Translations under genes and position numbers: made by a program | Notes under the pieces: generated by a model | What the model was told of the DNA's origin: nothing | The model's database searches: none | Seen by the model: the letters and a program-made list of their open reading frames with translations, nothing else | In this document: piece after piece, positions 1 to 64,000 of the stretch | Numbering within the stretch: the first letter of the stretch is position 1 | How the letters are laid out: each line of letters begins with the position of its first letter | Origin: Magnolia sinica | Taxonomy: Eukaryota; Streptophyta; Magnoliopsida; Magnoliales; Magnoliaceae | Direction of reading: 5' to 3' | DNA: 64,000 nt | NCBI RefSeq assembly: GCF_029962835.1 | Contig: NC_080584.1 | Coordinates: 75,668,862 to 75,732,861, forward strand

Positions 1-469
1 TAGTCCTAGTATGTGATCTGGACTTATGTGAGGCCCACTGAGGAAGGCCACACACCCTTTTTATGGCTGAGATTATTGAGATATAGGCTGATATGTCCAG
101 CAATGTATTGCTGTCCAAAAACCTGGACTATTGCATGGACTGTCATGTTCAATCTTTGGCATGGATTTTTGGATCATGATTGTCATTATTTTCTTTATAA
201 TTATGGGTGTAATGAGAAGATGTGGACCCCACCGTGAGGTGTGATGGTTCATACCTCAAATGGCCCATGAAATGGTACCCAAAAAGGAGGCCCATAGGAG
301 TGGGCGGTCCACTTTGTTGGGCTGTCCAGCCCACATGTATGGAGGGAAAACATACACTTCAGCTTGGTTACTCTGAGGGATGGGCTACTTTTATGGACCA
401 CACCTTACTTTATTTTATGAAGAAAATACTAAACCTCCATTTTCTCCCTCTTGGATGAAGGTTGGGCCC
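1..469. other. Intergenic, fold-back repeat fragment
   Basis: No gene is supported here; the open frames are short and in non-coding-looking sequence. The stretch holds phrases of the window-wide fold-back family (GTGGACCCCACCGTGAGGTG near 223-241 and TGGACCACACC near 396-406), so it is probably a worn piece of such an element. Confidence 0.4.
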
Positions 470-2150
470 ACCTTATTGGGTAAACAATGCATGGACAGCA
501 ACATCTCTTCCTGGACAAATTGAAATTCCTAATTTAATTAAAATATTTATGAGTATCCAAAAATCATAAAATTTTACGGAGAGGTGGTTCACTCATGGTA
601 GGACTCACCTACAAAATTTTGGGGCCAATGGATACCTGTACATACCATGGTGGTGGCTGGACCGGCCCATTACAATATGGTGTCCAGATCAGTCCGATTT
701 TCTGGACAGTCTGTTTTATTTAAATAAATTAAAATATTTTTAAGTGTTCAAAAATTCTGAAATTTTGTGGGGGTGTGACCCACCTATATAAGTGTCACTC
801 TGCAAAATTTTAGGCCCAACGGACAATCGAGCTGACTGTCGTGCGGCCTGTAAATTTGGGTCAGTTTAGGCCAAATACCCAGGCCCATATGGGACGCCCC
901 ATGTGGGCTACCTGCTGGACTTTGGTCTAGCAGTGTGGCTCACCTACTCCCTTCTGTAGTATAATGTAACCGTATGTGGTGGGGTCCTCTGACTTGATAG
1001 CTGGACCACTTGGGCTGATGTCCTAATCAAATGAAACAATTACTAGACTCCAATAAGCCCATAAACCTGTTGGGTTAAAAAAATTCAGCAACTTGTTATA
1101 ATTATGATTGGCCTTTGGGCTGAAATTTTGAGGAGTGGGACCCACCACATTGTGAAGATCTTAGAGAGAATAATTTATACCTTTGGTTCCTTAAATGTTG
1201 GGCTTGATAAATGCACTTTTGAGGCCCACCACAGTTGAATTTAATCGGGTCCATGAATGTCTGGTTGTTGAACTCTTTAGGCCCAATTGGGCTAGAACTT
1301 TTCAGATAGGCCCATTGATCTCTTGGGCCATTTTTACCATACTATTGTGTTGGGTTAGTGGGCCGGATTACACAAGTAGATGGGCCCTTGGTTGCCCACC
1401 AAATCAACTTTAATACTTGGGCCGGGTTGTAGGCCCAACTTACTTGACTAAGAGCATGACATTTGCCCATGTGGTTTGAGCAATGGGCTGCCCACTAGGC
1501 CACCACAATATATGGGATTAGTGGCCTTTATGTTGGGCCCTAACCTTTTTCCTATGGGCCCATAGCGGTATATATGGGTTGGGTTATGTGTGTTTCCCTT
1601 GGACCCATGTTGTAGATAGGCCTTGGGCCGCCTTTTTGAAGCCCAACATGAGTATTTGTGATATGATTATAGCTGCCTGTTTCTTATTTCTGATGTTGCG
1701 TGGGCCTTGGGCCTTGATCCATGATCAATTAGAGATGGGCTAACTCTTGGGGACCAATTGTAGTTGGATGTCCACATTGGTGGCCCTAAGGTAGGCCCAT
1801 GGGCTTCTATAGGTGGTTAAAGGCCCATAATAGACCCTTGCTAGGCCCGTTTCATCTATTTAGGCCTATACCATTAGTCTCGTGGTCCTTAGTCTAGGTC
1901 CTTAGTCTCATGGGCTACCCCAGGTATATGGGCCCCTACTAGAGGCTGTATTCCTTATGAGGAATTGGTTAAGTACCTAGACCCTTCATAGTTAGGTAGA
2001 GAGTTTATCTTCACCTCATCGGCACCCCTATTCATCTTCATGGGCCACTCCCATACGCATCATATGCATGCTTGGTTGAAGTATGATTAGCCATGGCTGT
2101 GTCATTGTGTAGGACATATTGTTATCTCCCCAAGAGATGGATGCTTGGAA
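470..2150. repeat. TGGGCC/GGCCCA-rich repetitive stretch, no gene
   Basis: No coding region is supported. The stretch is unusually dense in TGGGCC, GGCCCA and AGGCCC words; I count about thirty between 860 and 1960. It also holds two diverged copies of a unit about 190 bp apart (about 526-640 and 715-830), each an AT-rich TTAATTAAAATATTT part followed by an ACAAAATTTT-GGGCC part. It may be the worn LTR or untranslated part of an old retroelement; the family was not recognised. Confidence 0.45.
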
Positions 2151-2157
2151 TTAATGC

Positions 2158-2459
2158 ATGGGTGATTGTGTGATTGTCATCGCAAAGGACACCAAGGGAC
2201 CTTTTGCCAATGAACTATTTGATTTGTCAAGAAAAATTAAATTTACCGATGAAATAATCGTCGGGAAATATTATGTATCATCATTTGCACCGACGATACA
2301 AAATATCGTTGGGAAAAGTTTCTCAAACATCTTTGTAAATAGTGGCGGGAACATATTTGGACATGGAGGGAATCTTTTGCTCGAGAAAAGTCATGTGTAC
2401 CGACGAAATGTATTTCGTTGAAAATAAGTTCGTCGGTAAAAGGCCAATTTCTTGTAGTG
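2158..2459. mobile_element. Right end of a CACTA (En/Spm) DNA transposon
   Basis: The stretch ends in TTCTTGTAGTG (2449-2459), the reverse complement of the CACTACAAGAA terminus typical of plant CACTA elements. Inside the terminus are subterminal units of the ACCGACGAA / TTCGTCGGTAAA type in both orientations. These match the left end at 40974, so the two ends belong to the same family. The body of this element would lie to the left, but I cannot find its left end in the window. The 87-codon open frame here is subterminal repeat, not a gene. Confidence 0.7.
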
Positions 2460-2626
2460 ATCCTTTCAGACGTATGGATAGAGTCTTCTTTTCTCTTGGG
2501 GTTCTCTCTCTATGCTTCACATTTTCATTACTTTCCCTTTATGAATCTGGCAACTGGCGCACTTGATCAAGGAAGGGGCATTTTGGGCAAGAATACCGGT
2601 GCACAATCTATGAGGAGCTGAAAACT
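2460..2626. other. Short spacer, nothing recognised
   Basis: Unique-looking sequence between the CACTA end and the 49-bp tandem array. No gene, splice-bounded exon or repeat was recognised. Confidence 0.4.
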
Positions 2627-3183
2627 TCACGAACTTAGGTTGTGTAGGTGCATAATTGAGGAAATGGCGGAGACTTCCCAAACTTGGGTTGTGCGGGTGC
2701 ACAACTGAGGACACGGTGGAGACTTCCCAAACTTGGGTTGTGCAGGTGCACAACTGAGGACACGGTGGAGAGTTCCCAAACTTGGGTTGTGCGGGTGCAC
2801 AACTGAGGAAATGGCGGAGACTTCCCAAAATTGGGTTGTGCGGGTGCACAACTGAGGAAACGGCGGAGACTTTCCAAACTTGGGTTGTGCAGGTGCACAA
2901 GTGAGGAAATGACGGAGACTTCCCAAGCTTGGGTTGTGCGGGTGCACAATTGAGGAAACAGCAGAGACTTCCCAAACTTGGGCTATGCGGGTGCACAATT
3001 GAGGAAACAGCGGAGACTTCCCAAACTTGGGTTGTGTGGGTGCACAACTAAGGAAACGGCAGAGACTTCCCAAACTTGGGTTGTGCGGGTGCACAACTGA
3101 GGAAATGGCGGAGACTTCCTAAACTTGGGTTGTGCAGGTACATAACTGAGGAAACGGCGGAGACTTTCCAAACTTGGGTTGTG
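2627..3183. repeat. 49-bp tandem repeat array, about 11 copies
   Basis: The unit is GAGACTTCCCAAACTTGGG plus a part centred on TTGTGCGGGTGCACAAC. Successive AGACT anchors fall at 2671, 2720 and 2769, giving a 49-bp period. Each unit carries a dyad (TTGTGC..GCACAA). All three minus-strand frames are open through much of the array, because 49 is not a multiple of three and the unit lacks minus-strand stops. That makes protein-like open frames of up to 176 codons which are almost surely not genes. Confidence 0.85.
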
Positions 3184-3290
3184 CTATAATTCCATTGTGT
3201 GGATCTTCCATCTTACTCCACTTTCCTCTCTCCTCTAGGAGCTCCTTAAGACTCTCTAACTTTTGTTCTCCCGAAATGAAGATGGGAGGG

Positions 3291-3300
3291 GTATTTATAG
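3291..3300 (-). promoter_or_regulatory. TATA-box-like CTATAAATAC on minus strand
   Basis: Reading the minus strand, CTATAAATAC at 3300-3291 is followed by a purine-rich leader and then the 49-bp array, and is preceded by the GCGCACAAC-rich array. This U3-TATA-leader order resembles an LTR or other repeat promoter on the minus strand. Activity is inferred only. Confidence 0.35.
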
Positions 3301-3329
3301 ACCTCCCACACGTGTGGAGTCTATTTTCG

Positions 3330-4110
3330 CACAACAGGGAGCACACAACACATTCTAGCGCACAACTCATCAGGCGCACAACCAGGGGCGCACAACACAG
3401 CCAACGCACAACTTATCTTCATCAGATGGAGAGCACAACCTCTTCCTCTAGATGGGGCACACAACCTCTTCCTCCAGATGGAGCGCACAATCTCTTTATC
3501 AGATGGAGCGCACAACTTCTTTATCAAATGGAGCGCACAACCTCTTCCTTTAGATGGAGCACACAAACTCTTCCGATAAATGGAGCGCTCAACCTCTTCC
3601 TCCAGATGGAGCGCACAACCTCTTTATCAGATGGAGCGCACAACAGGAATGGAAGCTGGGGCACACAACCTCTTCCTTAAAAAGTGGCGCACAAGCCTCT
3701 TCTTAGGACAAGAGACTATGCAAAATGGCGCACAAGCCTTCTCCCTTATAAAGTGGCACACAAAGTCTTATCTTCAGACAAGAGAGCATGTAAAGTGGTG
3801 CACAAAGCCTTATCTTCAACCAGGACAGCATGCAAAGTGGCGCACAAAGATCTTCAGACATCCTTCCTTAATACAAGGTGGTGCACAACACTTTTCCATA
3901 TAAAGTGGCGCACAACCACTCTTTCCCTTCAGACAAGCTTCCTTAATACAAGGTGACACACAACCCTTTTCCATTCAGACAACGTCCAACCCTCCTTAAA
4001 TAGTGGTGTTCAACCATTTCTAATTCCTTCATAGAAGACAACGCCCAACCGCATTTCAGAAGGAGGGGCGCACAACCTAGATGGAGACTGGCGCACTCAT
4101 CTAAAGGTGC
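3330..4110. repeat. Degenerate GCGCACAAC array (roughly 30-bp period)
   Basis: The words GCGCACAAC, GGCGCACAA and close variants recur, separated by CTCTTCCTCCAGATGGA-like spacers. The array is cleanest at 3420-3660 and more diverged to about 4110. The same GCACAAC/GTTGTGC word is the core of the 49-bp array next door, so the two arrays may be parts of one repeat. The 168-codon + strand frame across it is periodic and is not accepted as a gene. Confidence 0.7.
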
Positions 4111-5398
4111 ACTAAAGGAGGGTTTCAACAGAAGGGCTTCTTCAGTGCTATGAGAGTATAACTTAAGGCACACCACTAGAATTCATGCAGGAAGCTTTCA
4201 ACTCGTGCTTTAGAAAGATAGAACATTTTTTTTGTGCCTCAACAACCATGCAAATACTATATGATACCACATAATTATCTCAAATTCCAATCCCAATCCA
4301 TATATTTCCCACATTGGTTTTCATTTAAAAAATCTACCACATTACAATGTAATTGTAACATAATCTACTTACAAGTATGTATATACTAACTATTGCAGAT
4401 CATTCTATATAATAAGACTTAAACAAGTTAGTTTATAATACAAGGATAAGGTATTTGTATGTTCTACACAAACAATTAATTTTATCATGTTCAAATACTA
4501 ATTAGAGATTATGTAATGATATTTCTAAACTCAATATTCTAACAAGATTATCATATTTGAAATAAATCCTAAGCTACTGTTATGAAGGAAGCTTGAAGGG
4601 TAAATCTCACCTCAAGCTTGGATCTCCCTTACTAAGAGGTAAGAAAAGAAGAAGAAATTAGGAAGAACCCAAACTCCTATAACCAAGGAGGTATACTAAT
4701 TAACAAATTAGTATGTAATAACAAAACATTTTAATTTAGAAAATCTAAAGAAATAACAATAGCTCACCACAAATCCAAGTTGACTCGGATAAAAAACCAA
4801 CTCAAGATCTACAAGGGTACAAAGATCTAGTCAAGACTTGGTTCAACTCGGTGTCGTCACTAAAACAAGATCCAAAACCTCAGTTTACTAGGTGAAGTTT
4901 TCCTGAGATTTGGTTTTAGAAAGACATGCACTAATTAGTTTCAACACAACAATAATATAAATCACTGAGTCACCGACTTAGTAACTTGGTGGAGTGTGTG
5001 GAACAAGACACTAGGTAACTCAGATTTTAACTGAGTTGGCTAGCACGTCAATTAATAATGATTCAACGAGTTGAATCGAGATCCTTAAACTAAGTTAACT
5101 ACAAATTAGTAGAACTAGGTATGATGACTCAGTTATCAACTTGGTGTAACTCAATTTAGGAAAAATTGAGTCGAACCGCTAAGTCAACCCATATTTCAAT
5201 CGACTTGAATCTAGTTTATGACTGAGTTAATATGAATCATTAGAGAAAACAATGGACTAGCATGAATTGAAAACTCGGTAATAATCCCATTGGAAACAAC
5301 CTAACTTGGTTGATTTCTGAGTTGAGGAAGAACATTAACATACACCTACCTCAGATGAAGAATCCAACGGGTCAGCTTGCTCTTTACAACTAGTTGCA
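4111..5398. other. AT-rich intergenic, ACTCGG/GAGTC-word region
   Basis: No gene supported. From about 4780 rightward, short words such as GACTCGG, AACTCAGT and GAGTTGA recur in both orientations, as in the LTR-like part that follows. It may be the inner or U3 part of a worn LTR element; the family was not recognised. Confidence 0.35.
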
Positions 5399-5760
5399 CT
5401 AATGATGCTTGACTGAGTCATGTGACACACCAACACTCCAGATTTCATGTAACATCACCGAATTAGTGTGACTCGACAACACTACTATCCTCCATTCAAA
5501 CTTGTACCCCCGACCCTCTTCCTTCGCTTCTCTTTCTCCAGACAACAACCCGAATCTGGATAGGTACCGACTGATAATATGAGTCGCCAAGGCCGAGCCG
5601 ACTCGGTACACCTCGACTCGGATTCACGAACTCGCCTCACTCTCTCTCCCTCTCTTTTTGATTTTTTGAATTGAAAATGGTCAGGGAAGAATGGAAATGA
5701 GGTATTTATAGCCATCAGACTAACTCTAGATGGTTCCACAACTAATCCGATGATTAGTTG
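5399..5760 (-). repeat. LTR-like fragment with minus-strand TATA box
   Basis: On the minus strand CTATAAATACC (5711-5701) is followed by a pyrimidine/purine-biased leader with CTCGACTCGG-type words, the usual look of a plant LTR R region. The 70- and 84-codon minus-strand frames here are not supported as genes. There are no clear termini or target duplications, so the family is unknown. Confidence 0.35.
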
Positions 5761-6863
5761 AGCTATAAACCAAAACTTACTTAGACTCGGTTAACAAACA
5801 CCTCATTAGCATATTCAAATTGATTTTAGAATTACAATTAGAATTTAGGGGTGGAAATATGATGGTGAGACTCTCCAAATGGATGCTCCTAATCGACAAA
5901 TGGACCCCACATACGGATGATGGTTTTTTCAACCCAACGGAGTAGATGGCATGGATGTTAATGATAAGCTTGTGGTTAACGGGCCATCACACAATCTAAC
6001 TCGACTGAACAGCCTAGATGGACGCTGGGATGCACATGGGACCCACATTTTGGATGAGAACTCCCAACATGTTGATGGTTTTGAGTTTTTTCCTATGGCG
6101 GCTAATGAAACTCAATGGCAGCTGAAAAACCTAATCACTTAAAAGAGAAGCTTCTAGACTCGCTATATATTCGAAATGTACACTTGAGATTGTTGGGATG
6201 GCTGTCCTATGGCTCAGATTATTTCTAGGGCACCCACATTGCCGAAAATAGAAATATTTTTTCCGTCTTTGGCTCGTTACGATTCCTTAACTAAAAGGAT
6301 TTTTCTACAGTTCAAATGAATCGAGAATGGAGGGTTAGGATTGAGATATTCGCCTCACGCACGGATTGCTAACGTGACATAAAAGAAACCAATTATGTTT
6401 TCAAAATTGTTGCGGATACGCCTTCCGAATGCCACTGATAGTGCACCTACATATATGTTTCAACGTGCAAAAAGTGGCTAGGATTTGGTCAAGATTGTCC
6501 CCTAAATAAGATTAGGATGAACGGTCCAGATCCATCGATACTAACAAGAGTGGCAGTCCACCGTCATTAACGGGCAGTCGTCCGTTTAAACCGCTGTTTG
6601 AGCATGAGAATGGAAGAGAGAGAAATTCGCTACTGTTTTTGTGAGGTCATGTGTCAGCGTCGGTTTGACTGGTGTGTGAGGCTGGTGCACATCATTTGCA
6701 TGCACATAGGTGTGCATGCACAACGGAAGCTTGTCCTCGTAGGGACGGTAAGGAAAATCCATCCCATTCATGCTTTTCCAAATGTACAATTACGACATCT
6801 AACCACAGGTGAGACTAATCCAACGATTAAGTGCTACATGGTGTCAAAAAGATGAAATGTTAC
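5761..6863. other. Intergenic, nothing firm
   Basis: No coding region supported. It includes fold-back-family phrases (ATGGACCCCACATACGGATG near 5902) and a TGCATGCACATAGGTGTGCA palindromic patch near 6699-6720. The 62-85-codon frames have no recognisable domain or splice context. Confidence 0.35.
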
Positions 6864-7099
6864 AACCTTGGTTCATAACTTTCGTGACCACGATAATTTT
6901 TTAATGGCCAATTATGACTGTTTCCCATCGTATGGCCCACCCGAGATTTTAATCTGCTTCACTTTTGGGATCGTTATGTAAAATGATCCGAAAAGATGGC
7001 AGTACGTAAATATAATAAATACATCAACGTCAGCGTAATGGCAGCACCGTTGTGGTTAACGCCCACGTGGTACATCAACGTCGGCGTAATGGCAGCACC

Positions 7100-7629
7100 A
7101 AATAGGATTGCGTACTGAGTTACTCAGTACGCTTTTATCGTACTGACTGAACTCATTTGGGCATACTATGAATGTATGTGGGTTATCCACGCCGTCCATA
7201 CGTTTTTATAGATCATTTTAACAGTTGATTCCAAAATAAAAGTATACCTAAATCTCAATTGGACCACACCAAAAGAAAGAGTGGGAATAATGACTTTCAC
7301 CGTTGAAACCTTTCTAGTGCCCACAATGATGTTTATTTGTTATCCAACCTGTTCATAAGATCACAAAGACATGGATGAAGGGCAAACACAAATATCAGTT
7401 TGATCCAAAACTTTTTTAGGCCCCTAGAAATTTTCAACGGTAAAATTTCAATTCACACTGTTTCCATGCTGAGGTCCACTTGAGATTTGGATATATTTAA
7501 TTTTTGGTTTCACCCATAAAAGTATCTGTTAAAATGGATGGATGGAACAGATAAAATATGTAAATCACGGTGGACCCCAGAGAGTTTACTCAGTACGCTA
7601 GGCGTACTGAGTTACTCAGTACGCAATCC
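7100..7629. mobile_element. Fold-back MITE with palindromic termini
   Basis: Both ends carry the near-perfect palindrome GCGTACTGAGT-T-ACTCAGTACGC (7110-7132 and 7602-7624), and outside it GGATT/AATCC. The 5-bp GCACC at 7095-7099 is repeated at 7630-7634. Block B shows the uninterrupted site (GGCACCACCGTTTTGG near 26415), which supports insertion in block A only. The inside is the window-wide GTCCATC/GGTGGACC fold-back sequence with no coding capacity. Five extra bases (AAATA) at the left end leave the exact left boundary uncertain. Confidence 0.65.
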
Positions 7630-7667
7630 GCACCGTTTTAGTTGACGCCGATGTGGTACCTAACCTG

Positions 7668-8228
7668 GGACGCAGATTAGATACTTACAGGTTGAGTAGC
7701 TAGACTCCCCGCTCAAGTGACGTCACTAAGTTCTGTGAGTCCCACCATGATATATGTTTTCTATCCACACCGTTCATCCATTTGGAGAGATCATATTATG
7801 GCATGATCGAAAGAATGGGTCAGATCCAAGGCTTAAATGGATCCCACCACAGAAATTAGTGGGGAGAGTGACGTCCACCGTGAAAAAGTTCTTAGGGCCA
7901 CAAAAGTTATCGACGAAGCTGATATTTGTTTTTTTCCTTTCTTTTATGTCCGCTTTAACACACGAATAGGTTGAATCTCGAAAAAACATCACGGTGGACC
8001 TTCATAAGTTTTCAACGGTGAGCGTCACTCTCCCCACTGTTTTATATGGTGAGGTCCAAACCAGCCTTGTATCTGCCTCATTCTTTGAATTATGCTTTAA
8101 AATGATATCTTCAAATGTATGGGCGGTATGGATACAACACATATATCATGGTGCGGCCCACGTAACTTAATGACGTCACTTCAGTAGCCACTCTCGCTAC
8201 TCAACCTGTCGGCAGCTAATCTGCGTCC
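7668..8228. mobile_element. Mutator-like (MULE) fold-back element, 9-bp TSD
   Basis: Terminal inverted repeats start GGACGCAGATTAG (7668) and end CTAATCTGCGTCC (8228), and the inverted similarity continues through AGGTTGAGTAGC and AAGTGACGTCA. Flanks are CCTAACCTG (7659-7667) and ACTAACCTG (8229-8237), a 9-bp target duplication with one mismatch; 9 bp is the Mutator hallmark. Block B keeps the empty site (GGTACCTAACCTGCTCC near 26447-26463). It has no transposase and is non-autonomous. Confidence 0.75.
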
Positions 8229-9448
8229 ACTAACCTGCTGCCGAGGGGATTGCTCCTGGATTTGAAAGGAAAGTCACACCGTCATTTTAAAAGCCTCATT
8301 GACGCCACCGTCTGGAAGGGAAGCCGATTGCGTGGCATGCCACGCACCACGGAACTTAAGGTGCAACATCCTTAGATTTGCAAAGTAGCCACATCATAAA
8401 CCCTTAGACTTTTCAATTAGTAGGCCACCGATGGAAAGGCTGCAATTACCATACCGAAGAATATTCCAGAACCATTCCACCCAAGACTGGAAATAACGGA
8501 ATAGTGATCTGGATTGCCGAATCGATGTGCCCAGTACTTGACAGAGTTGCGAGAATCGGATTGTCTATGACCTCCGCGGACAGATATTCCACTGCTCCCG
8601 GTTGTATGGGGCCCACAGAGATGTCCATGAGAAATCCATTCCATCCATCTGTTTTTCAAGACCATAATAATACATGAATCTAAACATCAGGCAGATCGAA
8701 AAGTCATGTAGGTTATACCACACAAAACAGAAGTTTTGTATCAGAATGATATTTGTTCCTACAGTTTATCTGAGTGGTAATAACCTTATGAACGGTCTGG
8801 ATGGCAAATAAATCTCATGGTCAACTAGAACTTTTCAACGGTGGCCATTTCTGTTCCCACTGTTTCGTTTGGTGTGACCCACTTGAGTATTTAATCTCCT
8901 TGATTTTTATAAATATGTCCTATTGTTAATTTTCAAAAGAGATGGACGGAGTGGATTTGTCACGGACATCTTGTGAGCCCCAAAAAGCCCCATGCCCAGG
9001 TCACATGCAATCTGCTTCCAAACTGAGTACCTGTGTATCAGGTGTAAAGACTCGGTTCGTGTATCCTGTAATTCCTCTACACTCACTAGGGACGACTTCT
9101 GTTTTAAGTACCAGACGAGTCTGAGATAACTCGCTAGAGTCGACTCAGATTTTGTTGCGTCCGATCCGGTTAAAGAGAACGAGTAAAACCCCTGACTCAG
9201 GTGAATTGTGCCCTTTCAGCCCCAACTCGCATCTGGGTTGGACGAGTCAATTCAAGTAGCCGAGTCTTTTGATCATGTTCCAGGCTGGCTATAGTAAGTG
9301 GTGATAAGCTTTCAGTATTCACCACTGAACATTTGGCTGTATGGTTGGGTAATCACGCCCATTGGAGTTTTCTTCCTTAACTCATTGCCCATAGGCGCCA
9401 TTCAATCACCTTCCATTGCTGGCGAATTGCAAGCTTGTTACTCATTCG
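8229..9448 (+). promoter_or_regulatory. Upstream region of kinase gene A, with fold-back element
   Basis: The region is shared with the upstream region of gene B (27190-28098) and so probably includes the promoter. A fold-back element at about 8570-8995 (GGGCCCACAGAGATGTCC... to ...GGACATCTTGTGAGCCCC) is complete here. In block B it has lost its right part: the two copies rejoin at GTATCAGGTGTAA (9036 here, 27687 there). No convincing TATA box was picked out. The minus-strand 60-82-codon frames are shadows of the fold-back. Confidence 0.5.
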
Positions 9449-11517
9449 ATGATGATAAGAAAATCCGGCAAACTGTTTATTCTTCTCAGTTTCTTCATAT
9501 TCTACTGCCTCTGCATTCGATTTTCCCACGCGGTGGATACCATCACACAAGACCAACCGCTCCATGACGGGAACACCTTGATTTCTGCTGGTGAGGTTTT
9601 CGAGCTGGGCTTCTTCACCCCCGGCAAGTCAAAGAATCGTTACGTGGGAATATGGTACAAGAAAGTCAAGAACCGAACGGTTGTATGGGTTGCCAATAGG
9701 AAAAACCCAGTCTTGCATTCATCTGGTGTCCTTACAATCAACAGCACCAATGGAAATCTGATGATCTCGGATAAGAATGGAAGCAACTTCATGGTGACAA
9801 ATGATTCTGCCACCAATCAAACAACTGCTCAGCTCTTAGATTCCGGAAACCTCATACTGATAGAAGGGAATTCGACGAATCATGAAGGCCGGGTCATATG
9901 GCAAAGCTTTGATTATCCTACCGATACGTATCTCCCTGGCATGAAACTGGGAGTGAATAGAACGAGTAGGCGAAAATGGCTCCTTACTTCATGGACAAGT
10001 GAAGATGACCCTGCTCCCGGGAACTTCACTAATGGAATCGATTCCGATGGATTGGCTCAGCTTTTTACATGGAGAGGACGACAAAAATACTGGACTAGTG
10101 GCACTTGGAACGGGGAAATTTTCAGCCTTCTTCCTGAAATGAGAACATATCCTATCTTCAATTACAGCTACGTGTCGAATGAGGATGGGACATATTTTAT
10201 TTATTCACTTTATGATAAAACTACAATTTCAATATCGGTGATCGACGTGTCTGGGCAAATGAAGCAAATGACATGGCTGGAGAGCAGCCTGTCTTGGTAT
10301 CCGTTTTGGTCTCAACCAGGAGTGGCATGTGATTTTTATGCTGCTTGTGGGGCTTATGGTATCTGCGATGGGAGTACGTCCTTGTGCAAGTGCTTGCCCG
10401 GGTTTGAGCCTTACTCTGGACGAGATTGGCATGCAGGTGATAAATCAAACCGGTGCATGAGGCGAATACAACTGAAGTGTGGGAATGAAGATGGGTTCTC
10501 GCGGTTGAATGGCATGATATTTTCTGCTCACGCTCGAGTTCTTAAGAATTCAAGTCTCAGCCTAGAAGAATGCGAATCTGAGTGCAGGAGAAACTGTTCT
10601 TGTATTGCTTATGCTTCTGCTCATGACAACAGAACCGGATGTTCCTTTTGGGATGGAGAGTTAATGAATCTTCGTAAGATCTCCGTCAACGTCCCTGATC
10701 TTTATGTTCGTCTTGCTGCTTCAGAGCTCGATCCACCTACTGACTCTCGACAACAAGCCACTAGAAATGGTAAATTTTAATGATTTATCTACATTTTATT
10801 TTTCCCAATTGCGGTTATCTTTTTTGATTGTGTATTTGTTTGTTTTCTTATGTTAGTAGAAGTTGGAAACTGCAAGTAATGTCAGTCAGACTAATTCTAT
10901 ATGTATGTTATGCATGTGCTGTGAGCCGCAAAGGCTTTCAAATGTGCATTCTGTTTTCTACTAATCAATACAAGTTCAGACACAGGAAAGAAGAAGAGGC
11001 AGCAAGTAATCATTGCAGTAACAATCACTATTTCCATCCTTTTATTTGGCTCAGTTACGTGTTATTTCTGTAGGCGAAATCTCAAGCCTAAAGGTAAAAA
11101 TTCTCTTAACCATGAACTGGGCAATGGACATTTTGATTCATGTAGTGAAGTGAGCCTTTTGCTGACAACCAGGGAATCAGGAAAGAAGCCAAGAAGTATT
11201 GTTGCATGAGTTACGAAATAATGGGTCAGATGACAGGGAATCAATCAATGCAAACATGCTCAGAGAAGGCAGGAGGAAGGGTCTGGAGTTGCCCTTATTC
11301 AGTTTTGCAACTGTAGTAGCTGCTACAGATAACTTCTCTCCAACAAATAAGCTTGGGCAAGGTGGTTTCGGCCCTGTTTATAAGGTAACCATTAATTTCA
11401 TTGGTAACTAGTCTAATTTATATAATAAGAAATTAACTTGTTTCTCTGTATATGGATTTGAAAAAAAAAAGGATTTTAATTATCAAGAAAATGCAACACA
11501 TGCATGATTCATGTTAT

Positions 11518-11597
<80 letters not shown>

Positions 11598-13842
11598 ATC
11601 CAGTCTCCAAGGGAACTCACAACTGCAACTGGCACATGGTTATGTTACCATGCAGAAACTCCTTTTGCTGAATAAATAAAAGAAACCCCAACGAACCCAA
11701 TTGGGAAACTACTACAGGCTGGGATCATGACCATGTGTTGGCGAATCTCAAGGAACAGAACTCTGTGTGGAAATTGAATAGCCCGGATGGCTGACTGTAA
11801 ACTTGAAAATCATCTAAAGAGAGTGAGAAAGAAATTGAATTTCAATGAAACCATATTTCACAAATACCATTTAAAATAGTATTCGTATTTCCTATTAAGT
11901 TTTTAACTCATACTCACTATGAAAATAATTCCAAGAAAGAAGAAAAATCTTAATCAAGCTCTTGAACTACAACTGTCATTTTAAAGGATGAACAATGCAC
12001 TTGACAGAAAATAATTCACCTTAGCTGATTCCCTCTCCAAAAGGTAGTGTAGAGGTAACAAACCTTCTCTCTTACCATCAATAACGTAATTAGTTCTCAA
12101 ATTTGCATGCCTGTCTCAACATATGATGTCTGTCACTATAGTACTGTTTCAAAAAGATTATATTGATTGCGAAACACCAATATACATAATAAGATGACGA
12201 TGTACGGCCAATGTCAATCTTCAGGGTATGCTGCACGAGGGACCAGAAATTGCAGTGAAAAGGCTTTCCAGAAGTTCTGGACAAGGTCTAGAAGAGTTCA
12301 AAAATGAGATTATACTTATTGCCAAACTACAACATATGAATCTTGTTAGGATCTTGGGATGCTGCATCGAAGGAGAAGAAAAGATACTACTCTACGAATA
12401 CATGCCCAACAAAAGTTTGGATTCCTTCCTCTTTGGTCCGTTACTCTTAACACTTGCAACTTAACACAAAAAGCATCATTTCTCAAGTTGCTCTCTCATC
12501 CACTGTACATGTGCCATACATGGACTCTTCTCAAACCATAACCTAAGCCCCATTCCGGATGGATCATGACTAAAAATTCATACTGATCAGATGATCTTAA
12601 TCATCAGATTCTGGACAAGATATTCACACTGTGATTAGTACGATTTCTTTTAACCGAAATCTATTAGTACGATTTTTGGGACATGCTGCATCCACAACTC
12701 ACACTATGATTACGATGATCTGGCTTAACAAGCTTCTCTGCCACGTGTATAGTGGATGAGATAACGCTACTTAAAAAATGGACTATTTTGAAGTCTTCTC
12801 CTTCAATACATTCATATCATTTATGTTGGTGGGATATTCACTACCGTGCACTAAAATATCTTCCTGTTTATATATTTGAATCTAAAAATGATGCAGATCC
12901 AACCAAAGGAAAGCTATTAGATTGGGGAAAACGTGTCCACATCATCAATGGAATTGCTCAAGGGCTTCTCTATCTTCACAAGTACTCCAGATTGAGAGTT
13001 ATTCACAGAGATCTTAAAGCCAGTAACATTCTCTTGGATGGTGAGATGAACCCCAAGATATCAGATTTTGGCATGGCGAGAATTTTCGGGCGAAATGAAT
13101 CAGAGGCAAATACAAATAGGGTTGTTGGAACTTAGTAAGTAAATTCACTCACAAGTACAAATCTACGTCTAACAACAAAAACATCTGTATATATACCCAT
13201 AATAAATATGCCCATCAGATTGTCTAACTTCAATTGAAATTTTGTTGAATGGTGAAATTCCAGTGGTTATATGTCTCCCGAGTATGCAATGGAGGGCCTT
13301 TTCTCAGAGAAATCTGATGTCTTTAGCTTCGGAGTCTTACTTCTAGAGATTGTCAGTGGCAAGAAGAACACCAGCTTTTATCATTCTGATAGGTCTCTAA
13401 ACCTTCTGGGATATGTGAGTAACCAGAACAAATCTACCATCTTGGTTTCATGTTTTGAAGCACCTTGTTTTTGTTTCCTTTTGGAATCCGACAATGACTT
13501 ACATCCATGGAAAATGTATTGTTTCAGGCATGGGAATTGTGGAAGGATGGTAGGGTCTCTGAGTTGATGGACCCGATGTTAGGTGATCCAACATCTTCCT
13601 GCTGCGACATTTTGAGATTCATCCAAATGGGACTCTTATGTGTGCAGGAAAGTGCGAAGGATAGACCCACCATGTCCGACGTTGTTTCGATGCTTAGTAA
13701 CGAAATGGCAACATTGGCGGCTAATCCGAAACAACCAGCATTCTTTCTAGGAAGAAGGGGTCTTGAGGAGAATTCATCTAAAAACAGAACAGAGAATTGT
13801 TCCAATAATGATTTAACTATTTCTGAGATAGAAGCTAGATAG
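9449..13842 (+). CDS. G-type lectin S-receptor-like Ser/Thr protein kinase (gene A)
   Basis: Seven exons: 9449-10769, 10980-11093, 11173-11384, 12225-12435, 12897-13134, 13264-13414, 13528-13842. All junctions are GT-AG and the phases fit, giving 853 residues, normal for the family. The ATG at 9449 is chosen because a signal peptide follows at once (basic RKSGK, then [17 protein letters not shown]). Exon 1 holds the bulb-type lectin domain, the S-locus glycoprotein domain, an EGF-like Cys cluster ([16 protein letters not shown]) and the PAN/apple domain ([10 protein letters not shown]). Exon 2 is the transmembrane helix ([17 protein letters not shown]) with a stop-transfer RR. Exons 3-7 are the kinase: [11 protein letters not shown] glycine loop, IAVKRLS lysine, HRDLKASN catalytic loop, [12 protein letters not shown] and a TISEIEAR tail. 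It is probably an active plasma-membrane receptor; the ligand is unknown. It could belong to the SD1 or a sister subfamily. Function is inferred from the family. Confidence 0.92.
11519..11594 (+). repeat. (CT)n microsatellite in intron 3 of gene A
   Basis: Thirty-eight uninterrupted CT units lie just after the exon 3 donor region. The same place in gene B (30160-30200) is T-rich with TTTTTC units rather than CT, so the expansion happened in copy A or was lost in B. It is a likely length-polymorphic marker that separates the two paralogues. Confidence 0.95.
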
Positions 13843-14356
13843 ACATTCCCACTTCAGAACAGAGTATGCCTCTTTTTCCAATCAACGGAAGTTTTAGTTG
13901 GTTGAAGTTCAAATAATTCTTACCATTTTATGTCAGTCAGATTAAATGATTATGTTGTATCCTCCCATATGAGACAATGTGTAGTATGGGTAAGATTGTG
14001 GGATTTATTCTCTAAACTACCATAAATAAGCTATTGTTTCTTCGAAGTATAGAGTTGAATGTGAGTAATTAAAAATTTTCTATTCATTGTTCTGAATTCA
14101 TTAGCAAACATTGATGGGAATCATCATCCCTTCAGAGCAAGTTTCTTATGGTGGCCCATATAACATATGGTATCAGACACATTCTGGCTCCTGGTACACC
14201 ACTTCAACCTTGATCCTGACACTCCTAACTGTTCTTCTTCCATTGCCAGCCGACGAAACCCAGCAATGCTGAAACCAATCTTTTAAGAAGTAAGAAGATG
14301 CGAGTGTATGAGTTCCTCACAATACTGACGAAAATGAGGTTGACTTAGAACTCAAG
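13843..14356 (+). other. 3' flank of gene A
   Basis: Shared with the 3' flank of gene B (37620-38230), including GTATCAGACACATTCTGGCTCC (14171 here, 38051 there). It presumably holds the 3' UTR; the AT-rich CTACCATAAATAAGC near 14019 could serve for polyadenylation, but I see no perfect AATAAA. Ends at the target duplication TCAAG (14352-14356) of the LTR element. Confidence 0.5.
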
Positions 14357-16435
14357 TGTTAAGGGTCAAATATTGCATATTAGACCCGGATTATTACCTG
14401 ATCTTATAAACATGATACTGTTTAACTGTATATTTTAATAATGTTTTTGGTTGCAAGGTGAATTTAGGAGCTTGATCTTAAAAGAGTACTAAAAGCCTAG
14501 ATTTAACACTCATAAATTACCAAGGCAAGGGACAGACTTCAAGGGATCGATATTGAAGAATTTACATATCAGAAATCCGAGAAGATCATGCCACTCATGT
14601 TAAATGGGCCTAAAAACCGTCCAGAATGCAAGATCATAGGGTTCCCACCATCCGTTCTGCTTAAAACTTCATATATGGCCTGCAGACCATAAATTAACCA
14701 TACACGTCAAATTTCATCTATTGGATCTTTGTGGAAGTGGCCCGACGGATAGATCAGCCCCTAAAATCCTGATTTGGGGCCCGCCTGGTATCTGGATATG
14801 CTTCAAATTCGATATCAACCCTTCAAATTATGTGAAAAAATGAATGGATGGAGCGGATTTATCAAAAACATCACTACAAATCCCACCTGTGTATTGCACG
14901 TGCATAGTGTGTACAAATACTTGCTGTGCATCGCAACCACCAGAGTCGGTTAGCGTCACGCTGACCAACAATTTTCAAAAAAAATCCCAGAGTCTCTATG
15001 TTGTCTGTCCATTTTTCAGTAGTGGGGCCCACCATCATGCATCTCGATGATCTGGACTGTCCATTCGATCCAGAGGGGGGCCTTGACCCTCGCCTAGCTG
15101 GTCTTTTGGCCCCATACGCATGTACACACATGGATCGTCAAAAAATGCAGGACGGACAGCGAGTTGATTTTAAACAGTGAACCGCACCAAAACTCGACCA
15201 AAATCACTCCTTTGTGACTGAAATTTCACCAAGAATCTAGTGAATGGGGTAATTTTCGTCGAAAACACTACTATGGGGTCCACCGAATATGTCAACGTAG
15301 GATTTTTCACAGGTAACGCACGTCTGAGAAAATCGGACGTTACAGGGAGTTATGGCCCACTGTTTGTGTTCGGATCTCCGATTTGAATCGTCCAACAGCT
15401 CGGAAAGGGGGTCTTTACCCCAACCATGGAGCCAAAATCAATTCTTGGGACATCTACCGGCCGAAAAGTCTTTCCAAATGCAAGTGGAGTTGCGTTTTTG
15501 CAGCTGCGCATGCATGTACTGCATAAGGAGGTCAATTCCGCAAGTTTGTGGCCGACCTAAGGACATCCTGCTGTTTCTATAAAAGGGAGAGAGAAAGAGA
15601 GCTTAAGCATCCAAGCTTAGACTTGTGGGGCAGCCGTGGAGGCAAATCTGGAAGCCAGTTTCCAAAAGTTCCTTTCTACTTTTTTTTCTTTGTTTATTTC
15701 TTTCCATTTCTAAGACTTTTGCATATTTATGATAGGCTAAACCTCTTAGCTAGGGCTAAGAGGTGAAGCTTGTAGCATGATTCAGATGCTTACTTGGTTT
15801 TGATTCATGTTTTGTTGAACTCCTTTGGATTTTAGTTTAATTATGAAGGTGTACTTCTAGTTTTTAATAGTTTGTTGTGACTTAAATTACAATGGATCTG
15901 CGATAGCTTTAAGGATGTTCTTTACATTATTGAGATTGTGAACTTAGTAAGACCTATTGTTCACCATCGTCCCATGGGCATGGTAGGGTGACGGAAACCT
16001 TTTTAACTTTCACAATTCTCTTATGATTGGTTGTCTCCTAGGCATGGTTAGGTGATGGGATCACTTCCAAATCTTCACCACTCTTATCTATTAATGATTA
16101 GATCCATGAGAAGTTCAGAGATCTGACAAATCTCTTCTTACCAATTGGATAGGATAGGATTCTAAATCTAGTTGTGTTCTTAAATTAAGCGTAGATCTCC
16201 CAGATCTCTACAAGTGGATCCTTGACACCCTAGTTTCCCTCCTTTGAATTTTACAATTTTTATTTAATTAAAATTCACAATTATTCTCTTAATTCTTCCT
16301 GATTTAGATAACATCTTCGCCTAGTTCTAGTTCAAGTTACTTTTAGATTATGTACAAGGTTCAGTCCCTGTGGATTCGACCTCGGTCTTACCAAGATTAT
16401 TACTACATCACAACCCTATACTTGGGGTGTGAACA
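14357..16435 (+). repeat. 5' LTR of the LARD-like element
   Basis: TG...CA ended, 2079 bp, matching 20007-22115 along its length. It contains a fold-back-like patch (GTGGGGCCCACCATCATGCA near 15022) and a likely TATA-type segment CTATAAAAGGGAGAG (15575-15589), a good candidate for the element's own promoter. Confidence 0.8.
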
Positions 16436-19400
16436 AGTTTTAGGCATCGTTGTCGGGGACTGATGGTTGCGTTTTTCTGAAATTAACTGGTTTTAAAATT
16501 AAGTTAAGATTAGGATTTTTCTATTTTTCTATTTTTAGGATTAGGGTTTTATTTTCTATTTTTAGAATTTTTTTAAAAAAAATTATTCTAGGATTTCTTT
16601 TAATTTTAAAAACTAACATTACTTTCTATTTTTAGGATTTAGAAACTTTCCTTTTTAGGAACTAGTTTATTTTTAGAAACTTTTTGATTTTAAGTTTAGA
16701 TTTTCTATTTTAGAAACTTTCTAATTCTAGGTCTTCTTTTTAGAAACTAACTCATCTTTCTAATTTTTTTAAAACTTTCTGACTCTAAGATTTCTATTTT
16801 TAAAAACTAATTTCTTTTGTTTTCTTATACAGGACCTTAACATAGAACTCCAATCTGGTAACTTCCTTCTAACTTCTCCTCTACTTACTTTCCATATTGC
16901 TGTAAGATTTTTCTTTTATTTTCTTTTTCTTTTAGGATTAGATTCAGAGTTAGGGTTTCACCATGAAAGAGTGGGTACGTCATTATGCTGAGATGGATAA
17001 GAGATATTAGGGAGGAATGTATAATGATTACGATGTAATTCAACATATATCTTAAGATTTTTCTCAAACCACATTGAGAACCGACTCGAATATTATACTC
17101 CATTGGTTAAGAAGTCCTTACGCGTTCATAATTATCAGAATAAGGACTATTATCAACCATCATATTCTCCCACATATGATTCGTATGATTATAACCAGTG
17201 GAAGCATCAAAATTGGGAAGATGAACCAACAATATGTTATAATGATTATTCTCTTAGATACCCTGCCATTGAGATCCAACCAGAAACGATCCAAGATAAT
17301 TCATTTCAGTGTAACATGGTCTGTCTTGCGAAAATTAGAAAAATGTTGGAAGCACTTAATTCAAGTGATAATTATCTTGGATCCTCTACCTTTAAAATTC
17401 AACCAGAAAAAATCCAAGAGAATTCAATCCAAAATTTCTTCCAAACTCTAGAGCTCAGCCAACAAAATACACTCTAAAGACTGTAAGAACTTAGAAAAGA
17501 TATTCAATAGTGGAGTTCACATGAGATGATTGTGAAGAACTCTGGAATTTGGAATGAGGAGTTGGATTCCGTTAATGAGCATACGGTTCAATTTTTCGAT
17601 GAGTCAATCTCGATGACAGTTCAAAGGAATGATCAAGAGACGTGGGTGTCTTTCAAATATAATGATAGTGACAAATTTCACTCACATGACACACATGGTT
17701 TCAATGATGAGGAAGAAGTTAGTTTATTCGAATCTCAGCCCAATTTAGAAAGAGAATGTGAGAAAAGTGATCCCATCCCAAGTGTGCATTGCACGGAATT
17801 AGACGATGATGTGTATTGGGATGACGATCATGAATGCTCAACTCAAATTCCCCTGGAATCAATCTCAAGTATGATACAGGTCAGTCATCAAGAAGTACAT
17901 GAAGTGATCAGTCATCGGGATCTACTCCACTCATCTAACATGCCTGATTTAAAAGTAAAGGATAAGCCCCTTACAATCGACCCTTCTAACTCTTATGAGA
18001 CATGTTTGAACCACTTCCCTAAATTGAATGATGATATGATTCAGGAGAGGGACGAGTCACTTGATATGACTTTGGAATTTGAAACCACCCAGTTGAGGCC
18101 ATCATCTAAGCTGTACACTTTTAATGGTTTAATGCCTCTTCTAAGTAATATCAATGAACATAATCCTCATATCAATACTTTGTCTACTGACCCTCAATCT
18201 GTCTGTGCAGGGCTGGAGCAAGAGAGCATACTTCCATCTACTTTTAAAGCCGATAGTCCTTGAACATCTTATTACAGATTTTAATGTGGAGAATAAGTCA
18301 CTCTCAGCTGAATTTCTCAACTCTTTAGATGATTGCTAGGCACACTTTGCATATTCAAACAATCCCATGATAAAAAAAATAGTGGATGCCTTACAAAACA
18401 ATACCTCGATGGTTGTCATGAACCGAGGAAACCCTTACTCTGAAATCCTTCCCTTCATAGATCTTGAGTGCTTACCATTACAGGAGGAGGAGCTAAAAAT
18501 TGAACCGGAGTCTGAAACTTCGGAATGTGTCAAGACTACATCACTTTCTGTAAATTTTTCTTAATTTTATTTATGTGTGATTCACCATGGAGTACTAACA
18601 TTGACACTTTTTTTTGTCACAGGTGAATCATATATCCTGTGGATACCTCAGGCGATTCAATGACAATTTTTTAATGAGGTCTATAGATTTCTCTGGAATT
18701 CCATGCTCCAAGGCATCCAAGCCTATTACAGAAAGGGCTTTTGGATGATCTTGTTGAAAAACCTACTGAGAAATTTATCAAGATATTGGCCGGTAGAGGA
18801 ACCTTGCGGCATGACTGAGTAGCTTTTCCCTTACTTTTATAGGACTAAGATAGTTTGTTTTATGTCGTTTTATGATAGTCGGCTTTATGTCATTAGGTTA
18901 GTTTGCTTTCTAAGTTGTTTTAAGATAGGTTGCTTTCGTTGGTTTCACTCTTGTGCTGACCTGTTCTCACGCTGATATCTCTTTCAAAAGGCCGTCCAAT
19001 TTCCTCGTCAGGTACTATCTTTCCATCACTTTTTTTTTTACTTTCGGTGTCTCATGTAAATTGCATGCTTATATCTTTTACATTGAGGATAATGTAGATT
19101 TTAGGTTGGGGATGGGAGATTGGATTACCTAATCAATATTTTCTTGGGCTTGAGCAAATATTGTGAATTTTTTTAAAAAAAATTCTGAATTTTTTGTGAA
19201 TTTGAAGTGATTTTGACGGCCATCTTTGATTTAGACGTATAAGGTACGTAATGTTGGTAATTTATGAGTCTTGGATTTAGTTATCTTTAGATTTCACAGT
19301 TAAGTTCGAATTGCTAATCCATGATTCGAAGTTTTAAACATTGATTGAATCATGATTTCAGTTTAATATTAAATTGTTAACCTGGTAGTCACTAGACATG

Positions 19401-20006
19401 GAAGGAGCCAACCTGGAGAATTTGTCCATCATATTCAAAGAAAAAAAATAATACCTAGCTAAAAAGCAGTTGTCTTCAGAAAGGGTTGGGCGAATGATTT
19501 TCACCATGGGTTTGCTCCCTATAGGTGAGGGCTCATTTTCTCCCCCCCTTAGCTTTACCTTTAAAAGTTTGACATAGCGTGAAAGCCATCAATGTAAAAA
19601 TCAAAAGCTGAAATAACGAAAAGTTGAAATGTAAGGCAAGTTTTGGTTTAAGTTATGATTGTCCTGAATGTTCTTGTGATTATCAATGTTATCATGAAAA
19701 TAAAGGATTTATGAAAATAAAGAATTGAACCTTTGATTGTGATGAGTTTAGGTTTCACTATACACCTATGGAACTCAATGTTTGCAATTTTTCTAATCGA
19801 TGAATTAATACTTTGAACTTGACTATAAATTTTATTGTGTGCTTGAATCCAGGAGAAAGTAATGCCCAACATTAATGAATCTTAGAATTCTATTGACTGG
19901 TTTGTTGTTCAAAAAAATTACTCGAGTTCATAGAAATTATCCTGTAGTTCTCAACTTATTTTTCGCATGCTTTGCTCGATACAAGTGAAATGCTGGTTGA
20001 GGATTG
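16436..20006 (+). other. Internal region of the LARD-like element, with two gag-less open frames
   Basis: After a T-rich leader (16480-16920) come open frames at 17103-17477 (124 codons, rich in Tyr, Asn and Gln, with IQPE repeated) and 17526-18263 (245 codons, acidic, rich in Asp, Glu and Ser). I do not recognise a gag zinc knuckle, protease, reverse transcriptase or integrase in them. They may be accessory or vestigial frames of the retroelement family. They are not supported as host genes because they lie between matched LTRs. Confidence 0.55.
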
Positions 20007-22115
20007 TGTTGAGGGTCAAATATTGCATATTAGACCCTGATTATTACCTAATCTTATGAACATGATACTGTTTAACGGCATGTTTTAATCACGTTTTTTG
20101 TTGCAAGGTGAATTTAGGAGCTTGATCTTAAAAGAGTACTAAAAGCCTAAATTTAACCCTCATAAATTACCAAGGTAAGGGACAGACTCCACGAGACTAA
20201 GATCGAAGAATTTACACACTAGAGATCCGAGAAGATCACACCACTCACGTTAAACGAGCCTAAAAACCGTCTAGAATGCAAGATCATAGGGTTCTCATCA
20301 TCTATTCGGCTCAAAACTTCATATATGACCTGAGGACCATAAATTAATCGTACATGTCAAATTTTAACCATTGGATCCTTATGAAATTAGTCTAACGGAT
20401 AGATCAGCCCCTAAAATCCTGATTTGGGGCTCGCCTGGTATCTGGATATGCTTCAAATTCGGTATCAACCCTTTAAATTAGGCAAAAAAATGAATGGATG
20501 GAACGGATTTATCAAAAACATCACTACAGACCCCACCTGTGCATTGCATGTGCACAATGTGTACAAACACTCGTTGTACGCCGCAACCACCGGAGTTTAT
20601 CAGTGTTACGCTGACCGACAGTCTCTAAAAAAATCCTAGTGTCTCTACGCTATCCATTTGTTTTTCAGTAGTGGGGCCCACCATCATGCATCTCGATGAT
20701 CTGGACCGTCCATTCGATCCAAAGGGTGGGTTTGACCCTTACCTAGGTGGCCTTTTGGCCCCATACGCATGTACACATGTGAATCGCCAGAAAACGCAAG
20801 ATAGATGATGAGTTGATTTTATACAGTGGACCGCACCAAAACTCGACCAAAACTACTCATTTTCAACTGAAATTTTGCTAGGAATCCAATGAACGGGGTG
20901 GATTTCATCAAAAACACTACTATGGGGCTTACCGAACACGTCAGCACAGGATTTTTCATAAGTAACGCATGTCCGGGAAAACCAGACGTTGCAGGGAGTT
21001 ATGGCCCATCGTTTGTGTTCGGATCTCCGATTTGAACCATCCAACAACTTGGGAAGGAGGTCTTTACCCCAACCATGGAGCCAAAATCAATTCTTAGGAT
21101 GTCTACCAGTCGAGAAGTCTTTCCAAATGCAAGTGGAGTTGGCATTTTCGCGGTTGCGCATGCATGTACTGCATAAGGAGGTCAGTTCTGCAAGTTTATG
21201 GCCGACCTAAGGACCTCCTGCTGTTTCTATAAAAGGGAGAGAGAAAGAGAGCTTAAGCAACCAAGCTTGGACGTGTGGGGCAACCATGGAGGCAAATCTG
21301 GAAGCCAGTTTCTAGAAGTTCCTTTCTTTTTTTTTCTTTGCTTATTTCTTTCCATTTCTGAGATTTTTGCATGTTTATGATACGTTAAACCTTTTAGCTA
21401 GGGTTAAGAGGTGAAGCTTGTAGCGTGATTGGGATGCTTGCTTGGTTTTGATTCATGTTTTGTTGAACTCCTTTGGATTTTAGTTTAATTATGAAGGTAT
21501 ACTTCTAGTTTTTAATGGTTTGTTGTGACTTAAATTACAATGGATCTGCGATAGCTTTAAGTATGTTCTTTCCATTATTGAGATTATGAAATTAGTAAGA
21601 CTTGTTGTTCACCATCGTCCCATGGGCATGGTAGGGTGACGGAATCCTTCCTAACTTTCACAATTCTCTTATGATTGGCAGTGGGATTAGTAAATTGCTA
21701 TTGTTTGCCATAGTCTTCTGGGCATGGTTAGGTGACAGGATCACTTCCAAATCTTCACCACTCTTATTCATTGATGATTAGATTTATGAGAAGTTCAGAT
21801 ATCTGACAAATCTCTTCTTACCAATTGGATAAGATAGGACTCTAAATCCAGTTGTGTTCTTGAATCAAGCATAGATCTCCCTGATCTCTACAAGTGGATC
21901 CTTGGCACCCTAGTTTCCCTTCTTTGAATTTTACAATTTTTATTTAATTAAAATTCATAATTTTTCTCTTAATTCTTCCTAATTTAGATCACATCTTTGC
22001 CTAGTTTTAGTTCAAGTTACTTTTATATTATGTACAAGGTTCAGTCCCTTTGAATTCAACCTCGGTCTTACGAAGATTATTACTACATCACAACCCTATA
22101 CTTGGGGTGTGAACA
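20007..22115 (+). repeat. 3' LTR of the LARD-like element
   Basis: 2109 bp, partner of 14357-16435. The same CTATAAAAGGGAGAG promoter-like segment is present (21227-21241). Ends GTGAACA directly before the target duplication TCAAG. Confidence 0.8.
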
Positions 22116-22155
22116 TCAAGAAGCCCAAAGCACAGATAACAGTTTGGATGGGGAT

Positions 22156-23543
22156 TGATGCAGGGATGAATGTGATGAGGTCAATCACCGTCTTCCCCAA
22201 GGATAACTACTCCAAATCCACGGAGCTTCTCTGGACTCCTCACAGAGACTTCTAAAATCTATGAGGAAAAAATAAGATAAATAGAAATAAATTCCATAAA
22301 ATTCGTAATTTGATTGATGAATAATAAAAACGAATTTACAACTCTTTAAATAGGGATATCAAGCCTTGGAAGAAATTTCATAATTAAACTATAAGTAAAA
22401 CTCCCTAAAATTCGTAACTTACTATAAATAGTAAATTTACTATTTATGGTAAGGGTCCTATGTGGCTTAACCACGTTATTCTTCTAATTTTTATAAGCAC
22501 TTTTCATGTTGGACACAACTCCTAAAGCCCAACGGATGAAGAGTTATAATAAAACCAAAACTTACTAAAAATAGTAAAAACAGAAATAAATATGAAATTC
22601 GACCATCGATCTAATGGAATGTTGCAAATTCGGTGTGGGCAACCCAACAATTGGCTAAAGTAGCTTGTCTTACCCCAAAATCATATATGGTACGTCGAGT
22701 AACTCATTCCAGTTTGCGAGATATGTCTGTTTTAAGGTTCTGACGGTCTTGATGACTGCTGCCTTCTATTGGGCCTTCTTTGGTCCATCTTGAACATGAA
22801 AGTCGACTTGCTCTACATCAGGGATGCCCCCCCTTGAAGCTTCCCTAATGTTCTTTGGGCCTTCTTGTTTTCTATTTGTTATGTGACGCAGGGATGAACG
22901 TGATGAGGTCGATCACCATCTTCCTCAAGGAAAACTGCTTCAAATCCACAGAGCTTCTCTGGACTCCTCACAGACTTCTTGAATCCACGAGGAAAGATAG
23001 AAACTAGAAATAATTCTAAAAATAAATTTGTCGATAATTGATAGATGAAATAAACGATTATACAACCCTTTAAATAGGGATACCAAGCCTTGTAAGAAGT
23101 TTCAGAATTAAACTACAACTTAAACTTAATAAAATTCGTAACTTACTATTTATTGTAAGTGTCCTATGTGGCTTAACCACATTATTATCCTAAATTTTCT
23201 AAACACTTTTTATATTGGACACAACTCCTAAAGCCCCAACGAATGAAAAGTTATGATCAAACCAAAACTTAATAAAATTAGTAAAAATGGAAATAAACAT
23301 GGAATTCGACCATCGATCTGATGAAATCTCGCAAATTCGGCGTCGGTAACCGAGAAAAGCCGGGTTGGTTAGCTAAAGTAGCTCGTCCTACCTCAAAATC
23401 ATATATGGCATGTCGAGTAACTCATTCCGGTTTGTAAGATATGCATGTTTTAAGGTTCTAACGGTATTGATGACTTTTACCTCTGATCTGGCCTTCTCTG
23501 GTCCATCTTGGTCATGAAAGTGTCTGCAACTTGCTCTACATCA
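22156..23543 (-). mobile_element. Pair of ~660-bp LTR-like direct repeats with almost no interior
   Basis: Units 22156-22820 and 22884-23543 are diverged direct repeats starting TGA[TC]GCAGGGATGAA and ending TTGCTCTACATCA (TG...CA). They are separated by only 63 bp. Read on the minus strand, the base run before the 22820 end is AAGGGGGGGCATCCC, a polypurine-tract-like sequence. I therefore read them as the two LTRs of a minus-strand element whose interior has been almost wholly lost. No clean target duplication is seen. Block B lacks both units (TTGGATGGGGATGATCACC near 38257). Confidence 0.6.
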
Positions 23544-24057
23544 TTATGTCATCTAATCTACTGATAAGATGACACCACCTAAATGAACTAACACTCCCCA
23601 AAGAAAAGTATTGCAAAAACTCAGGTGGGCCATACCACTTGCTTGCCTGGGAAAACTCAGGTGGGTCATGTCATCCAATCCACAAGGACATGGATTTGCA
23701 GGAACTTTTTTAGACCGGAAGCTAACTAGGGGGCCCACTATTATGCTTGTGAGAAATCTACTATGTTTATCTTTTTTCTTCGAATATATTATGCTAGGAC
23801 ATGGGCCAAAAAATGAAGCAGATCCAAAACACAAGTGGCTTGCATGATAGGAAATGGTGAGAATCGAGCATCTAGGCATGAAACATTCTTGGGGCCACAG
23901 ATGTTTTGGATCAGGCTAATATTTTGTGTTTTCAATTTATCGCAGTAGGAATTACCATATGAATGGTATGGATGGAATATAAACATCATGGTGGGCCTCG
24001 AGGAGATTTTGACAGTTGTCGTGCAACTCATGGTGATCAGAACCAGTCATCTGTTGA
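23544..24057. other. Right flank of block A, fold-back fragment
   Basis: Fold-back-family sequence (ACACAAGTGG...GGATCAGGCTAATATTTTTG-like) shared with 38330-38566 in block B. No gene. The 108-codon minus-strand frame runs through this repeat and is rejected. Confidence 0.5.
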
Positions 24058-24290
24058 TTGATGTCTTAAATCTGTGAATCAAAAGGTCTTCGATGCCATC
24101 GAGCAGACTTAAATGCCATCAAAGTCCTATTCGATGCCATTGCAAAAATCTGAAATTTATCATGTTTGTTGCTGGCACTTTAGGAGTTATGCTGAATACC
24201 ATCGAAAGAGGTTTGATGCCATCAAAGGTTATTCGATGACATTGACGCTCAAGTGGACTGCACCGCAATGACTCTTGCATTTAATGCTTT
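24052..24290 (+). mobile_element. Truncated Copia-like LTR with palindromic modules
   Basis: Starts TGTTGATTGATGTCTTAAATC, closely matching the start of the Copia LTR at 30659 (TGTTGTCAGACTGATGTCTTAAATC). It then carries about six worn copies of a TCGATGCCATCGA palindrome where the Copia LTR has CTCGACCGGTCGAG. It sits exactly where homology between blocks A and B stops. No right end was identified, so it is a truncated or solo LTR of a sister family. Fossil, broken. Confidence 0.5.
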
Positions 24291-25249
24291 GTGCATTTAT
24301 TGTGACCCAAGCTCATAATTTTGTGGTATGCTCCGGCATTGGATCTGCTTCAGTTTTGGGCTCACTCTTTAAAGTGATCCGAAATTTTTGATGGACGCCC
24401 GGATAAACATACACATCAAGGAGGACCCCACGGGAGCTATGGTTGGACCGGTTATTGTCCTGGGGTCGAACTCAATCCGCTTCCAACTTGCGCTGGCAGA
24501 AGAAATGTCTAAGAATCAAATGACCGGATATTCTAACTGGCGCGTTTTTATCTTCTGGGTCAGGTATGATAGAGCCCACAATATATAAGCTCTGCATTTA
24601 TTCCTATAATGTCTTTTCCGGCAACCTCTTCCAAGTAATTTCTCTAAAAGGAATCATGCACACACCTTTTTGTTTTTTAATGGTTCTTATCAAATTTGAT
24701 TTTTAACCCATTTATTCAGAATTATATTTATTGGATGATCCTGACCGCTTATATACAACCAGTTGGTAATTTAAAATGTATATTTCTTTTACATTTGCAG
24801 CCCACTTGATCATTGGATGGATTAGGGAAAACTATCTTCAGAGCCAATGATTTGATCAATTTTTAAGGTGGGCTTAGTTGACACCAGGCCCAAACATTAT
24901 TTTAAGCTTGGGCTTAAGACGGCTGTGCTGGTCCCATAGATTATAGCTGGCAGTTACAGCTAGGACAGATCTGTTATGGTGATTAGATTAGTGGACGTGC
25001 AGTGTCGTAGATGGAGAAGATATGAATGAATGTGCAAGACAATGAACTGAAAATCATTGAATCTAATCCATAGAAAAATAACATCAGTGAATAGAAGATG
25101 TGATCAGTCAACTTACACCATTGAAAATTTCTACTTCTTGAAAGATGAAAGAGAAAAAAAAAAAAATTTAATTTTGATACTTTGATAGTCTGATGGATAT
25201 GCACCCACTTATAAATTAAAATTGCATGTGGCATGCATATAATTATATC
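24291..25249. other. Intergenic spacer between duplication blocks
   Basis: No gene seen. Holds a fold-back half (GGACCCCACGGGAGC near 24421) and an A-rich run (25152-25167). The 83-codon minus-strand frame is T/F-rich low-complexity sequence. Confidence 0.4.
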
Positions 25250-25610
25250 GAGTCATGCTCCCCTGCGCACCTACGCACGTGCGCACCATTGCACACGTGC
25301 CATGAGTATCTAATCTGAACGGTCCATGTGATGCAGAATCCCATAAAACCCCATGTGACAAATTTTCACCCCAATCTAATATTCTGGTAGGCCATAGCAA
25401 AGAGAAATGCAAATCAAGGGAGGAAACTGTTTTCATGTTTCATGGCCCATAGAAGTTTTAGATCAAAGTAAAACTTGGGCCCTGGGGGTTTCAGGAGGTG
25501 TTGCTTCACATGAACGGTTCAGATTTCGGATCCACATCACGTATGATGGGTTCTCAAAAAAGTTTGTACCTAGTACGTACGAACTGGTTCGCAGGTGAGC
25601 GTTTCCCTAA
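25250..25610. repeat. Fold-back MITE (GCGCACCTACGCACG type)
   Basis: The left part (CTACGCACGTGCGCACC... TCTGAACGGTCCATGTGATG, 25270-25335) is inverted against the right part (CACATGAACGGTTCAGATTTCGGATCC... ACGTACGAACTGG, 25507-25590). The middle carries GGCCATAG / CATGGCCCATAG arms. No open frame of note; it is a non-autonomous element of unknown superfamily. Confidence 0.5.
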
Positions 25611-26242
25611 TTATATCAAAGCATCGGGTACCCACTTATATGTAGGGTTGTCAATTAGGCTTGGAATGGAGTATGTGGCATAGGGGATGGGTTGGGCCTT
25701 AAACTTAACAAAACAAGGTCCTGTCCTGCATGTAGAATCAACAATCCTCTCCTCATTCCAATTTCTAATTTCCAATTTCATTATCAAAGTTGGGCGGATG
25801 TGAGAAATTATTTGAAAGAAGTTGCAAAAAAGATAATATAAAAATCAATCTTCTTAGTGGACACCATGATGCATGACTTGGTAGAGGAAAATGCATAGTT
25901 AGAATCTAGTAATATGATTGTTAGACTTTTGTTCATTTGGAGAAGGCCATTTTAGGTGCACCCCGGCCTTACCCAAGACAGTGCAGCCATTATTGTGTGG
26001 CCCACCATGTTGTATTTATTCTATATCCATGCCGTCCATACATTTTATTTGGTCATTTTAGTGCATGATCTAAAAAATGAAGCAGATTGAAATCTCAGGT
26101 GGACGGTACCATAGGAAACAATGCTTATAATTGAAAACTCCATTAAAAACCTCCTAAGACTGCGATATTTTCCATAATGCTTATTTGCTATCCAACATGT
26201 TCATAAAGTCACACACACCTGGATGAAGGGAAAAACAAATAT
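25611..26242. other. Spacer and left half of a fold-back element
   Basis: No gene. From about 25975 the fold-back family begins (GTGGCCCACCATGTTGTATT) and runs on into block B; block A keeps only the part after 26243. The block junction therefore lies inside this fold-back. Confidence 0.5.
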
Positions 26243-26585
26243 TACCTTGGTTCATAACTTTCACAAAAAATTTTTAATAGTCAATCATCACTGTTTCCCA
26301 TAGTATGACCCACCCGACATTTTAATCTGCTTCAGAAAATCATTATATAAAATGATCCAAAAAAATGGATGGACAGTATATAGATATAATAAATATATCA
26401 ACGTCGGCGGCGTAATGGCACCACCGTTTTGGTTGAGGCCCAGGCGGTACCTAACCTGCTCCGGAGAGGTATGCTCTTGGATTTCAAATGTAGCATTGTC
26501 ATATTTTTAAAGCCTTGTTGACGCCACTGTCTGGAAGGGAAGCTGAATGCGTCGCAGGCTACGCACCACGGAACTTGGGGTGCAT

Positions 26586-27153
26586 CGAAGTCATATGTGG
26601 GACCCACAATGATGTATAATGTCATATTCTAATGATTTATTGATTTTTCTTTGTTATTTAAGAGAAATAACAAAAGAAAAATGAGTAAGATGGAACGCTC
26701 TAGTGGACCACACCACATAGCAGTGGTGATTAAATCCTTCCATTGAAAACTTATGACGTTGTGTTAAGCAGATATTTGTTTTTTTCCTTTCAATTAGGTC
26801 TGTGTAATCTTATGAAGATATTAGATGGAAAATAAATAACATGGCAGGCCTAGAATCGTTTCAATGGTGGGCATCATTGTCCTACTGCTTTCTGTAATGT
26901 AGTCCAGTTGATCTTTAGATCTGTCATATTTTTTGGGTCATGCCCTGAAATGATCTCTTCAAATGGATGGACGGCGTAGATACATTTGGAGAGATGATTT
27001 TAAGGCACGACCCAGAAACTGATTTTGTTTCGTATGCTCTCGTCAGCCTTCAGGAAATTCACGACCGTCTCAATCCTGACAAATGGGACTATGATTTGGA
27101 AATTCAGGATGTTGCTGTTTCGCTTCCCACCTCTGGCTTTTCACTTTAGATCT
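26586..27153. other. Block-B-only insert: fold-back piece plus coding-like fragment
   Basis: Absent from block A, where GGAACTTAAGGTGCA (8350) runs into AACATCC. It contains a fold-back piece (GTGGGACCCACAATGATGTA at 26598 to GGATGGACGGCGTAGATACA at 26964-26983). Next to it is a 125-bp stretch (27022-27149) translating to a protein-like sequence with ALVSLQEIHDRLNPDKWDYD and DVAVSLP. I do not recognise the donor gene. It may be a captured exon piece. Confidence 0.4.
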
Positions 27154-28098
27154 AAGTCCTTAGATTTTTCACTTTAAATCTTTTCCTAACCATCCATTCA
27201 TAGGCCACCGGTGGAAAGGCTGTAATTACCATACCAAGGAATATTCCAGAACTAGTCCACCCAACATAATGGTGATCTGGATTGCCAAATCGATGGGCCC
27301 ACTTGATAGAGTTTCGGGAATCGGATATCTTGTGATCTCCACGCACAGATATTCCAGTGCTCCGGGTTGTGTGGGTCCACGGAGATGTCCTGGAGAAATC
27401 CATTCCATCCATCTGTTTTTCAAGACCATAATAGTACATGAATCTAAACATCAGGCTGATCCAAAACTCATGTAGGCCATACCACACAAAACAGTTGGGA
27501 TTGAATGCCTGGTGTGACGGAAGATTTGTAACAGGATGATATTTGTGCCTACAGTTTATCTGAGTGGTAATAACCTTATGAAGGGTCTGGATGGCATATA
27601 AACATCATGGCCGACTACAGGAACTTTTCAACGGTGGGCATTTCTGAACCCACTCTTTCGTTTGGTGTGACCCACTTGAGTATTTTGTATCAGGTGTAAC
27701 GACTCGGTTCGTGTATCCTGTAATTCCTCTTCACTCACCAGTGACGACTTCTGTTTTAAGTATCAGATGAGTCTGAGATAACTCGCTAGAGTCGACTCAC
27801 ATTTTGTTGCGTCCGATCCGGTTAAAGAGGACGAGTAAAACCTCTGACTCAGGTGAATTGTGCCCATTCAGCCCCAACTCGCGTCTGGGTTGGACGAGTT
27901 AATTCTAGCCGAGTGTTTTGATCATGTTCCAGACTGGCTATAGAAGTGGTCATAATCTTTCAGTATTCACCACTGAACATTTGGCTGTATATGGTTGGGT
28001 AATCAGGCCCATTGGAGTTTTCTTCCTTAACTCATCGGCCATAGGCGCCAGTCAATCACCTTCCATTGCTGGCGAATTGCAAGCTTGTTACTCATTTG
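27154..28098 (+). promoter_or_regulatory. Upstream region of kinase gene B
   Basis: Matches 8400-9448 upstream of gene A, except that about 150 bp of the fold-back (A 8885-9037) are missing. The shared 27700-28098 part (AACGACTCGGTTCGTGTATCC onward) is the best candidate for the core promoter and 5' UTR. No certain TATA box. Confidence 0.5.
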
Positions 28099-31000
28099 AT
28101 GATGGAAAGAAAATCCGGCAAACTGTTTATTCTTCTCAGTTTCTTCATATTCTACTGCCTCTGCATTCGATTTTCCTACGCGATGGATACCATCACTCAA
28201 GACCAACCCCTCCCTGACGGGAAGACCGTGATTTCTGCTGGTGAGGTTTTCGAGATGGGCTTCTTCAGCCCCGGCAAGTCGAAGAATCGTTACGTGGGAA
28301 TATGGTACAAGAGAGTCACGAAACAAAGGGTTGTATGGGTTGCCAATAGGAAAAATCCAGTCTCGCATTCATCTGCTGTCCTTACAATCAAAAACAACAA
28401 TGGGAATCTGATGATCTTGGATGAGCTTGGAGGCAACTTCATGGTGACATCTGCTTCTGCTACCAATCAAACAAGTGCTCGGCTCTTGGAATCTGGAAAC
28501 CTCATCCTGATAGAAGGGAATTCGACGAATGATGAAGGCCGGGTCATATGGCAAAGCTTCGATTATCCTACTGACACATATCTCCCTGGCATGAAACTGG
28601 GAGTGAATAGAAAGAGTGGGCGAAAATGGTTCCTTGCTTCATGGACAAGTGAAGATGACCCTGCTCCCGGGAACTTCACTTATGGAATGGATTCCGATGG
28701 ATTGGCTCAGTTTTCTATATGGAGAGAACGACAAAAAAACTGGACTAGTGGCACTTGGAACGGGGAGATTTTCAGCCTTATTCCTGTAATGAGAACAAAT
28801 TATTTATTAAATTACAGCTACGTATCGAATGAGGATGGGACATATTTTATTTATTCACTGTATTATAAAACTATAATTTCAATAATGGTGATGGACGTGT
28901 CTGGGCAAATCAAGCTATTGATATGGGAGGAGAAGAGCCAATCTTGGAATACGTATTGGTCTCAACCAAGAGCGGCATGTGAGTTTTATGCTCCTTGTGG
29001 GGCTTATGGTATCTGCGAAGGGACGGTGCTCTCTTTCTGCAGGTGCTTGCACGGGTTTGAGCCTTACTCTCGAGGAGATTGGGATGCAGGTGATAAATCA
29101 AAGGGGTGCGTGAGGCGAATAGAACTGAAGTGTGGGAATCAAGATGGGTTCTTGCCGTTGAGTGGCATGATGTTTTCTGGTAACCCTCGAGTTCTAAAGA
29201 ATTCAAGTCTCAGCCTAGAATACTGCGAAGTTGAGTGCAGGAGAAACTGCTCTTGTATTGCTTATGCTTCTGCTCATGACAACAGAACCGGATGTGCCTT
29301 TTGGGATGGAGAGTTGATGAATCTTTGTAAGATCGCCAGCAACATCTCCGCCAACGTCCCTGATCTTTATGTTCGTCTTGATGCTTCAGAGCTCGATCAA
29401 CCTACTGACTCTCGACAACAAGTCACTAGAAATAGTAAATTTTAATGATTTATCTTCATTTTATTTTCCCCAATCGTGGTTATCTTTTTTAATTGTGTAT
29501 TGTTTGTTTCTTATGTTGGTAGAAGTAGGAAACTGCAAGTCTATCTCTATGTGTGTTATGCATGTGCTGTGAGCCGCAAAGACTTTCAAATGTGCATTCT
29601 GTTTTCTACTAATCAATACAAGTTCAGACACAGGAAAGAAGAAGAGGCAGCAAGTAATCATTGCAGTAACAATCACTATTCCCATCCTCTTATTGGGCTC
29701 AGTTACGTGTTATTTCTGTAGGCGAAATCACACGCCTAAAGGTAAAAATTCTCTTAACCACGAACTGGGCAATGGACATTTTGATTCATGAAGTGAAGTG
29801 AGCCTTTTGCTGACAACCAGGGAATCAGGAAAGAAGCCAAGAAGTATTGTTGCATGAGTCACGAAATAATGGGTTAGATGACAGGGAATCAATCAATGCA
29901 AACATGCTCAGCGAGGGCAGGAGGAAGGGTCTGGAGTTGCCCTTATTCAGTTTTGCAACTGTAGTAGCTGCTACAGATAACTTCTCTCCAACAAATAAGC
30001 TTGGGCAGGGTGGTTTCGGCCCTGTTTATAAGGTAACCATTAATTTCATTGATAACTAGTCTAATTTATATAATAAGAAATGAACTTGTTTCTCTACATA
30101 TGGATTTGAAAAAAAAAAGGATTTTAATTATCAAGAAAATGCAACACATGATTTATGTTAGGCTCTTTTTCTTTTTCTTTTTTCTCTTTTTTTTTTTTTC
30201 ATTCAGTCTCCAAGGGAACTCACAACTGCAACTGGCACATGGTTATGTTACCATGCAGAAACTCCTATTGCTGAATAAATAAAAGAAACCCCAACGAACC
30301 CAATTGGGAACTACTACAGGCTGGGATCATGACCATGTGTTGGCGAATCTCAAGGAACTGAACTCAGTGTGGAAATTGAATAGTCCGGATGGCTGACTAT
30401 AAACTTGAAAATCATCTAAAGAGAGCGAGAAAGAGATTGAATTTTAATGAAACCATATTTCACAAATACCATTTAAAATAGTATTCGTTTTTCCTATTAA
30501 GTTTTTAACTCATACTCACTATGAAAATAATTCCAAGAAAGAAGCAAAATCCTAATCAAGCTCTTGAACGACAACTGTCGTTTGAAAGGATGAACAATGC
30601 ACTCGACAGAAAATAATTCACCCTAGCTGATTCCCTCTCCAAAAGGTAGTGTAGAGGTTGTTGTCAGACTGATGTCTTAAATCTAACACCACGCTACTCG
30701 ACCGGTCGAGCGGCTGGCTCGACTGGTCAAGGGTTCACTCGACCGGTCAAGGCCCTCTCAACTCAAAGTCCGGCGAGCTACCTTTTTTGGTGTCCGGGAT
30801 GCTCGACTAGTCGAGGGTCAGGCTTGACTGGTCGAGCGGGTCCTTCAACCAGTCGAAGCCTTGGCACGACTAGTCAAGAGTTATGCAGTTGATGCGCGGA
30901 CTGCATAAATTTGAGGCGGTTTCGGACTATTCCAAGAAGGTGCGTAAGTGGAGTTGGCTAAACTATAAATAGGGGTCCCTAGGGATATTCTAAGGTATTC

Positions 31001-34000
31001 TAAAGTTTACTAAAGGGGTTCTAGGGTTATCAAAGGGTGTAGCAAGGGTGAGATTCGAGATTGTTCGAATCAGGTAAGTCTTCTCTCTTGTAATTTCTAT
31101 TTCATGGTGAATTTCTGTCGCTTTATGCCGTGGTTTTTTCCCGTAAGGGTTTTCCACGTTAAATCTTTATGTTCTCTTGTGATTGCTTGGTGCCATTGGA
31201 TTGTTATGTTAGATCTAAATCTGTGTGATTCCGCACCACGAATCCCCAACAAGTGGTATCAGAGCAACCGTTGGGGGCACAAATCTAAATATGAAGGATT
31301 AGTAATAATGGGAAGCGCCAAGTTTGATATTGAGAAGTACTTAGGTAAAAATAATTTTGAGTTATGGAAGGTTAAGAAGATTAGCCTATTAACCAAACAA
31401 GGTGAGATTAAGGCTCTTGAGGAGCGAAAATCTACCATGAAAGATGATGAATGGAAAAACCTTGATAGTAATGCTTTAGCCTCTATCCGTTTATGTCTCA
31501 CAGATGAGATTCTCTATAATGTTTTGAGGGAGATAACTGCGGATAGTTTGTGGGCGAAGTTAGAGAACATCTATGTTAAGAAATCCTCTGAAAATCGCCT
31601 ACACTTAAAGCTACAGCGTTATACCCTCAAAATGGTAGAGGGTGGAGATCTAGAAGCCCACACCAGCAACTTTAATAAATTAATGTGCAAATTGCTAGAT
31701 ATGGAGGAAGTGATCAAAGATGAGGAACAGGAATATATATTGTTGAATTCTCTTCCTGTATCATATGAGTCATTCAGGGACATGATGTGTACCGTAAATA
31801 AAATCCTAAGTGTCGACACCATTATCTCAGCCCTTCAAGGGAAGGCTATGAGAAAGTTAAACGGTGACATAGGGGCATCTTCCGATGCACTAATTACGAG
31901 GGGTAGATATTTACAAGATCTGCAAGACCTATATCCAAATCCAAGGGCAAGGGCAAGGGTAAGGGAAAATTAAAGTGTTGGAACTGTGGATTGTCTGGGC
32001 ACATGAAGAAGGATTGCAGAAATCCTAAAGCAAATAAAGAAAATTTAGTGGCTTCTTCTAAGGAGGCCAATGTGGTCACATCTGATGAAGAAACAAGTGG
32101 TGGTGATGTTTTGTTTGTTTCCATGATTGGTCACTTACACGACAATCATAAAGATGAGTGGATACTTGATGCAGGAGCATCTTATCACATGACTCCTCAT
32201 CGGAGTTAGTTTACTAGTTACAAGAAATATGATGGTGGACAGGTTTTTATGGGCAATGACAATGCCTGTAATGTTGTGGCTATTGGTACGGTAAGTATCA
32301 AGATGTTTGATGGGATGAAGCGTACCTTGACTGATGTCAGGCACGCTCCTGATATGAAGAAAAGTCTGATTTCTCTTGGTGCACTCGAGGCTATAGGGTG
32401 CAAGTTCATCAGTATTAATGGTGTCCTTAAAGTTTTAAAAGTGGCACTCGTGGTTATGAGGGCGCAAAGATACGGAAACCTTCACAGGTTGATCGGGAAC
32501 ATTTTAGCAAGTGGAATGAAAGCAGCTATTACAGACTCCATGTCTCTATGTATGTGACATGCTCATTTGGGCCACATGAGCGAGTAAGGCATGAAGGTAC
32601 TTTCTGATCGATGTTTGATTCTAGTTTTTTAAAATTCTAATTTAGATATATGCGAGCATTGTATATATGGTAAACAATTTAGATTGTCTTTTAAATCTGA
32701 AAAATATGCATGTAAGGGAGTGCTTGATTATATGCACTCTGATGTATGGGGGCCATCGCCAGAAGTTTCCATTGGGAGGTCGTCATGGTTTGTTTTATTC
32801 ATTGATGACTACTCAAGGAAAGTTTGGGTTTACTTTATAAAACGTAAATCTGAAGTTTTTACCATATTCAAACAATGGAAGGTAATGATGGAAAAACAGT
32901 CAGGGTGAAAAATAAGGGTTTTAAGGACTGATAATGGTGGAGAATTTACTTCCACTGAGTTTAATGATTATTGCAAGGATGAAGGAATCATTAGGCACAA
33001 CACAGTGCACCACACGCCCGAGCAAAACGGTGTGGCTGAGCGAATGAATTGGACTCTCTTGGAGAGGGCCAAATGCATATTAAGTAATGCTGCGTTGGGC
33101 AAGGACTTATGGAAAGAGGCCGTTAACATGCCTTATTATTTGGTGAACCGGTTTCCTTTAACGACAATTAAATGTAAAATCCCAGAGGAAGGATGGAGTG
33201 GTCAGAAAATCAACTACTCAGATTTACGTATATTTGGTTTGAGTCTTACACTCATGTATCGTCAGTTGAGAGAGATAAGTTAAACCATAGAGCCAAAAAG
33301 TATATCTTTTTTATCTATGACATTGGTGTGAAAGGATACAGGCTATTCGACAAGGTCACACGCAAGGTCATCACTAGCTGTGACGTCAGATTCCATGAAA
33401 GCTCTCTATTCCGTAAGAATGATCAAGAGGAGCAAGAGGAACCAGAAAGGTTGATCGTGGACATTCAGATTGACACAGATGATACTTAGGCAGAGACAAA
33501 TGCGAAGACAAAGGTACAGGATTAGGTGGAGCAGCCACCTGTGAGAAGGAACCCAACGCATGATCGCATGTTACTGCCAAGATACAGAGACAGCTCTAAT
33601 ATTACATATGCCCTCATTATAGATGAGGGGGACCCGTCAACTATTCAGGAGACTCTTAATGAGCCTGATGTAAAAAATTAGAAGGCGACTATGGATGATG
33701 AGATGGACTCGTTGTACAAAAATCACACATGGGAGCTGATGGAGCTTCCAGTGAGTCGAAAAGCGATCGGATGTAAGTGGTTATTCAAAAGGAAACAGGA
33801 TAGATACAAAGTAAGGTTGGTAGCAAAGGGTTATGCTCAGAGAGAAGGAATCGACTTCATAGAGATATTCGTGTCGGTGATTAAGCAGGTGTCTTTCAGA
33901 TTCATGTTAGCGTTGGTTACCCAATACGATCTTGAGCTTGAACAGATGAATGTCAAGACTGCATTCCTACACGGGGAGTTTTACATGAAGCAACCAGAGG

Positions 34001-37000
34001 GTTACAAAGTTAAAGGGGCAGAGAAAAAATTTTGCAGGTTAATGAGGTCGTTGTACGGCATGAAACAATTACCTAGGCAGTGGTAAAATTCGATTCTTTC
34101 ATGTTGAGTCAGAAATTTACTCGGAGTGAGTACGATCACTTTGTCTATTATAAGACACTGAGTAATGGAAAATTTATCATTCTAGTACTATATGTTAATG
34201 ATACGTTGATCGCTTGTCATGATATGTTTGAAATCAACATACTGAAGACTCAGTTATCAGGGACATTTAAAATGAAAGATCTGGGGGCTGCAAAGAGGGT
34301 TCTCTGCATAGATATTTATAGAGGCAGGAAGAGGAGCAGGCTTTGGTTATCACAGGAAGAATACCTTGAAAAGGTTTGATCAAATATGGGATGGACCAAG
34401 CAAAGCCGGTGAGCGTTCCCCACACAGCTCACTTCAAGCTTTCCTCATAACAATGTCCTAAAATAAATGACGAAAAGCAGGTTATGTCTCATGTGCCTTA
34501 TTCGAATGCGGTTGACAATTTAATATATGTCATAGTCTGTATGACACCAGATATTTTACAGGCAGTCGATGTTGTGAGCAGATACATGTCAAACCCTTGC
34601 AAGCAACATTGGGAAGTGATGAAGTGGCTATTTCGATACATTCGAGGTAGAAAAGACTACGTCATAATTTTTGAGAAGACAGGAACAAAATTAGTAGGGT
34701 ATGTGGATTCTAATTACGCAGGCAGTATAGTTTCCACGAAGTCTACTTCAGGATACTCATTTGTACTAGGTGGAGCAATCAATTGGATGTCGAAGCTTCA
34801 GTCTGTGGTGGCTCTTTCCACGACCGAAACAGAATATATGGCAGTGACAGAAGCATTTAAAGAAGGTGTTTAGTTCAGAGGCATGATAAATTAGTTAGGA
34901 CTTCAGCAGGAGGTCGTGCCAGCTAACTGTGATAGCAAAAGCGCTATCAATTTGGTTAAAAATTCTTCACTCACATACTAAACACATTGATGTTCATCAC
35001 CACTTTATCCGACAGGTGCTTGAGGAATAAAGCGTAACACTAAAGAAGATTCACACTAGCATGCATGCTTACCAAAGTCATTCGTACAGAGAAGTTAAAG
35101 TTTTGTGCAACTTCTATTGGCTTGGCGATGGCATAAAAGAAGGACGAAGTATGCACAAAAAGCGTTGATTGAAGCTATGATGCGATGCAGAGATAAGAGA
35201 AGAGGTCAAGAAGCTACACAGTTAAAAATTGAAGACATGGTGGAGATTGTTGTTAGACTGATGTCTTAAAACTGACACCGCGGTGCTCGACCAGTCGAGC
35301 GGCTGACTCGACTGGTCGAGGGTCCACTCGATCGATCGAAGCCCTCTTGATCAAAGTCCAGCGAGCTACCTTTTTTGGTGTCCGGGATGCTCGACCAATC
35401 GAGGGTCAGGCTCGACCGGTCGAGCGGGTCCTTCGACCAGTCGAAGACCTAGCATGACTAGTCGAGGGTTACGCAGTCAGTGTGCAGACTGCGTAAATTT
35501 GAGGCGGTTTCCAGACTATTCCAAGGAGGTGCGTAAGTGGAGTTGCTTAAACTATAAATAGGGGTTTCTAGAGCTATTCTAAGGTATTCTAAAGCTTACT
35601 AAAGGGGTTCTAGGGTTATCAAATGGTGTAGCAAGGGTGAGATTCGAGATTGTTCGAATCGGGTAAGTCCTCTCTCTTGTAATTTCTATTTCATAGTGGA
35701 TTTCTGTCGCTTTGTACCGTGGTTTTTTCCTGCAAGGGTTTTCCATGTTAAATCTTTGTGTTCTCTTGTGATTGCTTAATGTCATTGGATTACTATCCTA
35801 GATCTGGATCTGTGTGATTCCGCATCACAAATCCCCAACAGAGGTAACAAACCTTCTCTCTTACCATCAATAACGTAATTAGTTCTCAAATTTTCATGCC
35901 TGTCTCAACATATGATGTCTGTCACTAAAGACACGCTTCAAAAAGATTATATTGATTGCGAAACACCAATGTACATATTAAGATGACTACGTACGGCCAA
36001 TGACAATCTCCAGGCTAAGCTGCACGAGGGACCAGAAATTGCAGTGAAAAGGCTTTCGAGAAGTTCTGGACAAGGTCTAGAAGAGTTCAAAATTGAGATT
36101 ATACTTATTGCCAAACTACAACATATGAATCTTGTTAGGATCTTGGGATGCTGCATCGAAGGAGAAGAAAAGATACTACTCTACGAATACATGCCCAACA
36201 AAAGTTTGGATTCCTTCCTCTTTGGTCGGTTACTCTTAACACTTGCAGCTTAACACAAAAAGCATCATTTCTCAAGTTGCGGTCTCTCATCCACTGTACA
36301 TGAGCCATACATGGACTCTTCTCAAACCATCCAAACCTAAGCCCCATTCCGGATGGATCATGACTAAAAATTCATACTGATCAGATGATCTTAATCATCA
36401 GATTCTGGTCAAGAAATTCACACTGACCAGGAACCAATTTCTTTTAACCGAAATCTATTAGTATGACTTTTGGGACATGCTGCATCCACAACTCACACTA
36501 CTGGCTTAACAAGCTTCTCTGCCACGTGTATAGTGGATGAGATAACGCTACTTAAAAAATGGACTATTTTGAAGTCTTGTCCTTCAATACATTCATATCA
36601 TTTATGTTGGTGGGATATTCACTACAGTGCACTAAAATATCTTCCTGTTTATATATTTGAATCTAAAAATGATGCAGATCCAACCAAAGGAAAGCTATTA
36701 GATTGGGGAAAACGTGTCCACATCATCAATGGAATTGCTCAAGGGCTTCTCTATCTTCACAAGTACTCCAGATTGAGAGTTATTCACAGAGATCTTAAAG
36801 CCAGTAACATTCTCTTGGATGGTGAGATGAACCCCAAGATATCAGACTTTGGAATGGCGAGAATTTTCAGGCGGAATGAATCAGAGGCAAATACGAATAG
36901 GGTTGTTGGGACTTAGTAAGTAAAATTCATTCACAAGTACCAATCTACACCTGACCACATATTCATCTGTACACCCATAAACATCAGCTTGTCTAACTTC

Positions 37001-37543
37001 AGTTAAAATTTTGTTGAATGGTGGAATGCCAGTGGTTATATGTCTCCTGAGTATGCAATGGAGGGCCTTTTCTCAGAGAAATCTGATGTTTATAGCTTTG
37101 GAGTCTTACTACTAGAGATTGTAAGTGGCAAGAAGATCTCCAGCTTTTATCATTCCGATAGGTCTCTAAACCTTCTGGGATATGTGAGTAACCAGAACAA
37201 ATCTACCATCTTGGTTTCATGTTTCCAAACACCTTGTTTATGTTTCCTTTTGGAATTTGACAATGAATTACAGCAATGGAAAATGTAATTGTTTCAGGCA
37301 TGGGAATTGTGGAAGGATGGTAGGGACTTGGAGCTGAAGGACCCAACGTTAGATGATCCAATATCTACCAGCTGCGACATTTTTAGATTCATCCAAATGG
37401 GACTCTTATGTGTGCAGGAAAGTGCAACGGATAGACCCACCATGTCGGATGTTGTTTCTATGCTTAGTAACGAAATGTCAATGTTGGCTATTCCAAAACG
37501 ACCCGCATTCTTTCTAGGAAGAAGGGAGCACGTTGAAAATTAA
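28099..37543 (+). CDS. G-type lectin S-receptor-like Ser/Thr protein kinase (gene B), truncated tail
   Basis: Seven exons: 28099-29434, 29628-29741, 29821-30032, 36014-36224, 36678-36915, 37033-37183, 37298-37543. All are GT-AG with consistent phases, giving 835 residues. Same domain order as gene A: signal peptide, lectin, S-locus domain, EGF-like Cys cluster (CGAYGIC), PAN ([10 protein letters not shown]), transmembrane helix (exon 2), kinase with [29 protein letters not shown] and MSPEYAMEG. Intron 3 is about 6 kb because a sense-oriented Copia element sits in it. The last exon stops at TAA 37541-37543, where gene A has TCA (Ser). The 22 residues of the usual tail remain readable beyond it (ending SSMEAR). 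Exon 1 differs from A by roughly 20% of residues, the kinase exons by only a few. Probably functional as a kinase if intron 3 is spliced; expression may be reduced. Confidence 0.87.
30659..31251 (+). repeat. 5' LTR of Copia element
   Basis: 593 bp. U3 holds about seven 14-bp modules of the palindrome CTCGACCGGTCGAG (30697-30878), each slightly different. A TATA-type CTATAAATAGGGG (30963-30975) marks the likely transcription start region. Confidence 0.92.
31308..34990 (+). pseudogene. Copia gag-pol remnant (fossil)
   Basis: Recognisable in order: gag with a UBN2-type start ([16 protein letters not shown]), CX2CX4HX4C zinc knuckle ([14 protein letters not shown]), aspartic protease (DAGAS), integrase core and the GVAERMN motif, reverse transcriptase ([10 protein letters not shown]; catalytic pair seen as YVND in place of the usual YVDD), and RNase H (STTETEYMA). 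The reading frame is interrupted about ten times, so it cannot make a polyprotein. Confidence 0.88.
35248..35840 (+). repeat. 3' LTR of Copia element
   Basis: 593 bp, partner of 30659-31251, preceded by a purine-rich tract (GAAGACATGGTGGAGA, 35231-35246). The palindrome modules recur at 35286-35466. Differences from the 5' LTR (about 70 by hand) are mostly C/T and G/A transitions. Confidence 0.92.
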
Positions 37544-38620
37544 TCTAAAAGCAGGACAGAGAATTGCTCGGTTAATGATGTAACTATTTCTTCTATGGAA
37601 GCTAGATAGAGATTGCCACTTCAGAACAGAATGTCCATCTTTCTGCAATCAACGGAACTTTTAGTTGGTTGAAGTTCAAATAATTCTTACCATTTTCTCT
37701 GTCAAATCAAATCATTATGTTATGTCCACCCATATGATACCATGCGCAGTATTGGTAAGATTGTGGGATTTATTCTCTTGGCTACCATAAGCTATTGTCC
37801 CTTTGAATTCTAGAGTTCAATGTGAGTCATTGAGAATTTTGTATTCATTGTTCTAATTAAATTCATAAACAGACATGGATGGGAACAATCATCCCTTTAG
37901 AGCAAGTTTCTTGTGGTAGCCCAAATAACAGGAGAGTTCACAGAATGGACGATTCCGATTGCTGAAATACTCAGCATGTGGGCCCCACTGGGCGGTGACA
38001 GACACTTCACCTCGTGTCATGACAGAGGAAGAAGTCCTAGTTTATCATATGGTATCAGACACATTCTGGCTCCTGGTACACCGCTTCGACCTCAATCTCG
38101 ACACTCCTAACTGTTCTTGCTCCATTGCCAACCGAAGAAACCCAGCAATGTTAAGAAGAAAGAAGATGCTAGTGTATGAGTTCCTTATTGTACTCTTAGA
38201 CGGACAAAAATGAGGATGATCCAAAACTCAAGGGGACCACAGCACAGGTAACAGTTTGGATGGGGATGATCACCATTTAAGCCTTCTTGATGTTGTTTGG
38301 GGCCATCAATTTTTGTGTATGTCATGTTCCCATCCAAAACACAAGTGGCCCACGTGATAAGAAACAGTGAGAATCGAACATCCACTGTTGAAACATTCAT
38401 GGGCATAAAAGTTTTAGATCAGGCTAATATTTTTGTGTTTTCAGTTGATCGCAGTAGGAATATTTACCTTCCAAACGGTATGGATGGCATATAAACATCA
38501 CGGGCCTGATGGAGGTTTCAACAGCCGTCATGCGGCCCATGGTGATCAGAACCAGTCATCCGTTGAATCCTGCCTTACACTGCCCAGGTGCGAAAATATT
38601 AGTAGTTGGGTGATCCCTTC
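37544..38620. other. 3' flank of gene B
   Basis: Carries the untranslated remainder of the ancestral last exon (37544-37609), the 3' flank shared with gene A, and fold-back pieces. No further gene. The frames at 37913-38213 and 38297-38654 overlap repeats and have no domain. Confidence 0.5.
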
Positions 38621-38967
38621 TAGGGGTGCACATTTAACCGTTAGAACCATGTAACCGGACCGGAACCGTTGGATCGGTCCGGTTTGGTCCGGTTCCAGGG
38701 TGCTAACGGTCCTGTTTCGGTTCCCAAATTTTCTAAACCGTCGATTATGGATCGGTTCCGATTTAGGGTCCTGTAGAACTGAACCGAACCATTGATCTGA
38801 GCCGTTAACCGAACTATATATCCGAACCGTAGAACCGATCCGTGACAGGAACTATGGATTCGAACCGTCAATCCGATGTATTTAAAATAATTAAAAAAAA
38901 AAAAACCCCCTAATGCCTAAGTCGTTTAACGCCCTGCCCTCTCTCTCACCGCACTCCCTATCCTCTG

Positions 38968-39034
<67 letters not shown>

Positions 39035-39841
39035 GCCGTCCAGATCCCAGACACCGGCACCCCCCCTAGGCCGAAGGTCGTGCGGCACGTCTGAGCTCTA
39101 ATTATCAGAAACTAGAGGGGAGTTGAAAGGGGATTGAATCCCCATGATACATCAATGAGGAGACGTCTCCTTCCATTGCAAGCTAAGCAGGCAGGTTTTC
39201 CAAGCAGCAAAGTGAGATTTTTTTCCTCTTCGTTATATCGTCCCTGAGCTCATTTCATGCAAATGTTTAACTTCCATAGTTTATGATCTTTACTGTTTAG
39301 CCATGCATGAAGATTTCTCATATCACCTTTGGCTCAGAAATTTCTGCGAGTCTGGGAATAGTCTAATCCCTTCCCTAGGGCTTTTGTTTCTATGTCATAT
39401 GTGTCCTTTGCCTTGACGCTGTGGAAAATACTACTATAATTTTATCCTTGTCATCCAGAAAGCGCCACCGATACTGAAGCAACTTGAAGACCTGTCCAAC
39501 TGGGCATCCAAAACTTGAGCTTCCACATGTTGTTAGTCAACGTTTTCACCAAGAAGTGATTTTTATTTTTATTTTTAAGCTTTTGGCAGACATGTTCAAG
39601 ATCCATAAGCTCAGAACCATTGGATCAAAGCTCTCTGTAATTCCATAAGCTGGGCTGGATTTTTAAAAGCCCAAAACCGTGGATCCGATCTAGGACCGAA
39701 CCGTTCTTCACGGTCCGGTTCCGGTTCGGTTCTAGGGTGCTAACGGTCCGGTTCTGGTTCCAATAGTTGTAGAACTGTTAAGAACGGTTCGGTTCTGGTT
39801 TCACCCCAAAATCGGACCGAACTGACCTGTGTACACCCCTA
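38621..39841. mobile_element. hAT-type non-autonomous transposon, 8-bp TSD
   Basis: Starts TAGGGGTGCACA and ends TGTGTACACCCCTA (inverted termini with one mismatch), between perfect 8-bp duplications ATCCCTTC (38613-38620 and 39842-39849), the hAT hallmark. Subterminal regions on both sides are full of GGTTCCGG/CCGGAACC words. The inside holds a (CT)n tract and ordinary AT-rich sequence. No transposase coding is seen, so it would need a helper. It lies just outside the right edge of block B. Confidence 0.85.
38971..39031 (+). repeat. (CT)n microsatellite inside the hAT element
   Basis: About thirty CT units without interruption. It accounts for the 62- and 65-codon Leu/Ser and Arg/Glu frames here. 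Confidence 0.95.
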
Positions 39842-39919
39842 ATCCCTTCCATCTGGTGAAAGGACTTCTGCAATTAGACTTAGATGCCATAAACAACTCA
39901 TGTTCATGAATAGTAGCTA

Positions 39920-39922
<3 letters not shown>

Positions 39923-40012
<90 letters not shown>
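39923..40012. repeat. (AT)n microsatellite
   Basis: Forty-five uninterrupted AT units, followed by T6. Likely hypervariable in length. Confidence 0.97.
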
Positions 40013-40016
<4 letters not shown>

Positions 40017-40619
40017 TTTTAAAGGGAATTTGGCCGTACTGACCTCGAAGTTTGGACAAATTACCTAACGAGATTCAACCTTTCACCTAAGAGTGGCCCT
40101 TTGCCAAGCTTCCGTAAATTACTTGGACTAAAATGCCCTTGTCCATGTTTCAGTAGTTGTATTGTCCTGGAGAGATGGAATGGCTACTCTTCAGAGAAAG
40201 TGACAGATTGGTTACTCCCCCTGCCACTAGGCAACGGGTGGTGTTTGGTGCTCTGTGGGCCCCACCATGATGTATGTATTTCATCCATGCCGTCCATAAT
40301 CCATGCCTCCTATCCTTTTTGCCGTGTCATTTTAGACGTAAGTCATCCATGCTGTCCATAATCCATGCCGTGTCATGTTAGGAGTAAATAATCCATGTCA
40401 TCCATAATCCTTTTTGTCATGTCATTTTAGTGGTAAGGCCCAAATATCAGCCGATAAGGTGGATAGAAGTGGATACTGCCCAACTCAGGAGTTTTGGTGC
40501 CCACAGCGAGCTAACCGATGGGGTGGATGGATCGGATCACCCCATTGTGGGCCTTAAGTTATGGTACCAATGGTTTGGTAGGAAAGGAAGTGAACGTGTT
40601 GAAAACCACAACAACGATC
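40013..40619. repeat. Fold-back-family repeat region
   Basis: No gene supported. GTGGGCCCCACCATGATGTA at 40256 opens a fold-back copy in which the CATCCATGCCGTCCATAATC phrase is repeated two or three times (40289-40410), a short internal expansion. Confidence 0.5.
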
Positions 40620-40625
40620 CAGGCA

Positions 40626-40932
40626 ACATGACAGCCACGACCCATATAACATGGCAACTATGACCCATGAAAACCACGACCCATATAACATAACAACCAT
40701 GACCCGTATAACATGGCAACTACGACACATGCAAACCATGACCCATATAATATGACAACCACGACCCGTATAACATAACAACCATGATCCATGACAACTA
40801 CAACCCATATAACATGACAACAACTACAACCCATATGACATGACAACCACAACCCATATAACATAACAACCTCGACTCATATAACATGACAACCACGACC
40901 CTTACCTCATCACAACCACGACCCATATAGAT
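40626..40932. repeat. Minisatellite of CAACCACGACCCATATAACATGA units
   Basis: About thirteen imperfect units of roughly 22-25 bp run head to tail, with CACGACCCATATAACAT as the clearest core. The 89- and 68-codon minus-strand frames rich in Gly-Cys-Tyr-Trp are products of this periodicity. Confidence 0.85.
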
Positions 40933-40973
40933 AAGCATGTTACTTTTCTAACATTGATGGATGCACTACAAGA

Positions 40974-41360
40974 AATTAGCCTTTTACCGACGAACTTATT
41001 TCCGACGAAATCAATTTCATCGGTAAACATGACTTTCCCCGACGAAATCATATGTTCTCGCCACGACCAAATATGTTCCTGCCACCATTTACAATGATGG
41101 CCTAGAAACTTTTCCCAACAACATTATGTATTGTTGGTGAAAACTATTTTCCTGATGATTATTTCATTGGTAAATGTAATTTTTCCCAACGAACCAAATA
41201 GTTCATCGGCAAAAGATCCCTTAGTGTCCTTTTTAATAACGAAGAGGCTATTTTTACCGACGTTATACAATATTTTCAGTAAAGGAACTTTTTACCGATG
41301 AAAAAAATCGTCAATGAAGGAGCTTTTTACTGATGAAATAGATACATCGTCGAACAAAAT
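40974..41360. mobile_element. Left end of a CACTA transposon (ACCGACGAA family)
   Basis: Begins CACTACAAGAAATTAGCC at 40974, then has subterminal TTACCGACGAA / TTTCGTCGGTAA-type units. It matches the inverted right end at 2158-2459. No right terminus was found further right, so it is truncated, interrupted or extends past what I can recognise. The GC-rich TTACCCTACCCGCCACTCCC part near 41610 may be the element's own promoter or 5' leader. Confidence 0.7.
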
Positions 41361-43258
41361 GAACGGTGGACATATTATTTCACTTTATGTGGTTGATCAT
41401 GGATGTTGAATTGTAATTTTTATTTTTGGTGTAGCTATAAGTATATTTTAAAACATATGTATGGAGTGGATGAGGCCGATATAGCACGGGGGGGCCCAAA
41501 TATTTTTGAATCCTTTTACCGATGAATTGTGAAAACTATCACCAACGAAAATTTTCATCGGTAATAATGTTATGTTTTAAGTCAAAAATATTTTTTACCA
41601 TTCCCTCTTCTTACCCTACCCGCCACTCCCACTCGAACGAGCGCTGCTGCCTGCCCGACGCCCCTATTCCGGTACCCTAAACCCTAACTCGCTGCTACTT
41701 GCCCGATGCCTAATTGTCTCCCTTTCCGTCTCTCTCGTCTCAAATCTCTCTTACGTTAGTCAAAAAGGTAATCTGTATATTTTTTTCTCTCATCGATTTC
41801 TTCTCTTTCACTTTTTTTCTAATTCTACTTTCTACCAATTCGATTTATTCTATATAGATTACAATCATTGGATGGATATCTATTGTGCATTTTCTTGTTT
41901 TTGTCTTTTGATTTGATGATCGATGGAAGATTCTAGGGCACGGATGGTATTTTATTTCATTCTTATGATTCTAGTCCTTTTGAAATGGGGGTAAATCAAT
42001 TTTCGTTTGGATGCCCGTAAATGGTTTAAGTGGTAATCAATCATTTACAGCATGTCCTGTTTTAGCTGCAAGGTGTAAATGATTGTCTGTCTTCGGATAA
42101 CCTGTAAATTTTTTAAGTCCTGTAAATGGAGAGCCAATCTTTCCATTTGGAGAGCCTGTAAATGAAATCTGACCTTTTTGCCTATAAATGAAATGGGGGT
42201 AAATGTTGTACCCATAACACATGTCAAAAGTTTTTACGAAATTCCCATCTTAGGAGAGCATTTTGGTATATATGTGTGAGCCTAGGGATACACACACATT
42301 AGTGGCATCCCCTCCCATGTTTGGTGTTAGACAGATTTTTGGCCTCCGTTGAATAGGGATGGAGCAACTGGAAGGGCCTTTCATGAGCCCATGTAACACA
42401 ATGCTTGGTTGGGCCCATCACAATGTCCTTATAACATCCATTCCATCCATCGGTCTCTTCAGCTCACATTTATCCCATGCACGAGGCAGATCTAAAACTC
42501 AGGTGGGCCCCACCACAAGAAACAACAGATATTAAATGCTTGGGGCTGGCAGAAGTTTTGGATCTTGCCAATATCTAGTTTTCCCTTCATCATGGTGGAA
42601 ATCTCCTTGTGAATGGGTCGGATGGCATATAAACATCACGGTGGACCCCACATAATGGATAACATATAAACATCATGGTCGGCTCATCACATTTCTTTTT
42701 GGTCATTTCACAGCTCAACAGAGCAATCTGCTTGGCTGCCATTTTTGAAAATGATCCATGCCTTGTTCTACCTTTAAAATAAGGAAAAATTGCTTTATGT
42801 TTTGTTGCATGTAAATGTTTAAGAATACTTGGGTGTATTTTAACAGTATATGTTTAGAATCTAGCCTTTGTATCCGAGGTTATTTCTAATGATCCAAACC
42901 TTTCATCTATTGGGTCTACTGTCCAAAGTCCATATGGCCTACCCCAAAAAATCACATTACTCAAGTGATTCTAGCTATTAGCAGGTTCTCTAGGATTACA
43001 AAATCCTCGAACCAGTGGCTAGGATCATCTGATTGGTGTGATTTTGGCATATGCTCCATCCATGCTTAGTTACAATATATGAACAGTTTGGATCTCATGT
43101 ATGCTAGTGGACAGAGATTGAGTGCTTGACAACAAACTTAGAGATTAGTATGTAGCACTGCAATTTGGATGCATTCTTTTAAAATAAGAGAAATATTAAA
43201 ATGTCTAAAAAAGTCTCCAGTAACAACACTATTAGAAAAGTTGGCATGCAATTACATA
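41361..43258. other. Intergenic / inside of CACTA element, fold-back at 42340-42720
   Basis: No gene supported. 41600-41770 is a pyrimidine-rich leader-like stretch (CCCTAAACCCTAACTCGC; CTCTCTCGTCTC). 42030-42230 has repeated CCTGTAAATG words. 42340-42720 is a fold-back-family copy (GGGCCCATCACAATGTCC... GGTGGACCCCACATAATGG). Confidence 0.4.
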
Positions 43259-43870
43259 CACTACAATAAATTCCACTTTTACCTACGAACAAATTCGTAG
43301 GTAAATGATATGATTTCGTAGGCAAAAGCTTTACCTACGAAAAAATTCGTCGGTAAAAAGCCCTGGATAAAGACTTTTACCGACGAAAAATGTCATCGTT
43401 GGCAATGGTAAGACTTTTACCTACGAAATTAAAAACTTTGTTAAGACTTTTACCAACGAACTTTTTTGTTGGTCAAAACTGTGTTAAGACTTTTACCTAC
43501 AAACGTTGTCGTAACTAAAAACTTTCTTAAAACTTTTACCTATGAAATTATTCGTAGGTGAAAACAATGTTAAGACTTTTACCTACGAATGTGTTTGTAA
43601 CTAACAACTTTGTTAATACTTTTACCTACGAAATTGTTCGTAGGTACAAACGGTGTTAAGACTTTTACCTATGAAAGTTTTTGTAGGTACAAACTTTGTT
43701 AAGACTTTTTACCTACGAAATTTGATGTAGGTAAAAACTGTCGATGAAACGTTTACCTACGAAATGATTTGTAAGTAAAATAATGTGAATGAACCTTTTA
43801 CCTACGAATAATTTTGTAGGTAAAAATGTCAATGAAACTTTTACTTGCGAAAATTTTCGTAGGTAAAAGT
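43259..43870. mobile_element. End of a second CACTA transposon (CCTACGAA family)
   Basis: Begins CACTACAATAAATTCC at 43259. About eleven spaced copies of TTTTACCTACGAA and its complement TTCGTAGGTAAA follow to 43870, the usual subterminal transposase-binding array of En/Spm elements. The minus-strand transposase remnant at 44106-44450 points toward this end, so it is probably the element's 3' end. The opposite end was not found. Confidence 0.75.
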
Positions 43871-44105
43871 TTCTCTTTTTTTTTTTTCTTAAAACAGGCA
43901 AAAATTCCTATTATACACCTGTTACAATATATTTCATTATATTCACATTCCCATTTTTCCAAACAAACACAAACTACAACCATCCAAATACAAACCACAT
44001 CCATACATACATAAATAATCTTATCCACATTATATTCATCCACGCACAAATACATATAAGTTTAACATTCGTATATAAAATAAATCATAAATAAAATACG
44101 ACAAA

Positions 44106-44450
44106 TCACAAAGATAAAGGCGGAGGTGGTGGGGCATCGATGGGTAAGCGTGCAGCGAGAACCTATAATATCTCCTACATCTGTCGCTCATGCTTCACCC
44201 GCATCTCCTCCATCCTCCTCTCTTGCTCCTCCCTCTGCCTCTCCTGCTCCTCCTTCTACCTCTCATGCTCCTCCCCCTGCCTCTCATGCTCCTCCCTTTG
44301 CCTCGCTAGCTAGTCTTTGATCTCGCCAACGGCACCCCGTAGATGCTGAACCTCTTTCTCTGCGATATTAGCTCGGCGTATAGCACTCTTGCCAGCGACT
44401 GATCGGCTAGAGGCAACTCTAGCAGGTGCTATGAGCATGGCACCATGGCC
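44106..44450 (-). pseudogene. Last exon of an En/Spm-type transposase-associated gene, decayed
   Basis: Reading down from 44450, directly after an acceptor TTTTAG, 115 codons run to TGA at 44106. They give a Gln/Glu/Arg-rich coiled coil (REEHERQ repeats, REEQERRMEEMR) and a proline-run tail (PPPPPLSL). This is the usual C-terminal look of plant CACTA open frames of the Transposase_24 (Ptta/En/Spm) class. Four in-frame TAG codons all stand where Gln (CAG) is expected from the repeat, so it is dead. The + strand Pro/Ala/Ser frame at 44126-44320 is its shadow. Family assignment is by pattern only. Confidence 0.6.
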
Positions 44451-44455
44451 CTAAA

Positions 44456-44735
44456 ATTATAGGTTTAGGTTTAGGAATTCGGGTTCGGGTTATATGTTTG
44501 GGTTTAGGTGTAGGTTTAAGTTAAGTGAATTAAGTTTAGGTTATAGGTTTAGGTTTAGGGATTCAGATTCGGGTTCGGAATTGGGTTTAGGTTTGGGTTT
44601 TCAAGTTTAGGTATAGGTTTATGTTAGGGAGTTGAGATTAGGATTAGGTGTAGGTTTAAGTTTGGAAATTTGAGAATACGTTTAGGTTTTAGGTTTAGGT
44701 ATAGGTTATAGGTTATAGGTTTAGGTTAAGTTCAT
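44456..44735. repeat. Telomere-like (TTTAGG/GGTTTAGGTTTAG)n degenerate tract
   Basis: About 280 bp built from TTTAGGTTTAGG, GGGTTCGGGTT and TAGGTGTAGG words, close to but not the TTTAGGG plant telomere unit. It lies in what would be an intron of the minus-strand transposase gene, just upstream of its last exon. Confidence 0.75.
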
Positions 44736-44810
44736 TTCAAATTATACAAAATTAACTCGAGCATTAATGAAAATTTTCATAAATATGGGCCTACTACAAA
44801 TTCGAGTTAA

Positions 44811-45260
44811 TACATAAACACGGCCTGTCTAAATGGCTAGGTCACTCCAATGCTGTCCATAGGAGATGGACAACTTCATCATGGTCATAACAGCGGTTTT
44901 CACCTTTCAGGGACCCCCGCTCAATATCTGGATAGCTCTGACGCACATCCGGGACTACTCCAATAAATTCGAGCTAATACATAAACACGGTCTGTCCTAA
45001 TGGCCAAGCCACTCCAATGTTGTCCATAGGAAATGTACAGCTTCATCATGGTTATAACAGCGGTTCCCGCCTTCCAGGGACCCCCACTCAACATTCGGAT
45101 AGTTCCAAAGCACATCCAGGTCTGCTCCATCAATGTTTAATACATAAACACGGGCCTGTCCAAATGGTCAGGCCACCCATATTGTTGTCCATAGGAAATG
45201 GACAACTTCTTCATGGTCACAACAGCGGTTCCCACCTTCCAGGGACCACCACTCAATTAA
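44811..45260. repeat. Three tandem copies of a ~165-bp unit
   Basis: Units begin TACATAAACACGG at 44811, 44978 and 45141 (periods 167 and 163). Each holds GTCCATAGGA[GA]ATG[GT]ACA, AACAGCGGTT and CAGGGAC phrases. One minus-strand frame (70 codons) stays open over parts of two units. Possibly duplicated coding sequence of the CACTA element; not recognised. Confidence 0.75.
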
Positions 45261-48100
45261 ATCCTAAATTAGCTACCCATCCAAGGTTGAATAGATTGTA
45301 ATACTTTCATATTCTCATTTGAATGTACACACAAAAAATCCGACAGCATCTCCTCATGCCTCTCCAGATAAGTTGATCTTACGTTACATTCCGATGCTAA
45401 ATATCTAAAGCAATGTAAAGATATTTGACATTGGATACGGAACGAAAGAAACATATCCAGAGATAAATGAGGAGATGGACCGCGGATCAGGCATGAACAT
45501 TTAAATAGATTATATGAAAGCATACTATCCATTTAACCTTGAACTGTCCATAATGGGACAATTTGAGCAATTTCTATGCCACAAAAAACACACCATATCT
45601 ATTTATAAGATAAAGAATAAAATTTTTTTAAAAAAAAACTATTGAAGATAACATCCTGAAAGTACAAATAAAAGAATCCCACTCTGAGATACTTACTTTT
45701 AGCCTCTCATGAGCTTTCCTTCACTATAAAAGAAATAATGTTATGAGGGTGAGAATGTAGGCCTCATACATTCATCTGCCAAGCAAATTTACAACGACAC
45801 ACAACCCAAGTAAAACCTAGATTGTAACTACTCAGTGATAGTTTGAGTTGGACTCACAGCTACAACTAGTGTTACTTGTCCAAGTCAATTCATAAAGATC
45901 CATTTACTTGGATTTGCAGTTAAATAAACATATCAAATTTCAGTTGGACCAGCCATCTGATCAGCTACATATGTTACATAAGCCAGAAAAGTCATCTCAG
46001 AGTTTGGTAGCATTGAGGGCATGAAATACTGAGGAAAAAAAAAAGGTTAGCCATTCAACACAAACATTTTAACCACAATAGAAATTGGAATGGATAAATT
46101 CTCAAAGACTAAACCCATACCTGCAGGGTTGTCAATGGTTACTTAGACCTGCAGGTACCTGATGGACCTGACTCAATTTTAATGGGTTGGGTCCCATCTT
46201 TTGGACCCTGTAAGAAAGCCCATTCACACATCATACACCTGTCAAAGTGGCATGTGTGTGATCTAATCCTATAGCAAACATGTAATGTAATTCCAGGAAT
46301 AACCAACCAGTATTTATACAACTGCCCACTGCATGCAACTAGAACCCACATATACAAGTCACTTTTGTATTTTGTATCTCACATACACGTTTTGAAATGA
46401 ACAGACCAATACCTTTCTTAAGCATTGAATGTGGGGTCCATCTATCTCAAACAAAGTATCAAGATCTGAGCATTCCACCTGAACCTGTGTGCAACATGAA
46501 AATTAAAGCATTTGAGTAAGTATTCAAAAAGCTAAGGTAAGCTAACAACATTTGAGCAATGCAAAGAAATCCAACTGCAGCACCATTCCACATCTAAAAT
46601 CCTTTAAAATCCATGTATCAGAAAATTGATTTCTTCTCGTATAAGTGAAGATCTCATGGAGTGAGAAAATTTGAAAAATCATATAATAGACTAAGGAAAT
46701 AAAATTTCAAACAAAATTCACAATGAATCATTAAATACAAAGAAGCAAAAACTTCAGAATTTCAATCAAACTAGCAGGTCAGGACAGATGCAACCTATTA
46801 CTATGAAATCTAAAATTTTTGAGTAAGAAATGATAACGGAACAAAACCTTTATGTAAATATTCTAATTCATTGAATTCAATAAACTCACAATTCCAGATA
46901 TTTGACACAATTTGAAATTATAAATCAGAAGAAAAGAAAACTACAATATTAAAGTAATAAAAATAAAAATAAAAAAGACAATCTCTTCTTCCAATGAAGC
47001 ACCAACAATACCTCAGCTATAAATTACATCTTTTATATCAAAATCAGATCCTATAGTTCCACCAATGATTGTACTACCGCCTTTTCTCAGGTTGTGTCTG
47101 GAAGGGAAAAAGTCCATTATCAGTCGGTTAATCAATTATACCTAGTGCTGATTCCAATCGTTCCTCCTGTAAGTTTTTAGCATTGTCAAATTGAATCAGA
47201 TCACCTAAGAATTTCCTTATGTGGAGCCGTAGAAAGGAATGAATACTAGTCATACACTCACTGTCAAGGTATTAAAAAACAATTACATAAAAACTTTTAC
47301 GGCCGTTTAGAAACAATAACGGTAGGAACCATTAAGCGTTATGGGGTGATAGAGATCTTCTTTTTTTTTTTTTTTTCCTTTTTTTGTTAAAAGGCTGTAG
47401 CAGCCATTAAGTTACAGCCCGTATGATAACCATGCTCCTTGTATGGAAAGTTCAAATGATTTTTCCTAACCGTTCTCTTAAAAGAAAAAATAATAATAAT
47501 CAGGAACTTCAATGTTATGTATGGAATCATGATTCTGTTTCATTGTCCATGATATGGCCATAGTTCATCTTGGCTTGCCCTTTCCTCATGTCCATTGTTA
47601 AATTCTTTCTTCTGTAGTCATGATTCATTGTTAAAATCAGCATATCATGCAGTCTCTTTCTAGTACCTTAATCATGGTTGAGCATATGTTTTTATAATTT
47701 TTAGTTGGAATTATAAACTAATGGTACATATCATGTGCCGTGTACTCATGTTGCATTGTGCACACTCTATTTTCAAGCAACCACAAATTTTCTTCTTGAA
47801 AGTGCTTTAAATTTGTGCGAATTGGAATCTCTTCTATTCTGTTTGTTTTATTCTCTTAGCTTCCATTTCTAATGAGTTTTCTCACTGCCTTTATTGACGA
47901 TATCCATGATTAAGGAACTAAAGTACTGAAAGATATAATTGTGGGACGATTCTCATATAGTATATGATTATTTTTATTTTTTTCTGTGCTCTTGACTCTC
48001 TTCTCAATATCTTCCAAAGAATCCTATTATTATTCAACAAAATCTAGAAAATCTAGCTGTAATGTTGTGTGCATTATAATGACTGACTTTTTTTAAGCAG
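45261..48100. other. AT-rich intergenic, nothing firm
   Basis: No gene could be supported. The 87- and 72-codon minus-strand frames lack domains and splice context. A patch near 47300-47430 (ACGGCCGTTTAG; GGCTGTAGCAGCCATTAAG) looks like an unclassified repeat. 46600-47000 is plain AT-rich sequence. Confidence 0.4.
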
Positions 48101-48172
48101 CCAAATTCTGGCGATGTGAAGGAATTCAGAATGAAGCTTGAGGAGCGGAGACACATGTTCAAGCAAGACAAT
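48101..48172 (+). other. Isolated exon-like segment, donor gene not recognised
   Basis: A 72-bp, 24-codon open stretch lies between a strong acceptor (TTTTTTTAAGCAG) and a strong donor (GTAAGA). It encodes a charged peptide containing EFRMKLEERRHMFKQDN. The coding look and both splice signals suggest a real exon of a host gene or a captured one. No neighbouring exons were found. Confidence 0.4.
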
Positions 48173-48736
48173 GTAAGAGCACATGATGAAAACATACATT
48201 TATTAGCACTGAAGACATGAAATCAAACTATGTAGATTTGTTGCTCAACCTACAACTAATGTTTTCTAACCTGTGAACTTATTTCTAATATCAGGGCACA
48301 CCTACTAAATAGATCACCTTTATCTTTGAGCAGTAACGTCACAGTGAGGTCCACCTAATTGATGGATTGGATATTTCACCTATTTGCCATGTTGGCACAT
48401 GTGGTGGCAGGTGCATTAGCTGACTTGTACAAGCCTGGGTCTGAATCTGATCTTGATACACATCATTGGAAGCTATCCCTCCTACAAAAAATCAGAATTT
48501 CAAAAATACCAACATCATTTGCAGCATCAGAGATTAAAAGCTTGGGATGAAAATAAATATATGAATAAATGCACAACATTGAAGCAGAATCCTGTCTTTC
48601 CCTAATCCTAACAACAATTCAGGCGGCCGCTGTATCCATATAACTGACAGAGTACTTCAATGTGCATGGAAACATAAAAACCATGTAGACTAAAAACGAC
48701 GACTTCTCACCATGCACTAATCAAGGATATTTGAAA
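48173..48736. other. Spacer with half of a fold-back element
   Basis: 48330-48450 (GTGAGGTCCACCTAATTGAT... GTGGTGGCAGGTGCATTAGC) matches the right half of the fold-back at 50872-51268. No gene. Confidence 0.45.
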
Positions 48737-49030
48737 CACTACGCCAAAATCGTTGATTTGCGACGGACCAAATCCGTCGTAAAACCAAATAAACGACGGA
48801 CTTTGTCCGTCGCTGTTTACTGGATCGTTATTTTTTCCAACGGATGAAATCGGTCGTTTAATCTGCGACGGATAAGGTCCGTCGCATCATAGCGATGGGT
48901 AAAATCCGTCGTAAAATATAAAAATTAGTCGTCACTAAAAACATTAGCGACGGATAAGGTCCGTCGCTAATATCAGTAAGACAGACATCTTTAGTCCAAA
49001 AATTAGCGACGGATTTGGTCCACTAAAATA

Positions 49031-49344
49031 TCTGCAAAAAAATACAGTATATTATTATTATTATTTTTTTTTTATCTTGCACCTGATGGTCATTCAAAAA
49101 ATAATTCACACTATTGTTTGATAAGAATTCTATTCACAAATTTGGTAACAACTCAATTCAATAAAAGAGGAAATGACCCCAAGTGGCCCACTCCAACAAA
49201 AATTGACTTTTAACCCTCCTAACTAAACACTTCTTACCCGGAACTTCAACTGTTGGCTATGCCTTGCCTTGAATTAGCTACTTAGTATCTCCTCTTGTTC
49301 AACCTTCTTTTGAGCCCTTCCTACATATATTAGGAACAACCAGA
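49031..49344. other. AT-rich inside of CACTA, nothing recognised
   Basis: Includes a TTATTATTATTATTTTTTTTTT run near 49051. No gene. Confidence 0.4.
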
Positions 49345-49626
49345 TTCAATCCAAGAAAAGACTAGTTTAGTCAACCCTTCATATATTACAAATAACCAAC
49401 TCAAATCCATTAAAAGAGAATAGTTTAATCAACTAAAACCAATTAACAAAATAAAATATTAGAATTCATCCTAGCCATTAGAGGTTCAATCCAAGAAAAG
49501 ACTAGTTTAGTCAACCCTTCATATATTACAAATAACCAGCTCAAAGCCATGAAAAGTGAATAGTTTAATCAACTAAAACCAATTAACAAAATAAAATATT
49601 AGAATTCATCCTAGCCATTAGAGGTT
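49345..49626. repeat. 150-bp tandem duplication, two copies
   Basis: TTCAATCCAAGAAAAGACTAG begins at 49345 and again at 49495. The copies are nearly identical (a handful of changes), so the duplication is recent compared with the surrounding decay. Confidence 0.9.
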
Positions 49627-50871
49627 CAGGTAAGAGCGTTTCTTAACTTCATAGCATTCACTGGGAGAGCACAATACAGTTTGAAAAGATCTTTAGATGT
49701 TGGAATCAATACACAATAGCGCAATGCAATCTGCATTTAATGCACTAGTGTCTAACAAAATGACCAAATGAAAGTGTAGGAACTGCGAAATTCCTATTTC
49801 CCAACAAGATACACCTGCATAATCAGAAGATAGCAACAACTTGTCAGTGCTTGTAACTGCTTTCATTTATGAAACTGCATCTCTATTACCATTTGGTCCA
49901 TGAAACCAGACCCAAAAAAATATCTTTGATTCCCCCATCCATCCATTCAACCATCATACAGTTATATTCATAAATACATACACATAAATGTATCATACGA
50001 TTATATACATATGCAGGGATGGACTTGTTTCAGACCATTCATCCAATGCACTCTACCATTATTTGGCCACAAACCCCAAAAAAAAAAAAAAAAAAAAAAA
50101 AAGCCTTCTGGACAATCCTACCCATTCCCGACCGTCTTATTAATGAACTTTTCATTCAAGATGAGCCATTGCTAGCTTGTCTTTAGTGTCCATTTATACA
50201 AAACTGCTTAAACAGGATTGTCCAACCACTGATCTTCTTTTTCTAGAGGTCCATTCCCAATTGGACCTGCTGTACATATGGTTAGGATATCATCTGCATA
50301 TCTGATGCATATGGTTAAGAAATAAAACTTTAGAGTGAGAATGGATCTGATTGAATAAAATATCAGAACAAAAGAAAACAGATACGTTGGAATTATGCTT
50401 CAGGAAGGGCTCCTTTCTTGGATGCCTAATTAGAATATAGTTCTAAACCCTGTGATTCAACTGAAACGCCACTCAGTGAGACACCAAGCCAAGAGAAACT
50501 CGCTCACGATTGTGACTCGGTCCAGGTCGACAAGGCTCATACCCAACTGGTTGGAAGATATTGAAAAGTTACCGTCTGTATGTTTTTTTGTCTGTACATA
50601 TGTACATACATATTTGTGTATGGTTGGACGATAGGCTACTATCTGCCAGCAGATATAACTTTCAAAATGCATTTGTGTGCAACATCCAACCTGTCTAATT
50701 GGTTAACCCCACTTTGAGGATCACCTTGTGTAAAATTCAGCCCCATCCACTCATCAGGCAGACAACACTAACTATTTTGTTATTTATCAGCGGATATACT
50801 TGAGGTTATCTGCTGGGTGGACAATAACGTATCGGCAAAGAGCAATTCTAGTGTAAATCTATATATGTATG
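49627..50871. other. Inside of CACTA, no gene recognised
   Basis: Holds an A25-class homopolymer (about 50079-50103). The 60-71-codon frames near 50452-50672 show no domain. Confidence 0.4.
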
Positions 50872-51268
50872 TATGGAGTTTTGCTAAGCCCACACGGGTC
50901 TACAAGTCAGCTAATGCACCACCCACTGTATAAGCTAGTATGGTAGGCCAATGAAACATCCAAGCCATCCACTAGGTGGAGTTCACTGTGTAGAGCCCAA
51001 AGATAAAGGTGGTCCATTCAGTTGGTGTGCCATGATAGTAGAAATAAGCCAAGCGGATTAGAAAACTTTGGCTTTTTTTTTTTCACAACCGTACATTCAT
51101 TCAGTTGATTGTGGCCCACCTGACTAGTGGACTGACCTGATTCTTGGGATAGGGAATCTCATCATGATGGATGGCTTGGGCATTCCACTTGTTCGCCTTG
51201 CTAGAATATGTGGTGGCATGTGCATTAGCTGACTTGAACATGCATGTGGGCTTAGCAAAGCTCTGTAT
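50872..51268. repeat. Fold-back MITE (TTTGCTAAGCCCACA termini)
   Basis: Left ATGGAGTTTTGCTAAGCCC... GTCAGCTAATGCACC is inverted at the right as ...GTGCATTAGCTGACTTG... GGGCTTAGCAAAGCTC. The middle carries the GGTAGGCCAATGAAACATCC / GGATGGCTTGGGCATTCCAC arms. Non-coding. Confidence 0.65.
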
Positions 51269-52007
51269 GCATCAGCCAGGGGCAATTTTTCCCATGCAAA
51301 TAGTTTTCAGAGGATCATGAACTTTGGATTTCAAGGAACATGGGGAGGAATTTGAAACAAACGTAACATGTATTTAGGTAATTTGGAGGCATACGCATGT
51401 GTAGCAACCAACATTTCAGATTGTACCTGTCAGCCCCATCAACAGCATGGAGTTTACCTCCACTGGGAATAGGGGCATTTTTGCTGTTTTAAAATGTTGC
51501 TGCAATATGCGAGTAGCTTGTTGGCAGTCTTAATTGTGTAGTGTGGAATTATGTTTGGCATGTGAGTCGGTATCAATGTGAGCCTTTGCCATTTCCGGTT
51601 CCAAGACCTTGGCAAAGAGGAAGGTGAACGTCTAGTTGGCAGCCAATTATAATTTCTTTTTGCCAATCTACCATTTAAAGCCAACCCCAAATCGATGGAA
51701 GAAAGGCTCAGATGATGATTGTATAACAGGAATTTGGAAACCAGGAATTGAAGTTTGGATCATGGGTTTATATATATATATAATGAAAATGTTAATTTTT
51801 CTTCCTTTCAACCAGTAGTTTTCATTTTTTTAAAAAAGTTATAAATCCTTACAAAAAACTGTAATTTGCAGATGAACTATATTCTGTTCCTGAAATAGAA
51901 GAGAAAGGAAATAAGAGACATACCTTCTCTGAAATTTGTGGTTATCTCTGCATTTTTCTGTTTGGTTTGTTGTGGATTTCAGTTGTTCTAGATCCAACAT
52001 AGCTTCA
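51269..52007. other. Upstream flank of the SPT16 piece
   Basis: GTTTGTTGTGGATTTCAG (51965-51982) reads as an intron end just ahead of the SPT16 ATG. That would mean the 5' UTR intron of the donor gene was taken along. The rest is unrecognised. Confidence 0.35.
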
Positions 52008-52568
52008 ATGGTGGAACACCGAAATGGCAATGCAAAACCTTCTGACAAAAATGCTGCTGGGGCACCCAGTGCTTACACGATCAATCTTGATAACTTCCAG
52101 AAGCGGCTGAAAGTGTTCTATTCTCACTAGAAGGAACACAAAACTGAGTTCTGGGGTGCTTTTGATGTGCTTGTAATTGCTAGTCCCCCAGCGTCTGATG
52201 ATCTACATTATCTGAAATCTTCAGCGTTGAACGTCTGGTTGCTTGGATATGAGGTCCCAGAAACAATCATGGTCTTCATGGAGAAACAGATTCATTTCTT
52301 GTGTACTCAGAAGAAGGCTTCTTTGTTAGGAACCCTGAAGAAATCTGCCAGGGAGGCTGTCAACCTTGAGATCGTCATACACGTCAAGGCAAAGAGTGAT
52401 GATGGGAGTGCTTTAATGGATGAGATATTCCAGGCTGTCCACTCTCAGTCTGATAGTCCAATTGTCGGATACATTGTAAGAGAGGCCCCTGAGGGGAGGC
52501 TTTTAGAGACCTAGGCTTAGAAGTTGAAGTCCTCCACATTCCAGCTAAGTGATATAACAAATGGATTT
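52008..52568 (+). pseudogene. SPT16: FACT complex SPT16 N-terminal fragment, captured and broken
   Basis: From ATG 52008 the frame gives the start of plant SPT16: RNGNAKPS, YTINLDNFQKRLK, FYSH, then LKSSALNVWLLGYEVPETIM, QKKASLLGTLKKSAREAV, VIHVKAKSDDG and VGYIVREAPEGRLLET. SPT16 is the large subunit of FACT, the histone chaperone that opens nucleosomes for polymerase; this part is the aminopeptidase-like N-terminal lobe. Only about 187 of roughly 1050 residues are present. Three in-frame TAG codons lie at 52128, 52512 (both for expected Trp, TGG) and 52518 (for expected Glu); no frameshift. It lies inside the candidate CACTA element, so it is a captured fragment, not the working gene. Confidence 0.85.
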
Positions 52569-53451
52569 TCCTAATGGCTAACCTATTCCGCATAAGGGAG
52601 ACAGGTGCAGACATTTGTGATTATCATATTCCTATTCCTCAAATGGTCACATTATCCCAAGCAACACTCGATAAAATGATTTAAATGAGAACTTTCCTGA
52701 ATCTCTAACAACTAGCTGTCAAAATATAACCATTCCATAAGACTCAAGAACTTCCCATCTTCTCGTCGCTCAGTCCCCTTCCAAATGTCGGGCCCCATAT
52801 CACTTGGTCACCAAGAACATTGCAGCACTAAGAAACTAGAGCCTCTTTCTCCCTTGCCACTTGGAACTAACTAGTGTAGGCACCAGAGAGAACTATCACT
52901 ACACTAGACATCCTCCCAAACCACACCATGGATACATCATCTAAACCAATGATAGTCCCTTCTTAAATTTGTTGTTCCCCACTAAACATCCTATGCATTT
53001 GTTTATTTTTTTCATATTAAAAACATAAGAAGCAATGCTAGTTCCAATATAAACCATTCAAATTCAACCGGATTCACAAGAAATTAATATGGGACAGTTG
53101 GAACGATACTTGAAAACAACTGCAGGACCTTTTGAGGGTTAGTGAACCGTCGTAAGAAATATCGCATTTGCCAAAGCAAAGAGATCTTGCACTTTGATGA
53201 CATACCTGACAACACATGCGAATTGAAGGTGTTTTAAGGGTGGATCCTTTATCACGGAAAGCAGGTACTTCGTGTACTTTGGCACCAAATATATATGAAC
53301 TAAACAGAGAAAATCACATTAGTCATTCTATCGTAATAGTTACAAATAATAACTTGTTAGGAAGTTCCACATAATCATTGATAAAAGAAGAGGAAGACAG
53401 CCTGAAGAAAGTTCAAAAAGTACAAACAAAATGGTTGGAGAATTCCCCGTT
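52569..53451. other. Inside of CACTA, no gene recognised
   Basis: Homology to SPT16 fades after 52568. No other domain, splice-bounded exon or repeat was recognised. Confidence 0.4.
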
Positions 53452-53985
53452 GATGGGTGCTCCAGTGGTATTGGTACCATTGTAAGCTCCCAGTATTACC
53501 AAGCAGATGTGGGGTCCACATGGTGTTTATTTCACATCCAACCCATCCATCAGATGCATCCCCTCGGGCTGCCCCCATGGCCCAAAAAGTAGATCAATTC
53601 AAAACTCTGGTGGGCCACAGTACAACGAACAACAAGCGAGGGGACGCCCACCCTTGATTCTCACCAGGGCCTGCCTAAATTGCAGAACATCTGATTTTTG
53701 TCCTGATCCTTTTCCAGGGCAGATGAAGGGTCTTCACAGCCTGGATTCCATATACACAACACAGTCAGCCCCCATGCAAATCAAGGGTGGGGGTACCCTC
53801 TCAACTTGTCACCCATGCTGTGGCCTATCTAAGTTCCAATTGGGCTGATATCAGGCCCTGTTGGCAACATGTGCCAATGCATCTGAAGGACAGGTCACAT
53901 ATCATGAATACATCAAGTGGGGCCCACTTCTGCCAGGTACCACCGTAGGTTACAGTGGCAACGGTACCACCAGAGCACACCCCTT
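53452..53985. repeat. Fold-back MITE (GGGTGCTC / GAGCACACCCC termini)
   Basis: GATGGGTGCTCCAGTGGTAT at the left pairs with GTACCACCAGAGCACACCCC at the right. Inside are GTGGGGTCCACATGG / AAGTGGGGCCCAC arms. The 113-codon + frame across it is non-coding. Confidence 0.6.
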
Positions 53986-54159
53986 CCCATTTTCTGTAGC
54001 ATTTTCTTTGGAGGGCTATTAATATAAAGAGGAAACAATCCATCGAAAACAGAAAAAAAAAAAAAAAAATTATCAAGAGGAAACAAATGAGGTGAATAGC
54101 AGTTTGTCATTGTTATAATAGTGGATCCAAAGAGAGTTTATTGGCAATCTTTTGGAAGC

Positions 54160-54340
54160 ATTCTTTCATCATCATCATCTAAGCCTTATTCCAATTAATT
54201 GGGGTCAGCTACATGAATCCACCTTTCCCCTCTACCAAGGGCCATACCCTCAGTTAGACCATAGGACATCAAGTGTTTTGGAAGCATTCATGACAGTCCA
54301 TATTACTAATTTAATTCCTTCGTCGTCACCTAACAGTTTG
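54160..54340. mobile_element. SINE-like fragment with Angio-domain wording
   Basis: CATCATCATCATCTAAGCC is followed by TTATTCCAATTAATTGGGGT, then CAGCTACATGAATCC. This is very close to the conserved 3' domain shared by many angiosperm SINEs, next to the simple (CAT)n tail. AGGGCCATACCCTCAGTTAG further right also fits. The element therefore reads on the minus strand; its 5' part is not clear. Confidence 0.5.
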
Positions 54341-55113
54341 GAAAAGGAGTTAGACTAGTTTTGATTGTCACAAACTAAACAATGTGAAATAAGAGTATGA
54401 GATAAAATCTATAAACAAACCGGGAAGAGTACATTGATGGATCAAATGCCAGTGATCACATTTCTATTACTTAAAGATAAATATTCTAATTTAAGGTTTA
54501 TAGAAAGTAGTTTGGATTAGCGTCATAGTTTGAGGTTACTCGGCCTCAGCACATCATTGCCAGCTCGCTACCAACACATTGGATGCCATCTCTGGCGTTA
54601 TCTAGGGTAATGAGTATGTTTATTGAGATCCACAATATCCTGTTCTTCTTCAGATCTTGGATGGCCGTTGCCCTTAATAGAGGTTTATGCATTAGATATG
54701 CACAAAAGAACAGACTAAGGGCATGGACAAGGAGAGTGGCTGAGATTGTTACCCTTTATAGGTTATAGACTTATCAGAGACAATAATCCTTACGGGAAAC
54801 CATGGGCAGCTGGGGTTTCATCAGTATTCCACATGCATATCATGCAAATACATTCTCATCAACAAGCAAATAGAAGACATATAGGAGCAAAAGGGCTTCA
54901 TACCTGCTTAAATAGCTAAAAGGCCCTCAGTAGTCAAGAAAGTTAACTAAGTTCTAAGTTCTATTTGACGTAGGTGAATTCCAGAATGATTCATATTGAC
55001 AACAGAAGCAAGAATCTATACTTAAAGACAAGTAGGAATTCCCATCCTCTACTGCATTCATCGACATATCCATGTAGATAACGATTTAACAAGTCTATTT
55101 CATGGAACTTAAC
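54341..55113. other. Inside of CACTA, no gene recognised
   Basis: A 61-codon + frame at 54583-54768 (RVAEIVTLYRL) has no clear family. The next phosphorylase exon expected on the minus strand (FLFGA wording) was not found here. Confidence 0.35.
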
Positions 55114-55822
55114 ATATTATCTTCTCCGATCTCTTCAATGATTTCAATAGTGGAACCATCAGATGTAGCTAAAAGTAAAAACCCATTCATCAAAAATTTC
55201 ATGCTGCCAGTGCCTGATGCCTCATGACCAGCAGTACTGCCAAATAGTTATGAAAACACTGCATGTCAAAGGAAGAATGCATGAAGCATAGAGAACATGT
55301 GCAAAATTGTTCCTTTTGGAAGCTATTGTACTCCTAAAAGTGAAAGATATTATGTTTACTAGCTTGGGAACTTCACTCAGTGTAAGTATTTCCACACTTT
55401 GATAGGCTACTGGTGAAAATGAACACAGCAGATTGAGAACACGCGTCCTTCCTTCTTTTTATTTTTTATTTTCTTTCCCTTTTCCCTTTTGATAAGCAAT
55501 GCTTTTTTTTTTTTCTTTTCTTTTTTTGGTAAAAGGGGGAGAACTCTATCCACTAAGGCAATGGATAAGGTCACCTGAACAGAGAGTCCTGGGATACACC
55601 TTCCATTATAGGATGCGTTGTTTTTTTTTTTTTTCCCTTATGGAAATTAACAAATGGTAAAATATTTGCTAAATACTGGTGGTTCCTACTAACTGTCAAT
55701 CTACCATCAAATGAATAAAAAAGAGTCTTGCAAGCATTCTTCTCAGACCTGATGTGTTGTGAAAGGTCACTCCCGGGTATTACTAATTCAGCAACAGAGA
55801 CATTGTAATCTGGAATAAAAAC
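55114..55822 (-). pseudogene. Alpha-1,4-glucan phosphorylase fragment, two exons
   Basis: Exon a, 55822-55749 (74 bp): acceptor CTGCAG, coding VFIPDYNVSVAELVIPGSDL then SQHI, donor GTCTGA. Exon b, 55236 to about 55114: acceptor TTTGGCAG, coding [18 protein letters not shown], then [20 protein letters not shown]. The phase across the intron fits (AG + T gives Ser). The SGTGSMK motif holds the lysine that binds pyridoxal phosphate in starch/glycogen phosphorylases. Only some 65 of more than 800 residues are present and no flanking exons were found. Intron retention shows capture of genomic DNA rather than reverse transcription. It lies inside the candidate CACTA element. Confidence 0.75.
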
Positions 55823-57079
55823 CTGCAGAACTGGAATAGTTATTTCTTGCAATCAAATGGCCAATGAGCTGTAGAAGTAGAAGAAACATTTCTCCTGTTG
55901 ACCGACACTTAAATGGCAAAAAGAAACTTAAAGGAACTTAAAGTAAGGGTTGCAATTTGCAATTGGGGTGAACTTAGATTTAGGGTGATAATATATATAT
56001 ATATATCATAAGATTCAAAACAAACCTGATTGGGCAGTCAAAACTGAAATATGTCCAATGGTCTTACTTGACAAACAAGTGTCCCAATCAGGTTAGAATT
56101 ATTCAACCAATCTGACTTATGAACAGGAACTTGGCTCACTTCATGTACAAACTAAAAGATGAAACATACCATGAAATCTCTCTACCCAAGAAATGATTGC
56201 ATTAGATTTAAAATCAACAGTACACATTGTTTACATTCAACCATTATAAGGTCATGATATGATTTCTAAACCCTGTAAAAGAAAATAAAGCAAATAGATG
56301 ATAGACACAAAACAGTAAACAAAACTTGTGAAAGAATTAAATACATCAGCAGCAACTCATAGTGCCCATCTTCAAATATCAAAATTAGAGAAATTAACTT
56401 GTACTTTCTCATAGTGCTATCCTTAAACTGAAAACCATCTCAGCACCAAATCTCACCATTTGCAATAGTTTATCTTTATTAACAGCATCACCAAAAGGAC
56501 AGGTGTAAATGGAAGTACTTGAGTTTGTAAAACCAACTTGTATTAAAAGGTACAAAAATACCCCAAGCAAGTATGGATTTCAAATGTTGGGAAAAGGAAA
56601 GGTGGATCCCTTATCATTTTCCTTGTGCATGCATAGAATGTTAGTGTGATTGATCATCACTAACACACACAATGCCTATCCTGTGGAGGGGCGGAGATCC
56701 AACTCGTTCAAATGGGTTGGGAGGAGGATCCAACTCGTTCAAATGGGGATCCAACAATGGACAGGAGGTGCCCCAAAAATCATCCTATGTCGAGTTTGTG
56801 GGCTGAGGTACCAGCCTGGGATAACAGCAAACGTCGTATATGACAGACTTGTTTTGCTAATTCCATACATGGCCAATGCAGGCACATGTGTGGATGTGCA
56901 GCAGATGATAAGATTGTAGCCCCTCATTTGTCCATCTGATGGCAGCCTGGATGTTCTTGATGTGTGGGAATCATTGGTACGTGTGGGAATTAGCAAAATA
57001 AGATGAAAGCATGACTGGAAACTAAGAAAAACATGGCTATCAGCAGTTTTAATTTGTTATAGGAATTTATATAACTCAC
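55823..57079. other. Inside of CACTA, no certain gene
   Basis: Upstream phosphorylase exons were looked for on the minus strand and not convincingly found. The 89-codon + frame at 56650-56919 includes a short direct repeat (GATCCAACTCGTTCAAATGGG at 56697 and again at 56728). Confidence 0.35.
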
Positions 57080-57139
57080 AGGAATCAGTTGACTTCCCAC
57101 CCAGGGAAGATCTTCGAGAGCTGTCCCAATTCGCGCACT
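57080..57139 (-). other. Isolated 60-bp exon-like segment
   Basis: Between acceptor TTCTTTTTAG and donor GTGAGT, 20 codons read SARIGTALEDLPWVGSQLIP. Both splice signals and the in-frame length support a real exon of some host gene. Not recognised. It may go with the exon-like segment at 58343-58550. Confidence 0.45.
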
Positions 57140-58342
57140 CTAAAAAGAAGAGATTGACATTTATAACCAGGGGTGTAAATGAGCCAAGATGGATAGGCCA
57201 ACGCCGGTCCCAGCCTAGCACGTGGACAAGACATTCTGGTCCACGTCAAGCCCAATAAGCAATCCCAATCTGGCCCATTAGTTGAGTATGCCTTCGAATG
57301 GCATTAAATGAGTTGGGCCAGAATAGGCTATCATGTCAAGCCTTTATGCACATCAAGATGACAGTCCCTTCGACTTAGTTCTCTGGCCTCAAAACTCATG
57401 CCCAAGTTCAGCCCTTGGAATTTCACCATCAGACCAAATCCAGCTGAGCGCGCCAACTGGGCCCACTTTCACCCCTGTTTAGAACAGAGGAGGGACAAAC
57501 AAACAATTCCCTCTGAGCTAAGGCGTCAATCTCGGAAGTACCTTCACTAAGATTGTTAGAGAACCGCGATCCTAGAAAAAAAAAAAAAATTTCCCTAATT
57601 TCACCCAATTCTCCGATCTGCACTAATTAGAGGTCAGGATTATTGGGTCAATCTGATTTGGGGGTCATGCCCAGTCAACAGTGGGGTCCACTTGGGAATG
57701 TTTGAACTGATTTACTTACATGTACTCCACAATTTTGAGTGCATGCATGTGAACCATCACACTCTACCAGAGTATTAATAGAACTCCCCACACAGGACTT
57801 GCATTATTCTTGCCTGAAGGTATGCGTTCTATCCCAGAGCCTTGAAACTAAAAAGTGGAGTCTATGATTTCGCTCTCCAGAGATAGACCACACCCCAAAA
57901 AATCTGGGTGTAAGATCCTAAAAAGCCAATTTGGGTAGTTTTCTCCGTCGAATATGGATATTGATGAATGATTTTTACAACCACATTAGAAAAAAAAAAA
58001 AAAAAACCTTAACATCTGTTTAACAAAGATATGTTTGTCAAATCCAGACGATCAACTGCTTTTCATCTCAATCACCCATTCAACCGCAACTGATCATGTA
58101 TTTATGATCGTCCACTCTGAATCGGGATTTGGACGGTTCAGATAGAGGTACTCGCTCACCAGTGGACCATCACAGCCCCATCAGCCACACACATTCAGAA
58201 ATAGAAAAACCAATCCACACCGTCAAAACAACAATCCCCTCTACAATGTACCACAAACCGAAAAAACACACCAATCGGAAGATCCCAACCAAAAAAAAAG
58301 AAGTGGTCCCCACAGAGAAAAGGATCAGGAGCGTACATACCT
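57140..58342. other. Inside of CACTA, no gene recognised
   Basis: Mixed unique-looking sequence with poly-A runs (57575-57589, 57990-58005). No domain seen. Confidence 0.35.
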
Positions 58343-58550
58343 TTTGGAAGGTAGATGTGTCTTTTCCAGTAGTAAATGTAGAAACACCAACAGTTATGAT
58401 AGGTGGATCCTGTTGGTGGGGGTCAGTGCAATGGTCGTCTCCAAGCGCCACTCGATGGAAGAAGAAGCCGCGCCACTCGAAGGAAGATGACGCCTCGCCG
58501 CTCGAAGGAGTGAAAATGTGAAAAGAGAGAAGGCGCTCGTTATTTTGCAA
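58343..58550 (-). other. First-exon-like segment of an unrecognised gene
   Basis: From an ATG at 58550, 69 codons run to TTCCAAAAG and a donor-like GTATGT (58342 downward); the last part reads PPIITVGVSTFTTGKDTSTF. The sequence before the ATG looks like a 5' UTR. It could be the first exon of a captured gene whose next exon is 57139-57080; not recognised. Confidence 0.35.
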
Positions 58551-58856
58551 ATCCTTTTCTGAATTTTATAAATTTTGAAATACGCAACAGTGTGTGTTTA
58601 CCACTGTTTATAACAAATACTCTGTTAACAATCGTACATGCAAGAAGGACCATTTTCTGGATGGTTAAGATCGTATTACATAATAAAATTATAAATATTA
58701 AACAAATACAACTAGAAGGATTATTTCAATGGTCTGGATAACTTTATATCATTGCTACTATTTTCATGAACGAGTCACAACTATTTTACATTCTGTACAG
58801 AACTCAGTTTTTTTACAGAAAAATAAAAGGGTAAACAAAGCTTTGGAAAAGGGGAG
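58551..58856. other. Spacer, nothing recognised
   Basis: AT-rich; no gene or repeat recognised. Confidence 0.35.
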
Positions 58857-60345
58857 GGCTTTATGGGCCCCACCATGATGTATATGTTTCATCCAATCCG
58901 TCCATATATTTTTATATATAATTTTATGATATAACTATAAAAATGAAGTATATCTCAATCTCAAGTGGACCACATTACAGGAAACAGTGTTGAATAAATT
59001 TTGACCATTAAAAACGTTTGAGGGGCCATAAAAGTTTTGGATCAAGCTGATATTTATTTTTTCCCTTCATCTGGGTTTTTATGACCAAATCAATAGATTG
59101 GATGTCAAATAAACAGTACAGTGGGCCTTAGGAGGATCTTAATTGTGAATATCCATTCATTATTTTTGTCCTGTGGTGTGGCCCAACTAAGATTTATATC
59201 CCTATCATTTTTTTAATCAAGCACTAAAATGATCTTTAAAAATGGATGAACGAAATGGATGAAGCACATACAGCATGGTGGGGCCCACAGAGCACCGACC
59301 ATCAGCCACGGGGCAGCTGTCAAGGGAGTAGCCAATAGGGACGTGGATTTCATGCTAAAGCCTTTCGTACGAAGTTACTGCAGATGGATGCTGGGTGGGG
59401 CCCACCACCATGTTTGTGGGAAATCTACTCTGTTAATCCAGTTATAGAGGTCATTTTAGATAAAGATACCAAAAATGAAGTGTATCCAAAACTCAAGTGG
59501 GCCACACGAGATGAAACAGTGGGGATTCAGTGAGAACCGTTGAAACATTCTTATGGCTATAAAAAGCTTTGTTTTAGGCTTTTTTTTTCCTTTTGTATTT
59601 TCACTTATTCCTAGTGTTAATGACCTTATAAATTGTTTGGATGGCATATAAACATCAAGGTGGAGTGCAGAAGGTTTCAACTGTAGGTATTCGTTTCCCC
59701 ACTGTTTCCTCTCGTGTGACCCACTTGATTTTTGGATCCAACTCATTTTTGGTCTCTTGTCCTAAAATGATCTCTAAAAATGGATTAACGGAGTAGATTT
59801 TCCAAACACATGGTGTTAGGTCCCACCCAGCATCCTTGCGCAAGACGCCAAGGGCTTTGGCAGGAAATCCACGTCCCGTAAAAAAGTGGCGACCAGCCAA
59901 TGGTTGGTGGTTGGTGCTCTGTGTGGCCCCAACATGACGTACGTGTTTCATCCACGCTATCCATCTATTTTTTCAGAAATTTTTACGGTATAAGACCAAA
60001 AATGAGGTACATCCCAATCTCAAATGGACCACATTACAGGAAACAATGTTGAATGAGCGTGGACCATTAAAAATATTTTGGGGGCTATAAAAGTTTTGGA
60101 TCAAGCTAATCTTTGGTTTTTCCCTTCATCTAGTCCTGTATGACCTAATCAACAGATTGGATGTCAAACAAACAGTACAGTGGGCCTTAAGATGGATTTT
60201 AATGGTGGATATCCAATCACCATTATTTTCATGTGGTGTGGTACACCTGAGATTTATGTCCCGCTAATTTTTGGTATAAAACTGTAAAATAATCTGAAAA
60301 AATGGATGAACAAAATAGATGAAACACGTACATCATAATGGGGTC
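58857..60345. repeat. Compound fold-back: two copies around a third
   Basis: Copies at 58857-59302 (GGGCCCCACCATGATGTATA ... CATGGTGGGGCCCACAGAGC) and 59913-60345 flank a different fold-back at 59338-59877. The outer units lie inverted about the inner one (CACAGAGCACC at 59287, GGTGCTCTGTG at 59913). Each is itself self-complementary, making a nested hairpin-capable structure of about 1.5 kb. Non-coding. Confidence 0.7.
59338..59877. mobile_element. Nested fold-back MITE, GGGACGTGGATTTC termini
   Basis: Starts GGGACGTGGATTTCATGC and ends GCAGGAAATCCACGTCCC, inverted repeats with two mismatches. Arms include GGATGCTGGGTGGGGCCCACC and GGTCCCACCCAGCATCC. No clear target duplication. The 96- and 98-codon minus-strand frames run through it and are rejected. 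Confidence 0.65.
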
Positions 60346-61880
60346 CACCCGTAGAAGAGGATTTTAATTGTGGATATCCAATCAATATTGTTTTCCTATG
60401 ATGTGGTCCACCTTAGGTTTATATCCCTATCATTTTTTTGATCAAGCCCTAAAATGATCGGTAAAAATGGATAAACATAATGCACATTAGATGCACGGTG
60501 TTGATGTTCGACACACATCATGATGGAGCCCACAAAACTTATTAACATTAATTCATAGGTTCTCACCAGGTCAATAAGTTGGGTCACAATTTTGACAACA
60601 ATATTTAGCTCATTTTATATGTCTAGCCCATTCACTCTATTTTACTGATCAATACCCTCAATTTAACTAGTTACTCACCCCAATTAGGCTAACTACATAT
60701 GAGAAAGATATTGGGCATACAAGATTGATCAACAATTTGAGTGAATTTTGATTTAAACATATGAAGTTATTTACTTTTCAATCTGGACTAATTTGATTGT
60801 CCAAAAATGGTTAAATGTTCAATTAGTGAATGTGCCTAATAATTTATTAATTTTTTTCACAAATAAATTTCAATTTCCATTTAAAAATAACATTTTTTTC
60901 AAAAAATATATTTTTTTACTCTTAATTTTTCTTTAAAAACTTTTAACAAAATATCATTTTTATTATAAAATATTTCAAAAAATAAATTAAAATACAAATT
61001 CTAAATTTTTATTTTTAAAATATCTAAAATTTTCACGAATTTTAATTTTTTTCCCAAAAATTCCGAAATGCCGATTTTTTTTTTTTTCTTCAAAAGCATC
61101 ATGTTGTTTTCAACTTTTCAAAATTTTTTTTTTTAAATTACATATATTTTTTCAAAATCTTAAGAGTTTTTATAAATAACTTTTTCTTTTATTTTCGAAT
61201 TATGAACATTTTCAATTATTTTTCAAAATCACAAAATTATTCAACTTAATTATTTTTCGTTTCAAAATGTTTGTTTTTTGATAAAGTATCAATTTTTTTA
61301 ATATCGTTTTGTTTTATTTTTAACTCAAAATTTATTTTGAGTGAAAATAAAATAAAATTTCACATTTTTTAAAATATGAAATTTTATTTTATTTTTCAAA
61401 TTTCTAACTCTCATTTTCTTTTTTAAAATATTTTCATTTTTCAACATTGTGAAAAATTTCACATTTTTTAAAATATTTTTAATTTTCTTTTTTAGGATAT
61501 TATTTTTTTCTCAAAATCAATTTTTTTTTAAAAAAAAATTTATCAACTTTATTCAAAATTCTTTTTTGTTCCCACAAAATAGATTTTTATTAAATTACGA
61601 TTTTTATTTTTTCAAAATCTAATTTTTTTCTCAAACATTGTTAAATTTTTTTAACTTCTCAATATTCTTTTTCATGTGATATTACAAATCATTTAAATAT
61701 TAATTTTAAATTAAAAAATAAAGACAGAATAAATTTTCTTTTTGCATTCAATTAATTGTTAAAAAATAATCTTAGATATAAATATGTACAATTAAACTAC
61801 CGAAATTCTATTAAAAAACAATTATTAGACGACAAAAAAACTTAATTATCCACCATATTCTTGAAAAAATGAAAAAAATT
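60346..61880. other. Fold-back remnant and ~1-kb extreme AT-rich tract
   Basis: 60346-60600 is another worn fold-back piece. From about 60840 to 61880 the sequence is almost only A and T, with TTTTTTCAAAA / AATTTTTATTTTT words and no open frame. No gene. Its position just inside the CACTA right end is notable. Confidence 0.7.
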
Positions 61881-62192
61881 AATATAAAGGCAAAAGTCCT
61901 TTTACGATGGACCATGATCCATTGCAAAAGCAATTGAAAAGTGCGCCATATGGAGTATTAGGCGGGAATATGCAGCTATGACAATCAAATTTTGGACGGA
62001 CCACAATTCGCGGTAAATACGTCGTAAATCAGATTTTAGTGATGGATTTTGGTCTGTCGCTAAATTCAGCGACGTTCCGACTACGGATTTTCGAGAAACA
62101 TTAGCGACAGACCTTTTCCGTTAGCGATGGATTAAATCCGTCGTTAAACCAAGAGATTTTGTCCGTCGCAAATTTGCCAATTTGGTGAAGTG

Positions 62193-62452
62193 ATCCACCT
62201 TTAGTAATCTTGGGGAGCATGGTCTTCAAAGTGTTCAGGTGAGAAGTAATTTGATGCATAGCCTAACTAAAAAGAAGGCCACCATCATAGTTCTCTTCAC
62301 TTCTAGATGTATCATCGGAGAATATGGCTCTATATTGATTAATAACATCAAAAAGATGCATCCGATGACAATTCACCATTCCTTTTTAAGTACTCATAAA
62401 CATTTCTTTGATCCAAGTCATGAAGAATGCCTACAAGCCACATCTCTCTAAA
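62193..62452 (-). pseudogene. COG8: COG8-like (Dor1) fragment, broken
   Basis: On the minus strand, up to the CACTA border, the frame reads [48 protein letters not shown]. This is the wording I know from COG8, a subunit of the conserved oligomeric Golgi tethering complex. Upstream of it another frame gives [21 protein letters not shown] one-base frame change lies in the A-run at 62347-62355, and TAG (62265-62263) stands where Trp is expected. It is a short piece of a roughly 570-residue protein, so not functional. Homology stops at the right end of the CACTA candidate. Confidence 0.65.
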
Positions 62453-63333
62453 CCTCAAAAAATGTTTTAAACAAATACATAAAAGAAGAAACATCATAGT
62501 AGAAATTCAATAATAAAAAGAAAAAGAAAAATTATATGCAACTCCCATCAACTAGCATCACAACTAGATACATGCACGACATAGCTATCCCAGAGAGGCA
62601 ATGATAGATCAATTGATACCAATATTCCAATGCTAATAACCAAATAGTAATAATAAAACTGAAATAAGCACAAGATCATGTGCAAATCATACTTGTAGAT
62701 GCATTTTTGATTCACTGAATAAGCACATGATCATGTACAAATCATACATGTTGACGCATTTTCTTATTCACTGAAATAAGCATTTCTCTATTGTTTCAAG
62801 ACATGTGAAACAGACCTTTTTATTTTTATTTTTATTTTTTTTATGGAAGTGCATCCACAGATCACACTCAAAACCCCCCCAAATTCATCAAATCTGAGAC
62901 AACAAACCCCAAATCATCAACTCTAACGTTGCCATCCAAAACCATCTCTCATTCCCCTTTAATAACCCCCAAACCCATTAACAAATCTCAATTCAAATCC
63001 CAAAAACCAATCCATCACCAATCTCAATTCCCTCTAAAATCCCCAAATCCACTCAGCACACCACTCAATAACCACCTCCCATCCACCGAAATGAAACACC
63101 CAAACCCTCCCCTCAAGACCCAACCCCCATCCACCCAGGGAAAAATCTGATAGGAATTCAAAATCTCATTTGTCTGTTTACAGTACCAAACAAAGACTGT
63201 CTGTATGGATAAACATATACTACAGTACCAAATTGAGCTACCAAGCATGATAGGTTACTTTTAAAAAGGAAAAATGAGTAACCTAAATCCCCAAATCTCT
63301 AAATCGATATTTGTGTGATTTCAATTTTTGGTC
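62453..63333. other. Unresolved; possible minus-strand 5' gene region
   Basis: No domain recognised. 62870-63140 is pyrimidine/C-rich on the + strand (G-rich on the minus strand) with open frames both ways (73 and 74 codons), and could be a 5' UTR or first exon on the minus strand. Not supported as a gene. Confidence 0.3.
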
Positions 63334-63605
63334 ATTCTACTAAGGGTAGAAATCCCAAAATCATAAATTATTCTTCTAATGGCCTGAGCCAAATATAGTT
63401 CAATTGAATTGTGCATTCAAATGATCTCCATATTGAAACCACCTTACACTCAATTGGAGTCAAAAGAAACATAACTGCATTTTGAGGGCTCCGTCCTCAT
63501 TATAATAGTAGGACACATTTTCATCATTTAAAATTGAGCGAAAAGCTGCACTTGTTGCTATACTAATTTGTGATTTTGGAATTTCTACTCTTAGTAGATT
63601 TCCAA
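63334..63605. repeat. Small inverted-repeat element
   Basis: CTACTAAGGGTAGAAATCCC (63338) is inverted at GGAATTTCTACTCTTAGTAG (63579-63598), and a third, looser copy lies at 63698-63740. About 270 bp, non-coding, MITE-like; superfamily unknown. Confidence 0.5.
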
Positions 63606-64000
63606 AAATCGCAAAATGGGGATGTTTTGTGTTGTATTAGGAAAAAACAAAAGAGTACTTTCAAATCCACATGAATATCATTTAACTGTTTTTGGATTTT
63701 CTACTAATAGTGTAAGAGTAGAAATCCAAAATCACATATTAATGCGCAATTAAAAAAGAATGTAGTGTTGGTGTCAACTTCGAGTTCTGCTGCATTATGT
63801 TTTTAAGGATGTTGTATATCTAAAGGTACTCAAAGATGGATTTGCTATATTAACAAGGTGTAGTTAAGTTTGCTTATTTTTGGCATTTTGTTTATAAACT
63901 AAGGTATATATAATGCTTGGCCTGAGGCTTTCTATGGCCTGTTTGGGTTTTCAACTTGTACAAGTGGGGCCCATGTTTAGCGAGATCCCAGCCGATGGTA
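63606..64000. other. Intergenic to window end
   Basis: No gene seen. Ends with GTGGGGCCCATGTTTAGCG, the opening phrase of another fold-back copy. Confidence 0.4.

Follow-up and report, generated by a model that had tools for sequence, protein, structure and literature searches.

Sequence exchange and likely diversifying selection in a tandem array of plant S-domain receptor-like kinases

The combination of birth-and-death, sequence exchange and diversifying selection in S-domain receptor-like kinases (RLKs) is already known from related plant receptors, and the array described here adds a member. For SRK-like alleles, the available part of PMC4065267 gives a site class above 1 of 2.9-4.1 and mentions exchange between SRK and SLG. 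In the OAK cluster of Arabidopsis thaliana, part of the ectodomain contains codons that are suggested to be positively selected, the cytoplasmic domains were broadly equivalent in swaps, and a dN/dS test on the whole protein gave no evidence of selection, as far as the accessible portion of PMC3136440 goes. A species-wide RLK inventory of A. thaliana includes SRK entries in its table of high replacement/silent ratios (PMC12382012, in excerpt).

The window analysed here is a stretch of 64,000 nucleotides, and the coordinates of its two genes, A and B, are positions within it (Table 1). Exon 1 of both genes lies where an earlier, sequence-only reading had placed it, and both frames are open. Gene models built from the sequence alone gave each gene seven exons with AG/GT borders and the ectodomain in exon 1. 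This is the arrangement of G-type lectin RLKs, which typically also carry DUF3403 at the C terminus. The B_lectin, S_locus_glycop and PAN_2 matches exceed the Pfam cut-offs in both genes, and a signal peptide was recognised by eye in exon 1 of A. The stretch between S_locus_glycop and PAN_2 in this exon is one that we take to be EGF-like; the Pfam search returned no EGF family match in exon 1 of A. Exon 2 encodes a hydrophobic stretch, read by eye as a transmembrane segment, and exons 2-7 of A encode the kinase, matched by PF07714 and PF00069, and the DUF3403 tail, both found in the profile search. The sequences HRDLKASN and DFG, presumably the kinase catalytic motifs, are present in both genes. 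A and B are therefore predicted to be plant G-type lectin (S-domain, SD1/SRK-like) RLKs.

Table 1. Features of genes A and B in the window
Feature	Position	Strand	Basis or remark
Gene A exon 1	9449..10769	+	Open frame, GT donor
Gene A exon 1 domains	B_lectin 77-182, S_locus_glycop 215-322, PAN_2 344-407		Pfam
Gene A codons 201-360, family-wide replacement excess	10049..10528	+	Mean omega in three copy sets
Gene A tract siding with c75546	10074..11475	+	Upstream stretch sides with c75480
Gene A exons 2-7	10986..13842	+	AG/GT borders; 851-aa product
Gene A exons 2-4	10986-11093 (transmembrane, by eye), 11173-11384, 12225-12435	+	
Gene A exons 5-7	12897-13134, 13264-13414, 13528-13842	+	
Gene B exon 1	28099..29434	+	Open frame
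Gene B exon 1 tract nearest broken copies c75176/c75313/c75975/c76012	28899..29298	+	Nearest-paralogue scan, segment test 28874-29316, genome search, tract tree
Gene B exons 2-7	29634..37543	+	833-aa product without DUF3403 tail
Gene B exons 2-4	29634-29741, 29821-30032, 36014-36224	+	
Copia-type LTR element, intron 3 of B	30659..35840	+	LTR pair, junctions; copia gag and reverse transcriptase matches
Gene B exons 5-7	36678-36915, 37033-37183, 37298-37543	+	
Gene B 3' end, from late in exon 5 to exon 7 plus aligned part past the stop	36847..37609	+	No longer A-like (segment tests)

The C-terminal tails differ, as had been claimed: gene B stops early, at codon 830 in the numbering of A, and the Pfam search that found DUF3403 in A gave no match in B. 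The final base of exon 1 is an A in gene B and a G in gene A, and the GT donor is retained. The copia-type element inserted into intron 3 of B is flanked by the 5-bp target repeat GAGGT, and the same site is empty in A. Dating by its two LTRs was tried: they show 66 differences over 592 sites, which is above the divergence of the A/B flanks and at first sight suggests conversion after the insertion. This reading was rejected, since 59 of the 66 differences are transitions and transversions put the LTRs (7/592) closer than the flanks (17/740); thus, the insert is no evidence for conversion.

Comparison of A with B over 10081-10440 (121 codons) gave the 46 differences counted in the sequence-only reading, and most are replacements (40 by NG86), with 6 silent changes instead of about four. 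Silent and intron divergence had been put at 4-5%, which holds for part of the gene only: dS of exon 1 is 7.6%, introns 1, 2, 4, 5 and 6 differ by 8.0%, 2.5%, 4.2%, 18% and 8.0%, the 5' and 3' flanks by 8.8% and 15%, and intron 3 by 3.6-4.6% to the left of the LTR insert in B and 7.7% to its right. The reported threefold replacement excess was not recovered, as the NG86 ratio reaches 2.1 for the sample and 1.43 for the whole of exon 1. Pairwise codon likelihood gave an omega of 1.37 for exon 1 (p 0.20) and 1.74 for the sample (p 0.22); the exon-1 estimate is not at or below 1, yet neither value allows omega = 1 to be rejected. Diversification of the whole extracellular part was not supported either, as the lectin half (codons 29-200) has an NG86 ratio of 0.77, and the excess lies in codons 200-360 (omega 2.69, p 0.02, with borders picked after inspection). 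The kinase is indeed conserved between A and B, with 7 replacement and 12 silent changes in exons 4-6 (omega 0.14, p 9e-5). The different ligands and the common signalling output proposed earlier for A and B are inferences.

Both genes are part of a cluster that spans about 1.07 Mb (C12:74.98-76.05 Mb) and contains 18 near-complete copies of exon 1. Exon-1 lesions occur in about half of these copies, and c76044 has a one-base frame break close to the end of exon 1, plus kinase lesions. Exon 1 and kinase exons 4-7 are both open in A, B, c75480, c75170, c75964, c75883, c75571, c75243 and c74977. Three copies are near-identical to each other; the near-identical sets are c75243, c75571 and c75883, and c75170 and c75307. 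The c75964/c75883 group and c74977 have a stop near codon 434 that was not counted as a lesion, because a GT directly precedes it, apparently in the same phase. Exon 1 of A shows 97% and 95% identity to two other copies and 90% to B, and in the exon 1 tree A groups with c75546 and c75480 (100/100). Among 108 informative sites in 8600-11500, A is c75480-like at 43 of 52 to the left of 10072 and at 6 of 56 to the right, and none of 1000 permutations in a single-break test was as extreme as observed. This test of A used the aligned part; segment tests that extended into non-aligning introns (c75546 against c76012, A between c75546 and c75480, and c76044) were disregarded.

Gene B is a mosaic whose neighbours change along its length. 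Three other copies match its exon 1 tract 28899-29298 along the full length at 95-96% identity, c76044 matches it at 95% over 288 bases, and A is 88% identical. In a genome search with this tract, A ranks 14th among 18 cluster places, B itself counted, and in the tract tree B joins c76044, c75176, c75313, c75975 and c76012 (99/99). Forcing B into the clade of A over codons 267-400 gave a p-AU of 0.066. B falls inside the group of A in the exon 4-5 tree (100/100), and on a long branch outside it in the exon 6-7 tree (97/98). Conversion of exon 1 from a third paralogue, named earlier as a finding that would count against selection, is thus indicated in part, for 28899-29298 of B, which covers about half of the sample. 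For the 18 copies, replacing one tree of exon 1 by four segment trees raised the M0 lnL from -6489.6 to -6160.8 with about 99 extra branch lengths, and in A, B and other copies the closest neighbours change from one segment to the next. Copy c75480 has an odd patch at about codons 272-292 for which no donor was found, the nearest other genome copy being 83% identical. Lesions are now present in the closest relatives of the B tract: four of them are broken in exon 1, and c76044 is broken near the end of exon 1 and also in the kinase. The frame of B is open through the kinase. It is conceivable, if doubtful, that the broken copies form a store of recognition surfaces, with ectodomain cassettes copied from decayed neighbours onto conserved kinases.

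Selection was examined family-wide in a first set of nine copies (without c74977 and with c76044), and the main tests were repeated on a ten-copy set and on a set of nine cleanly open copies; neutral simulations, leave-outs, the multi-base filter and M8 posteriors relate to the first set only. Mean omega in codons 201-360 was 2.18 (p 0.00027), 1.96 (p 0.0006) and 1.94 (p 0.0012) in the three sets, respectively, thus somewhat lower and less significant in the two later ones, and without A and B it was 2.15 (p 0.0012), 1.80 (p 0.005) and 1.83 (p 0.008). In codons 1-200, omega is 0.60-0.63 (p 0.004 and 0.01 for the values of 0.62-0.63), and the kinase of 11 copies has an omega of 0.25-0.26 with no class above 1. 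Hence, among copies with an open exon 1, replacement outpaces silent change in codons 201-360, which comprise the S-locus-glycoprotein part and the adjoining downstream stretch, and constraint acts on codons 1-200 as well as on the kinase. Ectodomain selection with a conserved kinase, as proposed for the pair, is supported at the level of the family and for codons 201-360, not for A and B by themselves or for the whole ectodomain.

Comparison of M2a with M1a gave an LRT of 31.6 (four segment trees) and 35.7 (eight) for the first nine copies, 31.4 and 34.1 for the ten copies, and 28.9 for the cleanly open copies, and the site class above 1 had an omega of 3.1-3.7 with four segment trees. None of 40 neutral simulations with recombination (eight trees, fitted with four) reached 31.6, the maximum being 8.18. 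The LRT was 22.4 to 32.7 in seven leave-out sets, 29.4 for six non-redundant copies, and stayed at 27.7 in a model allowing double and triple base changes. Diversifying selection within part of the ectodomain, alongside a conserved kinase, is therefore supported at the family level and robust to segment trees, leave-outs and the multi-base model. Dropping the 77 of 430 codons with at least two base differences between any two of the first nine copies removed the signal (LRT 0, omega 0.76); this filter by construction takes out the fastest sites. Without B and the whole clade of A, omega in codons 201-360 was 1.74 (p 0.037), 1.58 (p 0.05) and 1.46 (p 0.14) in the three sets, with M2a LRTs of 22.7, 21.9 and 12.2. 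The Pfam borders of S_locus_glycop alone gave 1.60 (p 0.059) or 1.54 (p 0.063), and B_lectin gave 0.57 (p 0.017) in the first set and 0.68 (p 0.09 and 0.11) in the other two.

The contrast between A and B might also arise from neutral mosaicism, if older paralogues had supplied part of the ectodomain of B and the two genes look more different without positive selection. This fits the grouping of the B tract with other copies, the position of the sample across the tract edge, and the failure to reject omega = 1 from A and B alone. We nevertheless consider it unlikely, as imported DNA should lift silent and replacement change alike, and in codons 267-400 the A/B omega is 2.57 (p 0.047). In addition, the family signal persists with eight segment trees, against neutral recombining simulations, and without A and B. 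Because imported DNA alone cannot give dN above dS, exchange and selection both seem to be needed. Less probable still is relaxed constraint, whereby a tandem family in decay keeps its kinase and its ectodomain drifts approximately neutrally. Whole exon 1 has a mean omega of 1.03-1.04 with four segment trees, not different from 1, so constraint may have loosened over part of it, and the frequent exon-1 lesions point in the same direction. However, relaxation alone cannot raise omega to about 2 in codons 201-360 (p about 0.001 or less, three sets), and the adjoining codons 1-200 are constrained. The original proposal of a recent tandem duplication, with A and B each specialising on its own ligand, is very improbable, since, despite a distance of only 18.65 kb, the same orientation and 95-99% identity in exons 2-5, A is closer in exon 1 to c75546 and c75480 than to B, and B lies outside the group of A in exons 6-7 and is cut off by a stop codon before the DUF3403 tail.

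The most probable reading, which we consider quite likely, is an array of at least 18 tandem S-domain RLK copies shaped by exchange and by diversifying selection on codons 201-360, with the kinase kept. Unequal exchange and conversion would reassort ectodomain pieces among copies whose kinases stay equivalent, and selection may favour new surfaces in codons 201-360 that bind a variable partner, either microbial or a peptide as in SRK, while the kinase output would stay unchanged. The A/B contrast is best explained as one sample of this array-wide process, and not as fresh divergence of duplicates. A and B are a poor test pair because both are mosaics within a large array, and dN/dS from a single tandem pair can mislead. 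What the array offers is a sharp contrast inside one receptor, between replacement-driven codons 201-360 and a constrained first ectodomain half and kinase. These codons are a likely specificity surface and supply concrete candidate sites.

The ectodomain family is shared with SRK/SLG of the Brassicaceae, and almost the entire ectodomain of A is covered by matches to SRK8 (6kyw_A, E 1e-89) and SRK9 (5gyy_A, E 5e-82). Site posteriors were naive empirical Bayes values from a custom likelihood script, whose M0 lnL was the same as that of IQ-TREE, a check that covers M0 only. Stretches that align with the SRK hypervariable regions show a mild enrichment of candidate sites at P>0.5 (15 of 41 versus 7.2 expected, p 0.002); at P>0.9 the count is 3 of 8 (p 0.15). 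The 12 positions aligned with SP11-contact residues of SRK8, out of 31 contact residues in the part of the source available, showed no enrichment (p 0.45 and 0.36). SRK is a single multiallelic locus to which a pollen ligand (SP11/SCR) is linked, whereas the present array consists of many tandem paralogues in one assembly. Likewise, A. thaliana SRK-type RLKs vary across accessions, according to the excerpt of PMC12382012, and the array varies among paralogues. The OAK ectodomain is malectin-like instead of lectin/S-domain, and OAK was tested by transgenes, whereas this array is known from sequence only (PMC3136440, accessible portion). In size, the site class above 1 in the array (3.1-3.7) is similar to that of the SRK-like alleles (2.9-4.1), as given in the available part of PMC4065267.

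A and B, two receptor kinase paralogues, had been read from the sequence alone as a recent tandem pair with ectodomains driven apart by selection and a conserved kinase. B_lectin, S_locus_glycop, PAN_2 and kinase domains were matched in both products with Pfam, and DUF3403 in A only, because the stop of B falls at codon 830 (codons are numbered on A throughout). No EGF family was matched in A or B, and EGF-like is a putative label for part of their ectodomain. By sequence, the A ectodomain is assigned to the SRK8/SRK9 family. On the A-aligned codons, N-glycosylation sequons number 12 in A and 8 in B, and B has one additional cysteine at codon 409. The insertion site of the copia-type element is empty in A, and the direct repeats between the genes may be the LTRs of a further element.

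Genes and other features of the window
Feature	Position	Structure or location	Remark
Gene A	9449-13842	seven exons, AG/GT borders	851-residue product
Gene B	28099-37543	seven exons, AG/GT borders	833-residue product
Copia-type LTR element	30659-35840	intron 3 of B	GAGGT target repeat
Direct repeat pair	14356-16332 and 20006-22012	between A and B	~5.65 kb apart, 82-93% in blocks
ORF	17511-18260	inside the repeat pair	no Pfam match
Minisatellite	2500-3282		49-bp period

The sequence-only reading had counted about 46 differences, nearly all replacement, in 360 bp of exon 1 (A 10081-10440 versus B 28731-29090), and the count held: of the 46 differences in the 121 codons spanning this sample, 40 are replacement and 6 are silent (NG86 dN 0.159, dS 0.076). 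Exon 1 as a whole contains 103 replacement and 22 silent differences (dN 0.109, dS 0.076, omega 1.43, z 1.66), and by the same method omega was 0.66 in the B-lectin domain, 2.83 (z 3.2) in codons 201-360, 0.16 in kinase exons 4-6 and 0.36 in exon 7 (dS 0.31). The silent and intron divergence of 4-5% given there lies below this exon-1 dS, and the A/B non-coding divergence is so uneven (2.5% to 18%) that this single 'neutral' value is unusable. Pairwise codon likelihood bore out the expected constraint on the kinase (omega 0.14, p 9e-5), and not an excess in exon 1 (1.37, p 0.20) or the sample (1.74, p 0.22); codons 200-360 gave 2.69 (p 0.02).

A genome search with A exon 1 returned at least 18 near-complete copies within C12:74.98-76.05 Mb (one begins at query base 163, one is split into two pieces), besides fragments and remoter relatives; copies are labelled by their position in kb on C12. 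Identity to A exon 1 is 97% in c75546, 95% in c75480 and 90% in B, for which the top full-length match is 91%. In the exon-1 tree, c75546 and c75480 joined A (100/100); B joined c76044 (86/89) and the c75176 group (81/79). Nine of the 18 copies have an open exon 1 (A, B, c75480, c75170, c75964, c75883, c75571, c75243 and c74977), the c74977 and c75964/c75883 copies counting as open only via an early splice donor. The c75964/c75883 group and c74977 have a GT a few codons upstream of an in-frame stop at the exon-1 end, and an earlier donor in the same phase is suggested for them. Exon 1 of c75480 has an in-frame deletion of 39 bp. That of c76044 carries a deletion of 102 bp and stays open until the last few codons, where one base is inserted, and its kinase lacks one acceptor and has a frame gap. 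Similarity of c76044 to B stops ~75 bp inside intron 1, and its kinase match starts 11.4 kb past the exon-1 start, versus 2.8 kb in A, thus a large insertion lies between. The copies at C12:75243950, 75571580 and 75883931, spaced ~0.31-0.33 Mb apart, are 99.3-99.6% identical in exon 1; either part of the array was recently duplicated as a block, or the assembly contains a duplication.

The nearest paralogue of B changes along the gene (200-bp windows). From 27199 to the exon-1 start it is A's group; at ~28199-28598 it is c75170 (94.0-95.5% versus 87.0-91.0% for A), at 28499-28798 A's group once more, and at 28899-29298 c76012 or its group (94.0-97.5% versus 85.3-90.5% for A). Over exons 2-5 A's group is mostly nearest, with c75975 nearest in part of intron 3, and past ~36847 no copy is close. 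In segment tests, the observed value was reached in 0 of 200 permutations, both when B was compared with A and c75176 (28874-29316) and at the kinase break (36847 onward). Trees placed B with c76044 and the c75176 clade in codons 267-400 (99/99; A apart, 100/100), with A's group in exons 4-5 (100/100), and outside a united A's group (97/98) in exons 6-7. Constraining A and B together in codons 267-400 cost 104.9 log units; constraining B with A's whole group cost 22.7 (p-AU 0.066), which is not rejected at 0.05. A itself switches at ~10072, from c75480-like (43/52 sites) to c75546-like (50/56 sites), with 0 of 1000 permutations reaching the observed value. A dense difference patch lies in c75480 at codons ~272-292 (A-aligned 10266-10323), where A sides with c75546 against c75480 at 19 informative sites in 58 bp; no donor was found, the closest other copy found genome-wide being 83% identical.

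Family-wide selection was analyzed with a purpose-written codon-likelihood script, with an M0 value identical to that of IQ-TREE, in three sets: a first nine (A, B, c75480, c75170, c75964, c75883, c75571, c75243 and the damaged c76044, codons 1-430, c74977 absent), ten copies (adding c74977) and nine cleanly open copies (with c74977, without c76044). In the first nine, the likelihood ratio (LRT) of M2a over M1a was 50.3 for a single tree, 31.6 for four segment trees and 35.7 for eight, and that of M8 over M8a 31.5. The LRT was 31.4 (four trees) and 34.1 (eight) for ten copies, 28.9 (four trees) for the cleanly open copies, and 75.0, 57.6 and 46.6 for all 18 with stops masked, and did not exceed 8.18 in 40 neutral simulations of the first nine (M1a, eight trees, fitted with four). 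Mean exon-1 omega was 1.03-1.04 (four segment trees). The signal was gone once the codons showing multi-base differences (77 out of 430) were dropped, a filter that discards fast sites whatever the cause; with double and triple changes allowed in the model the LRT was still 27.7, and with double changes in ten copies still 27.8.

By region, omega was 0.60, 0.62 and 0.63 (first nine, ten and cleanly open copies, respectively) in codons 1-200, and 2.18, 1.96 and 1.94 in codons 201-360, where omega = 1 was rejected (p 0.00027, 0.0006 and 0.0012). Since the 201-360 borders were chosen by inspecting A and B, this test was rerun without both, yielding 2.15 (p 0.0012), 1.80 (p 0.005) and 1.83 (p 0.008). 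Without B and A's whole clade, omega was 1.74 (p 0.037), 1.58 (p 0.05) and 1.46 (p 0.14), with M2a LRTs of 22.7, 21.9 and 12.2. Codons 361-430 gave 0.75 (first nine) and 0.91 (ten), with a minor site class exceeding 1 (M2a LRT 13.2 and 14.9). S_locus_glycop by its Pfam borders gave 1.60 (p 0.059) and 1.54 (p 0.063) in the same two sets, B_lectin 0.57 (p 0.017), 0.68 (p 0.09) and 0.68 (p 0.11) in all three, and the kinase 0.25-0.26 with an M2a LRT of 0 (11 copies).

SRK8 numbering was mapped to A by alignment with SRK8, and the SRK8 residues named in PMC7530648 land on the expected letters when inspected by eye; from the position numbers in that paper we read the hypervariable intervals as A 194-214, 264-299 and 320-333. 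In the first nine, posterior omega in these intervals was 1.43 versus 1.10 (p 0.024), and they held 15 of 41 sites with P>0.5 (7.2 expected, p 0.002) and 3 of 8 with P>0.9 (p 0.15); for ten copies these counts were 17 of 49 (8.7 expected, p 0.002) and 3 of 9 (p 0.20). Inside codons 201-360 of the first nine, 18 of 32 sites fell in them (12.8 expected, p 0.03). The twelve contact positions tested showed no enrichment (p 0.45 in the first nine, 0.36 in ten copies). As support for a shared binding surface, these results are weak.

No published report tied to this cluster was found in a literature search, which carries little weight. Its pattern is already known, since like cases have been published: positive selection on SRK, which also exchanges sequence with SLG (PMC4065267), an RLK array rich in conversion, where some ectodomain codons were suggested as selected (PMC3136440), tandem RLK orthogroups that tend to give the largest share of positive selection in A. 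thaliana (PMC12382012), and, in plants, selected codons in lineage-specific expanded genes and none in single-copy genes (PMC4049390). Counting against the pattern is the rice gene Pi-d2, which encodes a B-lectin/PAN kinase and is single-copy; PMC9486079 gives it an overall Ka/Ks of about 0.1.
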